Shown here piece after piece: positions 1 through 64,000 of a DNA stretch of 64,000 nt. The translations under genes and the position numbers were made by a program. The stretch spans positions 62,001 to 126,000 of the forward strand of contig NZ_ACVO01000017.1 of the NCBI RefSeq assembly GCF_000175615.1. The letters are read 5' to 3'. Positions within the stretch are counted from its first letter, which is position 1, and each line of letters opens with the position of its first letter. Source of the stretch: Rothia mucilaginosa ATCC 25296. GTDB taxonomy: Bacteria; Actinomycetota; Actinomycetes; Actinomycetales; Micrococcaceae. The notes beneath the pieces were generated by a model that searched no databases, was not told where the DNA came from, and worked only from the letters and a program-made list of their open reading frames with translations.

Positions 1-1329
1 GGTATTGTTCTCGGCGCGCTCGCCCTCGCACTGGGTGGGGACGCGAAGAGCAATCCCAACTGGCTCATGGTGACCTTGGATACCATCGGCTCCTCCTACG
101 TCACTCTGCTGAAAGCGGCCGTTGTTCCACTGATTTTCACCGCCGTGGTCGCCTCCATCTCTAACCTGTCGCAGGTGACGAACGCGGCGCGCCTGGCGGT
201 CAACACGCTCATTTGGTTTGCGATTACCGCGTTCTTCGCGGTGCTCATCGGTATTGCGATGGGCCTAATCGTTCAGCCGGGCGTGGGCGCGCAGGTGCAA
301 GGCAAGGCGTACACCGGCTCGACCGGTTCGTGGACTGCTTTCCTGACCGGTCTGATTCCGGTGAACTTCCTGGGTCTGGGTGTCAGCGCTAAGTCCGGTG
401 ATTCCGGCATCACCGCGTCGGCATCCTTTAACGTACTGCAGATTCTGGTCATTTCCGGTGCGGTCGGCATTGCCGCGCTGAAGGTTGGCGAGGCTGCCAA
501 GCCGTTCATTGACGTGGTCAAGAGCGCCCTGGCGATTATTCAGAAGATTCTGTGGTGGATTATTCGCCTAGCACCGCTGGGCACCGTGGGTCTGATCGCT
601 AAGGCTGTGTTTGCGTACGGTTGGGCGTCGATGGGTTCGCTGGTCGCGTTCGTTATCGCACTCTACATTGGCCTGCTACTGGTCTTCCTCGTGGTCTACC
701 CGATTATTGTTCGGGCGAACGGTCTGTCGGTCCGTCAGTACTTCTCGGGCGTGTGGCCGGCGCTCCAGCTGGGCTTCGTATCCCGCTCTTCGATGGGTTC
801 GATGCCGATGACCCAGACCGTTGCCGAACGCAACCTGGGTGTTCCCCGCGCCTACGCGTCCTTCGCGGTTCCGCTGGGTGCGACCACCAAGATGGACGGC
901 TGCGCTTCGGTTTACCCGGCACTTGCCGCGATTTTCGTGGCTCAGTTCTACGGTATTCAGCTGGACTTCACCCAGTATCTGCTGATTGTGATGGTGTCCG
1001 TGCTCGGTTCGGCTGCGACTGCCGGTACGACCGGCGCTATCGTGATGCTGACCCTGACCCTTTCCACTCTGGGTCTGCCCCTGGACGGCGTGGGTCTGCT
1101 CCTGGCGATTGACCCAATCGTTGACATGGGTCGTACCGCTCTGAACGTTGCCGGTCAGGCTCTGGTTCCCGCGATTGTGGCTCGCCGCGAGGGCATCTTG
1201 GATGAGGAGCTCTACAACGCTCCCCGTTCGGAGGGCGGCTTCGTGGCTCAGGAATTCTACGATGAGCGCATCGCCGGCGAGGCGCAGCGACTTCACGAGG
1301 TGGAGGACGCAGGCGCGGCACGCCGCTAA
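1..1329 (+). CDS. Dicarboxylate/amino acid:cation symporter, 5'-truncated by window edge
   Basis: The reading frame is open from base 1, so the start lies upstream and 442 C-terminal residues are visible; the DAACS (Glt/SLC1) family is usually 420-500 residues. It is a polytopic membrane protein that would import dicarboxylates or acidic amino acids with Na+ or H+. Seen: the Ser-rich hairpin SRSSMGSMPMTQTV, the unwound TM7-like motif GATTKMDGCASVYPA (family NMDGT) and the TM8-like motif DMGRTALNVAG (family DxxRTxxNVxGD). The NMDGT Asn is Lys here, so the substrate cannot be named. A hairpin cluster follows the stop. The family call is firm; substrate is unknown. Confidence 0.88.
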   Translation, partial: GIVLGALALALGGDAKSNPNWLMVTLDTIGSSYVTLLKAAVVPLIFTAVVASISNLSQVTNAARLAVNTLIWFAITAFFAVLIGIAMGLIVQPGVGAQVQGKAYTGSTGSWTAFLTGLIPVNFLGLGVSAKSGDSGITASASFNVLQILVISGAVGIAALKVGEAAKPFIDVVKSALAIIQKILWWIIRLAPLGTVGLIAKAVFAYGWASMGSLVAFVIALYIGLLLVFLVVYPIIVRANGLSVRQYFSGVWPALQLGFVSRSSMGSMPMTQTVAERNLGVPRAYASFAVPLGATTKMDGCASVYPALAAIFVAQFYGIQLDFTQYLLIVMVSVLGSAATAGTTGAIVMLTLTLSTLGLPLDGVGLLLAIDPIVDMGRTALNVAGQALVPAIVARREGILDEELYNAPRSEGGFVAQEFYDERIAGEAQRLHEVEDAGAARR

Positions 1330-1347
1330 TCTGGCGAAGGCTCACGC

Positions 1348-1381
1348 ACACGGCGCTAGGCGGTACTGCTTAGCGCCGTGT
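1348..1381 (+). terminator. Hairpin after the symporter gene
   Basis: An 11-bp perfect inverted repeat (arms 1348-1358 and 1371-1381, core ACACGGCGCTA) lies 19 nt after the symporter stop. It lacks a U-tract, as many actinobacterial terminators do. A second 9-bp perfect stem (1393-1415) follows directly. Confidence 0.55.
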
Positions 1382-1498
1382 CGCTTCTCCGCCACCCATG
1401 CCCCCAGCATGGGTGAAATACATTTGTCAAACGTCATAAAAATGTCACTATTGATTCTTTTTTTCTTTAAGGTTTGAGAAGAGTTATGATTTTGAACG

Positions 1499-1546
1499 GC
1501 GTGTTCCATCTCCTACGTGGTTGAGGGGGATGGGACACGCTCTTTT
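1499..1546 (+). terminator. Intrinsic terminator upstream of maf
   Basis: A long stem (left arm 1499-1513, right arm about 1526-1540, with G-U pairs) is followed by TCTTTTTAT. This is the best U-tailed terminator of the symporter-maf gap and probably the main stop for the symporter transcript. Confidence 0.7.
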
Positions 1547-1724
1547 TATGCCCGCCGGTTTTATGCCCCCTCGTTATACCCCTCAGCTCGGCACTCCAAC
1601 CCTCCAACAGATCACGCCCCCCAGATCACACCAAGGACCCGTGTTCAACGCTGACGCACCGGCGGAGGCTTCCACCCAGTGACCCTCAATCTGCACCCGA
1701 GAGTAAAGCTCCCCAACAACGCTC

Positions 1725-1730
1725 TAAAAT
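1725..1730 (+). promoter_or_regulatory. -10 box of a probable leaderless maf transcript
   Basis: TAAAAT ends 7 nt before the maf ATG (1738), there is no Shine-Dalgarno sequence, and the spacer begins AGAA. This geometry puts the transcription start at or next to the start codon. No good -35 is visible. Confidence 0.5.
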
Positions 1731-1737
1731 AGAACCC

Positions 1738-2451
1738 ATGACTACCAGCGCTTCACCGACCCGACTAATTCTTGCCTCCGCCTCCCCGGCGCGCCGCAAG
1801 CTCCTGGAAGACTCCCGCATCGCGTTCACGGTGCGCGTCTCCTCCGTAGATGAGGACGCCGCGCTCGCCGCCGCTAACGAACAGGCACGCACCCAGGGTC
1901 GGAAAGGACTCGCCCCGGCTGAGACTGCTTCCCTGCTGGCGCAGCTGAAAGCGCAGGCGGTTGCCGCTGAACTTGCCGCCGAGGGTGTGCGCGATGCACT
2001 GGTTCTGGGCTGCGATTCGGTCTTCGAGTTTGAGGGTGTTGCCTACGGTAAGCCGCACACTGCCGAGGCGGCACGCGAGCGCATCAGCGCAATGAGCGGC
2101 AACCACGGCGTGCTGCACACCGGTCACGCTCTAGTGGATTTGCGCGGTCTTGAGCCAGGTGCTGAGCTGTCCGCTACTTCTGAGTTGCCCACCGTTTCTG
2201 AACTACGTAGCGCCACCGTCCACTTTGATACGCTCAGCCCCGAGGAAATCGAGGCGTACATTGCTACCGGCGAGCCGCTCTGGGTAGCCGGTTCCTTTAC
2301 CCTGGACGGTTACGGTTCGGCGTTTATTCGCGGTATTGAGGGTGAGTTCCACACGGTGGTGGGCCTGTCCATCCACGCGCTACGCGATATGCTGCGCCGC
2401 CGCGAAGTAGCGGTGACCGAGTTGTGGCTGGCGCCCCAAGATGAAGATTAG
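1738..2451 (+). CDS. maf: Maf-like nucleoside triphosphate pyrophosphatase
   Basis: At 237 residues this is a Maf/HAM1-fold house-cleaning enzyme that hydrolyses non-canonical or modified NTPs to NMP plus pyrophosphate in the cytoplasm. Seen: the N-terminal phosphate-binding signature LILASASPARRKLL (SxSxxR), the catalytic-acid segment VLGCDSVFEFEG, the KPHTAEAARERISAMSG block, and the C-terminal AGSFTLDGYG and FHTVVGL motifs in their actinobacterial form. It sits upstream of an acyl-CoA carboxylase alpha gene, an arrangement common in actinobacteria. No ribosome-binding site precedes the ATG; a TAAAAT box 7 nt upstream suggests leaderless expression. The exact nucleotide specificity cannot be read from sequence. 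Confidence 0.93.
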   Translation: MTTSASPTRLILASASPARRKLLEDSRIAFTVRVSSVDEDAALAAANEQARTQGRKGLAPAETASLLAQLKAQAVAAELAAEGVRDALVLGCDSVFEFEGVAYGKPHTAEAARERISAMSGNHGVLHTGHALVDLRGLEPGAELSATSELPTVSELRSATVHFDTLSPEEIEAYIATGEPLWVAGSFTLDGYGSAFIRGIEGEFHTVVGLSIHALRDMLRRREVAVTELWLAPQDED

Positions 2452-2519
2452 ATTCAGCGCAATCGTATAAATCTGTCTCAAAGCGCGCCCTGGAATACAC
2501 ATTATTGAACACCAATCGA

Positions 2520-2525
2520 TAAGAT
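2520..2525 (+). promoter_or_regulatory. -10-like TAAGAT box upstream of the 22-codon ORF and accA gene
   Basis: TAAGAT is followed by AGAACAGT and then ATG (2534). The layout closely resembles the maf box (TAAAATAGAACCC-ATG), suggesting a start at or near 2534. No -35 is evident at 16-18 bp. Confidence 0.4.
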
Positions 2526-2533
2526 AGAACAGT

Positions 2534-2602
2534 ATGATGCGCGTTATATTCGCCAATCCTGCCGATGTATCCTTGGAGCAGGAGATTAAAGGAGAGCTTT
2601 AA
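2534..2602 (+). CDS. Putative 22-residue leader peptide, in frame with the downstream carboxylase gene
   Basis: The ORF begins ATGATGCGC and encodes 22 residues (MMRVIFANP...KGEL). Its TAA stop (2600-2602) touches the GTG start of the next gene in the same frame, and the next gene's ribosome-binding site lies inside it. A TAAGAT box 8 nt before its ATG would make it the first codon of a leaderless mRNA. It may be a translated leader coupled to carboxylase expression, or simply 5' UTR; nothing in the sequence proves translation. Confidence 0.35.
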   Translation: MMRVIFANPADVSLEQEIKGEL

Positions 2603-4426
2603 GTGACTCAGCACCAGGCAGAAGCCGCCAAGAAATTTACTGCAGTCCCCGGCCGTCACACCGGCCCGGTCAGCAAGATTCTGATCGCTAACCGCGGCGA
2701 AATTGCTGTCCGCGTGATTCGTGCAGCCCGCGATGAGGGTCTGCAGACCGTCGCCGTCTACGCTGACCCCGACCGCGACTCCCAGCACGTGAAGCTCGCT
2801 GATGAAGCCTACGCTCTCGGCGGTGCCACCGCGGCACAGTCCTATCTGGTGATGGACAAGCTCATTGAAATCGCTCGCCGCTCCGGTGCTGACGCTGTGC
2901 ACCCCGGCTACGGTTTCCTTTCTGAGAACGCGCAGTTCGCGCAGAAGTGCATTGACGCTGGCCTGACCTGGATTGGCCCCTCCCCCGAGTCCATTACCCA
3001 GCTGGGCGATAAGGTGGCGGCACGCCACATCGCGCAGAAGGTGGGCGCTCCCCTGGTGCCCGGCACCAAGGACCCGGTCAAGTCTGCCGATGAGGTTATT
3101 GCTTTCGCTGATGAGCACGGTCTGCCCATTGCGGTGAAGGCCGCATTTGGTGGCGGTGGCCGCGGCATTAAGGTGGCGCGCGACCGCGAGAGCATTGTTG
3201 AGATGTACGAGTCCGCCGTGCGCGAGGCAACCGCGGCGTTCGGTCGCGGTGAGTGCTTCATCGAGCGTTTCCTGGATTCGCCCCGCCACGTTGAGACCCA
3301 GTGCCTGGCGGATGCACACGGCAACGTTGTGGTGGTTTCCACCCGTGACTGCTCCCTGCAGCGTCGTAACCAGAAGCTCGTTGAGGAGGCGCCCGCACCC
3401 TACCTGAGCGATGAGCAGAACGAGCGCCTGTATGAGGCGTCCCGCGCGATTCTACGCGAGGCCGGCTACCAGGGCGCAGGCACCTGTGAGTTCCTGGTCG
3501 GCACCGACGGCACCATCTCCTTCCTTGAGGTCAACACTCGACTGCAGGTGGAGCACCCGGTCTCCGAGGAGATTTCCGGCCTGGACCTGGTTCGTGAGCA
3601 GTTCCGTATTGCCCGCGGCGAGAAGATTGAGGAGAAGGACCCGGTTCTGCGCGGTCACTCCTTCGAGTTCCGTATTAACGGCGAGGATGCGGGCCGTTCC
3701 TTCATGCCTGCCCCCGGCACCATCGAGAAGCTGACCGTGCCCACCGGCCCCGGCGTTCGCTGGGATTCAGGCTTCGTGGCTGGCGATGTCATCGGCGGTA
3801 ACTTCGACTCTATGCTGGCTAAGCTCATTGTCACCGGCGCGGACCGTGAGCAGGCTCTGCAGCGTGCCCGCCGCGCCCTGGCTGAGCTGACCATTGAGGG
3901 TATGCCCACCGTCGTCCCGTTCCACCGCGTCGTGCTGGACGACCCCGCATTCGCACCGGCTGAGGGCGGCGATTTCAAGGTGCACACCCGTTGGATTGAG
4001 ACCGAGTTCAACAACACCATCCCCATGTACTCCGGTGCACCCGGTAACGTGAACTCTGACGAGGACGAGCGCACCACCATGGTGGTCGAGGTCAACGGTA
4101 AGCGTTTGGAGGTGTCCCTGCCCGATTTGAGCGGTGGCACCAAGCACACCGCAAAGCCTGCAGCGTCCAAGACCCGTAAGTCCCGTTCGGCACGCGGCGC
4201 GGCAAAGGGTGGCGGCGACGAGCTGACCAGCCCCATGCAGGGCACCATTGTGAAGGTGGCGGCTTCTGACGGTGACACCGTCGCCGAGGGCGACCTGATT
4301 CTGGTGCTGGAGGCGATGAAGATGGAGCAGCCCATTACCGCACACAAGGCGGGTAAGGTTTCGGGTCTGTCGGCTAAGCCGGGCGATACCGTCACCTCCG
4401 GCGCGGTGCTGGCGACCATCAAGTAA
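2603..4426 (+). CDS. accA3: Acyl-CoA (acetyl/propionyl-CoA) carboxylase alpha chain: biotin carboxylase fused to BCCP
   Basis: This 607-residue protein carboxylates biotin with ATP and bicarbonate and carries the carboxybiotin to a separate carboxyltransferase subunit, giving malonyl- or methylmalonyl-CoA for lipid synthesis. Seen in order: the biotin-carboxylase N-domain ([17 protein letters not shown]), ATP-grasp domain with Gly-rich loop ([13 protein letters not shown]), [12 protein letters not shown] and [12 protein letters not shown], a Lys/Ala-rich linker near 510-535, and a C-terminal biotinyl domain with EAMKMEQ (biotinylated Lys573). The GTG start is set by AAAGGAGAG (2588-2596). It directly follows a 22-codon in-frame ORF. 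No carboxyltransferase beta subunit is in the window. The symbol follows the mycobacterial AccA3 type. Confidence 0.93.
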
Positions 4427-4475
4427 CGCTCTATCTCGCTACTGCGGTCTCGATACCACGAGCGCATATTCTACG

Positions 4476-4529
4476 AATCCCCCGGAAGGGTATGAGGTAA
4501 TACCTCGTATCTTTCCGGGGGATTTTCTA
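4476..4529 (+). terminator. Intrinsic terminator after the carboxylase gene
   Basis: A long inverted repeat of CCCCCGGAAG/CTTTCCGGGGG with inner arms ATGAGGTA/TACCTCGT is followed by ATTTTCTAT. It lies about 50 nt after the stop codon. Confidence 0.85.
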
Positions 4530-4601
4530 TGTCCGCTCTTGCCTGTTTAGGTGGGATTTACGCCGCTAACCCTTGTGTTCGCGTCCAGATAGTGGCTGTA
4601 T

Positions 4602-4632
4602 TTGTTTGGGTTTTTCTGAACAGAGTTATAAT
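4602..4632 (+). promoter_or_regulatory. Putative sigma-A promoter for the MFS gene
   Basis: A consensus TATAAT (4627-4632) is preceded by TTGTTT (4602-4607, 19-bp spacer) or TTTGGG (16-bp spacer). It would give a leader of about 165 nt that includes a small CCGCACC/GGTGCGG hairpin (4671-4690). Confidence 0.5.
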
Positions 4633-4805
4633 GTTGCACTTTAGAGGAGCCTTTCAGAATCCGACGCCTGCCGCACCCCACCCGGTGCGGTCACGGCACC
4701 CAGTACGCGCCTACGGCACACCCGCCTCCCGCGCTGACCGACAACGGAACACCTACCTCAGGCTCCATGTGTACACACAAATTCACCATCTCGGGAGTTT
4801 TCCTC

Positions 4806-6206
4806 ATGAGCGCTTCTGCATCCGACACGAAAGCGTCTGCTGCACCGGTGAAGAATACGACTCCTCGCAGTCGAGTTATTCTCGCCTCGCTCGTTGGTAC
4901 CACCATCGAGTTCTACGATTTCTACATTTACGCCACGGCAGCAGTGGCTGTGTTCCCCGTACTGTTCTTCCCCTCGAAGGACGCAACCACCGAGCTTCTG
5001 GCTTCCTTCGCTACCTTCGGCGTCGCATTCATCGCGCGCCCCCTCGGTTCCGTGATCTTCGGCCACTTCGGCGACAAGATCGGTCGTAAGGCTACCCTCG
5101 TCGGTGCACTGCTCACCATGGGTCTGGCAACCTTCATCATCGGCCTGCTGCCCACCTATCACCAGATTGGTCTGTGGGCACCGACCATGCTGACCATTAT
5201 GCGTTTCTGCCAGGGCTTGGGCCTGGGCGGCGAATGGTCCGGTGCGGCGCTGCTCGCGAGCGAATACGCTGAGGATGGCAAGCGCGCCCGCGCCGCGATG
5301 TGGCCTCAGCTGGGTGCACCCATCGGCTTCGTGCTTGCGAACGGCTTCATGCTGTTGCTGACCAGCTGGATTACCTTCAACTCCGCAACCGACGCGAAGA
5401 ACCTCGAGCACCCCTTCCTCATCTGGGGTTGGCGTATTCCGTTCCTGCTGTCCATCGTGATGGTCGCCGTTGGTCTGTACGTGCGTTTCAAGCTGGAGGA
5501 GACCCCCGTCTTCGCCAAGGCTGCCGCTAACAACGAGAAGGTGAAGACCCCGCTCGTTGAGGCGTTCAAGGTCGCTTGGTGGCCCATGATTCAGGGCACC
5601 TTCATCATGGTGGCATGCTACGTGCTGTTCTACCTGATGACCGCTTGGGTCCTCTCCTACGGTATCGGCAAGGCGGATAAGGGCGGCCTGGCGATCCCCT
5701 ACCGCGAGTTCCTGATCATTCAGCTGATCTCCATTATTGGCTTCGCGATCTTCATTCCGATCTCGGGTTGGCTGGCTGACAAGTACGGCCGCCGCACCCA
5801 GCAGCTGTGGACCACCATCGCGATGGCTGTCTTCGGTCTGTCCTTCGGTCTGTTCATCTCCCCCTCCGTTGTTGGTACCGGCGCGAACGCAAACGCCGCT
5901 GTGGTTACCCTCTTCATCTTTATCGGTATGTGCCTGATGGGTCTGTCCTTCGGTTCCATGTCCGCATACCTGCCGGAGCTGTACCCCACCAACGTGCGTT
6001 ACACCGCCAGCGGTATCGCCTACAACGTGGCGTCCATCCTCGGTGCGGCACTGACCCCGTTCGTGGCTGTTTGGCTGAACACTTCCTACGGTGTGGCTGC
6101 AGTGGGCGGCTACCTGGCATTCGCCTCGATCCTGAGCGTTGTCTTCATCCTGCTCACTCACGAAACCCGTGACGTGGACATGAACGCCGTTAGCACCACG
6201 AAGTAA
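4806..6206 (+). CDS. MFS transporter, metabolite:H+ symporter (MHS) type
   Basis: This is a 466-residue, 12-TM major facilitator of the MHS group (ProP/ShiA/KgtP-like), which imports small organic acids or osmolytes with protons. Seen: TTIEFYDFYIYA in TM1, the loop 2-3 signature GHFGDKIGRKATL, RFCQGLGLGGEWSGA in TM4, and the loop 8-9 repeat ADKYGRRTQQ. The start at 4806 is chosen because GGGAG lies 8 nt upstream; an ATG at 4767 would add 13 residues with no ribosome-binding site. It is monocistronic, with its own TATAAT promoter and a strong bidirectional terminator behind it. The substrate cannot be inferred. Confidence 0.88.
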   Translation: MSASASDTKASAAPVKNTTPRSRVILASLVGTTIEFYDFYIYATAAVAVFPVLFFPSKDATTELLASFATFGVAFIARPLGSVIFGHFGDKIGRKATLVGALLTMGLATFIIGLLPTYHQIGLWAPTMLTIMRFCQGLGLGGEWSGAALLASEYAEDGKRARAAMWPQLGAPIGFVLANGFMLLLTSWITFNSATDAKNLEHPFLIWGWRIPFLLSIVMVAVGLYVRFKLEETPVFAKAAANNEKVKTPLVEAFKVAWWPMIQGTFIMVACYVLFYLMTAWVLSYGIGKADKGGLAIPYREFLIIQLISIIGFAIFIPISGWLADKYGRRTQQLWTTIAMAVFGLSFGLFISPSVVGTGANANAAVVTLFIFIGMCLMGLSFGSMSAYLPELYPTNVRYTASGIAYNVASILGAALTPFVAVWLNTSYGVAAVGGYLAFASILSVVFILLTHETRDVDMNAVSTTK

Positions 6207-6237
6207 AACTTCGCAGGGGCTAAGGCGTCTCTACAGC

Positions 6238-6297
6238 AAAGCGGTGGGGGTCGCCTCCTGAATTCCTTAGAATCAGGAGGCGACCCCCACCGCTTTT
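6238..6297. terminator. Bidirectional intrinsic terminator between MFS gene and lpdA
   Basis: A perfect stem of over 20 bp (6238-6261 with 6273-6296, core GGTGGGGGTCGCCTCCTGA) is flanked by an A-run on the left and a T-run on the right. It separates two convergent genes and should work in both directions. Confidence 0.92.
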
Positions 6298-6360
6298 ACG
6301 CTTTTCAGGGATACTGCGCCGGGCGGGGAACGCCCAGCTCAGCACCTAACAGGTTGATGC

Positions 6361-7779
6361 CTACAAACCGCGAGTGTGCAGTTTACGTGCAGCCTCAGCA
6401 ATAGAGCCAGAGAGCGAGGGGTAGACCGTGAAGGTATCCGCCAGGTCATCCACCGCGAGCTTCTTCTCCACCGCCAGGGCAATGGGGTAAATCAGCTCGG
6501 AAGCACGCTGACCAACCACCACGCCACCAATGACGGTGCCGGAGTGGCGGCGAGCAAAAATCTTCACGAAGCCGTCGCGCATCGCCATCATCTTCGCGCG
6601 CGGGTTCGTGCCCAGCTGTAGGGTCACCGCGTCGCCGCGGTAGGCGCCCTCGGCAAGGTCCTTCTCACTCACGCCTACGGTCGCAATCTCCGGGGAGGTG
6701 AAGATGTTCGCGGCAACCTTATCGGTGCGCAACGGGCGCACCGCATCACCGAGAATGTGCGCCATAGCGATACGGCCCTGCATCGCAGCCACGGAAGCCA
6801 GCGGGTACACACCCGTGCAGTCACCAGCGGCGTAAATGCTGTTCACGCTCGTACGGGACACACCGTCCACCTTAATATGACCGCTCGGGGTCTGCTCAAC
6901 ACCGACGTCTTCCAGGCCCAAATCTTCAGTGTTCGGAATCGAACCAATAGCAACCAGACAGTGAGTGCCAGAAACCTTACGACCATCCGACAGAGTCACA
7001 ATAACGCCGGAGCCGTCCTCAGTACGCTCAACAGCAGCCGCACGGGAACGCGGCATCACTCGCACACCGCGACGTTCAAAGACGTCCTCCAGCACGCGAG
7101 CTGCGTCCTCATCCTCACCGGGAAGCACACGGTCACGCGAAGACACCAGGGTCACCTTAGAACCCAGACCGTTATACGCCGAAGCGAACTCGGCACCGGT
7201 CACACCCGAACCAATCACAATCAGTTCCTCGGGAACCTCGGAGAGGTTGTACAGCTGAGTCCAGGTCAGGATGCGTTCGCCGTCAGGCATACCGGTCGCC
7301 ATTTCACGCGGATGCGTACCCACCGACAACAGCACAAAGTCCGCGTGCAGGGGGTAGACCAGACCCGCCTCATCAGTCACCTGCACGGTGTGGCGGTCCA
7401 GGAGCTTACCGGTACCGTGAATAATCTTCACGCCAGCAGAGGCCAGGGCACGCTTAATATCGGCAGACTGCTGCTGGGCCAGGTCACGGACTCGGCGGTT
7501 CACGCGGTCCATATCAACACGAAGCTGCGGCGCCTTACCCTTCGTGTTTTCAATGCCCAGGCTACCCGCCTCGGAGAAGCGGGTCATCATATCCGCCGTA
7601 GCAATCAGGGTTTTAGAGGGCACAACGTCAGTCAGAACGGCGGAGCCACCAATGGCGTTGCGTTCGATCAGAGTCACGTCCGCGTTGGATGCGGCAGCCA
7701 CCATCGCTGCCTCGTAGCCGCCGGGGCCACCACCAATAATTACAATTCGCTGAGATGCATAGTTCACCGTTGAAGTCAT
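6361..7779 (-). CDS. lpdA: NAD(P)H-quinone dehydrogenase, LpdA-type flavoprotein
   Basis: This 472-residue protein belongs to the pyridine nucleotide-disulfide oxidoreductase family. It has an N-terminal FAD site (IVIIGGGPGGYEA), a second dinucleotide fold near residue 188 (IVIGSGVTGAEFASAY), the IYAAGDCTG motif and a C-terminal dimerisation domain. The active-site motif normally written GGTCLNVGCIPSK reads GGSAVLTDVVPSK, so both redox cysteines are missing. It therefore cannot be a classical lipoamide dehydrogenase. The mycobacterial LpdA (Rv3303c) subgroup, which reduces quinones with NAD(P)H, has the closest motif. It is downstream of mfd on the same strand, separated by a 44-bp hairpin. 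Confidence 0.85.
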   Translation of the reverse strand: MTSTVNYASQRIVIIGGGPGGYEAAMVAAASNADVTLIERNAIGGSAVLTDVVPSKTLIATADMMTRFSEAGSLGIENTKGKAPQLRVDMDRVNRRVRDLAQQQSADIKRALASAGVKIIHGTGKLLDRHTVQVTDEAGLVYPLHADFVLLSVGTHPREMATGMPDGERILTWTQLYNLSEVPEELIVIGSGVTGAEFASAYNGLGSKVTLVSSRDRVLPGEDEDAARVLEDVFERRGVRVMPRSRAAAVERTEDGSGVIVTLSDGRKVSGTHCLVAIGSIPNTEDLGLEDVGVEQTPSGHIKVDGVSRTSVNSIYAAGDCTGVYPLASVAAMQGRIAMAHILGDAVRPLRTDKVAANIFTSPEIATVGVSEKDLAEGAYRGDAVTLQLGTNPRAKMMAMRDGFVKIFARRHSGTVIGGVVVGQRASELIYPIALAVEKKLAVDDLADTFTVYPSLSGSIAEAARKLHTRGL

Positions 7780-7820
7780 GCCTTAATTGTGAGCTATGCC
7801 GCCCCTACGGGGCAAACGCA

Positions 7821-7864
7821 CTCGCCGTGCAGATGTGCCATATTGTGGCAATCTGCACGGCGAG
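7821..7864 (-). terminator. Hairpin between mfd and lpdA
   Basis: A 14-bp perfect stem (CTCGCCGTGCAGAT/ATCTGCACGGCGAG) is capped by an inner TGCCA/TGGCA stem. It lies 70 nt after the mfd stop on the minus strand. There is no clear U-tract, so it may be a terminator of the actinobacterial type or an mRNA processing or stabilising element ahead of lpdA. Confidence 0.6.
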
Positions 7865-7933
7865 CATCTTCATGGTTCGACAGCATGGTTCGGCAGCCCG
7901 ATATGACAGGGCGGCACCTACCCCTGTAGGTCT

Positions 7934-10900
7934 CTACTCCTCGAGAGCCTGCGGCTTCTCGGCATAAATCGAGTTGATGAACTTCTCAGCCCACTGCAGC
8001 ATCGCGCCGTCCACCAGGTCCTTACCGCCCACCGGCATGGTCTTCGGGCGCGGAACCAGCGTCAGCCAGGTGTCCATACCCTTCGGCTGGGCGTGCGTGG
8101 AACCCGGGTACACGCGCTTCAGACGCATCTGGCGGGACTCCGGCAGCGGCGTAGCGGTCACCACGCGCACCTTCGGACCCAGAACCACCAGCTCATGAAT
8201 ACCGGCAGCGCGGGCGTGCATACGCACCGTCGCCACGGCAAGCAGGTTCTCGACCGCCTCCGGCAACTCGCCGTAACGGTCGACCAGCTCCTCGCGAGCC
8301 TCCGCGATCTTCTCTTCGGTATCGGCGGCAGCAATCTGACGGTACGCCTGCAGGCGCAGACGCTCAGAATCAATGTAGGTGTGCGGAATATGCGCGTTGA
8401 CGGGCAGGTCAATCTTCGTCTCGACCTCGCGCTCTTCCTTCTCGCCTCGGTAGTTTGCGACCGCCTCGCCGACCAGGCGCAGGTACAGGTCAAAACCGAC
8501 ACCGGCAATATGGCCGGACTGTTCGCCACCGAGCAGGTTACCGGCACCACGAATCTCCAGGTCCTTCATCGCAAGCTGCAGGCCAGCGCCCAGCTCATTG
8601 TGGGTCGCCACCGCCTTCAGACGCTCGTGCGCAATTTCGCCGAGGGTCTTATCCACCGGGTACAGGAAGTAGGCGTAGGCGCGCTCGCGGCCACGGCCCA
8701 CGCGGCCACGTAGCTGGTGTAGCTGGCTCAGACCGTAGTTCTGGGCGTGGTCGACAATGAGGGTGTTCGCGTTCGAAATATCCAGGCCGGTCTCAACGAT
8801 GGTGGTGCACACCAGCACGTCAAAGCGGCGCTCCCAGAAGTCCACAATAATCTGCTCCAGGCGCGATTCACTCATGCGGCCGTGGGCGGTGGCGATGCGC
8901 GCCTCCGGCACGAGCTTGCCGATTTCCGCGGCAACATCGTCGATGTCAGCCACGCGGTTGTGCACGAAAAACACCTGTCCTTCACGCATGAGCTCGCGGC
9001 GGATTGCGGCAGTAATCTGGCTGTCGGTGCGCGGACCAACGAAGGTCAGCACGGGATGGCGTTCCTCCGGCGCGGTGGCAAGGGTGGAGGTCTCGCGAAT
9101 ACCGGTTAGCGACATTTCCAGGGTGCGCGGAATCGGGGTAGCACTCATGGCGAGCACGTCCACGTTGGTGCGCATCTGCTTGAGCTTTTCCTTATGCTCC
9201 ACGCCAAAGCGCTGTTCCTCGTCAATGATGACCAGGCCCAGGTCCTTGAATACCACGCTGTCCGAGAGGATGCGGTGGGTACCAATCACAACGTCCACCG
9301 CGCCGGATGCGATTTCTTCGGTAATCTGGCGGGTTTCCTTCGCCTTCTGGAAGCGGGAGAGCACACGAATCTTCACGGGGAAGCCAGAGAAGCGCTCGCT
9401 GAACGTCTCGTAGTGCTGCTGGGCGAGCAGGGTCGTGGGCACGAGCACCGCGACCTGCTTGCCGTCCTGTACCGCCTTAAACGCGGCACGCACGGCGACC
9501 TCGGTTTTACCGAAGCCCACGTCGCCGGAGATGAGGCGGTCCATGGGGATTTCCTTCTCCATGTCTTCCTTCACCTCGTGGATGGCGGTGAGCTGGTCGG
9601 GAGTCTCGTTGTAGGGGAAGGACTCTTCCAGCTCTCGCTGCCAGGGGGTGTCTGCGGCGAAGGCGTGACCGCGCGAGGCCTGGCGTGCCGAGTAGAGTTT
9701 CACCAGGTCGGCGGCGATTTCCTTGACTGCCTTGCGAGCGCGGGACTTGGTCTTCGCCCAGTCGCTGCCGCCCATCTTGGACAGACTCGGGTTCTCGCCA
9801 CCCACGTAATTGGAGATCAAATCCAGCTGGTCGGAGGGTACGAAGAGGCGGTCGGGCGCGCCACCGCGCTTGGCGGGGGCGTACTCGATGACAAGGTATT
9901 CCTTCATGGGCTGCACGCCGTTGACCGGGGATGCACCAGCAACCGGGCGGGAGGTCATCTCGACGAACCTGCCGATGCCATGGCGTTCGTGCACCACGTA
10001 GTCACCGGGATTCAGCGCGAGCGGGTCGACGGCGTTGCGGCGGCGGCGCGTCTTGAATTTCTGTCCTGCGGCGCCTCGGGGTGCGTAGGTTCCGCGGCGG
10101 CCGAGTAGTTCGGCTTCGGTGAAGACGGCGAGCTTAGCCTCCTCGATAAGGAAACCTGCGGAGGCGGGTGCCTCGCAGACCTCGACGATGCCGTGTTCGA
10201 GGTCGCCGGCGGGGTCGGCTTCGAGGCTGGTTCGGCGGGCTGCGGGTACGGCGGGTGCCCCTTCGCCGGAGTGGAAGAGGTCGATGAGTCGGTCGGTGGA
10301 GCCGCGGCCGTTGGTGAGGGCGAGGACGGTCCACTGTTGCTGGATGAGGTCGCCGACCTGGCTGAGCATGCGTTCGACGGAGCCGTTGAATGCGGTTGCG
10401 GGGGTGGCGTTGACGGTGTAGGTGTCGATTCCGTCTTCGATGGCGTCGGCGATGCTCTGGTTTTCGAGTGCGCCTGCGGCGGCGTCTTCGAGCAGGTCTG
10501 CGTCGGTGACGAGTTCGGTGATTTCCCACCAGCTGAGTTTGTCTTCGAGTGCCTGTGTGGTGGTTTGGTCGATGGTGCGGAATCCGCTGTCGCTCATGCG
10601 GAGCTGTCCGAGGTCGATGGGTGCTACTGCGTCGGCTTCTGCGGAGGTGTCCCAGGCGGCGGCGAGGAATTCTTCGTTGGTGGCGACGAGGTCTTCGGCG
10701 CGGGCACGCACACGCTCGGGTTCGACGTTGATAATCATGGACCCAGCCGGCAGTAGCTCGGTGAGGGTGTTCATGGATTCGATGAGTAGCGGGGTGAGTG
10801 ATTCCATGCCTTCGACGTAGATTCCGCCGGCAATCTTTTCGAACATGGTTGCGGCTGCCGGGTAGTCGGCTTTCAGTCGTGCGGCGCGGCTCATGACCTC

Positions 10901-11683
10901 GGGGGTGATGAGCAGTTCGCGGCAGGGCAGCAGGGTGAGTTCGGTGAGCTCCTCTCCCCCGCTGAGGGTGCGCTGGTCGGCGACGGAGAAGTGGCGCATT
11001 TCGTCGAGTTCGTCGCCAAAGAATTCGAGGCGCACGGGGGTAGTTGCGGTGGGCGGGAAGACGTCGATGATGCCGCCGCGTACGGCGTATTCGCCGCGCT
11101 TGGCAACCAGGTCTACGCGGGAGTATGCGGCGTCGTTGAGGCCGCGCACCACATCCTTGAAGGGGTATTCTTCACCACGAACCAGGTGCACGGGTTCGAG
11201 CTTTTCGATGCCGGTGACGATGGGCTGGATAACGGCGCGTACGGGTGCGATGACAACCTGGGGGCGGCTGCTGGGCTCCCCGGTCATGGCGCGTAGTACC
11301 TGCAGGCGGCGGCCTACGGTGTCGGAGCGCGGTGAGAGGCGTTCGTGGGGCAGGGTTTCCCAGGCGGGGAAGAGCGCGATGTCTGCGGCGGGCAGGTAGG
11401 AGCGCAGGGCTGCAGCGAGGTCTTCTGCTTGGCGGTCGGTGGGGGCGATGATGAGGCTGAGCACTTCGGGGGTGGTTCCGCGTACGGCGGCGGAAATATC
11501 GGCAATGAGCGCGGCGTGGGTTCCGGCGACGGCGCCGATGAGGGTGCGGGCGCTACGTTCAGCGGGCTTCGCGGAGGCGGCGGTACGGATCGCGGCCCAG
11601 CTGCTGAGTTGGTTGAGGGTGTTCAGGAGGGGGTGCAGGGGTGCCTCGAGGGGCTGTGCGGTAGCTTTTCGGGTGGTGCTCAC
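7934..11683 (-). CDS. mfd: Transcription-repair coupling factor Mfd
   Basis: At 1249 residues, this SF2 DNA translocase dislodges RNA polymerase stalled at lesions and recruits UvrA. Seen in order: a UvrB-like N-terminal region, a CarD-like RNA-polymerase interaction domain near residue 557 (GDYVVHERHGIGRF), Walker A GDVGFGKTEVA near 717, the DEEQ box (VIIDEEQRFGVEHKEKLK) near 820, the RVGRGRERAYAY helicase motif, and a C-terminal TRCF domain. Full length for the family. The GTG start has AGGAGAA upstream. The N-terminal third has a Ser/Ala-rich, more variable sequence, as is common. It runs convergent to no neighbour; lpdA follows on the same strand. Confidence 0.97.
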   Translation of the reverse strand: MSTTRKATAQPLEAPLHPLLNTLNQLSSWAAIRTAASAKPAERSARTLIGAVAGTHAALIADISAAVRGTTPEVLSLIIAPTDRQAEDLAAALRSYLPAADIALFPAWETLPHERLSPRSDTVGRRLQVLRAMTGEPSSRPQVVIAPVRAVIQPIVTGIEKLEPVHLVRGEEYPFKDVVRGLNDAAYSRVDLVAKRGEYAVRGGIIDVFPPTATTPVRLEFFGDELDEMRHFSVADQRTLSGGEELTELTLLPCRELLITPEVMSRAARLKADYPAAATMFEKIAGGIYVEGMESLTPLLIESMNTLTELLPAGSMIINVEPERVRARAEDLVATNEEFLAAAWDTSAEADAVAPIDLGQLRMSDSGFRTIDQTTTQALEDKLSWWEITELVTDADLLEDAAAGALENQSIADAIEDGIDTYTVNATPATAFNGSVERMLSQVGDLIQQQWTVLALTNGRGSTDRLIDLFHSGEGAPAVPAARRTSLEADPAGDLEHGIVEVCEAPASAGFLIEEAKLAVFTEAELLGRRGTYAPRGAAGQKFKTRRRRNAVDPLALNPGDYVVHERHGIGRFVEMTSRPVAGASPVNGVQPMKEYLVIEYAPAKRGGAPDRLFVPSDQLDLISNYVGGENPSLSKMGGSDWAKTKSRARKAVKEIAADLVKLYSARQASRGHAFAADTPWQRELEESFPYNETPDQLTAIHEVKEDMEKEIPMDRLISGDVGFGKTEVAVRAAFKAVQDGKQVAVLVPTTLLAQQHYETFSERFSGFPVKIRVLSRFQKAKETRQITEEIASGAVDVVIGTHRILSDSVVFKDLGLVIIDEEQRFGVEHKEKLKQMRTNVDVLAMSATPIPRTLEMSLTGIRETSTLATAPEERHPVLTFVGPRTDSQITAAIRRELMREGQVFFVHNRVADIDDVAAEIGKLVPEARIATAHGRMSESRLEQIIVDFWERRFDVLVCTTIVETGLDISNANTLIVDHAQNYGLSQLHQLRGRVGRGRERAYAYFLYPVDKTLGEIAHERLKAVATHNELGAGLQLAMKDLEIRGAGNLLGGEQSGHIAGVGFDLYLRLVGEAVANYRGEKEEREVETKIDLPVNAHIPHTYIDSERLRLQAYRQIAAADTEEKIAEAREELVDRYGELPEAVENLLAVATVRMHARAAGIHELVVLGPKVRVVTATPLPESRQMRLKRVYPGSTHAQPKGMDTWLTLVPRPKTMPVGGKDLVDGAMLQWAEKFINSIYAEKPQALEE

Positions 11684-12240
11684 GGGTTCTCCTGAATCTG
11701 GGGTCTTCGCCTGCAGCGGTTGAGCTGGTGGAGGGCTGCTATGGATGGTCGGTATTGGGCGGTGCCGGTTGGGGGTGTCCGAGTGAATTTGCCTTTATTT
11801 CACGGTGCTTTATATGTGTTTTGGGTGTGTTTTATGCAGCTTTTCCATTGTAGGGCTAGTCTGCTTTTTCTGGCATTTTTCTCTGGTGTTCTTCTGCGAT
11901 GGAATATATTCCTTTTTGCACTTGATTGTCGCTTTCGTGGGTGATACTTGAGTATGGTTTTCTTCCGTGTCTGTTCCTGTGCCACAACGTTCATCGCATG
12001 GGGCGTAAATCACACACTCACGGGCATCTTTGCACTTTGTGCACCATTATTTTCACAGCTTCATCCTGTACCCTAATCATTAACGCTTACAGAAAAACCA
12101 GACAGTATATCCCCTTCCGGATTCTGTTTACCTCTTCCAACCAACCTCAGGTTTTCAGTATTTACTGCGGTTTTTCTAGTGCGCTAAATTCACCGTATCT
12201 TTCGATGTTTCTTCCGGAACGTCGCATCAGAAAGACGCAT
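11684..12240. other. 557-bp intergenic region, divergent mfd and first fibrinogen-like gene
   Basis: The region is AT-rich. A possible mfd promoter on the minus strand is TGCCAG-N17-TACAAT, with the -10 at 11847-11852. The frame of the downstream gene stays open back to 11926, but that extension has no ribosome-binding site or coding character. No RNA gene was recognised. Confidence 0.4.
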
Positions 12241-14607
12241 ATGACAACCACATACACGAACAAACCCGCTGAAAAGCGCCATGCCCGTTCATGGTCTGCT
12301 AAAAAGTGGGCCGCTTTCGCACTCGCTTTTGGTACCGCTTTCACTGCGGCACCTCTTACTCCTACTACTCCCGCCTCGGCTGCGACCGGAACCCATGACG
12401 GTTCCAGCAGCGATAAAGCAGCTGCTTCCTGTTACGAGGTCAAGCAGGTTAATCCTTCTGCCTCCTCTGGCACTTACTGGCTGTACACCCCGCAGATGAG
12501 CGGCCCGGCGCAGTTCTACTGCGATCAGGAAACTGATGGCGGCGGCTGGGTCATGATTGGTCGCGGTCGTGAGGGTTGGACCGAGTCTTACAACGGCACC
12601 GGCGACCCGAATCAACTGCACCAGAACCCCACCGGTCCTGCCGCTTTTACTCCGGTCCAGCTTCCCGCAAACACTGTCGATGCGCTGCTGAACGGCGTTA
12701 AGCCTCAGGACCTTCCCGACGGCATGCGCCTGCGCCGTGCTCACAATGCGAGGGGAACCCAGTGGCAGAACGTTTATGTTCAGCGTCCTCAGACTGAGCA
12801 GTGGACCTGGGCGATGAGCTACGGTCAGCGTTGGGGCACCGTGAAGTTCACCGGCGCCGGCATTAACCGCACCGCTCATATGGGCGGTTCCGCTTCGGAG
12901 ATGGCTCCGGGCATTACCACCAGCTCTGTTCGTTTCTTCGCGAACCCGAACCAGGGCTACCAGATTGGTTTTGCGTACGGTGCACTGGTGAACTTCGGTA
13001 ATGAGAATTCTGATTCGTATATTTACCACAAGCGCGGTTCCTTCGGTTACTCTATCCCCTTCACTCAGGTGTTCCTGCGCCCGAAGCTGACTCAGCGTGA
13101 CTTGAACTTCTCGCAGATTGGTTCTGGCTCTGCCGCCAGCAACCGTCGTGCTCTGCCCAATAGCTACACGATGCCCGTTCGTTGGCGCACCAGTGAACAG
13201 ACTGGCACCGGCAAGAAGAACGAGATGAACACTTACGTTCAGGCTATTACTCAGGTAGGCGACACCGTCTTCACCGGTGGCGACTTCAAGTATGTGGAGT
13301 CGGCTGGCGGCGAGCGCGTTGATCAGTCGTACCTGGCTGGTTACAACGTGGATTCGGGTGAGCTGGTTCGTTCCTTCCGCCCGACTTTCAACGGCCAGAT
13401 TAAGGCTCTTGAGGCTCTGCCGAATAACCGCCTGGCAGTTGGCGGCGAATTTACCGAGGTGAATGGCGAGAAGGTTAACCACTTCGTCATTCTGGACGCG
13501 ACCACCGGTCAGATTGACCGCACCTGGGACCTTCAGATTCAGCGTCGCAATGGCGATGCCGCACAGGTGAAGACTCTGCTGGTTCAGGACGGTTACCTGT
13601 ATATTGGCGGTAACTTCACCCACGTGAAGGGCAATACTTCTAAGGCGTACGCTTACTCGCGTGGTGCCGCTCGTATTAAGCTTTCGAACGGCGAGGTGGA
13701 TTGGAACTGGCGCCCGAACTTCAACGGTACGGTCAACGGCATTACTGCCGCCTCGGATAATTCCACTGTTCACGCTGCGGGTTACTTCACTGAGCTGAAT
13801 AACCAGCGTGCGTTCCGTCTGGCTGCTTTGAATGGTTCTAACGCTTCGAACATTAAGTGGGAGTGGGAGCCGTCGTTGAAGCTGAACATTACTGACCGTA
13901 TTGTGTACGCGTTCCAGTTCGATGTTCAGGATGCCGGCTCGACTGTGTGGACTGGCGGTGCTGACCACCTGATTGCGAACTACTCGAAGAATGGTTACGG
14001 CCGTATTTCTTCGTCGATTTCTAAGTACGGTGGCGACTGGCAGGATCTGCACTTGAGCGGTAACACCATTTACGGTGCATGCCACTGCGGTGACGTACTC
14101 TTCGAGGGCTCTACCGGTTACCACACCTACTGGAAGGAGTCGAAGGCAGTTCACCGTATGCGCCTGGTCGCAGCGTTCGATAAGGACAGCGGCGAGGTTA
14201 TCGGTGAGTTCAGCCCGGTTCTGAAGGGCGCTAGCGGCTACGGTGTCTGGGAGTCCTTCGTGGATTCTCGCGGCAATCTGTGGGTTGGTGGCGACATTAA
14301 CCGTTCGCTGGGTGCTAATGGTGAGCAGCGCACTGTCGGTTTCGCTCGCTTTGCTTCTCGCGATGTGACCGCCCCCTCGACTCCGTCGAACCTGTCGGTT
14401 CAGCGTGATGGTTCGACCGATAAGCTGTCCTGGTCTGGCGTTCGTGAGAGCGGTACTCGCTACCAGGTGCTACGTGATGACCGTGTGATTGCTACGGTCT
14501 CGGGTACCAGCTACGAAGTTGAGCACACCGATGGCGCTCGCTACTACGTGCGTTCCATCGATGCATCTGAGAATTTCTCAGCTTCTACAGGAGCTGCTCA
14601 GGCTTAG
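12241..14607 (+). CDS. Secreted fibrinogen-like/beta-propeller protein, paralogue 1
   Basis: The 788-residue protein has a basic N-terminus, a hydrophobic stretch and a PASA-A cleavage site near residue 48, so it should be secreted. The mature part carries a fibrinogen-like YCDxxxxGGGW domain (SCYEVKQ with Cys64, YCDQETDGGGWVMIGRG with Cys94, to about 310), a conserved linker (RRALPNS), then a beta-propeller of delta-60-like blades at about 335-680 (VFTGGDF, LAVGGEF, LYIGGNF, HAAGYF, LWVGGDI), and a C-terminal Fn3-like domain from about 690. Cys614 and Cys616 form a GACHCG motif in the propeller. There is no LPXTG or C-terminal anchor. Fibrinogen-like domains often bind sugars, so an adhesin or lectin role is inferred. 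The start is uncertain; 12205 is possible. Confidence 0.85.
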   Translation: MTTTYTNKPAEKRHARSWSAKKWAAFALAFGTAFTAAPLTPTTPASAATGTHDGSSSDKAAASCYEVKQVNPSASSGTYWLYTPQMSGPAQFYCDQETDGGGWVMIGRGREGWTESYNGTGDPNQLHQNPTGPAAFTPVQLPANTVDALLNGVKPQDLPDGMRLRRAHNARGTQWQNVYVQRPQTEQWTWAMSYGQRWGTVKFTGAGINRTAHMGGSASEMAPGITTSSVRFFANPNQGYQIGFAYGALVNFGNENSDSYIYHKRGSFGYSIPFTQVFLRPKLTQRDLNFSQIGSGSAASNRRALPNSYTMPVRWRTSEQTGTGKKNEMNTYVQAITQVGDTVFTGGDFKYVESAGGERVDQSYLAGYNVDSGELVRSFRPTFNGQIKALEALPNNRLAVGGEFTEVNGEKVNHFVILDATTGQIDRTWDLQIQRRNGDAAQVKTLLVQDGYLYIGGNFTHVKGNTSKAYAYSRGAARIKLSNGEVDWNWRPNFNGTVNGITAASDNSTVHAAGYFTELNNQRAFRLAALNGSNASNIKWEWEPSLKLNITDRIVYAFQFDVQDAGSTVWTGGADHLIANYSKNGYGRISSSISKYGGDWQDLHLSGNTIYGACHCGDVLFEGSTGYHTYWKESKAVHRMRLVAAFDKDSGEVIGEFSPVLKGASGYGVWESFVDSRGNLWVGGDINRSLGANGEQRTVGFARFASRDVTAPSTPSNLSVQRDGSTDKLSWSGVRESGTRYQVLRDDRVIATVSGTSYEVEHTDGARYYVRSIDASENFSASTGAAQA

Positions 14608-15135
14608 GTCAGGTTGTTGATCTAGTTTCTTTGAGCCGCCGCCTGATTTGGGCTCTGCTGGGTTTGCGGGGTTCGAATCAGGCGGTGGCGCACCCGGGGT
14701 GTATACCCCCTATAGTTTTGGTTTAGCCCAAGTTGCCCAGTTTGCTATCGCTTCGCCTCTGCGGCGGCTATGATGGGTTGGGATTCATTGCGTCGGATGG
14801 GTTGCTTCCATCCTTCCGATGATGGGCTGAATCTTGGTCTGTGGTGTTTTTTCACTGTTGGTACGACAGGGGAAGCTTCACAGATTTTTTAGCGTTCTGT
14901 TTCTTACGGGTGCGTTGCCGTTGTTGGCTTCGTGCGTGAGGGGCGGGGCGTATTCATTCAATTTCCGATAACTACACTCACTGATTCCGGCAGCAGACTC
15001 TCTGTTAGTGCAGTTCATAACGCTTCTTCCCTCCCCGATGCATGGTTACTATGCTGTGCCCTGTGTTGGGTGGGTGTTGCTGTGTGAATTGCATTTTTCT
15101 GTTGTGTACCGGTTGAGGTCTCTAGGAGAGACATA
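14608..15135. other. 528-bp intergenic region between fibrinogen-like genes 1 and 2
   Basis: It holds a hairpin (14635-14689), a small GGGGTGTATACCCCC palindrome-like element near 14696, a GGATGG/CCATCC stem (14797-14814), and the ribosome-binding site of the next gene. No ORF with coding character or RNA gene was seen. Confidence 0.5.
14635..14689 (+). terminator. Hairpin after fibrinogen-like gene 1
   Basis: A 14-bp stem (GCCGCCGCCTGATT with AATCAGGCGGTGGC, one G-U pair) spans a 27-nt loop. There is no U-tract. It lies 27 nt after the stop codon. Confidence 0.55.
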
Positions 15136-17604
15136 ATGAATTTTCTTCCGTTCGCGCGTGGAGGGCGTTCGCAGGGCGCTGCTTCGTCCGCTTCTGAGGG
15201 CCCTCGAGTAGCTTCTCGTGCTGGTTCCCGCGCTTTGGGTGCTGCGGCTGCTTCTTTTGCGATGGTTGCGGCTTCTTTGGGCCCGATTGCTTCGGGGGCT
15301 CAGGCTGCTGATGCTCGCTACTATGACGGTTCGTCGAGTGAGCGCGCAGCAGCAAGCTGTTGGGAAGTTAAGCAGAATAATCCGCGGGGTAAGAGCGGCG
15401 CGTACTGGCTGTACACCCCGCAGATGAGCACTCCTGAGCAGTTCTATTGTGATCAGGAAACTGACGGCGGCGGCTGGGTCATGATTGGCCGCGGTCGTGA
15501 GAGCTGGACCGAGAACTACAACGGTCGTGGCGATGCTAAGCAGCTTCACCAGAATCCCACTGGTTTTGATGCGGTGCAGTTGCCGGGCCAGACGGTGAAC
15601 GCGCTGCTGAACGGCACCCATCCGCAGGATTTGCCTGACGGCGTGCGTTTCCATCGCGCCATGAACGTGAATGGTACCGCATGGCAGGATTTTAAGGCTA
15701 CGCGTGCCGCGAGCACCGAGTGGTCTTGGACCCTTCGCTCAACGATGTACTGGTCGAACATTTCGATTACTCATCCGCGACAGTACCGTGGTTACAACTA
15801 CTACAGTCAAGAGAAGACGGCGGGCAATATCTTCCGTTACGGCTATTCGGACGATTTCCGTTCCCTGCACTTCGTGGAGAAGCCTTCGCAGGGTTATAAG
15901 CTGGGCTTTACCTATGGCTCGCGCGCTAAGATTACGGGTTGGTTCCAGGATTACCTGTTGAATAGGACTTCTTCCTATATCTACCGCCCGGCAAATGATT
16001 CGACCACCCCCCTGGTGTTCACTCAGATGTTCTTGCGCCCGAAGGTGACTCAGAACGATTTGGCGGCTAAGGGTCTGCACGCTTACGGCCAGCAGGGTGC
16101 TCCGGCAAGTAGCCGCCGTGCACTGCCCAATAGCTACTCTGAGAAGTGGAAGTGGCGTACGAGTACTGACACCGGTACCGGCAAGAAGGGTGAAATGAAC
16201 ACCCAGGTTGAGGCGATTACCGAGGTTGGTGGCGCTGTCTTTACCGGTGGCGATTTCGCGTACGTTGAGTCCGCAAGCGGCGAGAAGGTCGAGCAGGCCT
16301 TCCTCGCGGGTTACGAGGTAGGTACCGGCGAGCTACGCCGATCTTTCCGCCCGAAGATTAACGGTCAGGTGAAGTCGGTTGAGGCTCTGCCGAATGGCCT
16401 GCTTGCCGTGGGTGGTTCTTTCGACCAGGTGAACGGCGAGTACTATAACGGTTTCGTGCTTCTGGATCCGAAGACCGGTCAGGTGGCTAAGGACTGGGAT
16501 ATCCGTGTGGTCAGCCGTATTGCTTCTGTTCCGGTTCAGATTAAGACCCTGCACGTGCGTGACGGCTACCTGTACATTGGTGGTTCATTCACTCATTTGA
16601 AGGGTCAGACCTCCCCGACCTACGCGTACTCGAGGAACCTGGCTCGCATTAAGTTGAGCAATGGTGAGGTGGATTGGAACTGGCGTCCGGTCTTTAACGG
16701 CACTGTTAACGGTGTGAACGCTTCCGAGGGTAACAGCCACGTGTACGTGGCCGGCTACTTCACGCAGCTTAACGGTGGTGAGGCATTCCGTATCGCCAAC
16801 ATTACCAATCCCCGCCAGAGCGGCGGCGACTGGACACATGAGCCCTCGTACGTTCCTTCCAGTGCCCAGACCTGGGATTTGAAGAACGAGCGTAAGATGT
16901 GGGGTTTCCAGTTCGATGTTCAGGACGCTGGTTCCTCCGTCTGGCTGGGTGGCACCGAACATATGATTAGCCGTTACGAAAAGTCGAGCATGCGCCGCAC
17001 CTACAGCGCGATTACTCGCGAGGGTGGCGATTTCCAGGATCTGCACCTGAATGGCAATACCATTTACGGCGCGTGCCACTGCGGTGACTTCATCTACCAG
17101 GGTGCAACCAAGGTTGATTCGGAGTGGGTGAACGCTACGGACGCCCAGACGATTCGTTTGGTCGCAGCGTTCGATAAGGATACCGGCCAGGTGCTACCGG
17201 AGTGGGCTCCGATTATGAACGGCGCCTACGGCTATGGTGTGTGGGAGTCCTTCGTGGATTCGACCGGCACGCTGTGGGTTGGTGGCGATATCCGTAAGTC
17301 GCTGGGTGCTAATGGTGTGCAGCCGACTATTGGCTTCGCTCGTTATGCGCCTCGCGATGTGGCGCCTCCGGCTACTCCGAGCAATCTGAAGGTGACGAAG
17401 AACGGCTCCAAGGATCAGCTGACTTGGTCGGGTATTTCCGAACGTAATGTGAAGTACCAGATTCTGCGCGATGATCGTCCTATTGCGACGGTTACAGGTA
17501 CGAGCTATTCGGTAGATCACCGCGATGGCGCCCGTTATTATGTGCGCGCGGTAGATACTGCAGATAACTATTCGGCAAGCACCGAGGCTGTCCAGGCAGC
17601 GTAA
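15136..17604 (+). CDS. Secreted fibrinogen-like/beta-propeller protein, paralogue 2
   Basis: The 822-residue protein has the same plan as paralogue 1. A signal peptide ends near ASGAQA-A (residue 57). The fibrinogen-like domain has SCWEVKQ (Cys75) and YCDQETDGGGWVMIGRG (Cys105). Then come the RRALPNS linker, propeller blades (VFTGGDFAYVES, LLAVGGSF, LYIGGSFTHLKG, VYVAGYFTQLNGG, LWVGGDIRKSLG), the GACHCG motif (Cys647, Cys649) and an Fn3-like C-terminal domain from about 725. The mature chain has only these four cysteines. AGGAGAG lies 6 nt before the ATG. It has its own terminator, so each paralogue is probably a separate transcription unit. Molecular ligand unknown. Confidence 0.87.
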   Translation: MNFLPFARGGRSQGAASSASEGPRVASRAGSRALGAAAASFAMVAASLGPIASGAQAADARYYDGSSSERAAASCWEVKQNNPRGKSGAYWLYTPQMSTPEQFYCDQETDGGGWVMIGRGRESWTENYNGRGDAKQLHQNPTGFDAVQLPGQTVNALLNGTHPQDLPDGVRFHRAMNVNGTAWQDFKATRAASTEWSWTLRSTMYWSNISITHPRQYRGYNYYSQEKTAGNIFRYGYSDDFRSLHFVEKPSQGYKLGFTYGSRAKITGWFQDYLLNRTSSYIYRPANDSTTPLVFTQMFLRPKVTQNDLAAKGLHAYGQQGAPASSRRALPNSYSEKWKWRTSTDTGTGKKGEMNTQVEAITEVGGAVFTGGDFAYVESASGEKVEQAFLAGYEVGTGELRRSFRPKINGQVKSVEALPNGLLAVGGSFDQVNGEYYNGFVLLDPKTGQVAKDWDIRVVSRIASVPVQIKTLHVRDGYLYIGGSFTHLKGQTSPTYAYSRNLARIKLSNGEVDWNWRPVFNGTVNGVNASEGNSHVYVAGYFTQLNGGEAFRIANITNPRQSGGDWTHEPSYVPSSAQTWDLKNERKMWGFQFDVQDAGSSVWLGGTEHMISRYEKSSMRRTYSAITREGGDFQDLHLNGNTIYGACHCGDFIYQGATKVDSEWVNATDAQTIRLVAAFDKDTGQVLPEWAPIMNGAYGYGVWESFVDSTGTLWVGGDIRKSLGANGVQPTIGFARYAPRDVAPPATPSNLKVTKNGSKDQLTWSGISERNVKYQILRDDRPIATVTGTSYSVDHRDGARYYVRAVDTADNYSASTEAVQAA

Positions 17605-17948
17605 CACCTCATCAGGGCGATATGCACTTTTGTGACAAAGAATTTTAGTGATGTTCGCCCTATTATCCCGGGCTGGTTCATAACCAGCCCGGGACTTTTT
17701 TGCACATTGTGAATCTATTTCATTCATTTACATGAAGGTTTTTTCATTCAGAGATATATATTTACCTTCTATCCGACCCGAAATAGAGCATTATTTAGGG
17801 CCTATTCTCATCATTTATAAAAACGTTATTTTTGCGAATCCAAGTATTCTCCCAGCTTTGCGTGTTAGCCTTTAGGTGCTTTGTCATCGTGCAAGGTATT
17901 ATCTTCCGGAAATAGTCAATCTCACTCCAACCACTAAAGAGGCTTCCT
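17605..17948. other. 344-bp intergenic region before the lipoprotein gene
   Basis: Apart from the terminator at 17666-17701, this is an AT-rich stretch (17700-17880) that probably holds the lipoprotein promoter. No clear -35/-10 pair was found. An AGAGG ribosome-binding site precedes 17949. Confidence 0.45.
17666..17701 (+). terminator. Intrinsic terminator after fibrinogen-like gene 2
   Basis: A perfect 13-bp stem (TCCCGGGCTGGTT/AACCAGCCCGGGA) with a 3-nt loop is followed by CTTTTTT. Confidence 0.95.
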
Positions 17949-18809
17949 ATGTCAGCATTCTTCAAGCAGCCCTCCCGGTCCCGCCTTCTGGGCACCCTGG
18001 GCACCCTTGCAGTATCTGCTCTGGTTCTGAGCGCTTGCGCTACTGAAAACCCGAGCTCCGACAGCTCTTCTTCGGCTTCTGCATCCGCTAGCGTTTCCGC
18101 TTCTGCGCACGCTTCTTCCGCTCAGTCCTCGAGCACCTCTCCCCAGGTTTCCGAGCATGGCACCGCTGAAGCCTCCTCTGAAGCTTCGGGCGACGCATCC
18201 CCCAAGGCGGATGCTGAGGCTACTTCTTCTGATGGCCAGAAGCTTGAAGAGATTTACACTGGTTCGGAGGAAATGAAGAAGGCTTCTTCCGTGCCCGTGG
18301 ACACTGAAGAAGTTAAGAAAACCACCGAGCTGGTCAATTCCTACGAAAACATTCTGACCAAGATTAAGGCGGCTCCTTCTGCTGCGCCTTCCCCGGAACG
18401 CACCGCTGATCCAAGTAGCGACGAAGAGGCTGAGCAGCAGAACGTTGAGCAGGCCCGCGCTGTTCTCGATGATGAGACGATTCGTTCCATCGAGGCCGTA
18501 GCGGTAGACTCCGCTGCCGCTGAGTTTGCTGTGCAGGCTTCCGAATACGCACTGGCAGGCTGGCACTATGAAGGTTCTTCCACTGTAGTGGGTAACCCCC
18601 GTATGGCTGAAACTCAGTACAAGGGTCAGCCCGCACGCATGCTGGAAGTATGCATGGATTCTTCCTCCGTGAAGATCTATGACGAGAATAATCAGCCTGT
18701 AAAGGATGACAATTCTCCCAAGCGTTCACTCAATATCTACACCCTCGTTCAGGTCGATGGTCAGTGGAAGATTGCAACCCACGACTTCCCGAACAATCCT
18801 GATTGCTAG
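17949..18809 (+). CDS. Ser/Ala-rich secreted lipoprotein
   Basis: The 286-residue protein starts with a signal peptide ending in the lipobox LSAC, with Cys30 the expected lipidation site. It should be attached to the outer face of the membrane. Residues 31-95 form a Ser/Ala/Glu-rich low-complexity spacer. A second acidic, probably disordered part follows. The C-terminal 100 residues look folded (QASEYALAGWHYEGSSTVV, YTLVQVDGQWKIATHDF, two Cys), resembling lipoprotein domains seen widely in actinobacteria. AGAGG precedes the ATG. It lies between two fibrinogen-like paralogues, so a shared surface role is possible, but the function is unknown. Confidence 0.82.
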   Translation: MSAFFKQPSRSRLLGTLGTLAVSALVLSACATENPSSDSSSSASASASVSASAHASSAQSSSTSPQVSEHGTAEASSEASGDASPKADAEATSSDGQKLEEIYTGSEEMKKASSVPVDTEEVKKTTELVNSYENILTKIKAAPSAAPSPERTADPSSDEEAEQQNVEQARAVLDDETIRSIEAVAVDSAAAEFAVQASEYALAGWHYEGSSTVVGNPRMAETQYKGQPARMLEVCMDSSSVKIYDENNQPVKDDNSPKRSLNIYTLVQVDGQWKIATHDFPNNPDC

Positions 18810-18929
18810 GGTCTAATTAAAGATGCCGGTTTCCAGCTATGATTCTCTGGAAACCGCGCATTGTCGTCCATCGCGCATTAATGTTGATGCGCACTCGATA
18901 ACATTTCTTGGCATTCATTTGGAGATATT

Positions 18930-21900
18930 ATGAAAGCCCACCTTGGCATGACGGGCTCAGGCTTTTCTCGTTCTGCTATAACCCGCTCAACTCTTTGCTT
19001 GAGCATTGCTACGGCTTTGGCTTTGCCCGTAGCTATCCCCGCTATTACGCCGAGTACCGCTGTCGAACAGACTGCGGAAAAAAGGGACTCTGCTTTCTAC
19101 AATGGCACGACCTCCGAGCGTGCTGCCGCCAGCTGTTGGGAAGCCAAGCAGGCTAACCCCGAGGCAAAGAGCGGCGCATACTGGCTATACACCCCCGCAA
19201 TGAGCCAGCCGGCACAGTTCTACTGCGATCAGGAAACTGATGGCGGCGGCTGGCTCAAGATTGGTGAGGGTCGTGACGGCTGGACTGAAAACTACGAGGG
19301 TCAGGGCGATACGTCTCAGCTCTACAGCGATGCCGCACCCGCATCGTCCGGTTTGACGCTTGAGCAGGGTAAGGCTCTGAGCTCCCTGCCCGCAGCGAAG
19401 ACCCCGATTCAGCTTTCGGGTACCACTATTTCTCAGCTACTTAATGGTGTTCGTCCCGATCAGCTACCCGATGGTTACCGTTTCCGCCGTGCCCTGAACA
19501 CTTCGGGCACCAAGTGGCAGGAGGCGACGGTTGATCGCCGCCAGACCTCCGAGTGGACTTGGGCTCTGCGTTCGAGCGCTGTATGGTCGAACGCGACAGT
19601 CACCAACCCTGAGGAGTTCTCTTCTTACAATGAAAATGGCCGCAGGGACTGGCCTAACGGCACGTGGCAGGACCACATTCTGGGCGGTCAGAATAACGGC
19701 TTCAAGACGTTGAAGTTTGATGAGATGGCTTCCCAGGATTACCGTATGGGTTTCCGTTACGGTGCGAACGCCCCCATTTCACATGGCGGTTCTGAGCCGG
19801 AGATGACCGACGCGCAGAACTCTTACATTTACGGTAAGGACGGTAAGGGTGAAACCTCATTCGGTTATACCCAGATGTTCCTGCGCCCGAAGCTGACCCA
19901 GAACGATTTGCATCTGGGCGCTATCCCGGATTCCGGTACTCAGGCGAGCGCTCGTCGTGCCCTGCCCAGTAGCCGTTCGGCGGATTGGCGCTGGCGCACC
20001 AGTGCTAAGACCGCCTCCCGTAAAACCACCGAGATGAACACCTATGTTGAGGCCATCACCGAGGTCGATCACGGCAACGGCACCTCCAGCGTGTTTATTG
20101 GCGGCGACTTCGAGTACCTTGAGTCCTCTACCGGTGAGCATGTTGCGCAATCTAATATTGCTGCTTTTGACCCGGAAACCGGCGAGTTGCGCCGCGACTT
20201 CAAGCTGACTGTTAATGGTCAGGTGAAGGCTGTTGAGGCTCTGCCGAATAACCGTCTAGCGGTTGGTGGCGCCTTTACCCTGGTTAACGGTAAGAAGCAT
20301 GAGAGCTTCGTCGTTGTTGATGCCACGACTGGTGAAATTGCCCCTGAATGGGCCCAGGTTAGAGTCGAAGATCGTATTCTCACCGAGCCCATGATGGTGA
20401 AGACCATCCATCGTCAGGGTGACTACGTATACATTGGTGGCACCTTTACCCACGTTTATGAAAGTGAAAAGGCGGGTGCTGCGTATTCACGCAATATTGC
20501 CCGTTTTAAGTTGGGCGAACCTTCTAACGGCGTGCCCGGTATTGTGAGTATAGACCGTAACTGGCGCCAGGTGTTCAACGGTACTGTCAACGGTATTAGC
20601 GCCTCCGCTGATAACTCTCACGTTTACGTCGCCGGTTACTTCACCTGGCTCAACGGCGGTCTTGCCTACCGCGTGGCTGATATTACTCAGAACATGCAGA
20701 AGGGTAGTCCGTGGGTGTACCAGCACTCTGAGATTCCTACCGGCGCTAATGTCTCTGATCTGCGTAGCGAAACCAAGATTTGGGGTTTCCAGTTCGACGT
20801 TCAGGATGCCGGTACCGGCGTCTGGGTGGGTGGTACTGAGCACCTTATTTCTCGTTACGACAAGGCATCCCTGAGCCCCACCTACACTGCAATTACCCGT
20901 GATGGTGGAGATTTCCAGGATTTGCATCTGAACGGCAACACCATTTATGGTGCCTGCCACTGTGGTGACTTCCTCTACCAGGATTCGCGTAATAAGCCGT
21001 TCCCGGTGAGCGGTTCAAGCGTGATTCATTCGATCAAGCTGGTTGCTGCGTTCGATAAGGACAGCGGTAAGATGCTGCCGGAGTTCTCCCCCGCTATTAA
21101 GGGTGACCACGGCTTCGGTATCTGGGAGTCTTTCGTTGATTCTAAGGGCACTCTGTGGGTTGGTGGCGATATCCACCGTTCGCTGGGTGTTCACGGCACT
21201 CAGGATACCGTTGGTTTTGCGCGCTTTGAGGCTCGCGATGTGACTCCTCCGGCTACCCCGCAGAACCTGAAGGTAGAGCTGAAGGACGATAAGGACGTTC
21301 TGACCTGGGACGCTGTGCAGGATACCGATAGTGTCCGCTACCAGATTCTGCGTGATGACCGAGTCATCGCTAGTACTTCGGGTACGAAGTTCGAGATTGA
21401 CCACACCGATAACGCACGTTACTTTGTACGCGCTGCGGACAGCTCGGATAACTACTCTGCCTCCACTCCGGTTCAGGTAGCTCCGGTTCGCCCGACTCCT
21501 ACCCCCACGGAGACCGCGACCGAGACTCCTACCGCTGATCCGACCGCGAGCGCTGACCCGACGGCAAGTGCTGATCCGACCGCTACTGCTGACCCCAGTG
21601 CTTCGGCAAGCGCTACCCCGAGTGCAGAAGCAACTACTGAGGCGCCGAAGGCCCAGGATCCGGACCCGAAGCCTGAGGAGCCCAAGCCCGAGGACCCGAA
21701 GGAAGAGAATCCTAAGGACGAGGCCGCTAAGGACCAGATTGTTCTGCCCTACGCGTCCGAGTGGAAGTACATGGTCTCCAGTCAGGCTCCTAACCGTAAG
21801 TACGGTTGGAAGTACAACTTCCACTTCACCTTGGAAGATATCGCGCAGGAAGCATGGCAGACCGGCAAGACCCCGATTGGTGTCGGCACCGGTAACCTCA

Positions 21901-22394
21901 ACACCTCCGTTCATGTTCCGCTCATGCGTAACCGCCAAAATATCTACGCCTACACCACCATCCAGCTCACTCGTGAGCAGGCGAGCCGCGACCTGGTGCT
22001 GACCACCTACGCAGATGACGCTATTGCGGTGGGTGTCAACGGTGAAGAGGTTGGCCGTTCCAACTTCAACATCAGGGGCAAACTGTGGAATAGCGCGGTT
22101 GCATCGAGCTCGATTGATACCGCTAAGGCTCAGAAGACTCCGGTGACCTTCACCGTTCCGGCGTCCAAGCTGAAGGTTGGCGAGAACCTCATCGCAGTTG
22201 AGGTTCACCCGGGCATTAGTCGACGTAACGTTCGCCCGAATGTAAGCTTCGACCTGCAGGCAACTGCTAAGGCGCCGGTTGCTGAGCAGCCCATGGTCGA
22301 TAACGCGAACAACGCGGCAGCCGACCGGGGCGAGCGACGCATCGTCAATAACGGAGTCGGAACCCGCGTTCCGATGCAGGCTCGAAGGAACTAA
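18930..22394 (+). CDS. Secreted fibrinogen-like/beta-propeller protein, paralogue 3, with extended C-terminus
   Basis: At 1154 residues this is the longest paralogue. After a signal peptide (hydrophobic to about residue 44) come the fibrinogen-like domain (SCWEAKQ, Cys69; YCDQETDGGGWLKIGEG, Cys99) with an extra insert near 130-155, the RRALPSS linker, the propeller with GACHCG (Cys676, Cys678) and LWVGGDIHRSLG, and the Fn3-like domain. Unique parts follow: a Thr/Pro/Ala linker with DPTASA-type repeats (about 850-905), an acidic Pro/Lys/Glu stretch (905-935), and a beta-rich domain (about 935-1115: LTTYADDAIAVGVNGEEVG, VGENLIAVEVHPG) resembling galactose-binding-like folds. There is no LPXTG. 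GGAG precedes the ATG. A surface or matrix role is inferred. Confidence 0.86.
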   Translation: MKAHLGMTGSGFSRSAITRSTLCLSIATALALPVAIPAITPSTAVEQTAEKRDSAFYNGTTSERAAASCWEAKQANPEAKSGAYWLYTPAMSQPAQFYCDQETDGGGWLKIGEGRDGWTENYEGQGDTSQLYSDAAPASSGLTLEQGKALSSLPAAKTPIQLSGTTISQLLNGVRPDQLPDGYRFRRALNTSGTKWQEATVDRRQTSEWTWALRSSAVWSNATVTNPEEFSSYNENGRRDWPNGTWQDHILGGQNNGFKTLKFDEMASQDYRMGFRYGANAPISHGGSEPEMTDAQNSYIYGKDGKGETSFGYTQMFLRPKLTQNDLHLGAIPDSGTQASARRALPSSRSADWRWRTSAKTASRKTTEMNTYVEAITEVDHGNGTSSVFIGGDFEYLESSTGEHVAQSNIAAFDPETGELRRDFKLTVNGQVKAVEALPNNRLAVGGAFTLVNGKKHESFVVVDATTGEIAPEWAQVRVEDRILTEPMMVKTIHRQGDYVYIGGTFTHVYESEKAGAAYSRNIARFKLGEPSNGVPGIVSIDRNWRQVFNGTVNGISASADNSHVYVAGYFTWLNGGLAYRVADITQNMQKGSPWVYQHSEIPTGANVSDLRSETKIWGFQFDVQDAGTGVWVGGTEHLISRYDKASLSPTYTAITRDGGDFQDLHLNGNTIYGACHCGDFLYQDSRNKPFPVSGSSVIHSIKLVAAFDKDSGKMLPEFSPAIKGDHGFGIWESFVDSKGTLWVGGDIHRSLGVHGTQDTVGFARFEARDVTPPATPQNLKVELKDDKDVLTWDAVQDTDSVRYQILRDDRVIASTSGTKFEIDHTDNARYFVRAADSSDNYSASTPVQVAPVRPTPTPTETATETPTADPTASADPTASADPTATADPSASASATPSAEATTEAPKAQDPDPKPEEPKPEDPKEENPKDEAAKDQIVLPYASEWKYMVSSQAPNRKYGWKYNFHFTLEDIAQEAWQTGKTPIGVGTGNLNTSVHVPLMRNRQNIYAYTTIQLTREQASRDLVLTTYADDAIAVGVNGEEVGRSNFNIRGKLWNSAVASSSIDTAKAQKTPVTFTVPASKLKVGENLIAVEVHPGISRRNVRPNVSFDLQATAKAPVAEQPMVDNANNAAADRGERRIVNNGVGTRVPMQARRN
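21505..21612 (+). repeat. Degenerate tandem repeat coding the DPTASA linker
   Basis: Within paralogue 3 an 18-bp unit (about GCTGACCCGACGGCAAGT) recurs with silent and conservative changes, giving alternating TADPTAS, ADPTAS and ADPTAT units. It codes a flexible stalk between the Fn3-like domain and the C-terminal domain and may vary in copy number between strains. Confidence 0.6.
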
Positions 22395-22870
22395 TACCTT
22401 CTAGACAATCTCAGCTAAATGGGGTTTGATTTTCTGAATGATTCAGGAAATCAAACCCCATTTGCGTGTGCTACCCGTTTTTCTGTGTTTTTTGCATCAT
22501 TTATTCCTGTTATTTGTGTTTCTGTTATGTGTATCTCAGCACAATGTTCAGATATGAATTCTAAAACCATAATTCACAGGATGAAGGCGTCGATACCCCC
22601 GGTTTGTTAGGCTCCTACCCTGCTCGCAGAAACCCGCCAATCTGCACTATAGAGCATTGTCAGCGGCTTTTTGCGACACAATTGTTGACCCTGACCACAC
22701 GCCCCCTGTCGCACTTTATCTCGTTGTAAAATATCTATATAGTGGTGTATGTGAAAAAGGGACCAACCACCTCTTTTTTCGCGTGCGGGACTTCCGGACT
22801 TTCTCGCAGCCGCCCCGAAAGGGAGTAATTCACTCTCCTTCACTCCTCTCACCGATTAAAAGGAATGTGC
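22395..22870. other. 476-bp intergenic region before the polysaccharide cluster
   Basis: After the terminator the sequence is AT-rich. TTGACC (22684) and TATAGT (22738) occur but are not at promoter spacing to each other, so the cluster promoter could not be placed. No ORF with coding character or RNA gene was seen. Confidence 0.4.
22418..22465 (+). terminator. Intrinsic terminator after fibrinogen-like gene 3
   Basis: A long stem, AAATGGGGTTTGATTT paired with GAAATCAAACCCCATTT plus inner CTGAAT/ATTCAG, starts 23 nt after the stop. Confidence 0.85.
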
Positions 22871-23659
22871 ATGTCCACCTCTGAGGCACCTCACACCCCA
22901 AACTCCGCGCCCGCATCGGGATTTTCTGCGAAGTTTTCTCACACCCTGCGCTCTCTTGAAGCAGCGCAGAAGCCTGGCATTGGCGTTCCCGCCTACACCC
23001 GCTGGGTCAACCGCCGAGTAGCACGCTACTTCGCTGCGGCAGCTGTCGCACTGGGCATCACCCCCAACGGCGTCACCGCTATTTCCGCCGCATGTTCCGC
23101 AGCAGGCCTCGTCGTTCTGATTACGTGCCCGCCCAGCGTTGGTGTAGGTATCTGCGTTGCACTACTCTTCGCCCTCGGTTACGGCCTGGACTCTGCTGAC
23201 GGTCAGGTTGCTCGCGTGACCGGTGCGTCCTCCCCCGCCGGTGAGTGGCTCGACCATGTGGTCGATTCCATCCGTGTGCCCTCGGTGCACATGGCAACTC
23301 TGCTCTCTTTCCTGCTGTACCCGGCACACTATTCCTTCACCGGCTCTAGCACTTTCAACGGCTGGATCATTGCGATGCCCATGATTTTCACCGCTCTGAC
23401 CGCCGGTCACTTCATGAGCCAGATTCTGGCTGAACAGCTGCGCAACAACCGCAAGACCGCAGCACCGCCCACCGGTGGCCCCCTGCGCTCCTTCATCAAC
23501 CTGCACATGGACGCTGGCACCCTCTGCTGGATTTACATTTTTGTTGGCTTCGGCCCCGTATTCGTCATCGTCTACGCGCTGCTTCTGCTGGCTAATGCCG
23601 CAACCGTCCTGCTGTCCATGCGTCGCAAGTACGTTAGCCTCGCGACCCCCGCTGAGTAA
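22871..23659 (+). CDS. CDP-alcohol phosphatidyltransferase family membrane protein
   Basis: The 262-residue integral membrane enzyme has the family signature DSADGQVAR...GEWLDHVVD (DxxDGxxARx8GxxxDxxxD), whose Asp residues bind the metal ion and CDP group. It would move a phospho-alcohol or phosphatidyl group between a CDP-linked donor and an alcohol. The ATG at 22871 is preferred over 22865 because AAAAGGA (22858-22864) then has proper spacing. It is followed 11 nt later by a GT2 gene and is the first gene of the cluster. Its place in a polysaccharide locus rather than beside phospholipid genes suggests a role in glycan-lipid or phosphoglycan synthesis. Substrates are unknown. Confidence 0.84.
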   Translation: MSTSEAPHTPNSAPASGFSAKFSHTLRSLEAAQKPGIGVPAYTRWVNRRVARYFAAAAVALGITPNGVTAISAACSAAGLVVLITCPPSVGVGICVALLFALGYGLDSADGQVARVTGASSPAGEWLDHVVDSIRVPSVHMATLLSFLLYPAHYSFTGSSTFNGWIIAMPMIFTALTAGHFMSQILAEQLRNNRKTAAPPTGGPLRSFINLHMDAGTLCWIYIFVGFGPVFVIVYALLLLANAATVLLSMRRKYVSLATPAE

Positions 23660-23670
23660 GGAGAATCCCA

Positions 23671-24621
23671 ATGATGCACTTCACCTCTCGCAACCCTGCT
23701 GTTTCCGCCGTTATCGCGACCAACGGCAAGCGCCCCGAGCTGCTGCGCGTGGCTGTCCGCTCTATCCTTGAGCAGAGCTACCGCGGTTTCGTTGAAGTTG
23801 TTGTCGTCTTTGACCGTGTTGAGCCCGACCGCCTCGAGGATATTGAGGTCGGCGAAAACCGTGCCCTGAAGATTGTCTCCAATACCCGTTCCGGCGGTCT
23901 GGCTGGCGGCCGCAATAGCGGCATCATCGCCTCCAGTGGTGAGATGATTGGCTTCTGCGATGATGACGACTACTGGATGCCTTCCAAGCTCACCCAGCAG
24001 GTTGCTCTCTGGCGCGAAAACCCCGAAGCAGCCGCTATCTCTTCGGGTATTACCGTGCGTTCCGGCGGTCAGGACATCGTGCGCCTGGCGCCCGAGCGCG
24101 CGACCTTCGCTGACTTCCTGCGTTCGCGCATTACCGAAATTCACCCCTCCGCAATGCTGTACTCCCGCGAGGATCTGCTCGGCGTTGACGGTCAGCCCGC
24201 CCGCATCGGTCTGGTCGATGAGGAGTTGCCCGCCGCCTACGGTGAAGACTACGACCTGCTGCTACGCGCAACCCGCCACGGCGATGTGCTGAGCGTGCCC
24301 GAGCCGCTGATTCTGGTGCTCTGGGACCGTCCTTCCTTCTTCTCTGGCAAGTGGCAGTCCATGGTTGACGGTCTGAGCTACATTCTGCGTAAGTTCCCCG
24401 AATTTGAGCAGGACCCCAAGGGCCTGGCACGTATTGCCGGTCAGATTGCGTACGCTCAGGCGTCTTTGGGCAACAACAAGGAGGCGCGCGCGTACGCTCG
24501 CTCCGCTCTGCGCCGTGACCCCAAGCAGCTTCGTGCTTGGGCAGCATACGTTGTATCCACCGGCATTATTAAGCCCGCTACGCTTCTTGATCTCGTCCAG
24601 AAGACCGGTCGAGGTCTCTAA
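23671..24621 (+). CDS. Glycosyltransferase family 2
   Basis: The 316-residue cytoplasmic GT-A enzyme starts with the nucleotide-binding strand AVIATNGKRPELLRVAVRS and has the metal-binding acidic motif GFCDDDDYWMPSKL. It should move one sugar from a nucleotide donor to a lipid-linked glycan. A short helical C-terminal part (YAQASLGNNKEARAYARSAL) looks like a TPR-type repeat. AAGGAGAA precedes the ATG. It sits between the CDP-alcohol phosphatidyltransferase and a Wzy-like gene and is probably co-transcribed with both. Sugar unknown. Confidence 0.88.
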   Translation: MMHFTSRNPAVSAVIATNGKRPELLRVAVRSILEQSYRGFVEVVVVFDRVEPDRLEDIEVGENRALKIVSNTRSGGLAGGRNSGIIASSGEMIGFCDDDDYWMPSKLTQQVALWRENPEAAAISSGITVRSGGQDIVRLAPERATFADFLRSRITEIHPSAMLYSREDLLGVDGQPARIGLVDEELPAAYGEDYDLLLRATRHGDVLSVPEPLILVLWDRPSFFSGKWQSMVDGLSYILRKFPEFEQDPKGLARIAGQIAYAQASLGNNKEARAYARSALRRDPKQLRAWAAYVVSTGIIKPATLLDLVQKTGRGL

Positions 24622-24638
24622 CCAGGTATCGCACAGAC

Positions 24639-25994
24639 ATGGTTTCCTCTTCCGTTCTTTCTCATCCGGGTGCTTCGCCTGTTGCGCTGAAGGATTCCGC
24701 AGGGTCGGCTAGTACGCCGCCCAGCGGTATTCTGCGTGCCCGCGCGCGCATCCGTCCGATGTCGACAGCGCAGAAGAAGCTCCCCGCATGGCCTCTGCTG
24801 GCGTTGCTGTATGGCTTCCCGGCGCTGTGGGCTCTGGGGCTGCTTCAGATTGCGCCGCTGGTACTGGCAGCGATCATGCTTTTTTACCTCATCATTCGAG
24901 GTAATGTGCGTGTGCCCGGTTCCCTGTGGGTGTGGGGCGCATTCTGCGTATGGGTTGTTGTTGCGGCACTTGCTCTGACCCGTTCCACCGACATGATTGG
25001 TTGGGGTCTGCGCTTTGTGAACATTCTCAGCGCCGGCATTTACGCCCTGTACTACTACAACGCGCGCTCCTCTATTAGCCTCAACAGGTTGTTGGGTGGT
25101 CTGGCGACTCTGTGGGTGACCCTCATTGTGCTGGGTTATGGCGGCGTTCTCTTCCCCGAGTTCCGTCTGCGTACCCCGATGAGCTTCATCATGCCTTCTG
25201 GTTTCATGCAGAACCCGCTGGTGCGTGACTATATGCTTCCTCCTCTGGCGGAGGTTCAGCGCCCGTGGGGTGCACCTGAGGCGTATATTCGCCCCTCCGC
25301 ACCGTTCCCCTACGCGAATAGTTGGGGTCTGGCGTACACCCTGCTCACCCCGGTGATGCTGGCGTGCCTGTTGCGTCTGCGTTCCATCTGGCTGCGCGTT
25401 GCGTTGCTCATCGGTATGGCTCTTTCTACTGTTCCGGCAATTGCGACTAGTAACCGCGGCATGTTTATTGGTCTGGGTATTAGCGCAGCATATGTTTTGC
25501 TGCGTCAGTTCCTGGCAGCTAATTGGCGTGCTGTAGGCATGGGTGTTGCAGCGATTGCGGCTGTCATCGTGGCACTTTTCGCTTCGGGTACTGTGGACAA
25601 TATTCTGGGCCGTCAGGATTACTCTGACTCGACCGGCGGTCGTGCGGCGCTCTACCGTGCTACCTGGAATGCGACCTTGGAGTCCCCGATTATCGGTTAT
25701 GGCACTCCGCGCATGGAACCGAGCATTGGTGTGTCGATGGGTACCCAGGGTTACCTGTGGACTTTGATGTTCTGCTTCGGTTTCGTAGGTCTGGCACTAT
25801 TCGCACTCTTCATGGTGTGCACTGTGGCAAGCGGCGCACGAGTGAAGACCGCCTCCGGGTACTGGTTGCATAGTGTGCCGGTGGCGTGCTGCGTTGTCTT
25901 TATTTTCTACAGCTTCGATATTGCTCAGCTGACGATTCTGATGCTCGCTTCGATGGCGTGCATGCGTTCCATTCGGGATGGTGAGGGGCTATGA
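24639..25994 (+). CDS. O-antigen ligase/polymerase-like (Wzy/WaaL) membrane protein
   Basis: The 451-residue polytopic protein has about 10-12 hydrophobic segments after a polar N-terminus of about 45 residues. The large periplasmic-type loop and the segment with ATSNRGMFIGLGISAAYV and DYSDSTGGRAALYRATW resemble the Wzy_C/O-antigen ligase family, in which a conserved Arg contacts the lipid-linked donor. It would polymerise or ligate repeat units on the outer membrane face. The last codons overlap the next gene by 4 nt (ATGA), so the two are translationally coupled. The ribosome-binding site is weak. Confidence 0.82.
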   Translation: MVSSSVLSHPGASPVALKDSAGSASTPPSGILRARARIRPMSTAQKKLPAWPLLALLYGFPALWALGLLQIAPLVLAAIMLFYLIIRGNVRVPGSLWVWGAFCVWVVVAALALTRSTDMIGWGLRFVNILSAGIYALYYYNARSSISLNRLLGGLATLWVTLIVLGYGGVLFPEFRLRTPMSFIMPSGFMQNPLVRDYMLPPLAEVQRPWGAPEAYIRPSAPFPYANSWGLAYTLLTPVMLACLLRLRSIWLRVALLIGMALSTVPAIATSNRGMFIGLGISAAYVLLRQFLAANWRAVGMGVAAIAAVIVALFASGTVDNILGRQDYSDSTGGRAALYRATWNATLESPIIGYGTPRMEPSIGVSMGTQGYLWTLMFCFGFVGLALFALFMVCTVASGARVKTASGYWLHSVPVACCVVFIFYSFDIAQLTILMLASMACMRSIRDGEGL

Positions 25995-27943
25995 CGAAGG
26001 ATCAGTCCCCTCGTGGTTTAGATACCGCTTCGGTTTCGTCTTTTGATGATGCGTATTCGATGGGTGGTCATCCTAGCCGTCGTGCGCGTCTGCGTGAGAG
26101 CGGCGAGTATGTGGATCCGGTAGTGGAACAGTCTGATTCTCAGGCAGAGTCTTCTGCTGATGAGTTTGCTCCCACGGTGGATGACATCCGTTCCGGTCGT
26201 TTTCCTGCGACCACGGCGCTGTCGATTGTGCCTCCCGCTCAGGGCTTTGCTCCTGAGAAGTCGCTCTCCGATTCTTTGGAAGCGAGTTCTTCGGGTACTT
26301 CGACTGCTGGTTCTTCGGAGGCAAGCTCTGCCACTGTGGTGGGCGCTCATCTGCCCGGTTCTCGCAGGACGGCATCAGCTACTGTTGAGTCTGCCGATTC
26401 GAAGGCACAGACCGATAGCGCCTCAGCGAAGGATGCTCCAGCGAAGAAGGCTCCTACGAAGGGTAAGCAGCCCAGCCTCGCGAAGAGCGGTTCTCTCGCT
26501 TCTCTGTGCGTGATGTACGGTGCCGGTATCGCGTTCGTGACCACGATGGTGGTGTCGAATGGTATTGGTGCTGAGGGTTCGGGCGAGTTTTTCCGTCTGA
26601 TGGCGTTGTTCGCGATTGCGATTTCGCTGGTGACCTTCGGCGCGGATACGGGTCTAGTTCGTACGATGAGCGCTCAGCGTGCGCTGGGTCGTTACGGCGT
26701 GTTGCCGCAGCTGATTCAGTACGGTCTGATTCCTTCGCTGGTGACTTCGGTGCTTCTGGTGGCGGGTGTGTACATCTACACCGAGGTTGTGCCGATGGCT
26801 CCTGAATATCAGTCGGCTATGCGCGTCAGTTCGGCTTTCGTTCTGGTTGCGGCGCTGATGACGGTGTTCTTCGGTGCTCTGCGTGGCCTGCACCGTGTGG
26901 TGACTTTTACGGTTCTGCAGAATGTTCTGCTTCCTACTCTGCGTTTTGCGGCTGTGGGTTTGGTGGTTCTGTTCTCGGGTCAGCTCATGGAGCTGGTGTA
27001 CGCCTGGACTATTCCGGTGGCAATTACTGCGGTGGTTGCTCTGTGGCTTTTGGAGCGGGCGTTCCCCAACGAGGAGCATGTGGAGGTTCTTCCTTCTGAG
27101 GATTCTCCGACTGAGACGTTCCGTTCGTTCTGGGGTTTCAGCTCTGCACGCGGTGTCGCTACCGTTGTGGAGACGATCCTGGAGTGGATTGACGTGCTGG
27201 TCGTGACGGCGTTCTTGGGCGCCGCTGCCGGTGGTATCTATGGTGCTGTGAACCGTTGTGTTCGTGTGGGCACCATGATTGAGCACACTGGTCGTGTGGT
27301 GACTGGCCCGTCGATTAGTGCGGCGTTGGCGACCCGTCAGCTGGACCGTGCTCGAGAGATTTTCTTATCGACCACTCGTGTATTGACTGCTCTGTCGTGG
27401 CCGTTCTACCTCTCCCTGGCGTTCTTTGGTCCCGTGCTGTTGCATTTCTTCGGTAAGGGCTTTGAGGCTGGCGCCGGTATCCTCTGGGTGATTTGCCCGG
27501 CGGCGATGCTGTCGATGAGTGCCGGTGGCGTGCAGTCTGTTCTGCTGATGAGCGGTAAGAGCCGCTGGCAGCTGTTGAACAAGCTCTCCTCGCTGGTGGT
27601 GGCTGTGACTTTGAACTTCACGCTGGTTCCGGTTTGGGGCCTGTACGGTGCAGTGACGGCGTGGGCATCGGCTCTGCTGATTGATACCTTCCTGGCGAGC
27701 TACCAGGTATTCCGTTTGGTGGGTATTCGCGCTTCGGTCCGTGAGATGGCTCCTTCGCTCTTCTTGGGCGCAGCTGTTCCGACGGCGTGTGCTCTAGCGT
27801 CTTTGGCCGTTTTGGGTCAGAGCGTGCTGGGTGTCATCGTGTACGTGGTGCTGCTGGTGCCGGTGTACGGTGCGGTGCTGTTCCGCTTCCGCAAGGCACT
27901 CGGCATTGAGCGTTTCCTTTCCGCCCGCCGAGCGAAGTCTTAG
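25991..27943 (+). CDS. Wzx-like polysaccharide flippase with long N-terminal extension
   Basis: The 650-residue protein has two parts. Residues 1-170 are polar, Ser/Ala/Asp-rich and probably disordered, ending in a Lys-rich patch (KKAPTKGKQPSLAK). From about 172 it is a 12-14 TM MATE/MOP-fold protein like Wzx or MurJ (FGADTGLVRTMSAQRALGR, GVATVVETILEWIDVL). It would flip lipid-linked repeat units across the membrane. The start overlaps the Wzy-like gene by 4 nt. The extension is not a normal feature of Wzx and may be a regulatory or docking segment; phosphorylation is possible but not shown. Confidence 0.86.
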   Translation: MTKDQSPRGLDTASVSSFDDAYSMGGHPSRRARLRESGEYVDPVVEQSDSQAESSADEFAPTVDDIRSGRFPATTALSIVPPAQGFAPEKSLSDSLEASSSGTSTAGSSEASSATVVGAHLPGSRRTASATVESADSKAQTDSASAKDAPAKKAPTKGKQPSLAKSGSLASLCVMYGAGIAFVTTMVVSNGIGAEGSGEFFRLMALFAIAISLVTFGADTGLVRTMSAQRALGRYGVLPQLIQYGLIPSLVTSVLLVAGVYIYTEVVPMAPEYQSAMRVSSAFVLVAALMTVFFGALRGLHRVVTFTVLQNVLLPTLRFAAVGLVVLFSGQLMELVYAWTIPVAITAVVALWLLERAFPNEEHVEVLPSEDSPTETFRSFWGFSSARGVATVVETILEWIDVLVVTAFLGAAAGGIYGAVNRCVRVGTMIEHTGRVVTGPSISAALATRQLDRAREIFLSTTRVLTALSWPFYLSLAFFGPVLLHFFGKGFEAGAGILWVICPAAMLSMSAGGVQSVLLMSGKSRWQLLNKLSSLVVAVTLNFTLVPVWGLYGAVTAWASALLIDTFLASYQVFRLVGIRASVREMAPSLFLGAAVPTACALASLAVLGQSVLGVIVYVVLLVPVYGAVLFRFRKALGIERFLSARRAKS

Positions 27944-28009
27944 CCTTCCGCTTCTTCTACGTTTTTCTCCGATATTTAGTGTCCGTTTCTCTTCCTCAAG
28001 GATGTCCAC

Positions 28010-29242
28010 ATGGATAACACCTCTCATACCTCCTCGGTTACCCTTGGCAGCCAGGTACGTCGCATTTTCCGACACCGTCTGCTGATTCTGCTGTCGGTCG
28101 TGATTTTTGCTGTGGCGGGTGCCGCCTACGGCTACATGACCAATAGCAAGTACACTTCTAAGGCTTCGCTGGTTGTTTACCCGCTGGTGGTTGATCCCGC
28201 CGGTACCGGTAGCGCTAACTCCGCGAAGGTGGATATTGCGACCGAGTCTCGCGTTGCTTCCTCTCGCGAGGTTGCGCAGAACGCGGCTAAGGCTCTGATT
28301 GCTAATGGCGATACCCTCTCTGAGGCTCAGCTGACCAGCCGCCTCATGAGCTCCGTCAAGGTGACTGGCACCTCTCAGACTGCGGTTCTGGATATTGAGG
28401 TAACCCGCCCCAACGGCACGGAGGCTGCACGTTACGCTAACGCTATGGCAAACGCGTACCTGCAGGTTCGTTCCGAGTCTCTGAAGAGCAGCGTTGATTC
28501 CGCTCTGCACCAGATTGATGAGCAGATTTCTGGCCTCGAGGGTGATAACAACCGTGCGGCTCTGCTCTCTCAGTTGCAGGATCGTCGTGCTCAGATTCAG
28601 CTGACTTCTACTACCGGTGGCCGCGTGATGAGCGAGGCTCAGGTTCCTTCTTCTTCCTCGGCTCTTGGCCCGGTGAAGATGGGTATTGTTGGTGCTGTTG
28701 CAGGTCTGCTGATTGGTGCCGTACTGGCTTACGGTCGTGACCGTACCATGCGTCACGTTGGTTACGCTGATCGTCTGGAAGATGCTGGCATCCCCGTTCA
28801 CGAGCTGGGTTCCACCTCTGAGGCGAATGACGCGTTCATGCTGCTGCGCACCATGGGTGCTCCCGACGGCGATGTGAAGAGCGCTGGTGCTTCCGGCGTT
28901 GTCATTCTGCCCGGTACTGACCGCGGTGTTGAGCACCTGTACCAGATGCTGCAGCGTGTTCTGCCTACCGAGTACGCACGTTTCACCGATTACGCTTCGG
29001 TTCGTGACGCTCTGACCCGCCACACCCCCGAGTCGCTGGTTGAGAAGAGCGAGACTCCTCTGGTGATTAGCCTGAGCACCGCTACTCCCCTGTCGACCCA
29101 GCTGCGTTTTGTTCAGGCTGGCGGCGTGGCTCTGGTTCCGGTGACTGCGGCTACTTCTCTGCAGCAGGTTCGTGAGCTTTTCGCTCAGCTGGATCAGCTT
29201 GAGGGCGTGAACGCTCTGGCTGTGTTCCTGGATCGCGAGTAA
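28010..29242 (+). CDS. Wzz-type chain-length protein with a degenerate kinase-like domain
   Basis: The 410-residue protein has a TM helix near 25-45, an extracytoplasmic Wzz-type domain with coiled-coil segments, and a second TM helix near 225-245 (VGAVAGLLIGAVLAYGRDR). The cytoplasmic rest (about 250-410) follows the layout of a BY-kinase domain (GVVILPG, PLVISLST, GGVALVPVTAATSLQQVR, NALAVFLDR) but has no Walker A GKS/T and no C-terminal Tyr cluster. It is therefore probably a catalytically dead partner that sets chain length. AAGGATG precedes the ATG. The complete kinase is at 41011-42483. Confidence 0.8.
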   Translation: MDNTSHTSSVTLGSQVRRIFRHRLLILLSVVIFAVAGAAYGYMTNSKYTSKASLVVYPLVVDPAGTGSANSAKVDIATESRVASSREVAQNAAKALIANGDTLSEAQLTSRLMSSVKVTGTSQTAVLDIEVTRPNGTEAARYANAMANAYLQVRSESLKSSVDSALHQIDEQISGLEGDNNRAALLSQLQDRRAQIQLTSTTGGRVMSEAQVPSSSSALGPVKMGIVGAVAGLLIGAVLAYGRDRTMRHVGYADRLEDAGIPVHELGSTSEANDAFMLLRTMGAPDGDVKSAGASGVVILPGTDRGVEHLYQMLQRVLPTEYARFTDYASVRDALTRHTPESLVEKSETPLVISLSTATPLSTQLRFVQAGGVALVPVTAATSLQQVRELFAQLDQLEGVNALAVFLDRE

Positions 29243-29448
29243 TCAGACCGCGAGTACTCGGGGTTCTGTTGATGGATGCCTCGCCTCTGTGCGGGTTCGT
29301 CCTTCGTCCTTGAGCTTAGGGTGCGGTGGTACCTGCTGAGGTGGATCTATTGTGATAGGTCTGTTGATGCCGGTTCCGCCGGGCCCGTCAGCTCACCCTT
29401 ATCTTCTCTTCTTATTTTTCTCTTGTATTGGGGCTTTAGGAGAACACT

Positions 29449-29931
29449 ATGACTGAGTCAACTTCCTCTCAGGCACCGAAGAAGAAGCTTCTGCTGGTTT
29501 CTAGCAGTGGCGGACACTTGAAGCATCTGACAGCTACTTCTGCTGCGTGGCAGGATTATGACCGCGTGTGGGTTAGCTTTAAGCAGCCCGATGTTGAATC
29601 TTCTCTCGCTGATGAGAAGACCTATTGGGCGTATTACCCGACCACCCGAAATATTAAGAACGCTATTCGTAATCTGTTCTTGGCATTTCGTATTTTCCCG
29701 AAGGAATGTCCGGATGCGGTTGTTTCTGCGGGTGCAGGTGTTGCTGTTCCTTTCTTTGTTGCAGCTAAACTTTTTGGCGTAAAGACTCTTTATATTGAGT
29801 GTTTTGACCGCCCGACTCTGCCGACGATGACCGGCAAGATGTTGTACACCTTTGCTGATCGAATTATTGTTCAGAGCGAGGAACAGCAGAAGAATTTCCC
29901 TGATTCTCGTGTGATTCATCCCATTTTCTAA
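29449..29931 (+). CDS. Alg14/PssD-like glycosyltransferase membrane subunit
   Basis: The 160-residue protein begins with KKLLLVSSSGGHLKHL, the Gly-rich acceptor-side motif of the Alg14/PssD family. This is the N-terminal half of a split GT-B enzyme that recruits an Alg13-like catalytic half to the membrane. The usual N-terminal TM helix is short or absent; a hydrophobic segment (AVVSAGAGVAVPFFVAA) lies in the middle. AGGAGAA precedes the ATG. The Alg13-like partner is 278 bp downstream rather than adjacent. Confidence 0.85.
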   Translation: MTESTSSQAPKKKLLLVSSSGGHLKHLTATSAAWQDYDRVWVSFKQPDVESSLADEKTYWAYYPTTRNIKNAIRNLFLAFRIFPKECPDAVVSAGAGVAVPFFVAAKLFGVKTLYIECFDRPTLPTMTGKMLYTFADRIIVQSEEQQKNFPDSRVIHPIF

Positions 29932-29946
29932 GAGTGATGAATTTAT

Positions 29947-29991
29947 CCTGAAAATAGCGTCCTCGCGTGTGCTGAGGGCGTTATTTTCAGG
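29947..29991 (+). terminator. Hairpin between the Alg14- and Alg13-like genes
   Basis: An 18-bp stem (CCTGAAAATAGCGTCCTC with GAGGGCGTTATTTTCAGG, G-U pairs allowed) has a 9-nt loop and lies 16 nt after the stop. No U-tract follows; TATAGT and an AT-rich stretch come next and could be promoter parts. Confidence 0.6.
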
Positions 29992-30209
29992 GTATAGTAT
30001 TTATTAATACATACAGATACGCATAAGTCGTGCGCTCCACTGTGGACTCACCATCCAAGCGAACTAACCACTCGCCAGAGAAGCGTATGCGGAGATTACT
30101 CACCATTTTCTCCGGCACGACGCCGCCGCGTATACCAATGATGCCCTCCGGATTTTTTGCGTCAGGTATACGGGGTTACTACCGATAAATACATAGAGAG
30201 GAATAGGCG

Positions 30210-30920
30210 ATGTCTATTCAGAACTTCCCCCACGTCAGCGTTGATACTTCCAAGTTCGACCTGCCCGTATTTACCCCTGCCGTCGCGCCCGTTCGTATTC
30301 CTACCAAGACTTACGATTTGGTGGTGTCCCTCGGCACCGACGTTCACACTTTTGATCGTCTTCTGCGTTGGGTTGAGGCTTATCTTGAAGCTCACCCCGA
30401 GGTCACCTGCCTCGTGCAGCATGGTCACACTGCGCCCATTAAGCACGCAGACAACCTCAAGCTTCTTCCCGCCTCCGAACTGCTGGACTACTACGCAACC
30501 GCGCGCGTAGTGCTGGTTCAGGGCGGCCCCGGCTCCATCCAGGATGCACGCCGCACCGGCGCTCTGCCCCTGGCTGTTCCGCGCCGCGCAGAGTTCGACG
30601 AGGTCGTTGACAACCACCAGGTCCCCTTCACCACTCTGATGGAGAAGCGCGGCCACGCTGTTGTTGTTGAGAGCCGCGAAGACCTCTTCGCTAAGCTGGA
30701 TCTTGCTCTGGCGAACCCCTCCCTGTTCCGCACCGCTGAGCCGTACGTATCCACCCCGGAGATTTCTGCCGCACAGCTGAGCGAGGAACTGCAGGATCTG
30801 CTCGCTGGCAAGACCCACCGTAAGGATTCCTTCTGGGGTCGCCTGAAGCAGGCTGCTCGCGCACACCGTGCGGGTAAGGCTGAGATGGCTCGCATCGACG
30901 CGATGGCTCCCAGCGCCTAA
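30210..30920 (+). CDS. Alg13/PssE-like glycosyltransferase catalytic subunit
   Basis: The 236-residue protein has the C-terminal GT-B half of the family: YDLVVSLGTDVHTFDRLLRW, the donor-binding loop QGGPGSIQDARRTGALPLA, PRRAEFDEVVDNHQ, and a basic C-terminus. With the Alg14-like protein upstream it should form one active enzyme that adds a sugar (often GlcNAc, Gal or GlcA in bacterial pairs) to a lipid-linked acceptor. The AGAGAGGAA sequence precedes the ATG. The gap to its partner, with a hairpin and an AT-rich stretch, suggests separate promoters. Confidence 0.85.
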   Translation: MSIQNFPHVSVDTSKFDLPVFTPAVAPVRIPTKTYDLVVSLGTDVHTFDRLLRWVEAYLEAHPEVTCLVQHGHTAPIKHADNLKLLPASELLDYYATARVVLVQGGPGSIQDARRTGALPLAVPRRAEFDEVVDNHQVPFTTLMEKRGHAVVVESREDLFAKLDLALANPSLFRTAEPYVSTPEISAAQLSEELQDLLAGKTHRKDSFWGRLKQAARAHRAGKAEMARIDAMAPSA

Positions 30921-31096
30921 AAAGCTTTAGCTTTCTAAATCCCGCATCCTTAGTGATGCGATGTGGGAGCCGCCCGAAGGTGTTTCCCTCATTTTTAGAC
31001 CGGCATGCGAATCCTCCAACCACCCTGTGAGAGGTTGTGGATGTTTTCCCTTGTTCACGGCATATTCTCAGGTGGATTCGCGTCTTTACATTGGTT

Positions 31097-31148
31097 GCGA
31101 AACCCCGCGCACCGTATCCTTAGAAGGGATAATGCGCGGGGTTTTCGC
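31097..31148 (+). promoter_or_regulatory. Strong hairpin directly upstream of the DUF2505 gene
   Basis: GCGAAACCCCGCGCA (31097-31111) pairs with TGCGCGGGGTTTTCGC (31133-31148), with one bulged base. It ends 6 nt before the ribosome-binding site GAAAGGA. The TTTT within the right arm makes it terminator- or attenuator-like. It could end the upstream polysaccharide transcript or control the downstream gene. Confidence 0.5.
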
Positions 31149-31168
31149 GCACTACGAAAGGAACAATT

Positions 31169-31666
31169 ATGGCAGTTCAGGAATCGACCGTTATCAACGC
31201 AAACGTTGAGCAGGTTATCGAGGCATTCTCCAGCGAGGACTTCGCACGCTTCGTCTGCTCCGAGGTTGGCGTTGAATTCGGCAGCTTCTCCGTTTCCGGT
31301 GACACCTCCGCAGAGTTCACCGCAACCACCGAACGTACCGTGCCCGCTGAGCGCGTGCCGGACATCGCTCGTAAGTTCGTCGGCAACGGCGTAGCTATGA
31401 CCCAGGTGGACACCGTAAGTGCACCGGCTGCTGACGGCTCCCGCACCGTCTCTACCGAGGTGAAGGTTAACGGCGTGCCCGTGTCCGCTCAGGCTACCCA
31501 GCACCTGATTCCCGAGGGTGACAAGACCCGTCTGGACGTCAACGGCGAGGTTTCCTGCTCCATCCCGCTGGTGGGCAAGAAGATTGCAGCCGCTGCTGAG
31601 CCGCAGGTTGGCCGCGTGCTGAAGGTTCTGGGCACCTCCGCTGAGAAGTGGCTGGCACAGCGCTAA
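31169..31666 (+). CDS. DUF2505 domain protein
   Basis: This 165-residue protein is small, soluble and acidic, with a START-like/polyketide-cyclase-like pattern (STVINANVEQVIEAFSS at the N-terminus, a beta-rich middle, and a C-terminal helix with EPQVGRVLKVLG). It matches the actinobacterial DUF2505 family. The family probably binds a hydrophobic ligand, but no function is established. GAAAGGA precedes the ATG. It is monocistronic, between a leader hairpin and a strong terminator. Confidence 0.75.
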   Translation: MAVQESTVINANVEQVIEAFSSEDFARFVCSEVGVEFGSFSVSGDTSAEFTATTERTVPAERVPDIARKFVGNGVAMTQVDTVSAPAADGSRTVSTEVKVNGVPVSAQATQHLIPEGDKTRLDVNGEVSCSIPLVGKKIAAAAEPQVGRVLKVLGTSAEKWLAQR

Positions 31667-31725
31667 AGCCTATTTAGACGCTCACCTTTGAGGTGTAGCT
31701 GATATACGGCTAGATACGCCAAGAT

Positions 31726-31776
31726 ACAGAGGATCCCCGTCGTAAGTAATTACGGCGGGGATCCTCTGTTCTTTAT
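31726..31776. terminator. Bidirectional terminator between DUF2505 and TagD-like genes
   Basis: A 19-bp stem (ACAGAGGATCCCCGTCGTA with TACGGCGGGGATCCTCTGT, one G-U pair) is followed by TCTTTAT. It lies between convergent genes. Confidence 0.9.
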
Positions 31777-31835
31777 GGGTCTCTACGAGCTCTAGAGCCC
31801 TGATAAGGACGTATGAGCATTAGGAGGCGACAGTG

Positions 31836-32333
31836 TTAGGAAGCGACAATCGCCTCGGAGTACTCACGCTCACCGAGCAGTTCGGCGAAGCGGCGCATCT
31901 CTACGCGCAGGTCGTGCTCTGCTTCGAGCAGGTCAACGACCTTGCGCAGCTTGGTGCTGGAGGTGTGCTCGGTGTAGGGGAAGTAGTGTACTTCCACGCC
32001 AACCTCTGCGAAGCGTGCTTCCAGGGCGTTACCCTTGTCAGTGCCCTTCCAGTCGTCGCCTTTGAAGAAGACATTGAAGGGCTTCTGCTTCCAGGTTTCG
32101 AGCTTATCGGGGGTGGTTTCGACGTGCACTTCGTCCACGTAGTCGATGTGGCTGACGATGGCGGCACGCTCTTCGATGGGGATGACGGGGCGGCGGCCCT
32201 TGGTCACTTCCAGAACGTCATCGTGCACGACGCCTGCAATGAGGTAGTCGCAGTTTTCCTTAGCCTTGCGGAGAATCTCGAGGTGGCCGTAGTGGAAAAG
32301 GTCGTAGGCGCCTGCGGCGTAGCCAATAATCAT
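31836..32333 (-). CDS. Glycerol-3-phosphate cytidylyltransferase-like (TagD) protein
   Basis: The 165-residue nucleotidyltransferase-fold enzyme has GAYDLFHYGHLEIL (HxGH motif), a conserved Lys-Gly segment (FFKGDDWKG) and TEHTSSTKLR, equivalent to the RTEGISTT motif. It should join CTP with glycerol-3-phosphate or a similar phospho-alcohol to make a CDP-alcohol. The ATG at 32333 is chosen because AAGGAA lies upstream and the fold starts there (MIIGYAAGAYD); the frame stays open further but without coding character. CDP-glycerol normally feeds teichoic-acid-type polymers, which fits the nearby polysaccharide genes. The exact substrate is not proved. Confidence 0.85.
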   Translation of the reverse strand: MIIGYAAGAYDLFHYGHLEILRKAKENCDYLIAGVVHDDVLEVTKGRRPVIPIEERAAIVSHIDYVDEVHVETTPDKLETWKQKPFNVFFKGDDWKGTDKGNALEARFAEVGVEVHYFPYTEHTSSTKLRKVVDLLEAEHDLRVEMRRFAELLGEREYSEAIVAS

Positions 32334-32863
32334 GGGGCTTCCTTGTGGTTGGTAGCGGCGATGGGTATTCCGGTGTGGTTGAGGTACCAGAGGGGTGAGA
32401 AACATATCCGCGGTCTGGGGTGAGAGCCTAAGAATAAGTGAAGAATGTGCAATATTGAGAAAATATTTTCTTATTATTGCCCTATTTCTTCTCGCTGTCA
32501 TCTCAGAGTGTGCGGGTCCGAAAAGAGTTTCTCGAGGGTGCTGGTTGGGCGCCCTTCGTCCTTTTATTTTACCAGTCACCTTTTTGGAGGAAAAAGAGAA
32601 AGATATAAAAATGAGGCGGATACAGTGTAGTATCCGCCTCATATTTTCTATACGTCGCTTGAAATCAAAGAAAGCTTATATAGATAAACAATTAACCGCT
32701 AGATTTTAGCGAAGAGTTTTAGCCAGTATTTTCTGCACGCTTTGACCGCATATGCTTACGTTCTTGTGCAATATTTTAGGCTCAGTAGCCATTCGATATT
32801 TTCGATTGGCGTTCAAATACTAGCTACTCCCCCACCGGTTCAGCTTACCTTCTCAGCAAAGAA
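32334..32863. other. 530-bp AT-rich intergenic region between sufU and the TagD-like gene
   Basis: It holds the sufU terminator (32611-32642) and must hold the TagD-like promoter on the minus strand. Small ORFs (for example + strand 32395-32709) have no ribosome-binding site and no coding bias. No RNA gene was recognised. Confidence 0.45.
32611..32642 (-). terminator. Intrinsic terminator downstream of sufU
   Basis: A perfect 13-bp stem (ATGAGGCGGATAC/GTATCCGCCTCAT) with a 6-nt loop is followed on the minus strand by TTTTATATC. It lies 220 nt past sufU. Confidence 0.8.
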
Positions 32864-33334
32864 TTAGTTCTCCGCAGCTGCTTCCTTAGTAGCTTCCTCA
32901 ACGGCAACCCAGGAGAGCATCGCGCACTTCACGCGCGCCATGAACTTCGAAACACCGGAGAATGCAGCCATATCGCCGTACTCTTCTTCGTCCAGGGTCA
33001 CCTTACCGCGCGAGCGCAACATCTCGCGGAACGCATCCACGTGGCGCTGAAGCTCGGAGGTGGTCATGCCAGGAGCCATTTCAGAGAGCACAGAAGCGGC
33101 AGCCATGGAGATAGAGCAACCGTCGCCTTCCCAAGAGATCGACTCGATGGTCTTCTCGCCATCCTTCAGCTCATTAGAGAGCACCACACGCAGGTTGATT
33201 TCGTCACCGCAGGTGGGGTTGTACTGGTGGTTATCGGCACTTGCGTGACCGGCGGGTACCTCTACGAGGTGCTCGCCGCTACGCTGCTTAGAATGCTCCA
33301 GAATAATTTCCTGGTACAGGGATTCAAGAGACAC
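32864..33334 (-). CDS. sufU: SufU-type Fe-S cluster assembly protein
   Basis: At 156 residues, SufU accepts sulfur from SufS (zinc-dependent sulfurtransferase) for iron-sulfur cluster building. Seen: LYQEIILEHSKQR at the N-terminus and the three Cys motifs NPTCGD, GDGCSISMA and RVKCAMLSW, all intact. The usual SufU-specific insert is present between the second and third Cys. The GTG start has GGAAGAAG upstream. It is 65 nt downstream of sufS, almost certainly in one operon. sufBCD are not in the window. Confidence 0.95.
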   Translation of the reverse strand: MSLESLYQEIILEHSKQRSGEHLVEVPAGHASADNHQYNPTCGDEINLRVVLSNELKDGEKTIESISWEGDGCSISMAAASVLSEMAPGMTTSELQRHVDAFREMLRSRGKVTLDEEEYGDMAAFSGVSKFMARVKCAMLSWVAVEEATKEAAAEN

Positions 33335-33399
33335 GGTGTTCTTCTTCCGTCAGTTGGTATGTCTGAAAATTCGGGGCGTTAGCGTCTAACGCGTCTGCT

Positions 33400-34698
33400 T
33401 TAGAGGCCGAAGTAGGGGCGTACTTCGGCGAGTGCCTTCAGGAAAGCATCCACATCTTCGGTGGTGTTGTAGATGTAGGTGGAGGCGCGGGTCGAGGCAG
33501 TCACGCCGGCGCAGCGGTGTAGCGGCTGGGCGCAGTGGTGACCCACGCGCACGGCGATGCCCTGAGTGTCGAGTAGCTGACCCACATCGTGCGGGTGTAC
33601 ACCCTCGATGGCGAGGGCGACCAGGCCGGCACGCTTGGTGGGATCGGTGGGGCCAAGCAGTCGCACGCCTTCAATCTTCTGAACGCCCTCAACGAGGCGA
33701 GCGCCCAGCTCGTGTTCCCACGCCTCAACGTTCTCCATGCCCAAGTGCTGCAGGTAGTGCACAGCAGCAGCGAAAGCGACCGCCTGCGAGACACGCTGGG
33801 TGCCGGCCTCAAACTTGATGGGGGCGGGCATGTACTCGGCGTCCTGCAGACCCACACGGGTAATCATGGAGCCGCCGGTCAGGAAGGGCGGCAGGGCGTT
33901 CAGCAGCTCTGCACGGCCGTAGAGGGCGCCAATGCCGGTGGGTGCCAGCATCTTGTGGCCGGAGAACGCCGCAAAGTCGACGTCCAGGGCGTGGAAGTCT
34001 ACGGGCATGTGCGGCACGGACTGGCAGGCATCCAGTACAACGATTGCGCCGTGCTTACGAGCCATAGCAACCATGCGGGGCACATCAGTAATTGCGCCGG
34101 TCACGTTCGAGACGTGGGTGAACGCCACGATGCGGGTCTTCTCGTTGATGATGCCCTCGGCTGCCTCGTAGTCGAGCTGACCGTCCTCGGTGGAGGGGAT
34201 GTGGCGCAGGGTTGCGCCGGTTCGCTGAGCAAGAATCTGCCAGGGAATGAGGTTCGCGTGGTGCTCAATCTCGGTGGTGACAATTTCGTCGCCAGGGCCC
34301 AGTGCGAAACGCTCAGCAGCCGGACCGCCGATACCCTGAGAGGCGTTGCCAATGGAGTAGGCGACCAGGTTCAGCGCCTCGGTTGCATTAGAGGTCCACA
34401 CGAGCTCTTCATCAGTGGCGCCAACGAAGTTCGCAACGGTGATGCGCGCATCCTCGAACAGGTCGGTTGCCTCAACCGCGAGGGTGTGTGCGCCACGGTG
34501 TACAGCAGAGTTAGCGTGCAGGTAGAAGTTACGTTCAGCGTCGAGCACCTGAAGCGGTTTCTGACTGGTCGCCCCCGAATCCAGGTAGACCAAGGGGTGC
34601 CCGTTGACCTCAGTGTTGAGGATCGGGAAATCCTGGCGAAGCTGGCGTACGAGGTCGTCGCTCAGCGGGGTGTTGGCGGGGGTGGAGTATTCAGCCAC
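33400..34698 (-). CDS. sufS: Cysteine desulfurase SufS
   Basis: The 432-residue PLP enzyme removes sulfur from cysteine to form an enzyme persulfide plus alanine and hands it to SufU. Seen: HPLVYLDSGATSQKPL near the N-terminus, TEIEHHANLIPW, the PLP Lys in AFSGHKMLAPTGIG, and the active-site Cys in RVGHHCAQPLH. Class II (SufS/CsdA-type) motifs are complete. The GTG start is supported by AGAAGG upstream. A 40-bp hairpin sits 23-62 nt before the start, between pth and sufS. Confidence 0.95.
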   Translation of the reverse strand: MAEYSTPANTPLSDDLVRQLRQDFPILNTEVNGHPLVYLDSGATSQKPLQVLDAERNFYLHANSAVHRGAHTLAVEATDLFEDARITVANFVGATDEELVWTSNATEALNLVAYSIGNASQGIGGPAAERFALGPGDEIVTTEIEHHANLIPWQILAQRTGATLRHIPSTEDGQLDYEAAEGIINEKTRIVAFTHVSNVTGAITDVPRMVAMARKHGAIVVLDACQSVPHMPVDFHALDVDFAAFSGHKMLAPTGIGALYGRAELLNALPPFLTGGSMITRVGLQDAEYMPAPIKFEAGTQRVSQAVAFAAAVHYLQHLGMENVEAWEHELGARLVEGVQKIEGVRLLGPTDPTKRAGLVALAIEGVHPHDVGQLLDTQGIAVRVGHHCAQPLHRCAGVTASTRASTYIYNTTEDVDAFLKALAEVRPYFGL

Positions 34699-34720
34699 GG
34701 GTACCTTCTTCTCTCGCTCA

Positions 34721-34760
34721 TACGCTCCACGGGTCGGGTATTTTCCCGTCGTGGAGCGTA
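34721..34760 (-). promoter_or_regulatory. Palindromic hairpin just upstream of sufS
   Basis: An 11-bp perfect repeat (TACGCTCCACG/CGTGGAGCGTA) has an inner CGGG/CCCG stem. There is no U-tract on the minus strand and it sits only 23 nt from the sufS start, so it may be a regulatory leader element or operator as well as a pth terminator. TTATAC (minus strand, overlapping its right edge) is a possible -10. Confidence 0.5.
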
Positions 34761-34884
34761 TAACGTCATTCTTTTCTAGCTTATTCCCTCACCGGGCTCT
34801 TGCATAGTTAGGTAGAGCCTAGTTCACGCATCGACCCACACCATGCATTGCCCAGTTCAGCGCATGCCCAGTGCGGTCTTATGC

Positions 34885-35472
34885 TTAGGAGCCTGCGCCG
34901 TGGTAGCGCTGCTGGGTTGCCAGCAGGCCTTCCTTCACGAGCATCATGGTTGCGTCTGCAGCGTTCGAGATGAGGAAGGGCAGGTCCTTCGCTTCGGTGC
35001 TGCTGAAGGGCTTGAGCACGAAGTCTGCGGTGTCCATGCGTCCGGGAGGTCGACCGATGCCGGTGCGCACACGGTAGTAGTCTTTGGTGCCCAGTGCCTT
35101 GGTGATATCGCGCAGACCGTTATGGCCGCCTTCTCCCCCACCAATCTTGAGTTTAATGGTGTCGAAGGGGATATCGAGTTCATCGTGCACAACGATGATG
35201 TGGTCGGGGTCAATACCGTAGAACTTGGCGATGGCGCTGACCGGGCCGCCTGAGGTGTTCATGTAGCCGAGGGACTTCATGAGAACGGCCTTGGGGCCGC
35301 CGAAGCCGAGGCGCCCCTCCACCACAACCGCGGAGGCCTTGGAATGCTTCTTGAAGCTGCCGCCCACTTCCTTGGCGAGTTCGTCCAGAACCATCTGGCC
35401 AATATTGTGGCGGGTTTTAGCGTAGTTGGGGCCGGGGTTTCCTAGACCCACGATGAGCCACGTATCAGACAT
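34885..35472 (-). CDS. pth: Peptidyl-tRNA hydrolase
   Basis: The 195-residue enzyme releases tRNA from stalled peptidyl-tRNA in the cytoplasm. Seen: WLIVGLGNPGPNYAKTRHNIG with the catalytic His in RHNIG, KSLGYMNTSGGPV, VVHDELDIPF with the catalytic Asp, and GGGEGGHNGLRDI. The ATG at 35472 is chosen because the protein fold begins there; the frame is open upstream to 35541 without support. It follows rplY, the standard actinobacterial order. Confidence 0.96.
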   Translation of the reverse strand: MSDTWLIVGLGNPGPNYAKTRHNIGQMVLDELAKEVGGSFKKHSKASAVVVEGRLGFGGPKAVLMKSLGYMNTSGGPVSAIAKFYGIDPDHIIVVHDELDIPFDTIKLKIGGGEGGHNGLRDITKALGTKDYYRVRTGIGRPPGRMDTADFVLKPFSSTEAKDLPFLISNAADATMMLVKEGLLATQQRYHGAGS

Positions 35473-35529
35473 CTCTTCGTGTACCTTTCTGAGTTCAAAG
35501 GGACTGCCCCTGCGCCTGCAGGGTATGCA

Positions 35530-35564
35530 AACGGCCCGCACCTCGTGTGAGGATGCGGGCCGTT
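35530..35564 (-). terminator. Hairpin between rplY and pth
   Basis: An 11-bp perfect stem (AACGGCCCGCA/TGCGGGCCGTT) has an inner CCTC/GAGG stem. The T-run on the minus strand is short (GTTTGC), so read-through into pth is likely. Confidence 0.6.
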
Positions 35565-35608
35565 CCCAGCCCGGCTTATGCCGGTTTATAAGCGTTGAAA
35601 TCCGCTAC

Positions 35609-35893
35609 TTACGCAACGAACACCAGGTCAATGTGCTGCAGTTCGGGGCGGATGGGGTGGCGCTGGATGTCCTGAACGCGAGCCTTGATGGTCTCACCCT
35701 CAACCTCGATAGCCAGCACTGCGTCTGCCTGACGAACTGCCAGGGTGGTCTCGTGACCGGGCAGGGTTACGTGCTTGGGCTCTGCGCCGTTGCCGTAGAT
35801 GACAGCGGGAATCTTGCCTGCAACGCGTGCACGGCGTGCGTAGCCCTTACCGAAGTCAACGCGGGGCTCTGCAACAATCTTGATTTCAGCCAT
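35609..35893 (-). CDS. rplY: 50S ribosomal protein L25, short form
   Basis: The 94-residue protein binds 5S rRNA. Seen: VDFGKGYARRARVAGKIPAVIYG, the L25 RNA-binding signature, and the C-terminal PELQHIDLVFV motif. It is the short L25 form and lacks the CTC-type C-terminal domain found in many actinobacteria. The start at 35893 is set by GGAGAA; an ATG 12 nt upstream is less likely. It has a promoter and a structured leader of about 130 nt upstream, which could allow autoregulation. Confidence 0.93.
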   Translation of the reverse strand: MAEIKIVAEPRVDFGKGYARRARVAGKIPAVIYGNGAEPKHVTLPGHETTLAVRQADAVLAIEVEGETIKARVQDIQRHPIRPELQHIDLVFVA

Positions 35894-36021
35894 GGGGTTC
35901 TCCATTTCTGTAGTTTGTACATAACGCGCCAAGAGAAACGACGCGGATGAAGAATCCGTACGCCACCTCGTCGATAACGGCTCACCGCGTTTACGGTGGC
36001 CCTCGCCTTGGCCAAGACAAT

Positions 36022-36049
36022 ATTGTACAGGTTCCCGGCTCTTCTTCAA
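36022..36049 (-). promoter_or_regulatory. Putative rplY-pth promoter overlapping a hairpin
   Basis: On the minus strand TTGAAG (36044-36049) and TACAAT (36022-36027) are 16 bp apart. The -35 falls in the loop of the inverted repeat at 36027-36064. The expected leader runs about 125 nt to the rplY ATG and contains complementary segments. Confidence 0.5.
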
Positions 36050-36064
36050 GGGCCGGGAACCTGT
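36027..36064 (-). terminator. Hairpin between the AT-rich glycosyltransferase and rplY
   Basis: A 13-bp perfect stem (ACAGGTTCCCGGC/GCCGGGAACCTGT) lies about 125 nt past the glycosyltransferase stop. It overlaps the putative rplY promoter, so it may act as terminator, operator or both. Confidence 0.55.
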
Positions 36065-36188
36065 GATATGGCATTTTTCACGCCTTTTATGCTGAATCGC
36101 ATCAACATGAGCACCCAAGAGAGCAGCGGACGTCCACTCCCCCTCGCGGCGATACTAACCATAGAGTACGAACCTTGGACCGCTGACT

Positions 36189-37352
36189 CTAGGAGGCGTT
36201 CGCTTTCAGAATCGATACAAGGTGATCAATCCTTCGAGCAAGTACCTGGGAATACAAATTCTCAGTCATAAATCTACGAGCCCGCGCTGAGGCAGCCGCC
36301 AATTCACCAGGAGCGCGAAGAATCCCATCAATCTTCCGGGCTAGTTGCTGAACATCGCCCTGAGGAACAGACCAAGCCATTTTTTGAGAGACCAGAAAGT
36401 CTAGCGTTTCATTCGAGAATCCAATAATGGGAACTCCCTGTCCAAGGGTTTCATAATATGTCATCGAGGGGTCACCCTGCAGATGAGGCATAACCATCAA
36501 ATCAATATTCTCTCGAACAAAAGGCTCCCATTCATCCTTATAGGACATAAAACCTTTATACACAATATTAGGAGCTCCCTTTTCAAGAATATCCTGTCTA
36601 TCCACCCCATCTCCAATGAGATAGAAAACAATTTCAGGATTAAGGTTATATACAGCCCATGATATATCGGCTATATACTTCGACCCCTTCAATGGAGACA
36701 TATTCCCCGAAAATGCAATTGACTTCGGAAGTTTATTAAAATCTTTCTTTTTAGCAACGGTTTCAACTCGATGATCAAAATACAAGAATGAGTTCCTGGA
36801 AAGGTTGCCATATGATTCAAATGCCGCAGGACCATTGCACTGAATCCCCGCAGATTTACGCATCATTTTTCGGGTCGCAAGTTCTCCCTTCCAGAAACCA
36901 AGGTATGCCCGAAGAGTATCCACCACTCCAATCTTTCCATTTCGCGATGATTCCGCATGGAAGATAGCGTAACGAATCCGTCGCGTGACTTCGGCGATAT
37001 AGACAACCTTACAAGGCATGGACAGGAAACGCTCTGCACCCTTTTTACCAAGAACTAGGGCGACAACATTACCCTTGACGTTCTGCAGATACTCATCTGC
37101 AGATTCCTTTCTAAGATTGATCTCATCCTTTGAGATTCTCCTACAGGTCGAAGGATTTGGGCATTTTTTAAAATCAATAACACCTCCTTCAGTAACCACG
37201 CTACATTTTACCTCAGGATAGTTTTTTTCAAGAAAATCCTTATACGCTTTATATCCCAAGAAGCTACGTTCATAGATATAAAAACCAGCAGAATCTTCAA
37301 AAGCATTTCCGGGGTCAACAAAAACAATCTCACCCAGACTATCAACAGCCAT
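36189..37352 (-). CDS. AT-rich glycosyltransferase, GT4-like
   Basis: The 387-residue protein has a GT-B fold: KSIAFSGNMSPLKGSKYI at the start of the C-terminal domain, VFYLIGDGVDRQDILEKG, and DPSMTYYETLGQGVPIIGF, a DxxxxxxxE donor-site motif in place of the usual EX7E. The ATG at 37352 is chosen because GGAGGAG lies just upstream; ATGs at 37367 and 37379 have no ribosome-binding site. The gene is much richer in A and T than its neighbours and uses Lys/Ile codons foreign to the rest of the window, so recent transfer is likely. The donor sugar is unknown. Confidence 0.85.
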   Translation of the reverse strand: MAVDSLGEIVFVDPGNAFEDSAGFYIYERSFLGYKAYKDFLEKNYPEVKCSVVTEGGVIDFKKCPNPSTCRRISKDEINLRKESADEYLQNVKGNVVALVLGKKGAERFLSMPCKVVYIAEVTRRIRYAIFHAESSRNGKIGVVDTLRAYLGFWKGELATRKMMRKSAGIQCNGPAAFESYGNLSRNSFLYFDHRVETVAKKKDFNKLPKSIAFSGNMSPLKGSKYIADISWAVYNLNPEIVFYLIGDGVDRQDILEKGAPNIVYKGFMSYKDEWEPFVRENIDLMVMPHLQGDPSMTYYETLGQGVPIIGFSNETLDFLVSQKMAWSVPQGDVQQLARKIDGILRAPGELAAASARARRFMTENLYSQVLARRIDHLVSILKANAS

Positions 37353-37565
37353 AGTCTCCTCCACCATGATTGAATACACTTGTACAGGTATTAGATTACT
37401 TTAAATCAACAATTTATGTATTTTGCGAACTTTTATCTACATAAATCAATATTCATACACTCTATTACTTAAACCCTCTTAAATTCAGAGCGTATCGCTT
37501 ACCGAGTCCACAAGACATAACTAATACTCTTGAATTTGAGGGGATAATCAGTGAGCATTCTGTAT

Positions 37566-38980
37566 TTACTGCTTCAGATAGCTCTCCAATGCGACGCGGT
37601 GATCGCGCGGGGTGAAGCCCGTAGCAATCAGCTTGGACAGGTCCATTGCCGAGTTCGTCGGACGGTGAGCGAAGAGCTCAGCGTTGGCGAAGTATTCCTC
37701 GGTGGTGGTGTCGCTGACGCGTGCCGGGTCGTGGCCGGTGCCCTCGTACACTGCACGAGCGAACTGTGCCCAGTTGATGACCTCACCGGTGTTCGACACG
37801 TTGTAGGTGCCGTATTCAGCGCCGGAGAAGAGCAGGTGCAGGGCAGCTGCTGCCAGGTCCTGGGTGAAGGTCGGGCGACCCCACTGGTCGGCGACCACGG
37901 ACGGGTCGATGCCGCGCTCAGCCAGAGATGCCATGGTGCCCACGAAGTTCTTGCCGGCACCAACAACCCAGCTGGTGCGCAGGGTGTAGTGCTTGCGCCA
38001 TGCGGCAGCGGCAACCTCACCAGCAGCCTTGGATGCGCCGTAGACGCTCAGCGGTGCCAGGGGGTGATCCTCCGGGTATTCCTCGCCCAGGGGCAGGGAG
38101 CCGTCAAAGACGTAGTCGGTGGATACGTGAACCAGCGGCAGGTTAGCTTCTTCACAGATGGAGGCAAGAGCGCTCACACCCAGGGCGTTAGCTGCCCAGG
38201 CTTCACGGCGACCTTCGGGGGTTTCTGCCTGATCCACTGCGGTGTATGCTGCAGCGTTGATGACCGCGCGGAAGGAGCGCCAGCGGAATGCGTCGCGCCA
38301 CTGCTCGGGCTTGCCCAGGTCGAGGCGGTCGCGATCCACAGCCAGGAAGGGCACGTTCTGCTCGGTGAGCTGGCGAACCAGCTCGGTGCCGAGCTGACCG
38401 CCCGCGCCAATGATCAGGATCGGGTCGGCTTCCAGGGGCTTGATCTCGTTCAGACGCGGGTGGTTACGGTCCTTCTCGGAGAGCTCTGCCTTCGCCAGGT
38501 CGATAGGCCAGTCGATTGCGACGGTCTCATCGGCAAGGTTCAGGAAGCTGTAGCCGGATACTGCATCCGCCGACCAGTGGTCGTTCACCAGGTAGGTGTA
38601 GGCGGTGTTCTCTTCCAGGGTCTGGAAGGAGTTACCCACGCCGCGGGGCACGAAGATTGCGGTGTCCGGGCCCAGCTCCACGGTGACGACCTTACCGAAG
38701 GACTCGCCGGCACGCAGGTCAACCCACGCGCCGAAGATACGGCCGGTCGCAACAGAAACGTACTTATCCCACGGCTCGGCGTGGATACCGCGGGTGGTAC
38801 CTACCGAAGCATTGAACGAGATGTTGTTCTGCACCGGGTTGAAGTCGGGCAGACCGGCTGCGACCATCTTCTCGCGCTGCCAATTTTCCTTGAACCAGCC
38901 GCGGTTATCGCCGTGAACCGGCAGGTCAATGATGAGCAGGCCGGGAATCTCGGTTTCAGTAACCTTCAATTCCTTGGTCA

Positions 38981-38981
<1 letters not shown>
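37566..38981 (-). CDS. rmlCD: Fused dTDP-4-dehydrorhamnose 3,5-epimerase and reductase (RmlC-RmlD)
   Basis: The 471-residue protein combines two consecutive steps of dTDP-L-rhamnose synthesis. Residues 1-180 are RmlC-like: DNRGWFKENW, catalytic His67 in GTTRGIHAEPW, and AIFVPRGVGNSFQ. From about 187 it is RmlD-like: ILIIGAGGQLGTEL (NADPH loop), STDYVFDG and YGASKAAGE (YxxxK catalytic pair). Most bacteria keep the two as separate genes. The start overlaps the rmlB stop by one base (TAATG), so the two are translationally coupled. Confidence 0.94.
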
Positions 38982-39997
<1,016 letters not shown>

Positions 39998-40053
39998 CTA
40001 AATGGTGATTTTTATGCCTCGACAACGAGATAAACATGACACAATAAGATGTT

Positions 40054-40914
40054 ATGAAGGGAATTATTCTTGCCGGCGGTACCGGAAGCCGTTTGCACCC
40101 TATCACTCAGGGTATTAGCAAGCAGCTCACTCCGGTCTATGACAAGCCGATGATTTACTACCCGCTGTCCACTCTCATGCTGGCGGGTATCCGCGATATT
40201 TTGATTATTACCACTCCTACCGATCAGGAGCAGTTCCAGCGGCTGCTCGGTGACGGTTCCCGTTTCGGTATTAATCTCGAATACAAGGTGCAGCCTTCTC
40301 CGGATGGCCTGGCACAGGCATTCATTCTGGGCGCAGACTTTATTGGCAACGACCCCGTGGCACTCGTGCTCGGCGACAATATCTTCTACGGTCCTGGCCT
40401 GGGTACTCAGCTTGCCACCTACGAGCAGAAGGACGGCGCAACCGTCTTCGCTTACCGGGTTGCTGACCCTCGCGCCTACGGTGTGGTGGAGTTCGACGAG
40501 GACTTCAACGCGCTGTCCATCGAAGAGAAGCCTGAAAACCCCAAGAGCGACTACGCTATTCCGGGTCTGTACTTCTACGACTCGAAGGTTGTAGAGTATG
40601 CACGCCAGATCAAGCCCTCCCCGCGCGGTGAGTTGGAAATCACTGACCTCAACCGCGTCTACCTGGAACAGGGTAAACTGAAGGTTGAGGTTCTGCCTCG
40701 CGGTACCGCGTGGCTCGACACCGGAACCTTTGATTCACTCGCTGATGCCACTAACTTCATCCGCACTGTTCAGAGCCGTCAGGGTCTGTCGGTTGGTTGC
40801 CCGGAGGAAATTGCGTGGCGCCACGGTTGGCTCTCCGATGAGCAGTTGCGCGACATCGCTACCCCCCTCGTCAAGAGCGGTTACGGTAGCTACCTGCTCG
40901 GATTGCTCCGCTAA
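40054..40914 (+). CDS. rmlA: Glucose-1-phosphate thymidylyltransferase
   Basis: The 286-residue enzyme joins dTTP and glucose-1-phosphate to dTDP-glucose, the first step of dTDP-rhamnose synthesis. Seen: [16 protein letters not shown] (pyrophosphorylase loop), [25 protein letters not shown] and [16 protein letters not shown]. Full length. It is divergent from rmlB and has no clear ribosome-binding site (ATAAGATGTT precedes the ATG), so it may also be leaderless. The BY-kinase gene follows after 96 bp. Confidence 0.96.
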
Positions 40915-41010
40915 TAAACGCCAGGGGATTTCCGTATCCCTTCACCGCCTGCAACAACACTCCACGTTACAGGTACACTAACTCAAACTTTCTGGAGTAT
41001 TCTCACTACC

Positions 41011-42483
41011 ATGACCATTTTGGAATTTTTCCGCACCACGAGGGCTAACCTCTGGCTGCTGATTATTGGCATCGTTGTCGGTGCCGCAGCGGGCTTCGGC
41101 TATGCCTCTCTCCAGCCGAAGGTCTACGCTGCATCGTCCTCGGGCTACGTGACCGTGGGCGAGTCCGGTACGGTGGATGTTCTCTCGGGCTCTACAGCCG
41201 CTAAGGAACGCGCTCGCTCCTACGCAGCTATCGTCTCCTCTGAGGCCGTGGCGCAGAAGATTAAGCAGAACACCCCCGAGCTGTCCCTGACCACTGGTCA
41301 GATTCGTTCTAGCCTCACCGCAACCGCAGGTGACAATGCTGCACTGATTACTGTGAGCGCGCAGGCTTCTTCCCCGAAGAACGCACAGCTGCTCGCTAAC
41401 GGTGCACTGCAGGCTACCGCCGACTACATTAAGGAAATTGAGCAGAACCCCGGTAACGCTCAGGCACTGGTGAACGGAGAAAACACTGGCGCATCCCCCA
41501 CCACCAACAACACCGTCCGTGTGATTCCGCTGAACAACGCAAGCGTGAACCCGCCGCTGGTGGCTCCGAACTACCAGCAGAACGTACTCGTTGGTGCCGT
41601 TGCTGGCCTGGCGCTGGTGTACCTGGCTATCTTCCTGCGCCGCGCGCTGGATCAGCGCATCCGCACCCGTGACGACGCTACCAAGGCAACCGGCGCAAGC
41701 ATCCTGGGTGTTCTACCCGTCAGTGATGACCTGAGCGAAGAGAACATCGTTAACGGTGACACCGACGACCACATCGCTCAGGAGTCCATCCGTCAGCTGC
41801 GTACCAACCTGCGCTTCGTGAACGTTGACACTCCCCCTCGTTCGTTCATCGTCACCTCCGCGGTGCCCGGTGAAGGTAAGTCGACCGTGTCGCTGTCGCT
41901 GGCTCGTGCAATGGCTGACGCAGGTTCGCCCGTCATCCTCATTGACGCCGACCTCCGCCGCCCGACCGTGGCTAAGAAGCTGAAGCTCGACGCTAAGGTT
42001 GGTCTGACCCAGGTTCTGGCTGGCCAGGTTGAGATTGCTAACGCTGTACACCAGCTGGGCGATTCGAACCTCTTCGTCCTGCCCGCAGGCCGCATCCCCC
42101 CGAACCCCTCCGAGCTTCTGGGCTCGGATAAGATGCGCCAGCTGATTAACGAGCTCTCCGAAGAGTTCATCGTGGTCGTCGACGTTCCGCCGCTGCTGCC
42201 CGTGACCGATGCTTCGCTGCTCTCCCACTCGGTGGATGGCGTAATCCTCGTTGGTTCTATCGGTCGAAGCCACCGTGAGCAGATGACTGAGGCTGCAAGC
42301 ACCCTGAAGAAGGTCAACGCTAACCTCTTCGGTATGGTTCTGAACCGTGCACCCCGTAAGGGCCTGGGTAACTCCTACTACGGCTTCGGTTACGCAAGCT
42401 CGTACGTCGGTTACTCCACCTACTACGGTTACGGCAAGGACGGCGACAAGAAGTCGTCGAAGAAGTCCTCGGCTAAGAAGTAA
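41011..42483 (+). CDS. Bacterial tyrosine (BY) kinase with Wzz domain
   Basis: The 490-residue protein is both chain-length regulator and autokinase for exopolysaccharide export. It has a TM helix near 15-35, a Wzz-type outer domain, a second TM near 190-210, and a cytoplasmic ATPase. Seen: Walker A VPGEGKSTVS (Lys290), Walker A' VILIDADLRRP, Walker B VVVDVPPLLPVTD, and a C-terminal cluster of eight tyrosines within about 22 residues, the autophosphorylation site, followed by a Lys/Ser tail. The fused Wzz-kinase form is common in actinobacteria. A strong terminator follows. The phosphatase at 59104 is a likely counterpart. Confidence 0.93.
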   Translation: MTILEFFRTTRANLWLLIIGIVVGAAAGFGYASLQPKVYAASSSGYVTVGESGTVDVLSGSTAAKERARSYAAIVSSEAVAQKIKQNTPELSLTTGQIRSSLTATAGDNAALITVSAQASSPKNAQLLANGALQATADYIKEIEQNPGNAQALVNGENTGASPTTNNTVRVIPLNNASVNPPLVAPNYQQNVLVGAVAGLALVYLAIFLRRALDQRIRTRDDATKATGASILGVLPVSDDLSEENIVNGDTDDHIAQESIRQLRTNLRFVNVDTPPRSFIVTSAVPGEGKSTVSLSLARAMADAGSPVILIDADLRRPTVAKKLKLDAKVGLTQVLAGQVEIANAVHQLGDSNLFVLPAGRIPPNPSELLGSDKMRQLINELSEEFIVVVDVPPLLPVTDASLLSHSVDGVILVGSIGRSHREQMTEAASTLKKVNANLFGMVLNRAPRKGLGNSYYGFGYASSYVGYSTYYGYGKDGDKKSSKKSSAKK

Positions 42484-42521
42484 TAACGTAATTAGCGCCC
42501 TAAATCATAGGGAGCGACTTA

Positions 42522-42558
42522 GGGCGGGATGGGCAGTATTTTCTGCCCATCCCGCCTT
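42522..42558 (+). terminator. Intrinsic terminator after the BY-kinase gene
   Basis: A 14-bp perfect stem (GGCGGGATGGGCAG/CTGCCCATCCCGCC) with a TATTTT loop is followed by TTATACTTAT. A TATACA (42571-42576) just beyond is a candidate -10 for the next gene. Confidence 0.92.
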
Positions 42559-42595
42559 ATACTTATCTGGTATACATGTGCACCGAAAGGCTATT

Positions 42596-43453
42596 GTGAC
42601 CACTCACTCACCCAATACCCCGGAGCCGCAGACCACTCCTCTTGCGGCACGGATTCGGCTTGCGCACGCCTACTTCCAGCGGATTGCCGACATGCATTCC
42701 ATCGATATTCTGCATGTCAAAGGCTACGCTTTCTCCCAGGAAATTTACCGCAAGGGCAGGTACAGCTCCGATGCCGACCTGCTCGTCCGTCCCTCTCACG
42801 TGGACCGCTTTGTAGAGATCCTTCTGGCAGATGGATGGCGTATCCAAGCCCACTTCGAAACAGGCTCTGTCTTCGAGCATGCAATGACGCTCTACCACGC
42901 TTCGTGGGGTCTGACTGATATTCATCGTTTCTTCCCCGGTCTAGGACGCCACGGCGACTATGAGAAGGCGTTTGACCGTATCTGGGCAGCGCGTAAGACC
43001 CGTATGATCGCTCACCGTCCCTGCACTGTACCCAGCGATCTGGATGCGCGTCTTCTCGTGGTACTTCACCGTGCCCGCGCAGCGTCACGCTACAGCGCTG
43101 ATATTAACTACTTGGTCTCTCTGCTCTCCTACAGTGATTGGGAGCGTCTGCGAGCCCGCGCGGAAGAACTTGACTCCTCCCTCGCATATAGCGCGGCCAT
43201 GGGCGGCTTGGAGCAGTATCGTGGCGACCGCGACTACCTGCTGTGGCTGTCGGTCTCGCAGGATGTCCCCCACTATATTCAGTGGATTGGACGCCTGCAG
43301 TCAGCAACCACCCTGCGCGATAAGCTGCGCACCCTCAAAAATATTTTCCTTGTGAACAAGGACCACCTCGCCATGCAGCTGGGGCACACCCCCACCCGCG
43401 CGGAGGTGTACGCCAAGTTCTTTGAACGTTTCGGAATCAAGGTGAAGAAATGA
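42596..43453 (+). CDS. NTP_transf_5-type nucleotidyltransferase family protein
   Basis: The 285-residue protein has the pol-beta-like signature of the uncharacterised nucleotidyltransferase family: HVKGYAFSQEIY followed by GRYSSDADLLV (the sDxDlLV metal-binding Asp pair). It would transfer a nucleotide to an unknown acceptor. The GTG start at 42596 has GAAAGG 5 nt upstream. The family is known mainly from peptide-modification (lasso-type) and exosortase-associated loci, usually beside PqqD-like proteins, and a PqqD-like gene overlaps its stop by 4 nt here. Precise role unknown. Confidence 0.78.
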   Translation: MTTHSPNTPEPQTTPLAARIRLAHAYFQRIADMHSIDILHVKGYAFSQEIYRKGRYSSDADLLVRPSHVDRFVEILLADGWRIQAHFETGSVFEHAMTLYHASWGLTDIHRFFPGLGRHGDYEKAFDRIWAARKTRMIAHRPCTVPSDLDARLLVVLHRARAASRYSADINYLVSLLSYSDWERLRARAEELDSSLAYSAAMGGLEQYRGDRDYLLWLSVSQDVPHYIQWIGRLQSATTLRDKLRTLKNIFLVNKDHLAMQLGHTPTRAEVYAKFFERFGIKVKK

Positions 43454-43758
43454 GAAATCCGGTAGATTCCCCTCAGACCGTCTACGGTATCCCCGAGAAC
43501 ATCGCGTATGTTCATTCTGAAGAGTTCGCTAAGTACTCCCCCACGGCAACTTATCTCGCGAATCTTGCCAACGGTGAGCTGTCTGTTCTTCAGGATTCTG
43601 CCTCCATTATTTGGAGTATTTTTGAGGACCCGATGTCTCTGCAGGATGCTATCGACGTGCTCTGCGAAATGTATGAACAGCCCATAGAGACCATGGGACC
43701 GCAGATTGAGGGTTTCATTCCTGAACTGCTCTCCAAGGGGCTCCTAGAGGCCCGCTAA
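43450..43758 (+). CDS. PqqD-like peptide-binding protein
   Basis: The 102-residue protein shows the PqqD/RRE pattern: a short beta start, NGELSVLQDSASIIWSIF (the characteristic Leu-Asn/Asp-x-xx-x-x-IW segment) and a helical C-terminus with a Leu-rich end (ELLSKGLLEAR). Such domains bind the leader peptide of ribosomally made peptides and present it to a modifying enzyme. The ATGA overlap with the nucleotidyltransferase gene indicates coupling. No precursor peptide gene was found nearby. A strong bidirectional terminator follows. Confidence 0.78.
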   Translation: MRNPVDSPQTVYGIPENIAYVHSEEFAKYSPTATYLANLANGELSVLQDSASIIWSIFEDPMSLQDAIDVLCEMYEQPIETMGPQIEGFIPELLSKGLLEAR

Positions 43759-43776
43759 GGCTCTCAGAATAAATAA

Positions 43777-43827
43777 AGAAGGCGGGGCCGGTAGAACTTT
43801 TATAGTTCTACCGGCCCCGCCTTCTTC
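43777..43827. terminator. Bidirectional terminator between pqqD-like gene and the glycan cluster
   Basis: A stem of over 20 bp (AGAAGGCGGGGCCGGTAGAA with TTCTACCGGCCCCGCCTTCT) has a short loop, A-rich on the left and TTCTAT on the right. It separates convergent genes. Confidence 0.94.
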
Positions 43828-43843
43828 TATGAGCCGAGCTCTT

Positions 43844-45091
43844 TTAGTCTTCGGGCAAAGCCTGCACGTAGGTCTTCAAACGGCTGATAAAACGAGCCTC
43901 CGAGAAACCGTCAACGTGCTCACGGATGTAGTCGGCATCCCAGTCGTCCGGGTTGAAAGCCTTGAGAGCTTCCACCAGCTGCTCCACGGTCGGCTGGTTG
44001 ATGAACATACCGGTCTTGCCTTCCTGAATGGTATCCAGGAAGCCGCCCGCACGGTAGGCAATCACGGCCTTACCACTAGCACCCGCTTCCAGCGGAGTAA
44101 TACCGAAGTCCTCATACGAGATAGCCAGCAGTGCCAGGCAGTGACGGTACGCGTAACGAAGCTGCGCGTCCGAAACACCCGAAGCAATACGAACAGTCGG
44201 GCCCGCAAGCGCTTCCAGACGTTCCTTCTCCGGACCGCGGCCAATCACCAGCAGCTTCTTACCCAACTCATTGCAGGCTTCAACAGCCTTATCAACATTC
44301 TTGTAGGGCAGCAGGCGAGAGACGATCAGGAAATAATCGTCCGATTCGGTGAACTCTTCCAGACCCGGAATAGGCTCAACCGGTGCGGTGGTGTCTACCG
44401 AGTGCGGCGGGAAGAAAATTGGAACGTCCTTCTTGCTGTACACGTTCTCGATGCGCTTCTTAATCACGCTCGCGTTCGCCACATACACCGCCGAGCGGTG
44501 AGCCGCCCAGTGATCCCACAACATCAGTGCAGGACGTAGGGTTTTCAGCAGCAGAGGTACGGGGCCGGTACTCTTCTCCCCCAAGTACTGATCGCTCAGG
44601 TACAGCCAACGCGCGGGCGAATGGCAGTAGATGAACTTACGGCCGGCGAAGTTGAAGCCGTGCGCCCAACCAGTCGTCGACACCACAGCACGCTCAGCCG
44701 GCACCTTCAAGAAAGAAGAAGCAATCGGCAAAATCGGCAGAGCCATACGGTGGTTACGACGCAGATAACCAATCTTGTTCAAAGGACTCGTGATAATCTT
44801 CGCGTCCTTGAACTCGGGAAAAGTGCCCTCCGGGTCGTACAGAGTCGTGTAAATCGGTGCGTCCGGGAACGCACGGTGCATTGCCAGGACAACACGCTCC
44901 GCGCCGCCGCGCTGAGTCAGGTAGTCATGGGCAATCGCGATCTCTTCAGTAGCCTCAGGCTTGACCAGCGGCACGTAACGGCGCGCCAGGCGGCCAAGCT
45001 TCTTGAGGCTCTTCGGGATATCCGCGAGCACCGCGTCGGGGTTCTTCGGCCCGGTAAACGGAGCGGAGGTCAAGAGCTGAGTGAGTGACAT
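43844..45091 (-). CDS. Glycosyltransferase family 4
   Basis: The 415-residue GT-B enzyme has an N-terminal acceptor domain (AIAHDYLTQRGGAERVVLAM) and the donor-binding EX7E motif EDFGITPLEAGASGKAVIAY, with GRGPEKERLEAL before it. It would move a sugar (mannose, rhamnose or hexose types are common) to the growing glycan. An N-terminal extension of about 45 residues precedes the fold. AAAGGAA precedes the ATG. It is the last gene of the 12-gene minus-strand cluster. Confidence 0.9.
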   Translation of the reverse strand: MSLTQLLTSAPFTGPKNPDAVLADIPKSLKKLGRLARRYVPLVKPEATEEIAIAHDYLTQRGGAERVVLAMHRAFPDAPIYTTLYDPEGTFPEFKDAKIITSPLNKIGYLRRNHRMALPILPIASSFLKVPAERAVVSTTGWAHGFNFAGRKFIYCHSPARWLYLSDQYLGEKSTGPVPLLLKTLRPALMLWDHWAAHRSAVYVANASVIKKRIENVYSKKDVPIFFPPHSVDTTAPVEPIPGLEEFTESDDYFLIVSRLLPYKNVDKAVEACNELGKKLLVIGRGPEKERLEALAGPTVRIASGVSDAQLRYAYRHCLALLAISYEDFGITPLEAGASGKAVIAYRAGGFLDTIQEGKTGMFINQPTVEQLVEALKAFNPDDWDADYIREHVDGFSEARFISRLKTYVQALPED

Positions 45092-45103
45092 TTCCTTTTC
45101 CTC

Positions 45104-46057
45104 CTAGAAAACTTTCTGAGCACGCTCAGGATAGCGAATACCGGCGTAAGATGCAGCCTCAACCTGCAGTGCCACGAGCTTCTCAGCTGCCTTAGCGGGC
45201 AGCTTGAGCAGAATCTTATCGCTCGCATCGCCCAGAGCCTTAATGGTCTTCTCGGTGGTGAAACGAGCGAGGGTCTTGACCAGCAAGCCCCATGCACCCG
45301 TCGGGTTCGGGGCTGGGTGCGCTTCCTCGCCGTGCTTACGCACGAAGATAGTGCGGGCAGAACCCGAGTGCAGGGCGCGCAGGGCACGCACAGCAGTGGT
45401 GGTAGCAGCCACGTAGTGCTTAGTCGCCAGCTCAGGGGCAATATGGATTTCGCCACCGTGCTGAGCAACCTCATAACCCATGTCTACGTCTTCCCAACCG
45501 TAGAGACGGTACGCGGGGTCATAGCCACCAATCTCGTCGAAGAGCTTCTTCGACATAGACACATTACCTGCCCAGTAAATCCAGCGCTTCTCAGGCGCAA
45601 CTTGGTACGCAGCTTCACGGAACTTCTGGTCGCGGTAGTTACCGTACACACGAGAGTAGGGAGTGTCCGGGAACTGGTTCAAGTAGATACCGATTACGCC
45701 GTGCTCACCGGGAGCCTCATGGTACTTGAGGTGGTTCGCAACGTAGTTGGGATCGGGTTCCAGATCATCATCGCAGCGGATAAGGATGTCCGCATCAGCC
45801 GCACGGTGACCAGCGTTCAGCGCTGCCACACGACCGCGGTTCTCCTCGAAAACAATCTTGGTCAGGTTCAGCTTGCCTTCCGCAATGTAGCGGTCAAGCA
45901 CAGCTTCGCTGTTGTCAATATCGCCGTCGAGGACCACGATAACCTGGAAGTCCTTCTCGGTCTGGGCGGCAAGCGCATCCAGCGGGTAGTGCAGAATATC
46001 TGCACCACCGCGAGAGGGGATGATAACCGCAGCCTTGTAACGGTGGGTAGTCGTCAT
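45104..46057 (-). CDS. Glycosyltransferase family 2 with galactosyltransferase-like C-terminus
   Basis: The 317-residue protein has AAVIIPSRGGADIL, the acidic metal-binding motif IRCDDDLEPDPNYV and the C-terminal GT27/chondroitin-synthase-like block YGWEDVDMGYEVAQHGGEI, whose ED pair helps catalysis. Cytoplasmic or membrane-peripheral. It is spaced 12 nt from the next gene and 64 nt from the previous, in the same operon. The sugar is unknown. Confidence 0.9.
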   Translation of the reverse strand: MTTTHRYKAAVIIPSRGGADILHYPLDALAAQTEKDFQVIVVLDGDIDNSEAVLDRYIAEGKLNLTKIVFEENRGRVAALNAGHRAADADILIRCDDDLEPDPNYVANHLKYHEAPGEHGVIGIYLNQFPDTPYSRVYGNYRDQKFREAAYQVAPEKRWIYWAGNVSMSKKLFDEIGGYDPAYRLYGWEDVDMGYEVAQHGGEIHIAPELATKHYVAATTTAVRALRALHSGSARTIFVRKHGEEAHPAPNPTGAWGLLVKTLARFTTEKTIKALGDASDKILLKLPAKAAEKLVALQVEAASYAGIRYPERAQKVF

Positions 46058-46121
46058 AATTTTCCTTCGGGTTTGAGTGAGAGGATATCCGTTGGGAATG
46101 ATCTATAGGGTTAGAAGCACC

Positions 46122-47165
46122 TTAGCGGATAAAACGCTCCAGAATCTCACCAACACGGACCTTACCTGCTTCAGGCGAGTAATTCTCCTGCCAACGCCAG
46201 AACAGCTCGGAGGTTCGCTCCGCCAGGGCATCCGTATTTTCTCGAAGCTCAGTACCCAGGCTCTTAATGGCCTGCGCAAGAGCTACCGGCTGATCAGCAG
46301 GCACAACGTACGGGTACGATGCGCCGCCCAGCACCTCCGACAGAGCACCAGCGTCACTGACAATCACAGGGACGCGTGCACTCATCGCTTCAGCGACCAC
46401 CAAGCCAAAAGACTCGGGGGCAATCGAAGGTACAACGAGCATGTCGATATCACCGAAAAGACGGTCCGGGGTAGTCCAGCCCAGACGTGTGCTGAAGGCA
46501 GCAACACGAGCTAGCGCATCCTCAACATCCGCACGTTCTTCATCAGATGCGAAGACAGGCTCGCCACCAATCACCAGGTCGTATTCAATGCCGTTAGCGT
46601 TCAGGGAACTCATCGCCTGGCACAGGGTCGCGATGCCCTTAGACGGAGTCAAACGCCCCAGGTAACCGACGCGAAGTCGGCGCTCCCCCACACGGTGATC
46701 CAGCTCAGTGGACACGCCGCTGACCCAGTTCGCAAACAGCTCGCTGCCGGGGCAGGCACGTGCCACATAGCGGCTCGGGACCAGGGTGACAGACGCCTTA
46801 TGGCGGGCAAAGGGTACGAGCTTCGCGTTCACGCCGGTAGGAAGCTGGTGCAGGTGCACGATGCGGTTCTTACGACCGCCCGTTGCCGCTGCGGGAACCA
46901 GACCGTTACACCACAGCAGAACATCCTTGTGGCGGGCGTGCCAGCTGCGCAGAGCCACCATGTATTGTGCACGGTTCTTAGCCGGCAGGACAATGCGGGG
47001 GAACCCCTCATCCGCAGCAGCTTCTACAAGCTGCTGCGGTTCGGAAGGACCCACAATAGTGACCTTGTAGCCAAGACTACGGGCTGCGCGGGCGATGTTC
47101 AGAAGCATGACCTCGCCGCCGCCGATGTCACCGTTATTGGTGGCGATGTAGAGTTCTTTCTCCAT
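46122..47165 (-). CDS. Glycosyltransferase family 4
   Basis: The 347-residue GT-B enzyme starts with LYIATNNGDIGGGEVMLLNIA (Gly-rich acceptor loop) and has VGYLGRLTPSKGIATL and the EX7E motif PESFGLVVAEAMSARVPVI. Slightly shorter than usual. The ATG lies 4 nt after the stop of the GT2 gene upstream, consistent with tight co-translation. Its donor and acceptor cannot be inferred. Confidence 0.9.
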   Translation of the reverse strand: MEKELYIATNNGDIGGGEVMLLNIARAARSLGYKVTIVGPSEPQQLVEAAADEGFPRIVLPAKNRAQYMVALRSWHARHKDVLLWCNGLVPAAATGGRKNRIVHLHQLPTGVNAKLVPFARHKASVTLVPSRYVARACPGSELFANWVSGVSTELDHRVGERRLRVGYLGRLTPSKGIATLCQAMSSLNANGIEYDLVIGGEPVFASDEERADVEDALARVAAFSTRLGWTTPDRLFGDIDMLVVPSIAPESFGLVVAEAMSARVPVIVSDAGALSEVLGGASYPYVVPADQPVALAQAIKSLGTELRENTDALAERTSELFWRWQENYSPEAGKVRVGEILERFIR

Positions 47166-47169
47166 CCTT

Positions 47170-48078
47170 CTACTCCTTCACCAGCTTACGGGCAGGTACA
47201 TAATTCTTACCGGAATATTTGATACTTCCGCGGATACGTCCCAACGAAGCAACCCAATTGGCAACATCACGACGAACAACTTTACGTTGGGTCACAGCCT
47301 GACGCAGAATATTCAGCAACTGCTGAACACTACCAGTCACAGTAGACTTCAACGAATACGTTGCAGAATCATACTTGGGGAAACGACGGGCCATCAGCAC
47401 ACGTCCCACACCCAGCTCATACTTCTTACGGATAGAGCTCTTCCCCTCCGAGAGAGTAAAACGAATCTCTGCTTCAGGGATAAAGCGCATCACGCCGTCA
47501 GCTTCCTGGTGGCGCCACGAAATATCCACATCCTCATAGCCGTAGCGAGGAAGGGACTCATCATAGCCGCCTATTTCGAAAAAGCGTGCACGGGTAATAG
47601 CACAGTTACAGTTGCCTACGTGCGGCAGATAAGGAGTAGCAATCAAACCCTTGCCAAAGGCGTCAGGGCGGGGGGTGCCGTTAGCGTCAAAAGCGCGGAT
47701 CCAGCCACCTGCCAGTTCCTTATCCTGCACCTCTGAAAACGCCTGAACCCACTGGGGAGATACTTCATCATCAGCATCACAGAATGCTAAGACTCTACCG
47801 GATGCGGCACGTGCACCAGTGTTACGGGCCGCGGGAATACCCGGAGTTGCGGAGGCATCCACGACCTTGACCGTGAACTTATTCTCTCGGGGCTCCTGAG
47901 CCCACGCTTCCATAACGGCGCGGGTGTCGTCATCTGAACCGTTGTCTACCAGAATCACTTCGTACGGAAGCTCAGTTTCCTGGTTCTCCAGAGCCTTAAG
48001 CTGGCGGGGAAGAGTTGACGCTGCATTCAGTGCACAAATAATGACGCTAACTTCAGGAGCTCGATTAGTCTTAGACAT
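47170..48078 (-). CDS. Glycosyltransferase family 2
   Basis: The 302-residue protein has VSVIICALNAASTLPRQL, VILVDNGSDDDTRAV, the metal site AFCDADDEVSPQWV and a C-terminal YGYEDVDISWRHQE catalytic block. The ATG at 48078 is chosen because AAGGAAG lies upstream and the fold begins there; an upstream open frame is spurious. The start overlaps the Wzy-like gene's stop by 8 nt, so the two are coupled. Confidence 0.9.
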   Translation of the reverse strand: MSKTNRAPEVSVIICALNAASTLPRQLKALENQETELPYEVILVDNGSDDDTRAVMEAWAQEPRENKFTVKVVDASATPGIPAARNTGARAASGRVLAFCDADDEVSPQWVQAFSEVQDKELAGGWIRAFDANGTPRPDAFGKGLIATPYLPHVGNCNCAITRARFFEIGGYDESLPRYGYEDVDISWRHQEADGVMRFIPEAEIRFTLSEGKSSIRKKYELGVGRVLMARRFPKYDSATYSLKSTVTGSVQQLLNILRQAVTQRKVVRRDVANWVASLGRIRGSIKYSGKNYVPARKLVKE

Positions 48079-49402
48079 TTTCTTCCTTCCACACCGGCGC
48101 AGCATGCTGCAACTTCTCTTCCGCCTCACGAATTTCAATTCGTTCGTCGAAGCCTTCGATACTCGCCTCATCGTGGCCAGTGCCCAAACGCTGTTCGCGT
48201 TCAAGCAACAACACGCGCAGAGCCAAGCCACAGACAACAGCCCACGGCCAGGTATAAAACACTTCGCCCAGACGAGAAGCACAAATCATGATGGCAACAC
48301 CAGCGCCCTGTACAACATAGAACCTTGCAGGTAGTGTCTTCTGGCCGCTAAACACGTTCACGATAAAGAGCAGGGTAATGGTGACAACGAGAATCATCCA
48401 TGGCCAGCCACCCTCAATCAGAGCAGACCAGTACGAGTTATGGAGGAACCAGGTCTTCGATCCAGTATGAACCAGGTATACGTATGCCTCGCCCAACCCC
48501 TGGCCGAAGAAGCCAGAAGCCTGAACCTTAATTTCAGATGCCTGGTCAATCAGCGAACGAAGCGCATCCGTACCGGTACGATCTGCGAAGGCACCGGAGT
48601 GTGCGTAGTCACTGGTCAAAATATCAATCAGCCAGTACAGGGCCACACCCAAGGCAATGCGACCGAAAGTCTTCAGACGGTTCGCGATGACAATCCAAAT
48701 CAGGCCTGCAACATACGCCGCAATAGAGGTACGAGAACCTGTAGCCCACAGCAAAGCAGAGAAAACCACAACGGCAAGAATGACTTCGATCTTGTTACGG
48801 GCGAAGCTCAGAATCAGCAAACCAAAGAGGCAATATACCAGACCCGAGAAGTTCTTATCACCCAGCCAACCAGTCAGGTAACCGTAGTATCCCGTCACTG
48901 GAGCAAAACCAGCAAAGTAAGCTACCGCGTTGAAAAGAATCGCCGTCGAGTATCCAAGAACAATAGAACGAATATGCAGACGCCCAGCAGCAATAGTCCA
49001 AATCAACACTGTCGCAGCAACTAGACGAATCAGACGACGAGTCCAGTCGGAGGCGTCCTCAGAGTGCACACCGTTAATTGAAACGATTGTGAGATAACCC
49101 ATCGCGATAAACATGATGGCGCGCAGACCCGAAAAATGGCTTACGTCAAAAGTCGATTTACGAGTCAGACCATACACAGCCAGCACTATAACGACCAGCT
49201 GGTTGAAGGGCAGACCAAGACCCGGTAACGCATCACCAAAAAGCAAGAGGAATGCCATGATGAACTCCGGCATTCGAATCTGGCTACTTTGGTGGCGGAC
49301 GTAATCGTTACCGCGAGACACAACTTCAGAGAAACGCGAAACTTCCGGTTTCTCAGCAGGCTCATTCAAGTGCGCGTAAACCTGCGAAGTCTGGCTCATC
49401 AT
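48071..49402 (-). CDS. O-antigen ligase/polymerase-like (Wzy) membrane protein
   Basis: The 443-residue protein has about ten TM segments with a large loop near residues 270-330 (TGTDALRSLIDQASEIK, FFGQGLGEAYV), the pattern of Wzy or O-antigen ligases, and polar ends. The ATSRTSIAAYVAGLIW-type segment (SRTS near TM7) resembles the conserved ligase motif. Its C-terminal 45 residues are charged and helical. It overlaps both neighbours. It would polymerise the cluster's repeat unit or attach it to an anchor; which of these cannot be decided. Confidence 0.82.
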   Translation of the reverse strand: MMSQTSQVYAHLNEPAEKPEVSRFSEVVSRGNDYVRHQSSQIRMPEFIMAFLLLFGDALPGLGLPFNQLVVIVLAVYGLTRKSTFDVSHFSGLRAIMFIAMGYLTIVSINGVHSEDASDWTRRLIRLVAATVLIWTIAAGRLHIRSIVLGYSTAILFNAVAYFAGFAPVTGYYGYLTGWLGDKNFSGLVYCLFGLLILSFARNKIEVILAVVVFSALLWATGSRTSIAAYVAGLIWIVIANRLKTFGRIALGVALYWLIDILTSDYAHSGAFADRTGTDALRSLIDQASEIKVQASGFFGQGLGEAYVYLVHTGSKTWFLHNSYWSALIEGGWPWMILVVTITLLFIVNVFSGQKTLPARFYVVQGAGVAIMICASRLGEVFYTWPWAVVCGLALRVLLLEREQRLGTGHDEASIEGFDERIEIREAEEKLQHAAPVWKEENV

Positions 49403-50523
49403 CGGCCTCCTCGAAGTACACGTGCATAAATATCAACTGTCTGAGCAGCCATCTGCTCATTCGAAATCCAGGTGAAAGGCTCAGACTCGCCCTTCAGTAG
49501 CTGCGCGCGCATAGCCTGCAGAACATCCTGAGTCAGGGTTGCACTCTGGCGGTCCACCAGCTCGTCGGCACCCAAAATCTCCGGGTTACCACCCACAGCG
49601 GTAGCGACCGTCTTCAGGCCAGCAGCCTTAGCGTCCAGCAGAGTGTAGGAGCAGTTCTCCCACACCGACAGCTGAACAATCATGTCACTACGACCCATCG
49701 CTTCAATCGGGTTAACAAAGCCGCTGAAGGTCACCGAATCACCCAGGTTCAGACGCTGAGCCTGAGCCTGCAACTCGGACGCCAAATCGCCAGAGCCCGC
49801 AATCTCAAGATGAGCCTGCGGGTAATCAGCACGAAGCTGTGCAAAAGCATCCAGCAGCACGTCAATGCCCTTCTCAGGGGACAGACGGGACAGCGAGAGA
49901 ATACGCGGACCTCCCTCTGCGGGAACACGCTGCTGCTCAACAGCCGCGTGCACCTCGGGGATATCCACGCCGTTGTACACCCGCTCCACGCCACGAGCGC
50001 CCCACTTGGCACGCATCTGATCAGCGGTAGAACGAGAAACAGCAATCGCCTGATCGGTACCCCACAGGCGCACACGATGCACGGTCTCCATGAGCTTAGA
50101 ACGCCAGGAGCTACCGTGGTACACCGAGTCATTACCGGCAATGCCGTGCTCAGTGGTCAGGAGCTTCGGCACGCAGGTGCCGCGCTTGATAACGCTACGG
50201 ATACGCAGAGCATTCACCACAGCGGTTGCGACAACGTCCGCATACGCCAGGTGGCTGTGGACGATGTCCGGGCGGAGCTGCTCAACAGCCTTCTGCAAAG
50301 AAGCAAAAGAAGTCTTAAAACCGTAGTCGGGGCCGAACTCAGCCTTGATGACGGTGACGCCCAGTTCCTCAAGACGGCTCGTGAGCTTACCCTCGGGTGC
50401 GAGAACCACCAGGTTAAAGCCGGGGAGCCCGGCACGTGCCATATCGACAACGTGCCGAGCTACTCCACCAAACTCGGGAACCGGAACGACCCACAGGGCC
50501 GTGGGAACTCCGTTTGAATTCAT
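49399..50523 (-). CDS. Glycosyltransferase family 4
   Basis: The 374-residue GT-B enzyme has PVPEFGGVARHVVDMARA (acceptor loop), RILSLSRLSPEKGIDVLLDA (donor-domain entry) and ENCSYTLLDAKAAGLKTVA, where the second Glu of EX7E is Asp. The start at 50523 (MNSNGVP) is preferred; a GTG at 50550 would overlap the neuB-like stop and has GAGAA upstream, so it is possible. The Wzy-like gene overlaps its stop by 4 nt. Sugar unknown. Confidence 0.88.
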   Translation of the reverse strand: MNSNGVPTALWVVPVPEFGGVARHVVDMARAGLPGFNLVVLAPEGKLTSRLEELGVTVIKAEFGPDYGFKTSFASLQKAVEQLRPDIVHSHLAYADVVATAVVNALRIRSVIKRGTCVPKLLTTEHGIAGNDSVYHGSSWRSKLMETVHRVRLWGTDQAIAVSRSTADQMRAKWGARGVERVYNGVDIPEVHAAVEQQRVPAEGGPRILSLSRLSPEKGIDVLLDAFAQLRADYPQAHLEIAGSGDLASELQAQAQRLNLGDSVTFSGFVNPIEAMGRSDMIVQLSVWENCSYTLLDAKAAGLKTVATAVGGNPEILGADELVDRQSATLTQDVLQAMRAQLLKGESEPFTWISNEQMAAQTVDIYARVLRGGR

Positions 50524-50540
50524 AAGTAAGTGTCTACTTT

Positions 50541-52784
50541 CTACAGCCACTTCTCGAGGCGGTCCAGTGCAGTGAAGAAGCCCTCACCGTTGTTGATGTG
50601 GCCCTGCCAGATCTCGGGAATGAAGGATGCCTTCGGTGCCAGCTCACGCAGCTGCTTGCCCAGGGATGCCCAGTCGACATCGCCTTCGCCGACCTGAACG
50701 CCCTCACCGTCAACGCCGGTGCCGTCCACCAGGTGCAGGTGGATGGACAGCGGTGCCAGCTGCTCAACAGCCTCCGACAGCGGAATGTTCAGGAAGTTAC
50801 ATGCCAGCATGGTGTGGGAGATGTCCAGGCAGAGCGCGGTGTCGAACGCACGCGAGAACTCTGCGGTGTCCTTCGGATCCAGGAACAGGTTGTGGTACTG
50901 CTGACCACCCATCAGCCAGGGGTACGGGGGCAGAGTCTGAGCCGCAAGGCGGACACCGGATGCGTCCAGACGCTTCAGCGCCTCACCGATACGCTCGTAC
51001 TTCTCAGCACGTGCGGATGCGGGGATGTGCTTGTCCTTGGTGAAGCCACCCATGGTCACGACCATGACCGGATCCTCGTCTACGGTGAAGTAGCGGGTCA
51101 GGTCACGGGTGATGTCGATGGTGCGCTGAACCTCGGCGATGGAGCGCTCCCACACCTCGGGGTCCTTGGATGCCAGGTCCACCAGGAAGTCGCCTGCGAA
51201 CAGGTCGGGCAGGTGGGTGGTGAAGCCCATGTCCAGCTTGGAGTCAAAGACGTCGTCGATGTTAATCTCGAGGTCCTTGTAGGAGAAGTGGAACTCCAGG
51301 AAGTCCGGCTTTGCCTCTTCAATCAGCGGCTTGTAGTCGTGGTAACGAACCGGCAGACCCCAGGGACGGTCGAACTTGAAGTCGCGGCGGGTCACCAGGT
51401 CGTCCTTCAGGTCGCCCTCGAAGAAGAACGAGCCTTCTTCAACGTCGCGCTGCATGGTGCGGCCCAGCAACTGCGGCAGGTAGTTCGGCTGCAGACCGCG
51501 GCCGGGGGACTTCACAGCAACGTCAGCCTCGGTCACGACCTCGCCCTTAGCAATGTGGCGGGTAGCAACCAGGGACTTAGCCAGGTTCACGCGGTTCATC
51601 AGCTCACCGGTGGACACCTCACGAGGAGCAGCAGAACCAATAGCCGCCTCAACCTCACGGATCTGCTGGACCATTGCCTTGAATTCCTCAGGCAACAGGG
51701 AGACGGTGTGGTCGTTACCCTCGAGGGTCTTGTCGGTGGTGAAGTGCTTCTCGATGATCTTCGCGCCGCGAGCAACAGCAGCAATCGGCACGTGGTAGCC
51801 ACGCTCGTGACCGGAGTAACCGACCAGGCACTGACCAATCTCAGCCAGGCGGTCCATGTACGCCAGGTTGACGTCCTTGAAGGGTGCCGGGTACGCGGAC
51901 TGGCACTGCAGCAGAGCGTAGGATGCGCCAGCGTTACGCAGCAGAGCCACGGACTCGCGGATCTCTTCCTCACGGCTCATACCGGTGGAAACCAGCATGG
52001 GCAGGCCGCGGGAAGCCACATCGCGCAGTAGCTCGTGGTTGGTCAGGTCAGCAGAAGCAATCTTCATGCCCTGGATACCGTAGTCAACCAGTGCCTGAAC
52101 GGAGGGTGCATCCCAGGGGGTGCACATGATGTCCATGTCGTGCTGCTTGACGTGGTCGAAGACCTCGTACATCTGGTCAACGGTCAGGGAGAAGCGGGAC
52201 AGCAGGTCCAGGGTGTACTGAACGCCCAGGTCCTCACCTGCGGTTGCTGCGCCGCGCTGGCGGTACAGAGCGTCCATGTCACGCAGCTGGAACTTCACAG
52301 CGTCCGCGCCGGACTCAACAGCCAGGTCCACCAGTTCCTTAGCGAAGTCAACGCTACCCTGGTGGTTGTTACCAATCTCAGCAATGATGAAGGAGGGGGA
52401 ATCCTCGCTGATGGTGTGCTTACCAATACGCAGGACGTCCTGCTCATCCATCGCCAGTGCCACGAGGTGACCGCGCTCGTCGGTCAGCGGCACGTGGTTG
52501 ATGCCCTTCGCGAAGTATGCGCGCAGGGTCTCGGGATCAGCATCAGCCGGTGCGGTCTGCGGGTTGGTGTTTGCAGCGTCCAGGGCGCTGGTCTCCAGGG
52601 ATGCAGTGGGGTTAGCAATCAGCCAACGACGGAAGTCACCGTCAGAGAGCGAACCGCGCAGAATACCGGATTCATTCACCAGGAAGATGATGCGCTGGCC
52701 GTTGGCAGAAATCTTCTGCAGTGCGTTGAGAATCGGGTCTTCAGCGAAGACCACGTAGGGGGCAATATTGCGTTCAATAATCAC
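50541..52784 (-). CDS. Four-domain NeuB-type nonulosonate synthase (CBS pair + NeuB + SAF + TIM-barrel)
   Basis: The 747-residue protein is a rare fusion. Residues 1-125 form a CBS pair, an adenylate-binding regulatory module. About 130-380 is the NeuB aldolase domain (FIIAEIGNNHQGSV, AVKFQLRD, CTPWDAPSV, GYSGHERGYHVPI, EKHFTTDKTLEGNDHTVSL), which joins phosphoenolpyruvate to an N-acetylated hexosamine to make a nonulosonic acid. An SAF/antifreeze-like domain follows (LVATRHIAKGEVVTEADV). From about 470 it is a sugar isomerase/epimerase-type TIM barrel with metal-ligand motifs LCLDISHT, LHLVDG, GEGDVDW and PEIWQGH. Overlapping or abutting neighbours are NeuA-like and GT4. The exact acid cannot be told. 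Confidence 0.9.
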   Translation of the reverse strand: MIIERNIAPYVVFAEDPILNALQKISANGQRIIFLVNESGILRGSLSDGDFRRWLIANPTASLETSALDAANTNPQTAPADADPETLRAYFAKGINHVPLTDERGHLVALAMDEQDVLRIGKHTISEDSPSFIIAEIGNNHQGSVDFAKELVDLAVESGADAVKFQLRDMDALYRQRGAATAGEDLGVQYTLDLLSRFSLTVDQMYEVFDHVKQHDMDIMCTPWDAPSVQALVDYGIQGMKIASADLTNHELLRDVASRGLPMLVSTGMSREEEIRESVALLRNAGASYALLQCQSAYPAPFKDVNLAYMDRLAEIGQCLVGYSGHERGYHVPIAAVARGAKIIEKHFTTDKTLEGNDHTVSLLPEEFKAMVQQIREVEAAIGSAAPREVSTGELMNRVNLAKSLVATRHIAKGEVVTEADVAVKSPGRGLQPNYLPQLLGRTMQRDVEEGSFFFEGDLKDDLVTRRDFKFDRPWGLPVRYHDYKPLIEEAKPDFLEFHFSYKDLEINIDDVFDSKLDMGFTTHLPDLFAGDFLVDLASKDPEVWERSIAEVQRTIDITRDLTRYFTVDEDPVMVVTMGGFTKDKHIPASARAEKYERIGEALKRLDASGVRLAAQTLPPYPWLMGGQQYHNLFLDPKDTAEFSRAFDTALCLDISHTMLACNFLNIPLSEAVEQLAPLSIHLHLVDGTGVDGEGVQVGEGDVDWASLGKQLRELAPKASFIPEIWQGHINNGEGFFTALDRLEKWL

Positions 52785-52874
52785 GATTTTGACCTTTTCG
52801 TTTGAGTGTTTAGTTGAATGCCTGAGTGCCGGTCAAGCCGGGAGCGGCAGACGAGGTACTGCCGCGGGTGAAGG

Positions 52875-53603
52875 TTACTTGCCTTCGGCCAGGATCTGAG
52901 TGAGCTGGTGCTCTGCCACGGAGAAGTCAATCGGTGCGTCAATATCGACGCCCTCAACCTCGTCCAGCATGAACAAATCAATAGTACCGCCGGGGTAGCC
53001 CGCCAGGCGGTTGTGGTGGTCCGTGTACACGTGGGTCTTGGTGATGTACATCGAACCGTTCTCACGGTAGCGGAAGGTTTCCTTGGTCAGCTCCTGGCGG
53101 CGCGGGCGGGCCATAATCTCGAACGCCGCGGTGGGCTCACCGTCAGCGTGCCAAGTCCAGATGAACGGACCAATCGGAATCACACCGACCATGGAGTCCT
53201 TACCGTTCTCCGCGAACTGGCGGACCGCACGAGCCAGAGTACCGGGCAGACGCACCGGGCTGGTTGCCTGCAGCAGCATGACAGCCTCGGGTTCCCAACC
53301 GTTTTCGGTGTAGAACTCGATGGCGTGCTCGATGACCGGCTCGGTTGCGGTGGTGTCTTCAGCCAGGTGTGCCGGACGAATGAACGGTACCTCAGCACCG
53401 TACTCGCGGGCGATATCAGCCAGCTCAGCATCGTCGGTGGAGACGACAACACGCAGCTCGTGCTCGCCGGCTACTTCTTCCTTAGCAGCCAGTGCCTGCT
53501 CGATGGTCCATGCGACCAGCGGCTTACCCGCGATAGGGCGCAGGTTCTTACGCGGAATGCCCTTTGAGCCACCGCGCACGGGAATGACGCAGAGAATACG
53601 CAT
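52875..53603 (-). CDS. neuA: CMP-nonulosonate (acylneuraminate) cytidylyltransferase
   Basis: The 242-residue enzyme activates the nonulosonic acid with CTP to a CMP-sugar. Seen: LCVIPVRGGSKGIPRKNLRP (CTP loop), VVSTDDAELADIAREYGAEV, RPAHLAEDT and LLQATSPVRLPGTLA. The ATG at 53603 overlaps the upstream stop by one base (TAATG) and is the true fold start; the frame open further upstream is the shadow of the neighbour. Placed next to the NeuB-type gene, so both should act in one pathway. No NeuC-like 2-epimerase is in the window. Confidence 0.93.
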   Translation of the reverse strand: MRILCVIPVRGGSKGIPRKNLRPIAGKPLVAWTIEQALAAKEEVAGEHELRVVVSTDDAELADIAREYGAEVPFIRPAHLAEDTTATEPVIEHAIEFYTENGWEPEAVMLLQATSPVRLPGTLARAVRQFAENGKDSMVGVIPIGPFIWTWHADGEPTAAFEIMARPRRQELTKETFRYRENGSMYITKTHVYTDHHNRLAGYPGGTIDLFMLDEVEGVDIDAPIDFSVAEHQLTQILAEGK

Positions 53604-54703
53604 TATGCCTCCAGAGTTTCGATGATGAGTTCTGCGATGCGGCGTGCCGGTTCCTTCTCGGGCTGAACCGGGGCGGGGGTGGGTTCGCTCCCCCACCGGT
53701 TCATGCCGTAGCGGTCCCAGAATTCCACAAGCCATGCGGGCGGTTCCGGGTGGTACACCCAGGCCGGGATGCCACGGATAGCCGCCTCCAGCACACCGGT
53801 GGAGAAAATCGACACGACGGGGTTCGGTACCTCGTTCAGAGGGGTTCCGGAACGATCGATGCGGACGCCTTCCTTCTCCCACAGCTTGTGGGTCAGCACC
53901 GACAGCTTGTCCTTCTCGCTCGGGTGCGGGCGGTAGATACCGCCGTACTTCTTCAGGAAGGAGTGCGCGGCGAAAGCGAAGGATGCTCGCGGCAACTCGG
54001 CGCCGTGCATCTGGCCCAGGAAGATGGGTTCCAGATCGTTCTGCTTCTGCGCCTCGGCACCGGCAGCTTTCTGAGCGGCCAGGTAGAGCAGCTGGGAACC
54101 CACCGCGTGGGTGGTCACGTCGCGGCGACCCGACGCCCAGAACTCTGCGTCGGCTTCGCTGAACGCCAACAGAGTTGCGCCAACCGGCAGGGGCGGTGCC
54201 TGCGGCACGAGCAGACCGTGCTGTACGACCCAGTACTCAGCACCAATCGCGCGAGAGTACTCGTAGGCGGCCGCGCCGCGGGCCAGGTAGTGGCCGAGGG
54301 AAAGGACCACGCGCACACCGGGCAGGAGCCCCTGCAGCTGGTCGCCCGTCACTTCCTGTTCGGTCCAGGCATCACGGCCGTAACGCTCGGTGGCGTACTG
54401 GCCGTTGAGGTACTCCGAGGCATCCTCGGGGACCCACAGGGCCACGCCCACGTTCTCGAGGTACTTGAGCGGCTCCAGCAGGGAGTTACGGCTCGTCGGA
54501 GAGAAAGAATCGAGCACGATGAGCACGCGGGGTACGGCGCCGCGGGTGTAGAGAACACCGCCAACAGGGGCTTCCTGTTCCGCCGCGCCCCCGCGCAGAC
54601 GTCCGATAAGGCTGCGGGCCTCGCCCTTAGCCCAACGCAGGGTGTTCTGCCGCTTCTGCCAGGCGGCCCATGCATCAATGTCGAGGGGGTAGGTTAGGCC
54701 CAT
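53603..54703 (-). CDS. Putative sialyltransferase-like GT-B enzyme
   Basis: The 366-residue protein matches no family that I recognise firmly. It has two blocks that match known motif pairs of bacterial sialyl- and polysialyl-transferases and related CMP- or CDP-using enzymes: an HP motif (YRPHPSEKDK) and a Ser/Thr motif (VSIFSTGVLEAAIRG). HGLLVPQAPPLPVG and ETVTGDQL-like segments also suggest a GT-B fold. It is coupled to neuA (1-nt overlap), which strongly suggests that it uses a CMP-sugar donor. It is soluble. The function is an inference from motifs and position. Confidence 0.6.
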   Translation of the reverse strand: MGLTYPLDIDAWAAWQKRQNTLRWAKGEARSLIGRLRGGAAEQEAPVGGVLYTRGAVPRVLIVLDSFSPTSRNSLLEPLKYLENVGVALWVPEDASEYLNGQYATERYGRDAWTEQEVTGDQLQGLLPGVRVVLSLGHYLARGAAAYEYSRAIGAEYWVVQHGLLVPQAPPLPVGATLLAFSEADAEFWASGRRDVTTHAVGSQLLYLAAQKAAGAEAQKQNDLEPIFLGQMHGAELPRASFAFAAHSFLKKYGGIYRPHPSEKDKLSVLTHKLWEKEGVRIDRSGTPLNEVPNPVVSIFSTGVLEAAIRGIPAWVYHPEPPAWLVEFWDRYGMNRWGSEPTPAPVQPEKEPARRIAELIIETLEA

Positions 54704-55692
54704 AGCTGCTCCAAAATCTTGACGCGCTGATCGAAGGTGTGCTCGGCCAGGGTTCGCTTCTGACCGGCTTCACGAATCTGTCGCGCCCACTTCGGCTCAC
54801 GGAAAATGCGGGTACAAATCTCGATGAGCTCATCAATGCTCTCGTAGACCAGAACCTCTTCGCCAGGAATGTAGTAGCGGTCTACGTCGGGGCGATCAAT
54901 CACCTGCAGGGCGCCAACGCCGGGCGCCTCGAAGGTACGCATGGTGAAGCCGTCCTGGTTATTGTGGATGTTCAGGGTAGCAGGGGAAGACGCCATGATG
55001 CCGTAGGCCTCGGAGCGGTCGATGTCGCGGCCGGCGGGAACACCGGAGTCCTTGAACTGCTTGGTGCGCAGAATATCGTAGGGGTGACGCGACCAGGCAC
55101 GACCGTAAGCACGCACCGGCAGACCGGCTGCGACCAGCGCCTGCAGGGTCTCCTCACGGTTGGGATACTTAGCGCCCACAAAGTTGATGGAATCCTCACG
55201 CATGGGGACAACCGGGCAATGGGTGTCGTAGGCGTTGGGCATGTCGAGCACCTCGAAGCCCTGTTCACGCAGGTGCTGCGCATCCAGCGGGCTGTAGCTT
55301 GCCAGCGCACCCAGGTGGTACAGGTCCTCTTCGGTGTAGCTCATACGACGCATTTCGTCGTAAAGCCAGGTGCCGTAGCGAACACCGGAGGTCTCCAGCA
55401 GGTCCCACCATTCGCGGGAGAGCATATCGCCCTTAATGACCAGCACAATATCGGGGCGGAATTCGTTGAAAGCGTCAATAGCCTTACGGGTAGCCTGAGC
55501 AGCGAAGCTTTCGGGGCGGTACTTCTCGGGCAGCTCGTGGGCAAGCTTGTTGAGGATACGCTCGGGCAGAGTACCCGGCGCATCGTAGATGTGGGTGCGC
55601 ACTTCGTATCCGTGCACTTCCAGGGATGCCTGAATTGCCTTCCAGTACCCGTGGAATGCGGGTGAGAGCAGTAGAAGTTTGGGCTGAGTCAT
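54694..55692 (-). CDS. CgeB-like glycosyltransferase
   Basis: The 332-residue protein resembles the CgeB/YkvP family of GT-B enzymes: LLLLSPAFHGYWKAI, WLYDEMRRM, SINFVGAKYPNREETL (donor-domain entry), NIHNNQDGFTMRTFEAPGVG and LVYESIDELIEI. The TMRTFEAPGVGA segment matches the donor-site motif of this group. It overlaps the next gene by 10 nt. The upstream ribosome-binding site is weak. The donor is unknown; family members transfer various sugars. Confidence 0.83.
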   Translation of the reverse strand: MTQPKLLLLSPAFHGYWKAIQASLEVHGYEVRTHIYDAPGTLPERILNKLAHELPEKYRPESFAAQATRKAIDAFNEFRPDIVLVIKGDMLSREWWDLLETSGVRYGTWLYDEMRRMSYTEEDLYHLGALASYSPLDAQHLREQGFEVLDMPNAYDTHCPVVPMREDSINFVGAKYPNREETLQALVAAGLPVRAYGRAWSRHPYDILRTKQFKDSGVPAGRDIDRSEAYGIMASSPATLNIHNNQDGFTMRTFEAPGVGALQVIDRPDVDRYYIPGEEVLVYESIDELIEICTRIFREPKWARQIREAGQKRTLAEHTFDQRVKILEQLWA

Positions 55693-55835
55693 ATGAGGAT
55701 TGAATCCTGTCGGCGTTTGCTATGAGAACCCGCAGGGTAGAACCGTGCGGTGCTATGTGTTGGAGTGAAGAGGAACGGAAAGTTTCACCTGCAACTTGAG
55801 GCAAAACATACCTACTGAAATTTTACAACGAAAGC

Positions 55836-55872
55836 AGGAGACGACACACTCGAGTGCACTGTGTCGCCTCCT
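55836..55872 (-). terminator. Hairpin after the GT2 gene
   Basis: A 13-bp stem (AGGAGACGACACA with TGTGTCGCCTCCT, one G-U pair) lies 80 nt past the GT2 stop on the minus strand, followed by GCTTTCGTTG. Partial terminator within the cluster; the CgeB-like gene may have its own promoter. Confidence 0.6.
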
Positions 55873-55951
55873 ACGTTCTATGTGAGCCTTCTTATGAAGA
55901 AGGCAACAAATCTTACGGAACCATCACGGTAAATTCCGGTGGTTTCGCAAC

Positions 55952-56872
55952 TTAGTTTTCACGGCGCTCTGCCTTGGCGATACGCTCCAGCTCAGTGGCG
56001 AGGAAGCCGCAAGCGTCCACGTCTTTATTGCGCAGAGCACGCACGGAGTTCACCAGGAAGTTTGCGTAGCTGGTAGCGCGCAGAGCCGTAGCAAGCTTCT
56101 TCTCCCAGCCCCACTTATCGGCATAAATAAAACGAGCAGTGGTTAGCCACTGTACTCGGCGCTCAGAGGGCGAAGAACCGCCGCCCTCGTGGGTTACGGT
56201 CACCGAAGGAATCAGGTAGCGGTCCACGCCAGTATTCGAGAGGCGGTACTGGAAGTCCACCTCTTCGCTGTTCATGTAGAAACGCTCGTCCATGCCACCG
56301 ATGCGGTTGAAGGTCGCGCGAGGAACAACCATGCATGCGCCCATAACCCAGTCGACCTTCGCGTCCGAGGTGCCGGTGCACGCTTCAACATCGTGGCCAA
56401 CACCGCGGTGCCACCAGTTGGTCGGCTTGAAACGAGCCAGGGGGGTGAACCATTCCCACGCCACATGCGCTGCGGTGGGGAACTTACGAGCCACCCACTG
56501 TTGCTTGCCATCGTGGCCGATGATCTGCGGGCTAGCCAGGATCTCGCCGTGACGTTCCACGGCTGCGAGCATGCGAGAGACGAAAGTGTTATCCAGCTCC
56601 AGGTCGCTGTTGAGGATGAAAACCCATTCACCGGTCGCGGCAGCAACACCGGAGTTCACAGCCTTACCGAAACCACCATTAACGGGGCGGCGAACCACGG
56701 TCACGCCCTCAACCTCGGGGAAGGGGGTGGGAGAAACATCGTCAGAGACAATAATCTCGATATCGGCGGGATCGATACCCTGCTGAGCGCGCAGAGTGTC
56801 AATAATGGCAAGAACCGGTTCCGGCTCACCGTAAAAAGGAATAACCGCAGATACGCGGGGAGTATGAGTCAC
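55952..56872 (-). CDS. Glycosyltransferase family 2
   Basis: The 306-residue GT-A enzyme has SAVIPFYGEPEPVLAIID, IEIIVSDDVSPTPFP, the Gly-rich VNGGFGKAVNSGVAAA and the metal site FILNSDLELDNTFV. Residues NSEEVDFQYRLSNTGVDRY match the rhamnosyltransferase-type C-terminal block. The GTG start has AAAGGA 6 nt upstream. It resembles rhamnosyl- or galactofuranosyl-type transferases, which would fit the rml genes nearby, but the assignment is inference. Confidence 0.88.
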   Translation of the reverse strand: MTHTPRVSAVIPFYGEPEPVLAIIDTLRAQQGIDPADIEIIVSDDVSPTPFPEVEGVTVVRRPVNGGFGKAVNSGVAAATGEWVFILNSDLELDNTFVSRMLAAVERHGEILASPQIIGHDGKQQWVARKFPTAAHVAWEWFTPLARFKPTNWWHRGVGHDVEACTGTSDAKVDWVMGACMVVPRATFNRIGGMDERFYMNSEEVDFQYRLSNTGVDRYLIPSVTVTHEGGGSSPSERRVQWLTTARFIYADKWGWEKKLATALRATSYANFLVNSVRALRNKDVDACGFLATELERIAKAERREN

Positions 56873-56924
56873 AATATGTCCTTTGAGTGAGGCGCTTGAA
56901 AATCACAAGCTATAGAAGGCTAAA

Positions 56925-56969
56925 GATGGGGGCGACCGTACTCAACTGCTGCATACGATCACCCCCATC
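56925..56969 (-). terminator. Terminator after the ABC exporter gene
   Basis: A 16-bp stem (GATGGGGGCGACCGTA with TACGATCACCCCCATC, two G-U pairs) is followed on the minus strand by TTTAGCC. It lies 8 nt past the exporter stop. Confidence 0.75.
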
Positions 56970-56976
56970 ATTTCAA

Positions 56977-58794
56977 TTAGTCGGGCAGCTGGCCCAGGCG
57001 AACGAGGTTCGCGAATTCTTCGTTGGCCATCTGAACTTCCTTAAAAGTTCCCTTGTTGGCGATACGGCCCTGGGAGAGGTACACCAGCTGATCAACGTTG
57101 CGCACCGTAGAAAGACGGTGAGCCACGATAATCACGGTAATCTCCTTGGAGATGCGGTTAATGGTCTGAGTGATCTTGTACTCAGTCTCATTGTCCAGCG
57201 CGCTGGTCGCCTCATCCATAACCAGCAAGCTCGGGTTGCGGTACATCGCACGCGCAATACCCACACGCTGACGCTGACCACCGGAGAGACGGTTACCATT
57301 CTCACCAATCGAAGTGTTAATACCATCTTCCAGGGTCTCGACAACGGGCATCAGCTCCGCCAGCTTGAGGCAGTAGAGTACACGATCGTCATCAATGTAC
57401 TGCTTGGGAATGCCGAAGGCGACTGCCTCACGCAGGGTGCCGTTACCCAGGTAGGGGTCCTGGGGAACATAACCGATCTTCTGGTACCAGGAAGGCAAAT
57501 CAGTATGGATGTCCTTACCCTGGCTGGAAATCGTACCGCTCGTCGGGGTGAGCAGGCCAAGGATTAGGTCAACCAGGGTAGTCTTGCCCGAACCGGAACC
57601 ACCCACGAAAGCAACCGAGGTACCAGCCGGCACATCCAGCTGAATGTCCTTGAGAACATCCTTATCACCATCCGGGTAACGGTAGACCAGGTTATCAATC
57701 TGAACATCCACAGGCTCAATATCCGAGTTGATGATGGTTGCCGGATCAATTTCATCCTTGAATTCAACCATCTGCAGGCGCTGCTCTTCGGGGCTCATCG
57801 AGCGGATAACCTTTGCAACTTCTTCACTAGCGAACTCGTTCGCACGAATACTGCCCAGGTTGGCAATCATACGGGTTGCATTCGGAAGAATGCGGATACA
57901 TGCGGTTGCGAAAAGCATGAGGGAAGGAAGACCCTCAGCACCCTGAGTCGAGGTCACCAGAGCCAGCAGACCAGCGATACCCACGATAAAAATAACTTCA
58001 AGGGAGTACTTGGGGAAGTCATTCAGGAACGAGAGGTTAACGTCGCTTTTAACGCTTCGTACTGCGGGCTCGCGGTACTGCTCGATAGCAGCCTTGTGCG
58101 CATTCGTAATACGAATTTCACGGAAGCCCTTGATGTCATCCAAAAGGAAGCGCAAAGCGTCTCGACCCGCACGTGCCGATGCCTCACCATACTTCGCATT
58201 ACCGCGGCGCAAGAAGAACTGCATGCCAGCGATGGTGATGCCAAAGTATGCAAAAGCAAGCAGTGCCGGAACCGGCATGACGCAAAGAATCATGATGAGC
58301 AACACGAGGATAGACAGGAAATCGCCCACAAAGTTAATAATCGATCCCACAAAACCGCGGTATGCAAACACCACGTAGGTGCTAATCAGGTACGCGGTTT
58401 CTTCAGGCTGAGACTTCTTGCGGTTGAAGTAGCTATCCTTCATGTAATGATTGAGGATTGTCGTCGACGTCGCCAGCTGCTGGTAACCGGTAAATTTCAG
58501 GCTCCAGCGCTTAAAGAGGAGCGCAGCAACACCCTTAATAACAAAGGCGAGCACCAGAACGATACCCAGGTAGACCACCAATTCAGAACGCTGAGGGTTG
58601 CCGAAGATATCGGAAAGTACAGCCAGATAACCGGTAAGTTCCGCACCCATCGCAATATTCACAATGGGAAGGATGGCTGCAACACCGATCATTTCCATCA
58701 AAGACAGGAGGAACAGACCGATTAGGTTAAAGATAAGCAGCGTAAAGCTTCGTCCCGGGAAAAGCAAGCGAAGCTTAGTGTAAATACTCTTCAT
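56977..58794 (-). CDS. PglK-like ABC exporter (lipid-linked oligosaccharide flippase)
   Basis: The 605-residue half-transporter has six TM segments (about 20-320) and a C-terminal ABC domain: Walker A GGSGSGKTT, Q-loop region YVPQDPY, signature LSGGQRQRVGIARA, Walker B LLVMDEATSALD, and H-loop VAHRLST. The layout, the LFPGRSFTLL start and a polysaccharide neighbourhood match PglK/WlaB-type flippases, which move lipid-linked glycans across the membrane as homodimers. The ATG at 58794 has AGGA upstream; the frame open beyond it is spurious. It leads the minus-strand cluster; its own terminator suggests partial separation. Confidence 0.85.
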   Translation of the reverse strand: MKSIYTKLRLLFPGRSFTLLIFNLIGLFLLSLMEMIGVAAILPIVNIAMGAELTGYLAVLSDIFGNPQRSELVVYLGIVLVLAFVIKGVAALLFKRWSLKFTGYQQLATSTTILNHYMKDSYFNRKKSQPEETAYLISTYVVFAYRGFVGSIINFVGDFLSILVLLIMILCVMPVPALLAFAYFGITIAGMQFFLRRGNAKYGEASARAGRDALRFLLDDIKGFREIRITNAHKAAIEQYREPAVRSVKSDVNLSFLNDFPKYSLEVIFIVGIAGLLALVTSTQGAEGLPSLMLFATACIRILPNATRMIANLGSIRANEFASEEVAKVIRSMSPEEQRLQMVEFKDEIDPATIINSDIEPVDVQIDNLVYRYPDGDKDVLKDIQLDVPAGTSVAFVGGSGSGKTTLVDLILGLLTPTSGTISSQGKDIHTDLPSWYQKIGYVPQDPYLGNGTLREAVAFGIPKQYIDDDRVLYCLKLAELMPVVETLEDGINTSIGENGNRLSGGQRQRVGIARAMYRNPSLLVMDEATSALDNETEYKITQTINRISKEITVIIVAHRLSTVRNVDQLVYLSQGRIANKGTFKEVQMANEEFANLVRLGQLPD

Positions 58795-59103
58795 TGGTCC
58801 TCGTTGGTGAGTGTACTCGCTGGCCCCTGAGTGAGAAAAAGACCAGCATTGCACGCCAATTTTAGCACGTGGCATCTAAACATTTTCGGCATCAAGCTTG
58901 TACTTTAGGTCATCTTTAGGTTGGAGAAGAACATCCATTCCACGCCTAAAGCATAAGACGTTGAGGCGTATTTGCCACACACAGGAAAAGGAACCGCTGA
59001 AGGTGCAAGTAACTCGGTATGATAGATACTATTCATTCAACCAACCCGACACTTCCGGCTTCCCTGTTCACTGTTGGGTACGTCAATTAGAAAAGGCTTT
59101 TTG
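58795..59103. other. 309-bp divergent promoter region, ABC exporter and phosphatase
   Basis: It holds TAAAAT on the minus strand (58860-58865), a candidate -10 for the glycan cluster, and TATGAT on the plus strand (59018-59023), a candidate -10 for the phosphatase gene. Neither has a good -35. No ORF or RNA gene was seen. Confidence 0.45.
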
Positions 59104-60234
59104 ATGGGCATCTTCAACATTAAGTCCCTCAAGGACAAGTACGCGTGGGGCTCCTCCGAGGACAAAACCAACTCCGCAGAAACCACCGAGGAGCACCCGG
59201 CGACCGTTGCTTCTTCCTCCGCAAATATTGCCGACGGAGTCCGTTCCCTCATTAAGAGCAACCCCGAACTGGCGGGCAAGAACCGCCGCGGGGTAGCCAG
59301 CCGTACCATCACCCCCGACGGTTCGCTCCGCGAAGCCATCGAAGACTACGAAGTCCGTTCCCCCGCCGAGGTAGCCAGCCAGGAAGTCACTCCCGAGGAA
59401 GAGCTCAGTGCCGACGGCACTGCAACCGTCTCCGCACAGCCCCTCACCCACACCGACATCGAGGCCACCCCCGACGACATCCTCGACGTAGACGGCAAGC
59501 CCGCAGGACCCAGCATTATCCGCGTGGGTCAGCACAACGCGCCCACCGTTGATGCCGAAGAGCTCGCCGACCCGAAAGAAGCCAACAGCCAGAGCGCAGG
59601 AAACGCGCAGCCCTCCCCCGCTACTAACACCCGCAGCGAACGCACCCCGCAGTTCAAGCTCTCCCCCAAAAACCTCAACCGTACCGGTAGCACTAGCGGT
59701 GACGGCCCCTTCGAAGCAGTCTTCGTCTGCACCGGAAACATTGCCCGTAGCGCATCCGGCGAGGTAATTTCCAAGCACCTTGCCGCAGAATACGGCCTGG
59801 AAGACAAATGGATTTTCTCCAGCGCAGGCACCGGCGCCCTCGTCGGTCACGGCGTCTACGAACACGTAGCTAACGAGCTTATCAAGCGAGGCTACAACCC
59901 GGAGGGCTTCGCATCTCGCCAGCTCAACGAGCAAATTATTGAGAACGCCACCATCATCCTGGTCGCTGAGAAGGTACACGCCGACTGGATCGTGCGCGAG
60001 TGGCCCCAGCACCACTCCAAGATCAAGCTGCTCAAGCAGACCGCACGTATCCGTGAGGAAGCGCGCCGCGCCGAGCCGCTTTCCTACCTCTACTCCTACG
60101 GTGCCCGCCCGCTCGATATCGACAGGTTGGAAGACCCCTACCGTCGCGGCCTCGCAGCAGCAAAGGTCGCAGTGGACGAAGTGGAACAGTCCCTGCGCGT
60201 GATTCTGCCCTGGCTCGCACAGGCACACCGCTAA
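59104..60234 (+). CDS. Low-molecular-weight protein tyrosine phosphatase with long N-terminal extension
   Basis: The 376-residue protein has an intact LMW-PTP domain from about 203: P-loop VFVCTGNIARSASGE with nucleophile Cys209 and Arg215, and general acid Asp344 in RLEDPYRRG. It should dephosphorylate tyrosine-phosphorylated proteins such as the BY-kinase (41011) and so control polysaccharide export. The first 200 residues are polar, Ala/Glu/Ser/Thr-rich and probably disordered, unlike the usual 150-residue family. The ATG at 59104 has AAAAGG upstream; an earlier TTG at 59074 is less likely. It is divergent from the PglK-like gene. Confidence 0.88.
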   Translation: MGIFNIKSLKDKYAWGSSEDKTNSAETTEEHPATVASSSANIADGVRSLIKSNPELAGKNRRGVASRTITPDGSLREAIEDYEVRSPAEVASQEVTPEEELSADGTATVSAQPLTHTDIEATPDDILDVDGKPAGPSIIRVGQHNAPTVDAEELADPKEANSQSAGNAQPSPATNTRSERTPQFKLSPKNLNRTGSTSGDGPFEAVFVCTGNIARSASGEVISKHLAAEYGLEDKWIFSSAGTGALVGHGVYEHVANELIKRGYNPEGFASRQLNEQIIENATIILVAEKVHADWIVREWPQHHSKIKLLKQTARIREEARRAEPLSYLYSYGARPLDIDRLEDPYRRGLAAAKVAVDEVEQSLRVILPWLAQAHR

Positions 60235-60253
60235 GCACGCGGCGCTAAATACA

Positions 60254-60300
60254 GCACTAACCCGGCAGGAACAGGCCTCTGCTCCAGCCGGGTTAGCTTT
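60254..60300 (+). terminator. Terminator after the phosphatase gene
   Basis: The outer stem CTAACCCGGC/GCCGGGTTAG with inner GGAACAG/CTGCTCC is followed by CTTTAGTC, 22 nt after the stop. Confidence 0.8.
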
Positions 60301-60312
60301 AGTCTCAGCACA

Positions 60313-60352
60313 AGAAAGTCCCCCACCGACCACGGTCAGCGGGGGACTTTCT
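60313..60352. terminator. Second, bidirectional terminator between phosphatase and prs
   Basis: A perfect 12-bp stem (AGAAAGTCCCCC/GGGGGACTTTCT) with a 16-nt loop. It serves convergent genes; prs ends 18 nt further on. Confidence 0.85.
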
Positions 60353-60369
60353 ACATGCTCTGAGAAAAC

Positions 60370-61350
60370 TTAGTGATCGAAAATCTCGGTCACAGAGCCC
60401 TCGTCGAAGACCTCACGGATAGCGCGAGCAATCAACGGAGCAATGGAGAGAATAGTCAGGTTATCGAACTGCTTCTCTTCCGGCACGGGCAGGGTGTTAG
60501 TCACGATGACCTCCACAGCACCGCACTGAGACAGACGCTCAGCAGCCGGATCGGACAGAACCGGGTGGGTAGCTGCGATAATAACTTCCTTTGCACCCTT
60601 GTCCATGAGGACCTTCACAGCACCAGCAATGGTGCCGCCGGTGTCAATCATGTCGTCAATCAGCACACAGGTACGACCCTCGATGTCACCCACAACAGTC
60701 TTAGAAACAGCATGGTTGGGGACGTTAATGTCGCGGGTCTTGTGCACGAACGCCAGGGGTGCGCCGTCCAGCAGATCAGCCCAGTGCTCAGCCACGCGGA
60801 CACGACCGGTATCCGGGGACACAACGGTCACGTTGGACAAGTCTTCCACGCGCTCGCGGATGTGCTTAGCCAGAACCGGAATCGCGAAGAGGTGATCCAG
60901 CGGGCCGTCGAAGAAGCCCTGAATCTGCGAAGTGTGCAGATCCACGCACATCAGGCGGTCAGCACCAGCGGTCTTGTACAGATCCGAAATCAGACGTGCC
61001 GAGATAGGCTCACGACCCTTGTGCTTCTTGTCCTGACGAGCATAGGGGTAGAAAGGAGACACCACGGTAATAGAGCGAGCAGATGCACGCTTGAGTGCAT
61101 CAATCATAATGAGCTGCTCCATGAGCCATTCGTTGATAGGTGCCGGGTGCGACTGAATCACGAAAGCGTCCGCACCGCGCACCGACTCCTCAAAACGGAC
61201 GTAGGTCTCGCCATTGGCGAAGGTGTATGCGGAGGTGGGCAGCAGGTCGTGGTCAAGAGCCTGTGCGATCTCCTCGGCAAGCTTGGGGTGTGCTCGACCG
61301 GAGACCACTACAAGCTTGCGCTCACCGGGGTTGGTAATCTCGCTACTCAT
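60370..61350 (-). CDS. prs: Ribose-phosphate pyrophosphokinase
   Basis: The 326-residue enzyme makes PRPP from ribose-5-phosphate and ATP. Seen: VVSGRAHPKLAEEIAQAL, SHPAPINEWLMEQLIMID, YARQDKKHKGREPISA (catalytic loop), the PRPP-binding loop VLIDDMIDTGGTIAGA and DRLMCVDLHTSQIQGFF. Full length. GAGGAAAG precedes the ATG. It lies 20 nt downstream of glmU, an arrangement conserved in actinobacteria; the two are surely co-transcribed. Confidence 0.97.
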   Translation of the reverse strand: MSSEITNPGERKLVVVSGRAHPKLAEEIAQALDHDLLPTSAYTFANGETYVRFEESVRGADAFVIQSHPAPINEWLMEQLIMIDALKRASARSITVVSPFYPYARQDKKHKGREPISARLISDLYKTAGADRLMCVDLHTSQIQGFFDGPLDHLFAIPVLAKHIRERVEDLSNVTVVSPDTGRVRVAEHWADLLDGAPLAFVHKTRDINVPNHAVSKTVVGDIEGRTCVLIDDMIDTGGTIAGAVKVLMDKGAKEVIIAATHPVLSDPAAERLSQCGAVEVIVTNTLPVPEEKQFDNLTILSIAPLIARAIREVFDEGSVTEIFDH

Positions 61351-61370
61351 GGTGTTGTTCTTTCCTCGAA

Positions 61371-62825
61371 TTAGGATTCTGCCGGTTCCTGAGCGCCAGC
61401 AGCCTTGGCGGCTTCGGCGGGTTCGGTACCAGCACGGTTCTTCAGGACCCAGCCCTCGATGGTGCGCTGGGAAGTCTCAGAGTAGGCGAGGGCACCCGCA
61501 GGAACATCCTTACGGATGAGCGCGCCCGCGCCGGAGTAGGCACCGTCACCAACGGTAACAGGTGCGACGTAAATACCCGCGGAGCCCATGCGAGCATGAG
61601 CACCAATAACGGAGCGGTTCTTCACCAGACCGTTATAGTTCGCGAAAATAGAGCCTGCACCAATGTTCGCGCCCTCACCGATGGTGGCGTCACCAACGTA
61701 GGACAGGTGCGGAATCTTTGCGCCATCACCAATCTGCGAGTTCTTAGCCTCGCAGAAAGTGCCAAGCTTAGCGTCCTTGCCCAGGGTGGTACCAGGGCGC
61801 AGGTATGCGAAGGGACCAACAGTTGCACCTTCGCCGATGACAGCACCAAAACCGTGAGTGCGGATGACGGTAGCGTCAGCCTCGACGGTCATGTCAGTCA
61901 GGGTGGTGTCCGGGCCAATAGTAGCGCCGGTAGCAACGGTGGTGGAGCCGTGCAGCTGCACACCGGGCAGCAGGGTCACATCGTTCTCAATGGTGACAGT
62001 AACGTCAATCCAGGTGTTCTGCGGATCAACGATAGTCACGCCGTTACGCATGTGCGCCTCAAGGATGCGGTTGTTGAGCATACGACCCAGCTGAGCCAGC
62101 TGCACGCGGTCGTTAGCGCCTTCAACCTCCCAGCGGTCCTCAATAGCCAGAGCGGAGGTGCGGTGGCCCTTCGAACGAGCAATGGACAGAACGTCGGTAA
62201 TGTACTTCTCGCCCTGTGCGTTGTTGGTGGTCACCTCGAGCAGTGCCTCACGCAGAACAGCGGCGTCAAAAGCGTAAATACCGGAGTTGATCTCGGTAAT
62301 TTCGAGCTCTTCGGGGGAAGCGTCCTTCGCCTCAACAATAGCGGTCACTTCGCCAGCCTGGTTACGGACAATACGACCGTAGGCGCCGGGCTCATCAATG
62401 TGGGTGGTCAGGACAGTTACGGAGTTCTTGTCTTCCTCGTGGAAGGCGATCAGTTCGCGCAGAGTCTCGGGGCGTAGCAGAGGAACATCGCCGTAGGTCA
62501 CCAGGACGGTGCCGGAGACCGGTGCCTGCGCATCCAGGGCGTTCAGACCGACCTCAACAGCGCGGCCGGTACCCGAAATCTCATCCTGATCAACGATGGT
62601 TACCTCAGGGTCAAACGCAAGCACATGCTCAGCGACCTTATCACGCTGGTGGCGTACCACAACAGCGAGGCGCTCAGGGTTCAGATCGCGTGCAGCAGCG
62701 ACAGCGTGCTCAACCATGGATCGACCACCAATGCCGTGCATGACCTTGGGGGTCGCGGACTTCATGCGCGTACCAGCGCCTGCGGCGAGAACGATTACTG
62801 CAGAGGGTGCCAGTTCAGTGTTCAC
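61371..62825 (-). CDS. glmU: Bifunctional GlmU: GlcN-1-P acetyltransferase / UDP-GlcNAc pyrophosphorylase
   Basis: The 484-residue enzyme makes UDP-GlcNAc, needed for peptidoglycan and for the surface glycans above. The N-terminal pyrophosphorylase part has VIVLAAGAGTRMKSATPKVM and TYGDVPLLRPETL; the C-terminal part is a left-handed beta-helix of hexapeptides (YVGDATIGEGANIGAG, FANYNGLVKNRSVIG) with the acetyltransferase site. The tail is Ala/Glu-rich, as in other actinobacteria. The GTG start has AAGGAG upstream. prs follows. Confidence 0.97.
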   Translation of the reverse strand: MNTELAPSAVIVLAAGAGTRMKSATPKVMHGIGGRSMVEHAVAAARDLNPERLAVVVRHQRDKVAEHVLAFDPEVTIVDQDEISGTGRAVEVGLNALDAQAPVSGTVLVTYGDVPLLRPETLRELIAFHEEDKNSVTVLTTHIDEPGAYGRIVRNQAGEVTAIVEAKDASPEELEITEINSGIYAFDAAVLREALLEVTTNNAQGEKYITDVLSIARSKGHRTSALAIEDRWEVEGANDRVQLAQLGRMLNNRILEAHMRNGVTIVDPQNTWIDVTVTIENDVTLLPGVQLHGSTTVATGATIGPDTTLTDMTVEADATVIRTHGFGAVIGEGATVGPFAYLRPGTTLGKDAKLGTFCEAKNSQIGDGAKIPHLSYVGDATIGEGANIGAGSIFANYNGLVKNRSVIGAHARMGSAGIYVAPVTVGDGAYSGAGALIRKDVPAGALAYSETSQRTIEGWVLKNRAGTEPAEAAKAAGAQEPAES

Positions 62826-62912
62826 TGGGAAGACTCCTTAGACGAGGTTGTAAGAGTGAGGAGTGAGCGCGGACCGCTAACTCTCTATCAACGGTGCCGT
62901 TGAGTGCTTACG

Positions 62913-62983
62913 CTCCGCCACTAGGACTCGAACCTAGACAAACGGCTCCAAAGGCCGCTGTGCTGCCATTACACCATGGCGGA
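62913..62983 (-). tRNA. tRNA-Gln (anticodon TTG)
   Basis: The cloverleaf on the minus strand has a 7-bp acceptor stem (TCCGCCA/TGGCGGA), the D-arm TGGTGTAATGGCAGCAC, an anticodon arm with loop CTTTGGA giving anticodon TTG, and the T-arm CTAGGTTCGAATCCTAG. The discriminator base is G. CCA is not encoded. It lies 88 nt upstream of glmU on the same strand. Confidence 0.97.
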
Positions 62984-63204
62984 TTATCCATACATTCATA
63001 TGAGTTCCCAGCTACGGGTCCCCATTGTCATTGACCGCCATTTTGGGCATAGAACAGCGCAATGCAGGAAATGCTTTCCTCAGTTTATCAAATATCTGTG
63101 CTCAACTTATCCGCGCACCCCGCAATCCCCACAGCTTTTCTCAGCACCGCCAAGTACCCCCTCATCAAAGATTGGAACGCTACTTGAACTGAAGACTCAC
63201 CCTG

Positions 63205-63210
63205 TACCCT
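63205..63210 (+). promoter_or_regulatory. -10 box of a probable leaderless ABC-F transcript
   Basis: TACCCT ends 7 nt before the GTG start (63218); TTGAAC (63184-63189) is a possible -35 with 15-bp spacing. The AGAAGG between is only one base from the start codon, too close to act as a Shine-Dalgarno site. Confidence 0.5.
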
Positions 63211-63217
63211 AGAAGGC

Positions 63218-64000
63218 GTGGCACATCTACTTGGCGGCGAATCGCTGCACCTCGAATTCCCTACCCGAACCATCTTTGAGGGCATCACGGTCGGTTTGAA
63301 CGAAGGCGACCGCATCGGCATTGTCGGTCGCAACGGCGACGGCAAGTCCACCCTCATGAAGATCCTTGCCGGCCGGCTCGAACCGGACTCCGGCCGCGTT
63401 ACCGTGCGCGGCGGCACCCGCATTGGCTACCTTGACCAGTCCGATGTTCTTGACGACGACCACACGGTTGGCTACGCGATTGTGGGCGACACCCCCGAAT
63501 ACGAGTGGGCCTCGCAACCCCGTATCCGCGATGTCATCTCGGGCCTGGTCTCCGATCTGCCCTGGGATGCACCCGTCTCTTCGCTCTCTGGCGGTCAGCG
63601 TCGACGCGTAGCGCTCGCCTCCCTGCTCGCGCAGGAGTGGGACGTGCTGATGCTCGACGAGCCCACCAACCACCTGGACGTTGAAGCCATCACCTGGCTC
63701 GCTAACCACCTGAAGTCCCGCTGGTCCAAGAATGCTGGCGGACTCATGGTCGTCACCCACGACCGCTGGTTCCTTGACGAAATCTGTACCGACACCTGGG
63801 AAGTGCACGACCGCATCGTCGAGCCCTTCGAGGGCGGCTACGCAGCGTATATCCTGCAGCGTGTGGAACGTGACCGTCAGGCGGCCGCAGCGGAGGCGAA
63901 GCGTCAGAACCTGATGCGCAAGGAGCTCGCTTGGCTGCGCCGCGGTGCGCCCGCGCGTACCTCCAAGCCGAAGTTCCGCATTGATGCCGCCAACGCCCTC
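63218..64000 (+). CDS. ABC-F family ATP-binding protein, 3'-truncated by window edge
   Basis: 261 residues are visible and the frame runs off the window. It begins with GTG (VAHLLGGESLHL), then the first ABC domain: Walker A VGRNGDGKST, signature SSLSGGQRRRVALA, Walker B DVLMLDEPTNHLD and THDRWFLDE (H-loop). Residues from about 210 form the charged linker between two ABC domains (QRVERDRQAAAEAKRQN). No TM segments, so a soluble ribosome-associated or Uup-like protein rather than an exporter. Leaderless start likely. Confidence 0.93.
   Translation, partial: MAHLLGGESLHLEFPTRTIFEGITVGLNEGDRIGIVGRNGDGKSTLMKILAGRLEPDSGRVTVRGGTRIGYLDQSDVLDDDHTVGYAIVGDTPEYEWASQPRIRDVISGLVSDLPWDAPVSSLSGGQRRRVALASLLAQEWDVLMLDEPTNHLDVEAITWLANHLKSRWSKNAGGLMVVTHDRWFLDEICTDTWEVHDRIVEPFEGGYAAYILQRVERDRQAAAAEAKRQNLMRKELAWLRRGAPARTSKPKFRIDAANAL

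Follow-up and report, generated by a model that had tools for sequence, protein, structure and literature searches.

Bacterial proteins with a fibrinogen-like YCDxxxxGGGW domain are gathered under the family model NF040941, a 46-residue label that states no function and is silent on propeller, C-terminal domain and gene cluster. In animals, relatives of the fibrinogen-like fold bind glycans, with a Ca2+-dependent site for acetyl groups in ficolins and tachylectin 5; animal FReDs carry a second disulfide and a C-terminal P-subdomain motif, and intelectins (X-type lectins) have a pocket for a Ca2+-bound exocyclic 1,2-diol. Of the two propeller families that come into question here, Rax2 is a fungal landmark protein and DUF5122 (delta-60) is without assigned function. 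In the open-access literature (subscription journals and preprints lie outside it) no paper on fibrinogen-like YCDxxxxGGGW proteins was found, and as far as its accessible text goes only chicken-gut work surfaced for the domain in actinobacteria, so that "undescribed" here means not found there. In the accessible parts of the genome papers on Rothia mucilaginosa (PMC3667864) and on R. nasimurium (PMC11950441) the genes treated below are not touched, and PMC12419801, the paper found on pairing CDP-alcohol phosphatidyltransferase with Wzy in actinobacteria, mentions fibrinogen zero times and in its accessible parts has nothing on this cluster.

Three such proteins, FREP1-3, are encoded in a 64,000-nucleotide stretch of R. 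mucilaginosa ATCC 25296 (the window). All three match NF040941 far above its cut-off of 30 bits (66, 68.5 and 65.4 bits); a few Rothia homologues carry that name in their source annotation.

Three predicted secreted proteins and their domains

As the first-pass annotation of this DNA had it, FREP1-3 are paralogues on one strand with a common order of parts: signal peptide, YCDxxxxGGGW fibrinogen-like domain, propeller and Fn3-like domain (Table 1). Two features were absent from that annotation, the LIPO gene between the second and third copies and the jelly-roll-like C-terminus of the third, which follows the Fn3-like domain and a Pro/Thr/Ala-rich linker. CBM-like or galactose-binding-like Pfam matches occur at the C-terminus of some FREP relatives, and the LIPO family, with two invariant C-terminal Cys, is a recurrent neighbour of the fibrinogen/propeller proteins. 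The signal peptides predict export of all three FREPs, and LPxTG/A, the mark of a sortase-anchored adhesin, was found in the last 60 residues of none of 72 ORFs. Since gaps of 120-530 bases separate the FREP and LIPO genes and a terminator-like hairpin follows the second copy, the FREP genes do not have to share a transcript with the biosynthetic genes. The total count of such hairpins in the region is not above that of shuffles.

Table 1. Positions, within the window, of the FREP genes, their parts and the neighbouring genes
Feature	Coordinates	Strand	Remarks
FREP1	12241..14607	+	788 aa, predicted secreted; without C-terminal jelly-roll
FREP1 fibrinogen-like domain	about 12418-13110	+	
FREP1 propeller	about 13168-14370	+	seven blades by our own count
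FREP1 propeller Cys-His-Cys motif, C614-H615-C616	14080..14088	+	invariant in 62 aligned rows
FREP1 Fn3-like domain	about 14371-14604	+	
FREP2	15136..17604	+	822 aa, parts as in FREP1
FREP2 fibrinogen-like region with linker	15304-16140	+	
Terminator-like hairpin and T-run, 3' of FREP2	17666..17694	+	13 pairs
LIPO	17949..18809	+	predicted lipoprotein, lipobox LSAC; between FREP2 and FREP3
FREP3	18930..22394	+	1154 aa, full architecture
FREP3 fibrinogen-like region with linker	19071-19979	+	followed by the propeller, up to about 21242
FREP3 jelly-roll-like C-terminus	about 21675-22259	+	CBM-like PF14683, under cut-off
CDP-alcohol phosphotransferase	22865..23659	+	PF01066; among named models closest to archaetidylinositol phosphate and PIP synthase, below cut-off
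GT2 glycosyltransferase	23671..24621	+	
Wzy-type polymerase	24639..25994	+	PF04932, family also covering O-antigen ligases
Wzx-type flippase	25991..27943	+	PF01943
Wzz-type chain-length protein	28010..29242	+	PF02706
PssD/Cps14F (Alg14-like) glycosyltransferase subunit	29449..29931	+	NF041549 at cut-off, 110 bits
PssE/Cps14G (Alg13-like) glycosyltransferase subunit	30210..30920	+	under NCBIfam cut-off
TagD-like cytidylyltransferase	31836..32333	-	PF01467; closest model glycerol-3-phosphate cytidylyltransferase at E 1.3e-19, below cut-off

Structure prediction of the domain pair, proposed at the first pass, bears the assignment out: AlphaFold models (pLDDT 91) give both folds, the fibrinogen-like one as a whole-domain FReD fold and the other as a closed propeller of four-stranded blades. 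The N-terminal signature with the first Cys pair is present in FREP1-3, and PF00147 matches 50 of 57 domain members at E<=0.01, with the alignment ending at model position 55 of 221 and no match in the second half. Every one of the 57 aligned rows has exactly two Cys in the domain, and the second disulfide and C-terminal P-subdomain motif of animal FReDs are absent from these rows, the PF00147 match being partial. To judge from sequence, the domain is divergent and may bind something other than sugar. The comparison with ficolins and tachylectin 5 made in the first-pass annotation fits the fold, at Foldseek TM-scores below 0.5 for ficolins, tachylectin 5A and other FReDs, which is a loose match, but these are not the nearest in sequence. 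That place belongs to the intelectins (XEEL, intelectin-1), the nearest solved sequences at E 1.4e-9, 3.7e-8 and 5.1e-8. Their match spans SCxExK...GxYxLxT...CDxxTxGGGW, with only the first 46-77 profile positions aligned; the likeness is thus one of the N-terminal part, and in bacteria the domain is fused to a propeller. The acetyl-sugar or sialic-acid binding once suggested from the animal proteins is not transferable, given only two Cys and no second-half match.

For the propeller, Pfam returns weak matches to Rax2 and DUF5122, Rax2 being above cut-off in one of the three window copies; among 25 FREP relatives, DUF5122 is matched in 15 and Rax2 in 10. PMC8078820 is the one open-access paper found for DUF5122.

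A recurrent neighbourhood of predicted polysaccharide genes

PF01943, PF04932 and PF02706 all score above cut-off in the window, giving it a Wzx, a Wzy and a Wzz. These, together with GT2 and PssD/PssE, are what the cluster shares with Wzx/Wzy-dependent capsule and EPS loci; it differs from them in its fibrinogen/propeller protein, in LIPO and the CDP-alcohol phosphotransferase, and in a TagD-like gene that is often present. The genes scanned, those of the window block included, yielded no initiating phosphoglycosyltransferase.

A scan with two short peptide patterns, which is not exhaustive, placed FREP relatives in seven actinobacterial families, with best segments at 35-43% identity in other genera. 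This disposes of the earlier suggestion that the proteins were possibly specific to this lineage, and with it of a lineage-specific adhesin family. Across genera and families the same set recurs: LIPO, FREP, CDP-alcohol phosphotransferase, GT2, Wzy, Wzx, Wzz, PssD/PssE and often the TagD-like gene. Among 197 genomes drawn evenly from the class, 11 have a full-length FREP match, and a homologue of the window Wzy lies within about 20 kb of it in all 11; the adjoining glycan locus noted at the first pass is therefore something that FREP relatives go with. Homologues of the other genes were found within the same distance in 10 (Wzx), 10 (GT2), 9 (PssD), 9 (PssE), 8 (CDP enzyme), 5 (LIPO) and 5 (Wzz) of these genomes, and the TagD-like gene at 7 of the 11 loci. 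In 20 control stretches of 19.5 kb from the same genomes, arbitrary and with positions chosen by round numbers, Wzy, Wzx, CDP enzyme, LIPO and the TagD-like gene were each found in none and GT2 in one. The loci L068-L086, at 2.5-5 kb, do not reach far enough for a control of neighbours, hence the 20 stretches, and the counts were taken from tblastn because crude ORF calls miss genes in GC-rich loci.

Beyond the 29 loci of the Rothia set (which includes L019, titled Micrococcaceae bacterium UBA7136), 27 loci remain, of which 23 have GT2, 22 Wzy, 22 Wzx, 21 the CDP enzyme and 16 LIPO. The exceptions are L033, L041 (near a contig end) and L043, with no cluster gene, and L042, with LIPO alone. Moreover, six Rothia-type genomes have a further FREP copy away from the cluster (L006, L007, L018, L021, L046 and L048). 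The window Wzy is 32-68% identical to 12 relatives and recognisable across families.

Genome-wide co-occurrence is to be read with the construction of the profiles in mind, since those for LIPO, the CDP enzyme and Wzy derive from FREP loci, all three containing a row of L024 (in G001), and this favours FREP genomes; the Fisher values ignore kinship. LIPO (E<1e-20) occurs in 6 of the 197 genomes, all 6 with a FREP, at a bar that drops weak matches in 93 further genomes, which were regarded as chance hits (best E 5e-9 to 1e-3); for the CDP enzyme the bar of 1e-60 drops matches in 44 further genomes (E 5e-19 to 1e-10). The Wzy profile finds 39 genomes, its ten best scores all in FREP genomes. With G001 removed, which is one of the 11 FREP genomes and the centre of the draw, 10 of 10 FREP genomes have Wzy against 1.9 expected. 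A delta-60-type propeller of any kind occurs in 36 genomes, and together with Wzy in 28 against 7.1 expected.

Divergence, selection and mosaic copies

The copies were called divergent at the first pass, which is true between them: signal peptide aside, the C-half of the fibrinogen-like domain is their least similar part (40-42%). Selection is nonetheless purifying in all four pairs compared, in which window copies were set against L001 and L022, with NG86 dN/dS of 0.016-0.33 over all domains, rough values because synonymous sites are near saturation in some; positive selection on the fibrinogen-like domain is rejected on the same values. In three of the four pairs dN/dS is higher in this C-half than in the propeller (0.096/0.016, 0.115/0.071 and 0.161/0.127); the exception is FREP3 paired with L022, where the propeller is not the slower part (0.156 vs 0.123).

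Several copies look mosaic. In P0031, one row of the 62-row alignment and of one other, the fibrinogen-like half is 98-100% identical to P0044, whereas the propeller is 92-100% identical to FREP1 (sliding window); proteins of P0044's length class that a source names are from R. dentocariosa. P0042 combines a FREP1-like N-terminus and a FREP2-like body, and P0032, P0033 and P0043 are mosaic-like by domain only. Each comes from a single ENA contig and may be an assembly chimera, so domain shuffling between alleles is given no weight.

Proposed role and alternatives

The relatives lie mostly inside one conserved, predicted polysaccharide cluster, and from this gene neighbourhood we infer that the FREPs would likely bind the cell's own surface polymer. 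That FREP1-3 belong to a conserved, predicted polysaccharide-making cluster, bind its polymer and hold or assemble it on the surface is the reading we favour, at slightly better than even. The polymer is probably phospho-alcohol-bearing. Cytosolic glycosyltransferases would build a lipid-linked repeat unit, to which the TagD-like enzyme and the CDP-alcohol phosphotransferase would supply a phospho-alcohol, as decoration or lipid head; Wzx would flip the unit, and Wzy and Wzz would polymerise it outside. With membrane-anchored LIPO beside the polymer exit, FREP3 would take up the chain, retain it and cross-link it at the wall; its two ends, fibrinogen-like and jelly-roll, are both candidate glycan-binding domains, and the propeller would be the scaffold between them. 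FREP1 and FREP2, on this view, would be shorter duplicates whose fibrinogen-like C-halves have changed, perhaps to suit other sites or modifications on that polymer. The lack of an LPXTG-type signal fits retention by sugar binding.

The first-pass annotation had read the proteins as secreted lectins or adhesins. Secreted and probably sugar-binding is still the best reading; the adhesin part is no longer favoured, because in genera unrelated to one another the FREPs accompany a polysaccharide-making cluster. As lectin-like adhesins they would use their fibrinogen-like domains to attach to glycans on host mucus or on partner bacteria, and the neighbourhood would reflect joint surface expression only, which would suit three divergent copies, the more variable C-half and the glycan binding of animal relatives of the fold. 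The same proteins with mostly the same neighbours, however, are found in Arthrobacter, Glutamicibacter, Cryobacterium, Aeromicrobium, Amycolatopsis and others, and the five named are as a rule not host-bound; the low dN/dS in every domain, the FREP3-L022 pair and the missing anchor also argue against it, and we regard it as unlikely. An enzymatic role, in which the propeller holds a metal or catalytic site that trims or modifies the polymer or ligates it to the wall while the fibrinogen-like domain binds the substrate, we consider rather improbable. H576, D599, Q601, W670 and W681 are invariant along with the Cys-His-Cys motif in the 62 rows, all 8 FReD-less propeller ORFs sampled at related loci near the CDP enzyme are free of C-x-C (L093 and L104 outside the sample), and the genes scanned yielded no LytR-CpsA-Psr type ligase. 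Yet neither Pfam nor NCBIfam places a named enzyme family over the propeller, its structure matches (in a list covering mainly one domain) are mainly scaffolding propellers, the invariant Cys may form a structural disulfide, and the Wzy family name itself covers ligases.

It could also be that the propeller protein is the general partner of this Wzy family, acting on polymerisation or export, and that one branch has added a fibrinogen-like domain which it could do without. Outside the FREP genomes, FReD-less propellers (25, likely an undercount, as the profile search scored 4 candidates per genome) and Wzy (28) occur together in 17 genomes against 3.8 expected, 2-15 kb apart in 6 of these (G019, G030, G051, G101, G132 and G152), and of 13 FREP-less loci with the CDP enzyme, 8 have a different propeller gene close by. 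However, the two genes are on different contigs in 9 of the 17 and far apart in 2 (37 kb and 2.1 Mb), the FReD-less propellers reach 24-33% identity over parts only and have other C-termini, and the fibrinogen-like domain is in all 57 alignment rows and, at the DNA level, in L056 and in L049, where it and the propeller ORF are in different frames. L049 is also, with L021 and L044_9218, one of three rows lacking the motif that entered another sequence set from their start. We think this very unlikely.

Retention of the polymer by the FREPs can be taken a step further, to a version that we put forward as a long shot. The cluster would be a distinct actinobacterial Wzx/Wzy branch whose last step takes place outside the cell, where a propeller-borne, intelectin-like lectin carries it out. 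The fibrinogen-like domain would read a phospho-alcohol mark (glycerol- or inositol-phosphate-like) set by the TagD-like and CDP-alcohol enzymes, and the Cys-His-Cys site would fix the chain to the wall. If true, a bacterial fibrinogen-like lectin would be a self polysaccharide-attachment factor, the mirror image of animal intelectins reading such marks on microbes. To our knowledge, the way in which actinobacteria without an outer membrane retain Wzy-made polymers has yet to be settled. One Wzy family now has a recurrent secreted partner whose two ends are candidates for sugar binding, which offers a named gene and domain to test. It would also turn the bacterial "fibrinogen-like" label, which names no function, into a testable prediction on the glycan that is read, and it has a bearing on how the fibrinogen-related and intelectin lectins of animals evolved. 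The own-polymer reading, if right, would add a so far unrecognised step in the building of such surface coats.

Architecture and distribution of the genes

The first-pass annotation had described three genes with one order of parts (signal peptide, fibrinogen-like domain, linker, propeller, Fn3-like domain). The genes lie where it placed them, the order is common to all three, and we regard the genes as real and the architecture as sound (FREP1, FREP2 and FREP3, for copies 1 to 3; FREP denotes such proteins generally). All three are matched by the NCBIfam model NF040941 (E 3.6e-19 to 3.5e-18), and Fibrinogen_C, Rax2 and DUF5122 give weak Pfam matches in the copies, mostly at or slightly under cut-off. 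Copy 3 has an extra linker and C-terminal domain. Among the relatives, the CBM-like model PF14683 matches 5 of 25, and a beta-galactosidase ABD2 model and a galactose-binding model match 2 of 25 each. A terminator for every gene had also been proposed; copy 2 is the sole clear case, and the terminator scan gave no excess over shuffles in this region. A long inverted repeat 3′ of FREP3, read by eye and absent from the scan list, may be a bidirectional terminator that separates FREP3 from the gene for the CDP-alcohol phosphotransferase (CDP enzyme).

Features of the window
Feature	Position	Strand	Remark
FREP1	12241-14607	+	copy 1
FREP2	15136-17604	+	copy 2
Lipoprotein gene (LIPO)	17949-18809		predicted; between copies 2 and 3
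FREP3	18930-22394	+	copy 3
Inverted repeat	22419-22465		3′ of FREP3
DUF2505 protein gene	31169-31666		immediately downstream of PssE-like gene
TagD-like cytidylyltransferase	31836-32333		glycerol-3-phosphate cytidylyltransferase model E 1.3e-19, under cut-off
Second glycan region	36189-58875		several GT1/GT2 genes
RmlB/RmlA-like genes	38981-40914
Weak Wzz match with AAA_31 domain protein	41011-42483
Small PqqD-domain protein	43450-43758		PF05402 E 8e-7; amid glycosyltransferase genes
NeuB-family synthase	50541-52784		fused to CBS, SAF and xylose-isomerase-like domains
PseF-like cytidylyltransferase	52875-53882
MsbA/PglK-like ABC exporter	56977-58875

The best protein matches of FREP1 are 92-99% identical (P0023, from Rothia mucilaginosa, 97%), and R. 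mucilaginosa 141_RMUC (L001) has the same three genes, which makes this species or a near relative the likely source of the window. Scanning genome contigs with two short peptide patterns, which is not exhaustive, yielded 56 FREP loci: 29 of Rothia type, of which one bears the title Micrococcaceae bacterium, and 27 from elsewhere. The families listed for them comprise Micrococcaceae, Microbacteriaceae, Nocardioidaceae, Pseudonocardiaceae, Dermatophilaceae, Propionibacteriaceae and Cellulomonadaceae. When 72 rows were placed in a rapid tree, with midpoint root and SH-aLRT support only, the Rothia proteins form a single group (support 100) containing copies 1, 2 and 3, and additional duplications are seen in R. 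amarae, L013, Amnibacterium (L036), Aeromicrobium (L030) and Nocardioides (L044). At this last locus (N. albus, 2782-15061), four fibrinogen/propeller genes, two per strand, stand within about 12 kb. Extra genes outside the polysaccharide cluster occur at L006, L007, L018, L021, L046 and L048 (R. nasimurium-type genomes and R. amarae), those of L006, L007, L018 and L048 forming a tight single clade. In Auraticoccus (L049, 10001-13341) the gene is split over two frames, one with the fibrinogen-like portion and the other with the propeller ORF, by frameshift or sequencing error, and apparent mosaics that combine the fibrinogen-like half of one paralogue with the propeller of another (P0031-P0033, P0042 and P0043, one contig each) are possibly assembly artefacts.

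Recurrence with a predicted polysaccharide cluster

Across actinobacteria, FREPs recur as part of a gene cluster predicted to make a polysaccharide. Neighbour clustering returned the same gene set around them, and tblastn with the window genes as queries (E 1e-4) found, at the 27 non-Rothia loci, GT2 at 23, Wzy and Wzx at 22 each, the CDP enzyme at 21, LIPO at 16, PssE-like and PssD-like genes at 15 each and Wzz at 14. Three of these loci (L033, L041 and L043) had no cluster gene by this search, and at L042 LIPO was the only one. LIPO was matched at 22 of 29 Rothia-type loci; the seven where it was missing (L002, L006, L007, L018, L021, L046 and L048) are each assigned by record title to a genome whose second locus carries it. 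By our own pattern the lipobox is often absent outside Rothia, so "lipoprotein" is valid for the window and most Rothia rows only. The DUF2505 protein was matched at 18 of 29 Rothia-type loci and none of the 27 others.

Since the named loci had been picked up via FREP itself, an even draw of 197 genomes of the class was searched. Eleven held a full-length FREP match, one being the centre of the draw (G001). Within about 20 kb of FREP, Wzy occurred in all 11, Wzx and GT2 in 10, PssD and PssE in 9, the CDP enzyme in 8, and LIPO and Wzz in 5; 20 arbitrary stretches of the same genomes gave one GT2 and no Wzy, Wzx, CDP enzyme or LIPO. The LIPO profile (E <1e-20) matched six genomes, all among the 11, and the CDP profile (E <1e-60) matched 21, 8 of them FREP genomes. 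The Wzy profile matched 39, with FREP genomes taking the top ten scores and the eleventh (G035) ranking 12th behind G060, an order biased toward FREP genomes because the profile was made from FREP loci.

Probable polymer chemistry and a proposed role of the proteins

The nearest models to the CDP enzyme, under cut-off, are archaetidylinositol-phosphate and PIP synthases, and the TagD-like gene recurs at 13 of 29 Rothia-type and 14 of 27 other loci and, in the draw, at 7 of 11 FREP loci and 9 of 13 loci with the CDP enzyme only, against none of 20 controls. Together these make a phospho-alcohol likely in the polymer or in its lipid carrier. The second glycan region of the window likely makes a nonulosonic-acid glycan; the PqqD domain encoded there is usually a peptide-binding part in RiPP systems.

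In the open literature that was searched, we found no description of this system. Animal intelectins recognise exocyclic diols, for example glycerol phosphate, a point on which our literature search turned up no paper; this makes a self-reading domain an attractive idea, and by this analogy the fibrinogen-like domain may, on a bold reading, be a reader of self polymer. The role we favour for FREPs is to bind the cluster's own polymer and retain it at the surface, to which we give slightly better than an even chance. That they are adhesins instead is unlikely, if credible. Selection is purifying in every domain (dN/dS 0.016-0.33, window versus two relatives), and the fibrinogen-like C-half evolves faster than the propeller in three of four pairs (FREP1, 0.096 versus 0.016; FREP2, 0.115 versus 0.071; FREP3 versus L001, 0.161 and 0.127), being slower for FREP3 versus L022 (0.123 versus 0.156); this pattern neither calls for an adhesin nor rules one out. 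We hold it rather improbable that FREPs are enzymes, and distinctly more so that they are polymerisation helpers on which the fibrinogen-like part is a dispensable add-on.

Propeller genes lacking the fibrinogen-related domain lie near the CDP enzyme at 8 of 13 CDP loci without FREP. Across the draw, 36 genomes have any propeller, 39 have Wzy and 28 have both (7.1 expected); with FREP genomes removed, both occur in 17 (3.8 expected), at most about 15 kb apart in only 6 of them. Among the propeller forms examined, the Cys-His-Cys motif is found in the fibrinogen-like form only. Given these co-occurrences, the larger unit may consist of a propeller protein together with this Wzy or CDP-enzyme family, with the fibrinogen-like form as one branch.
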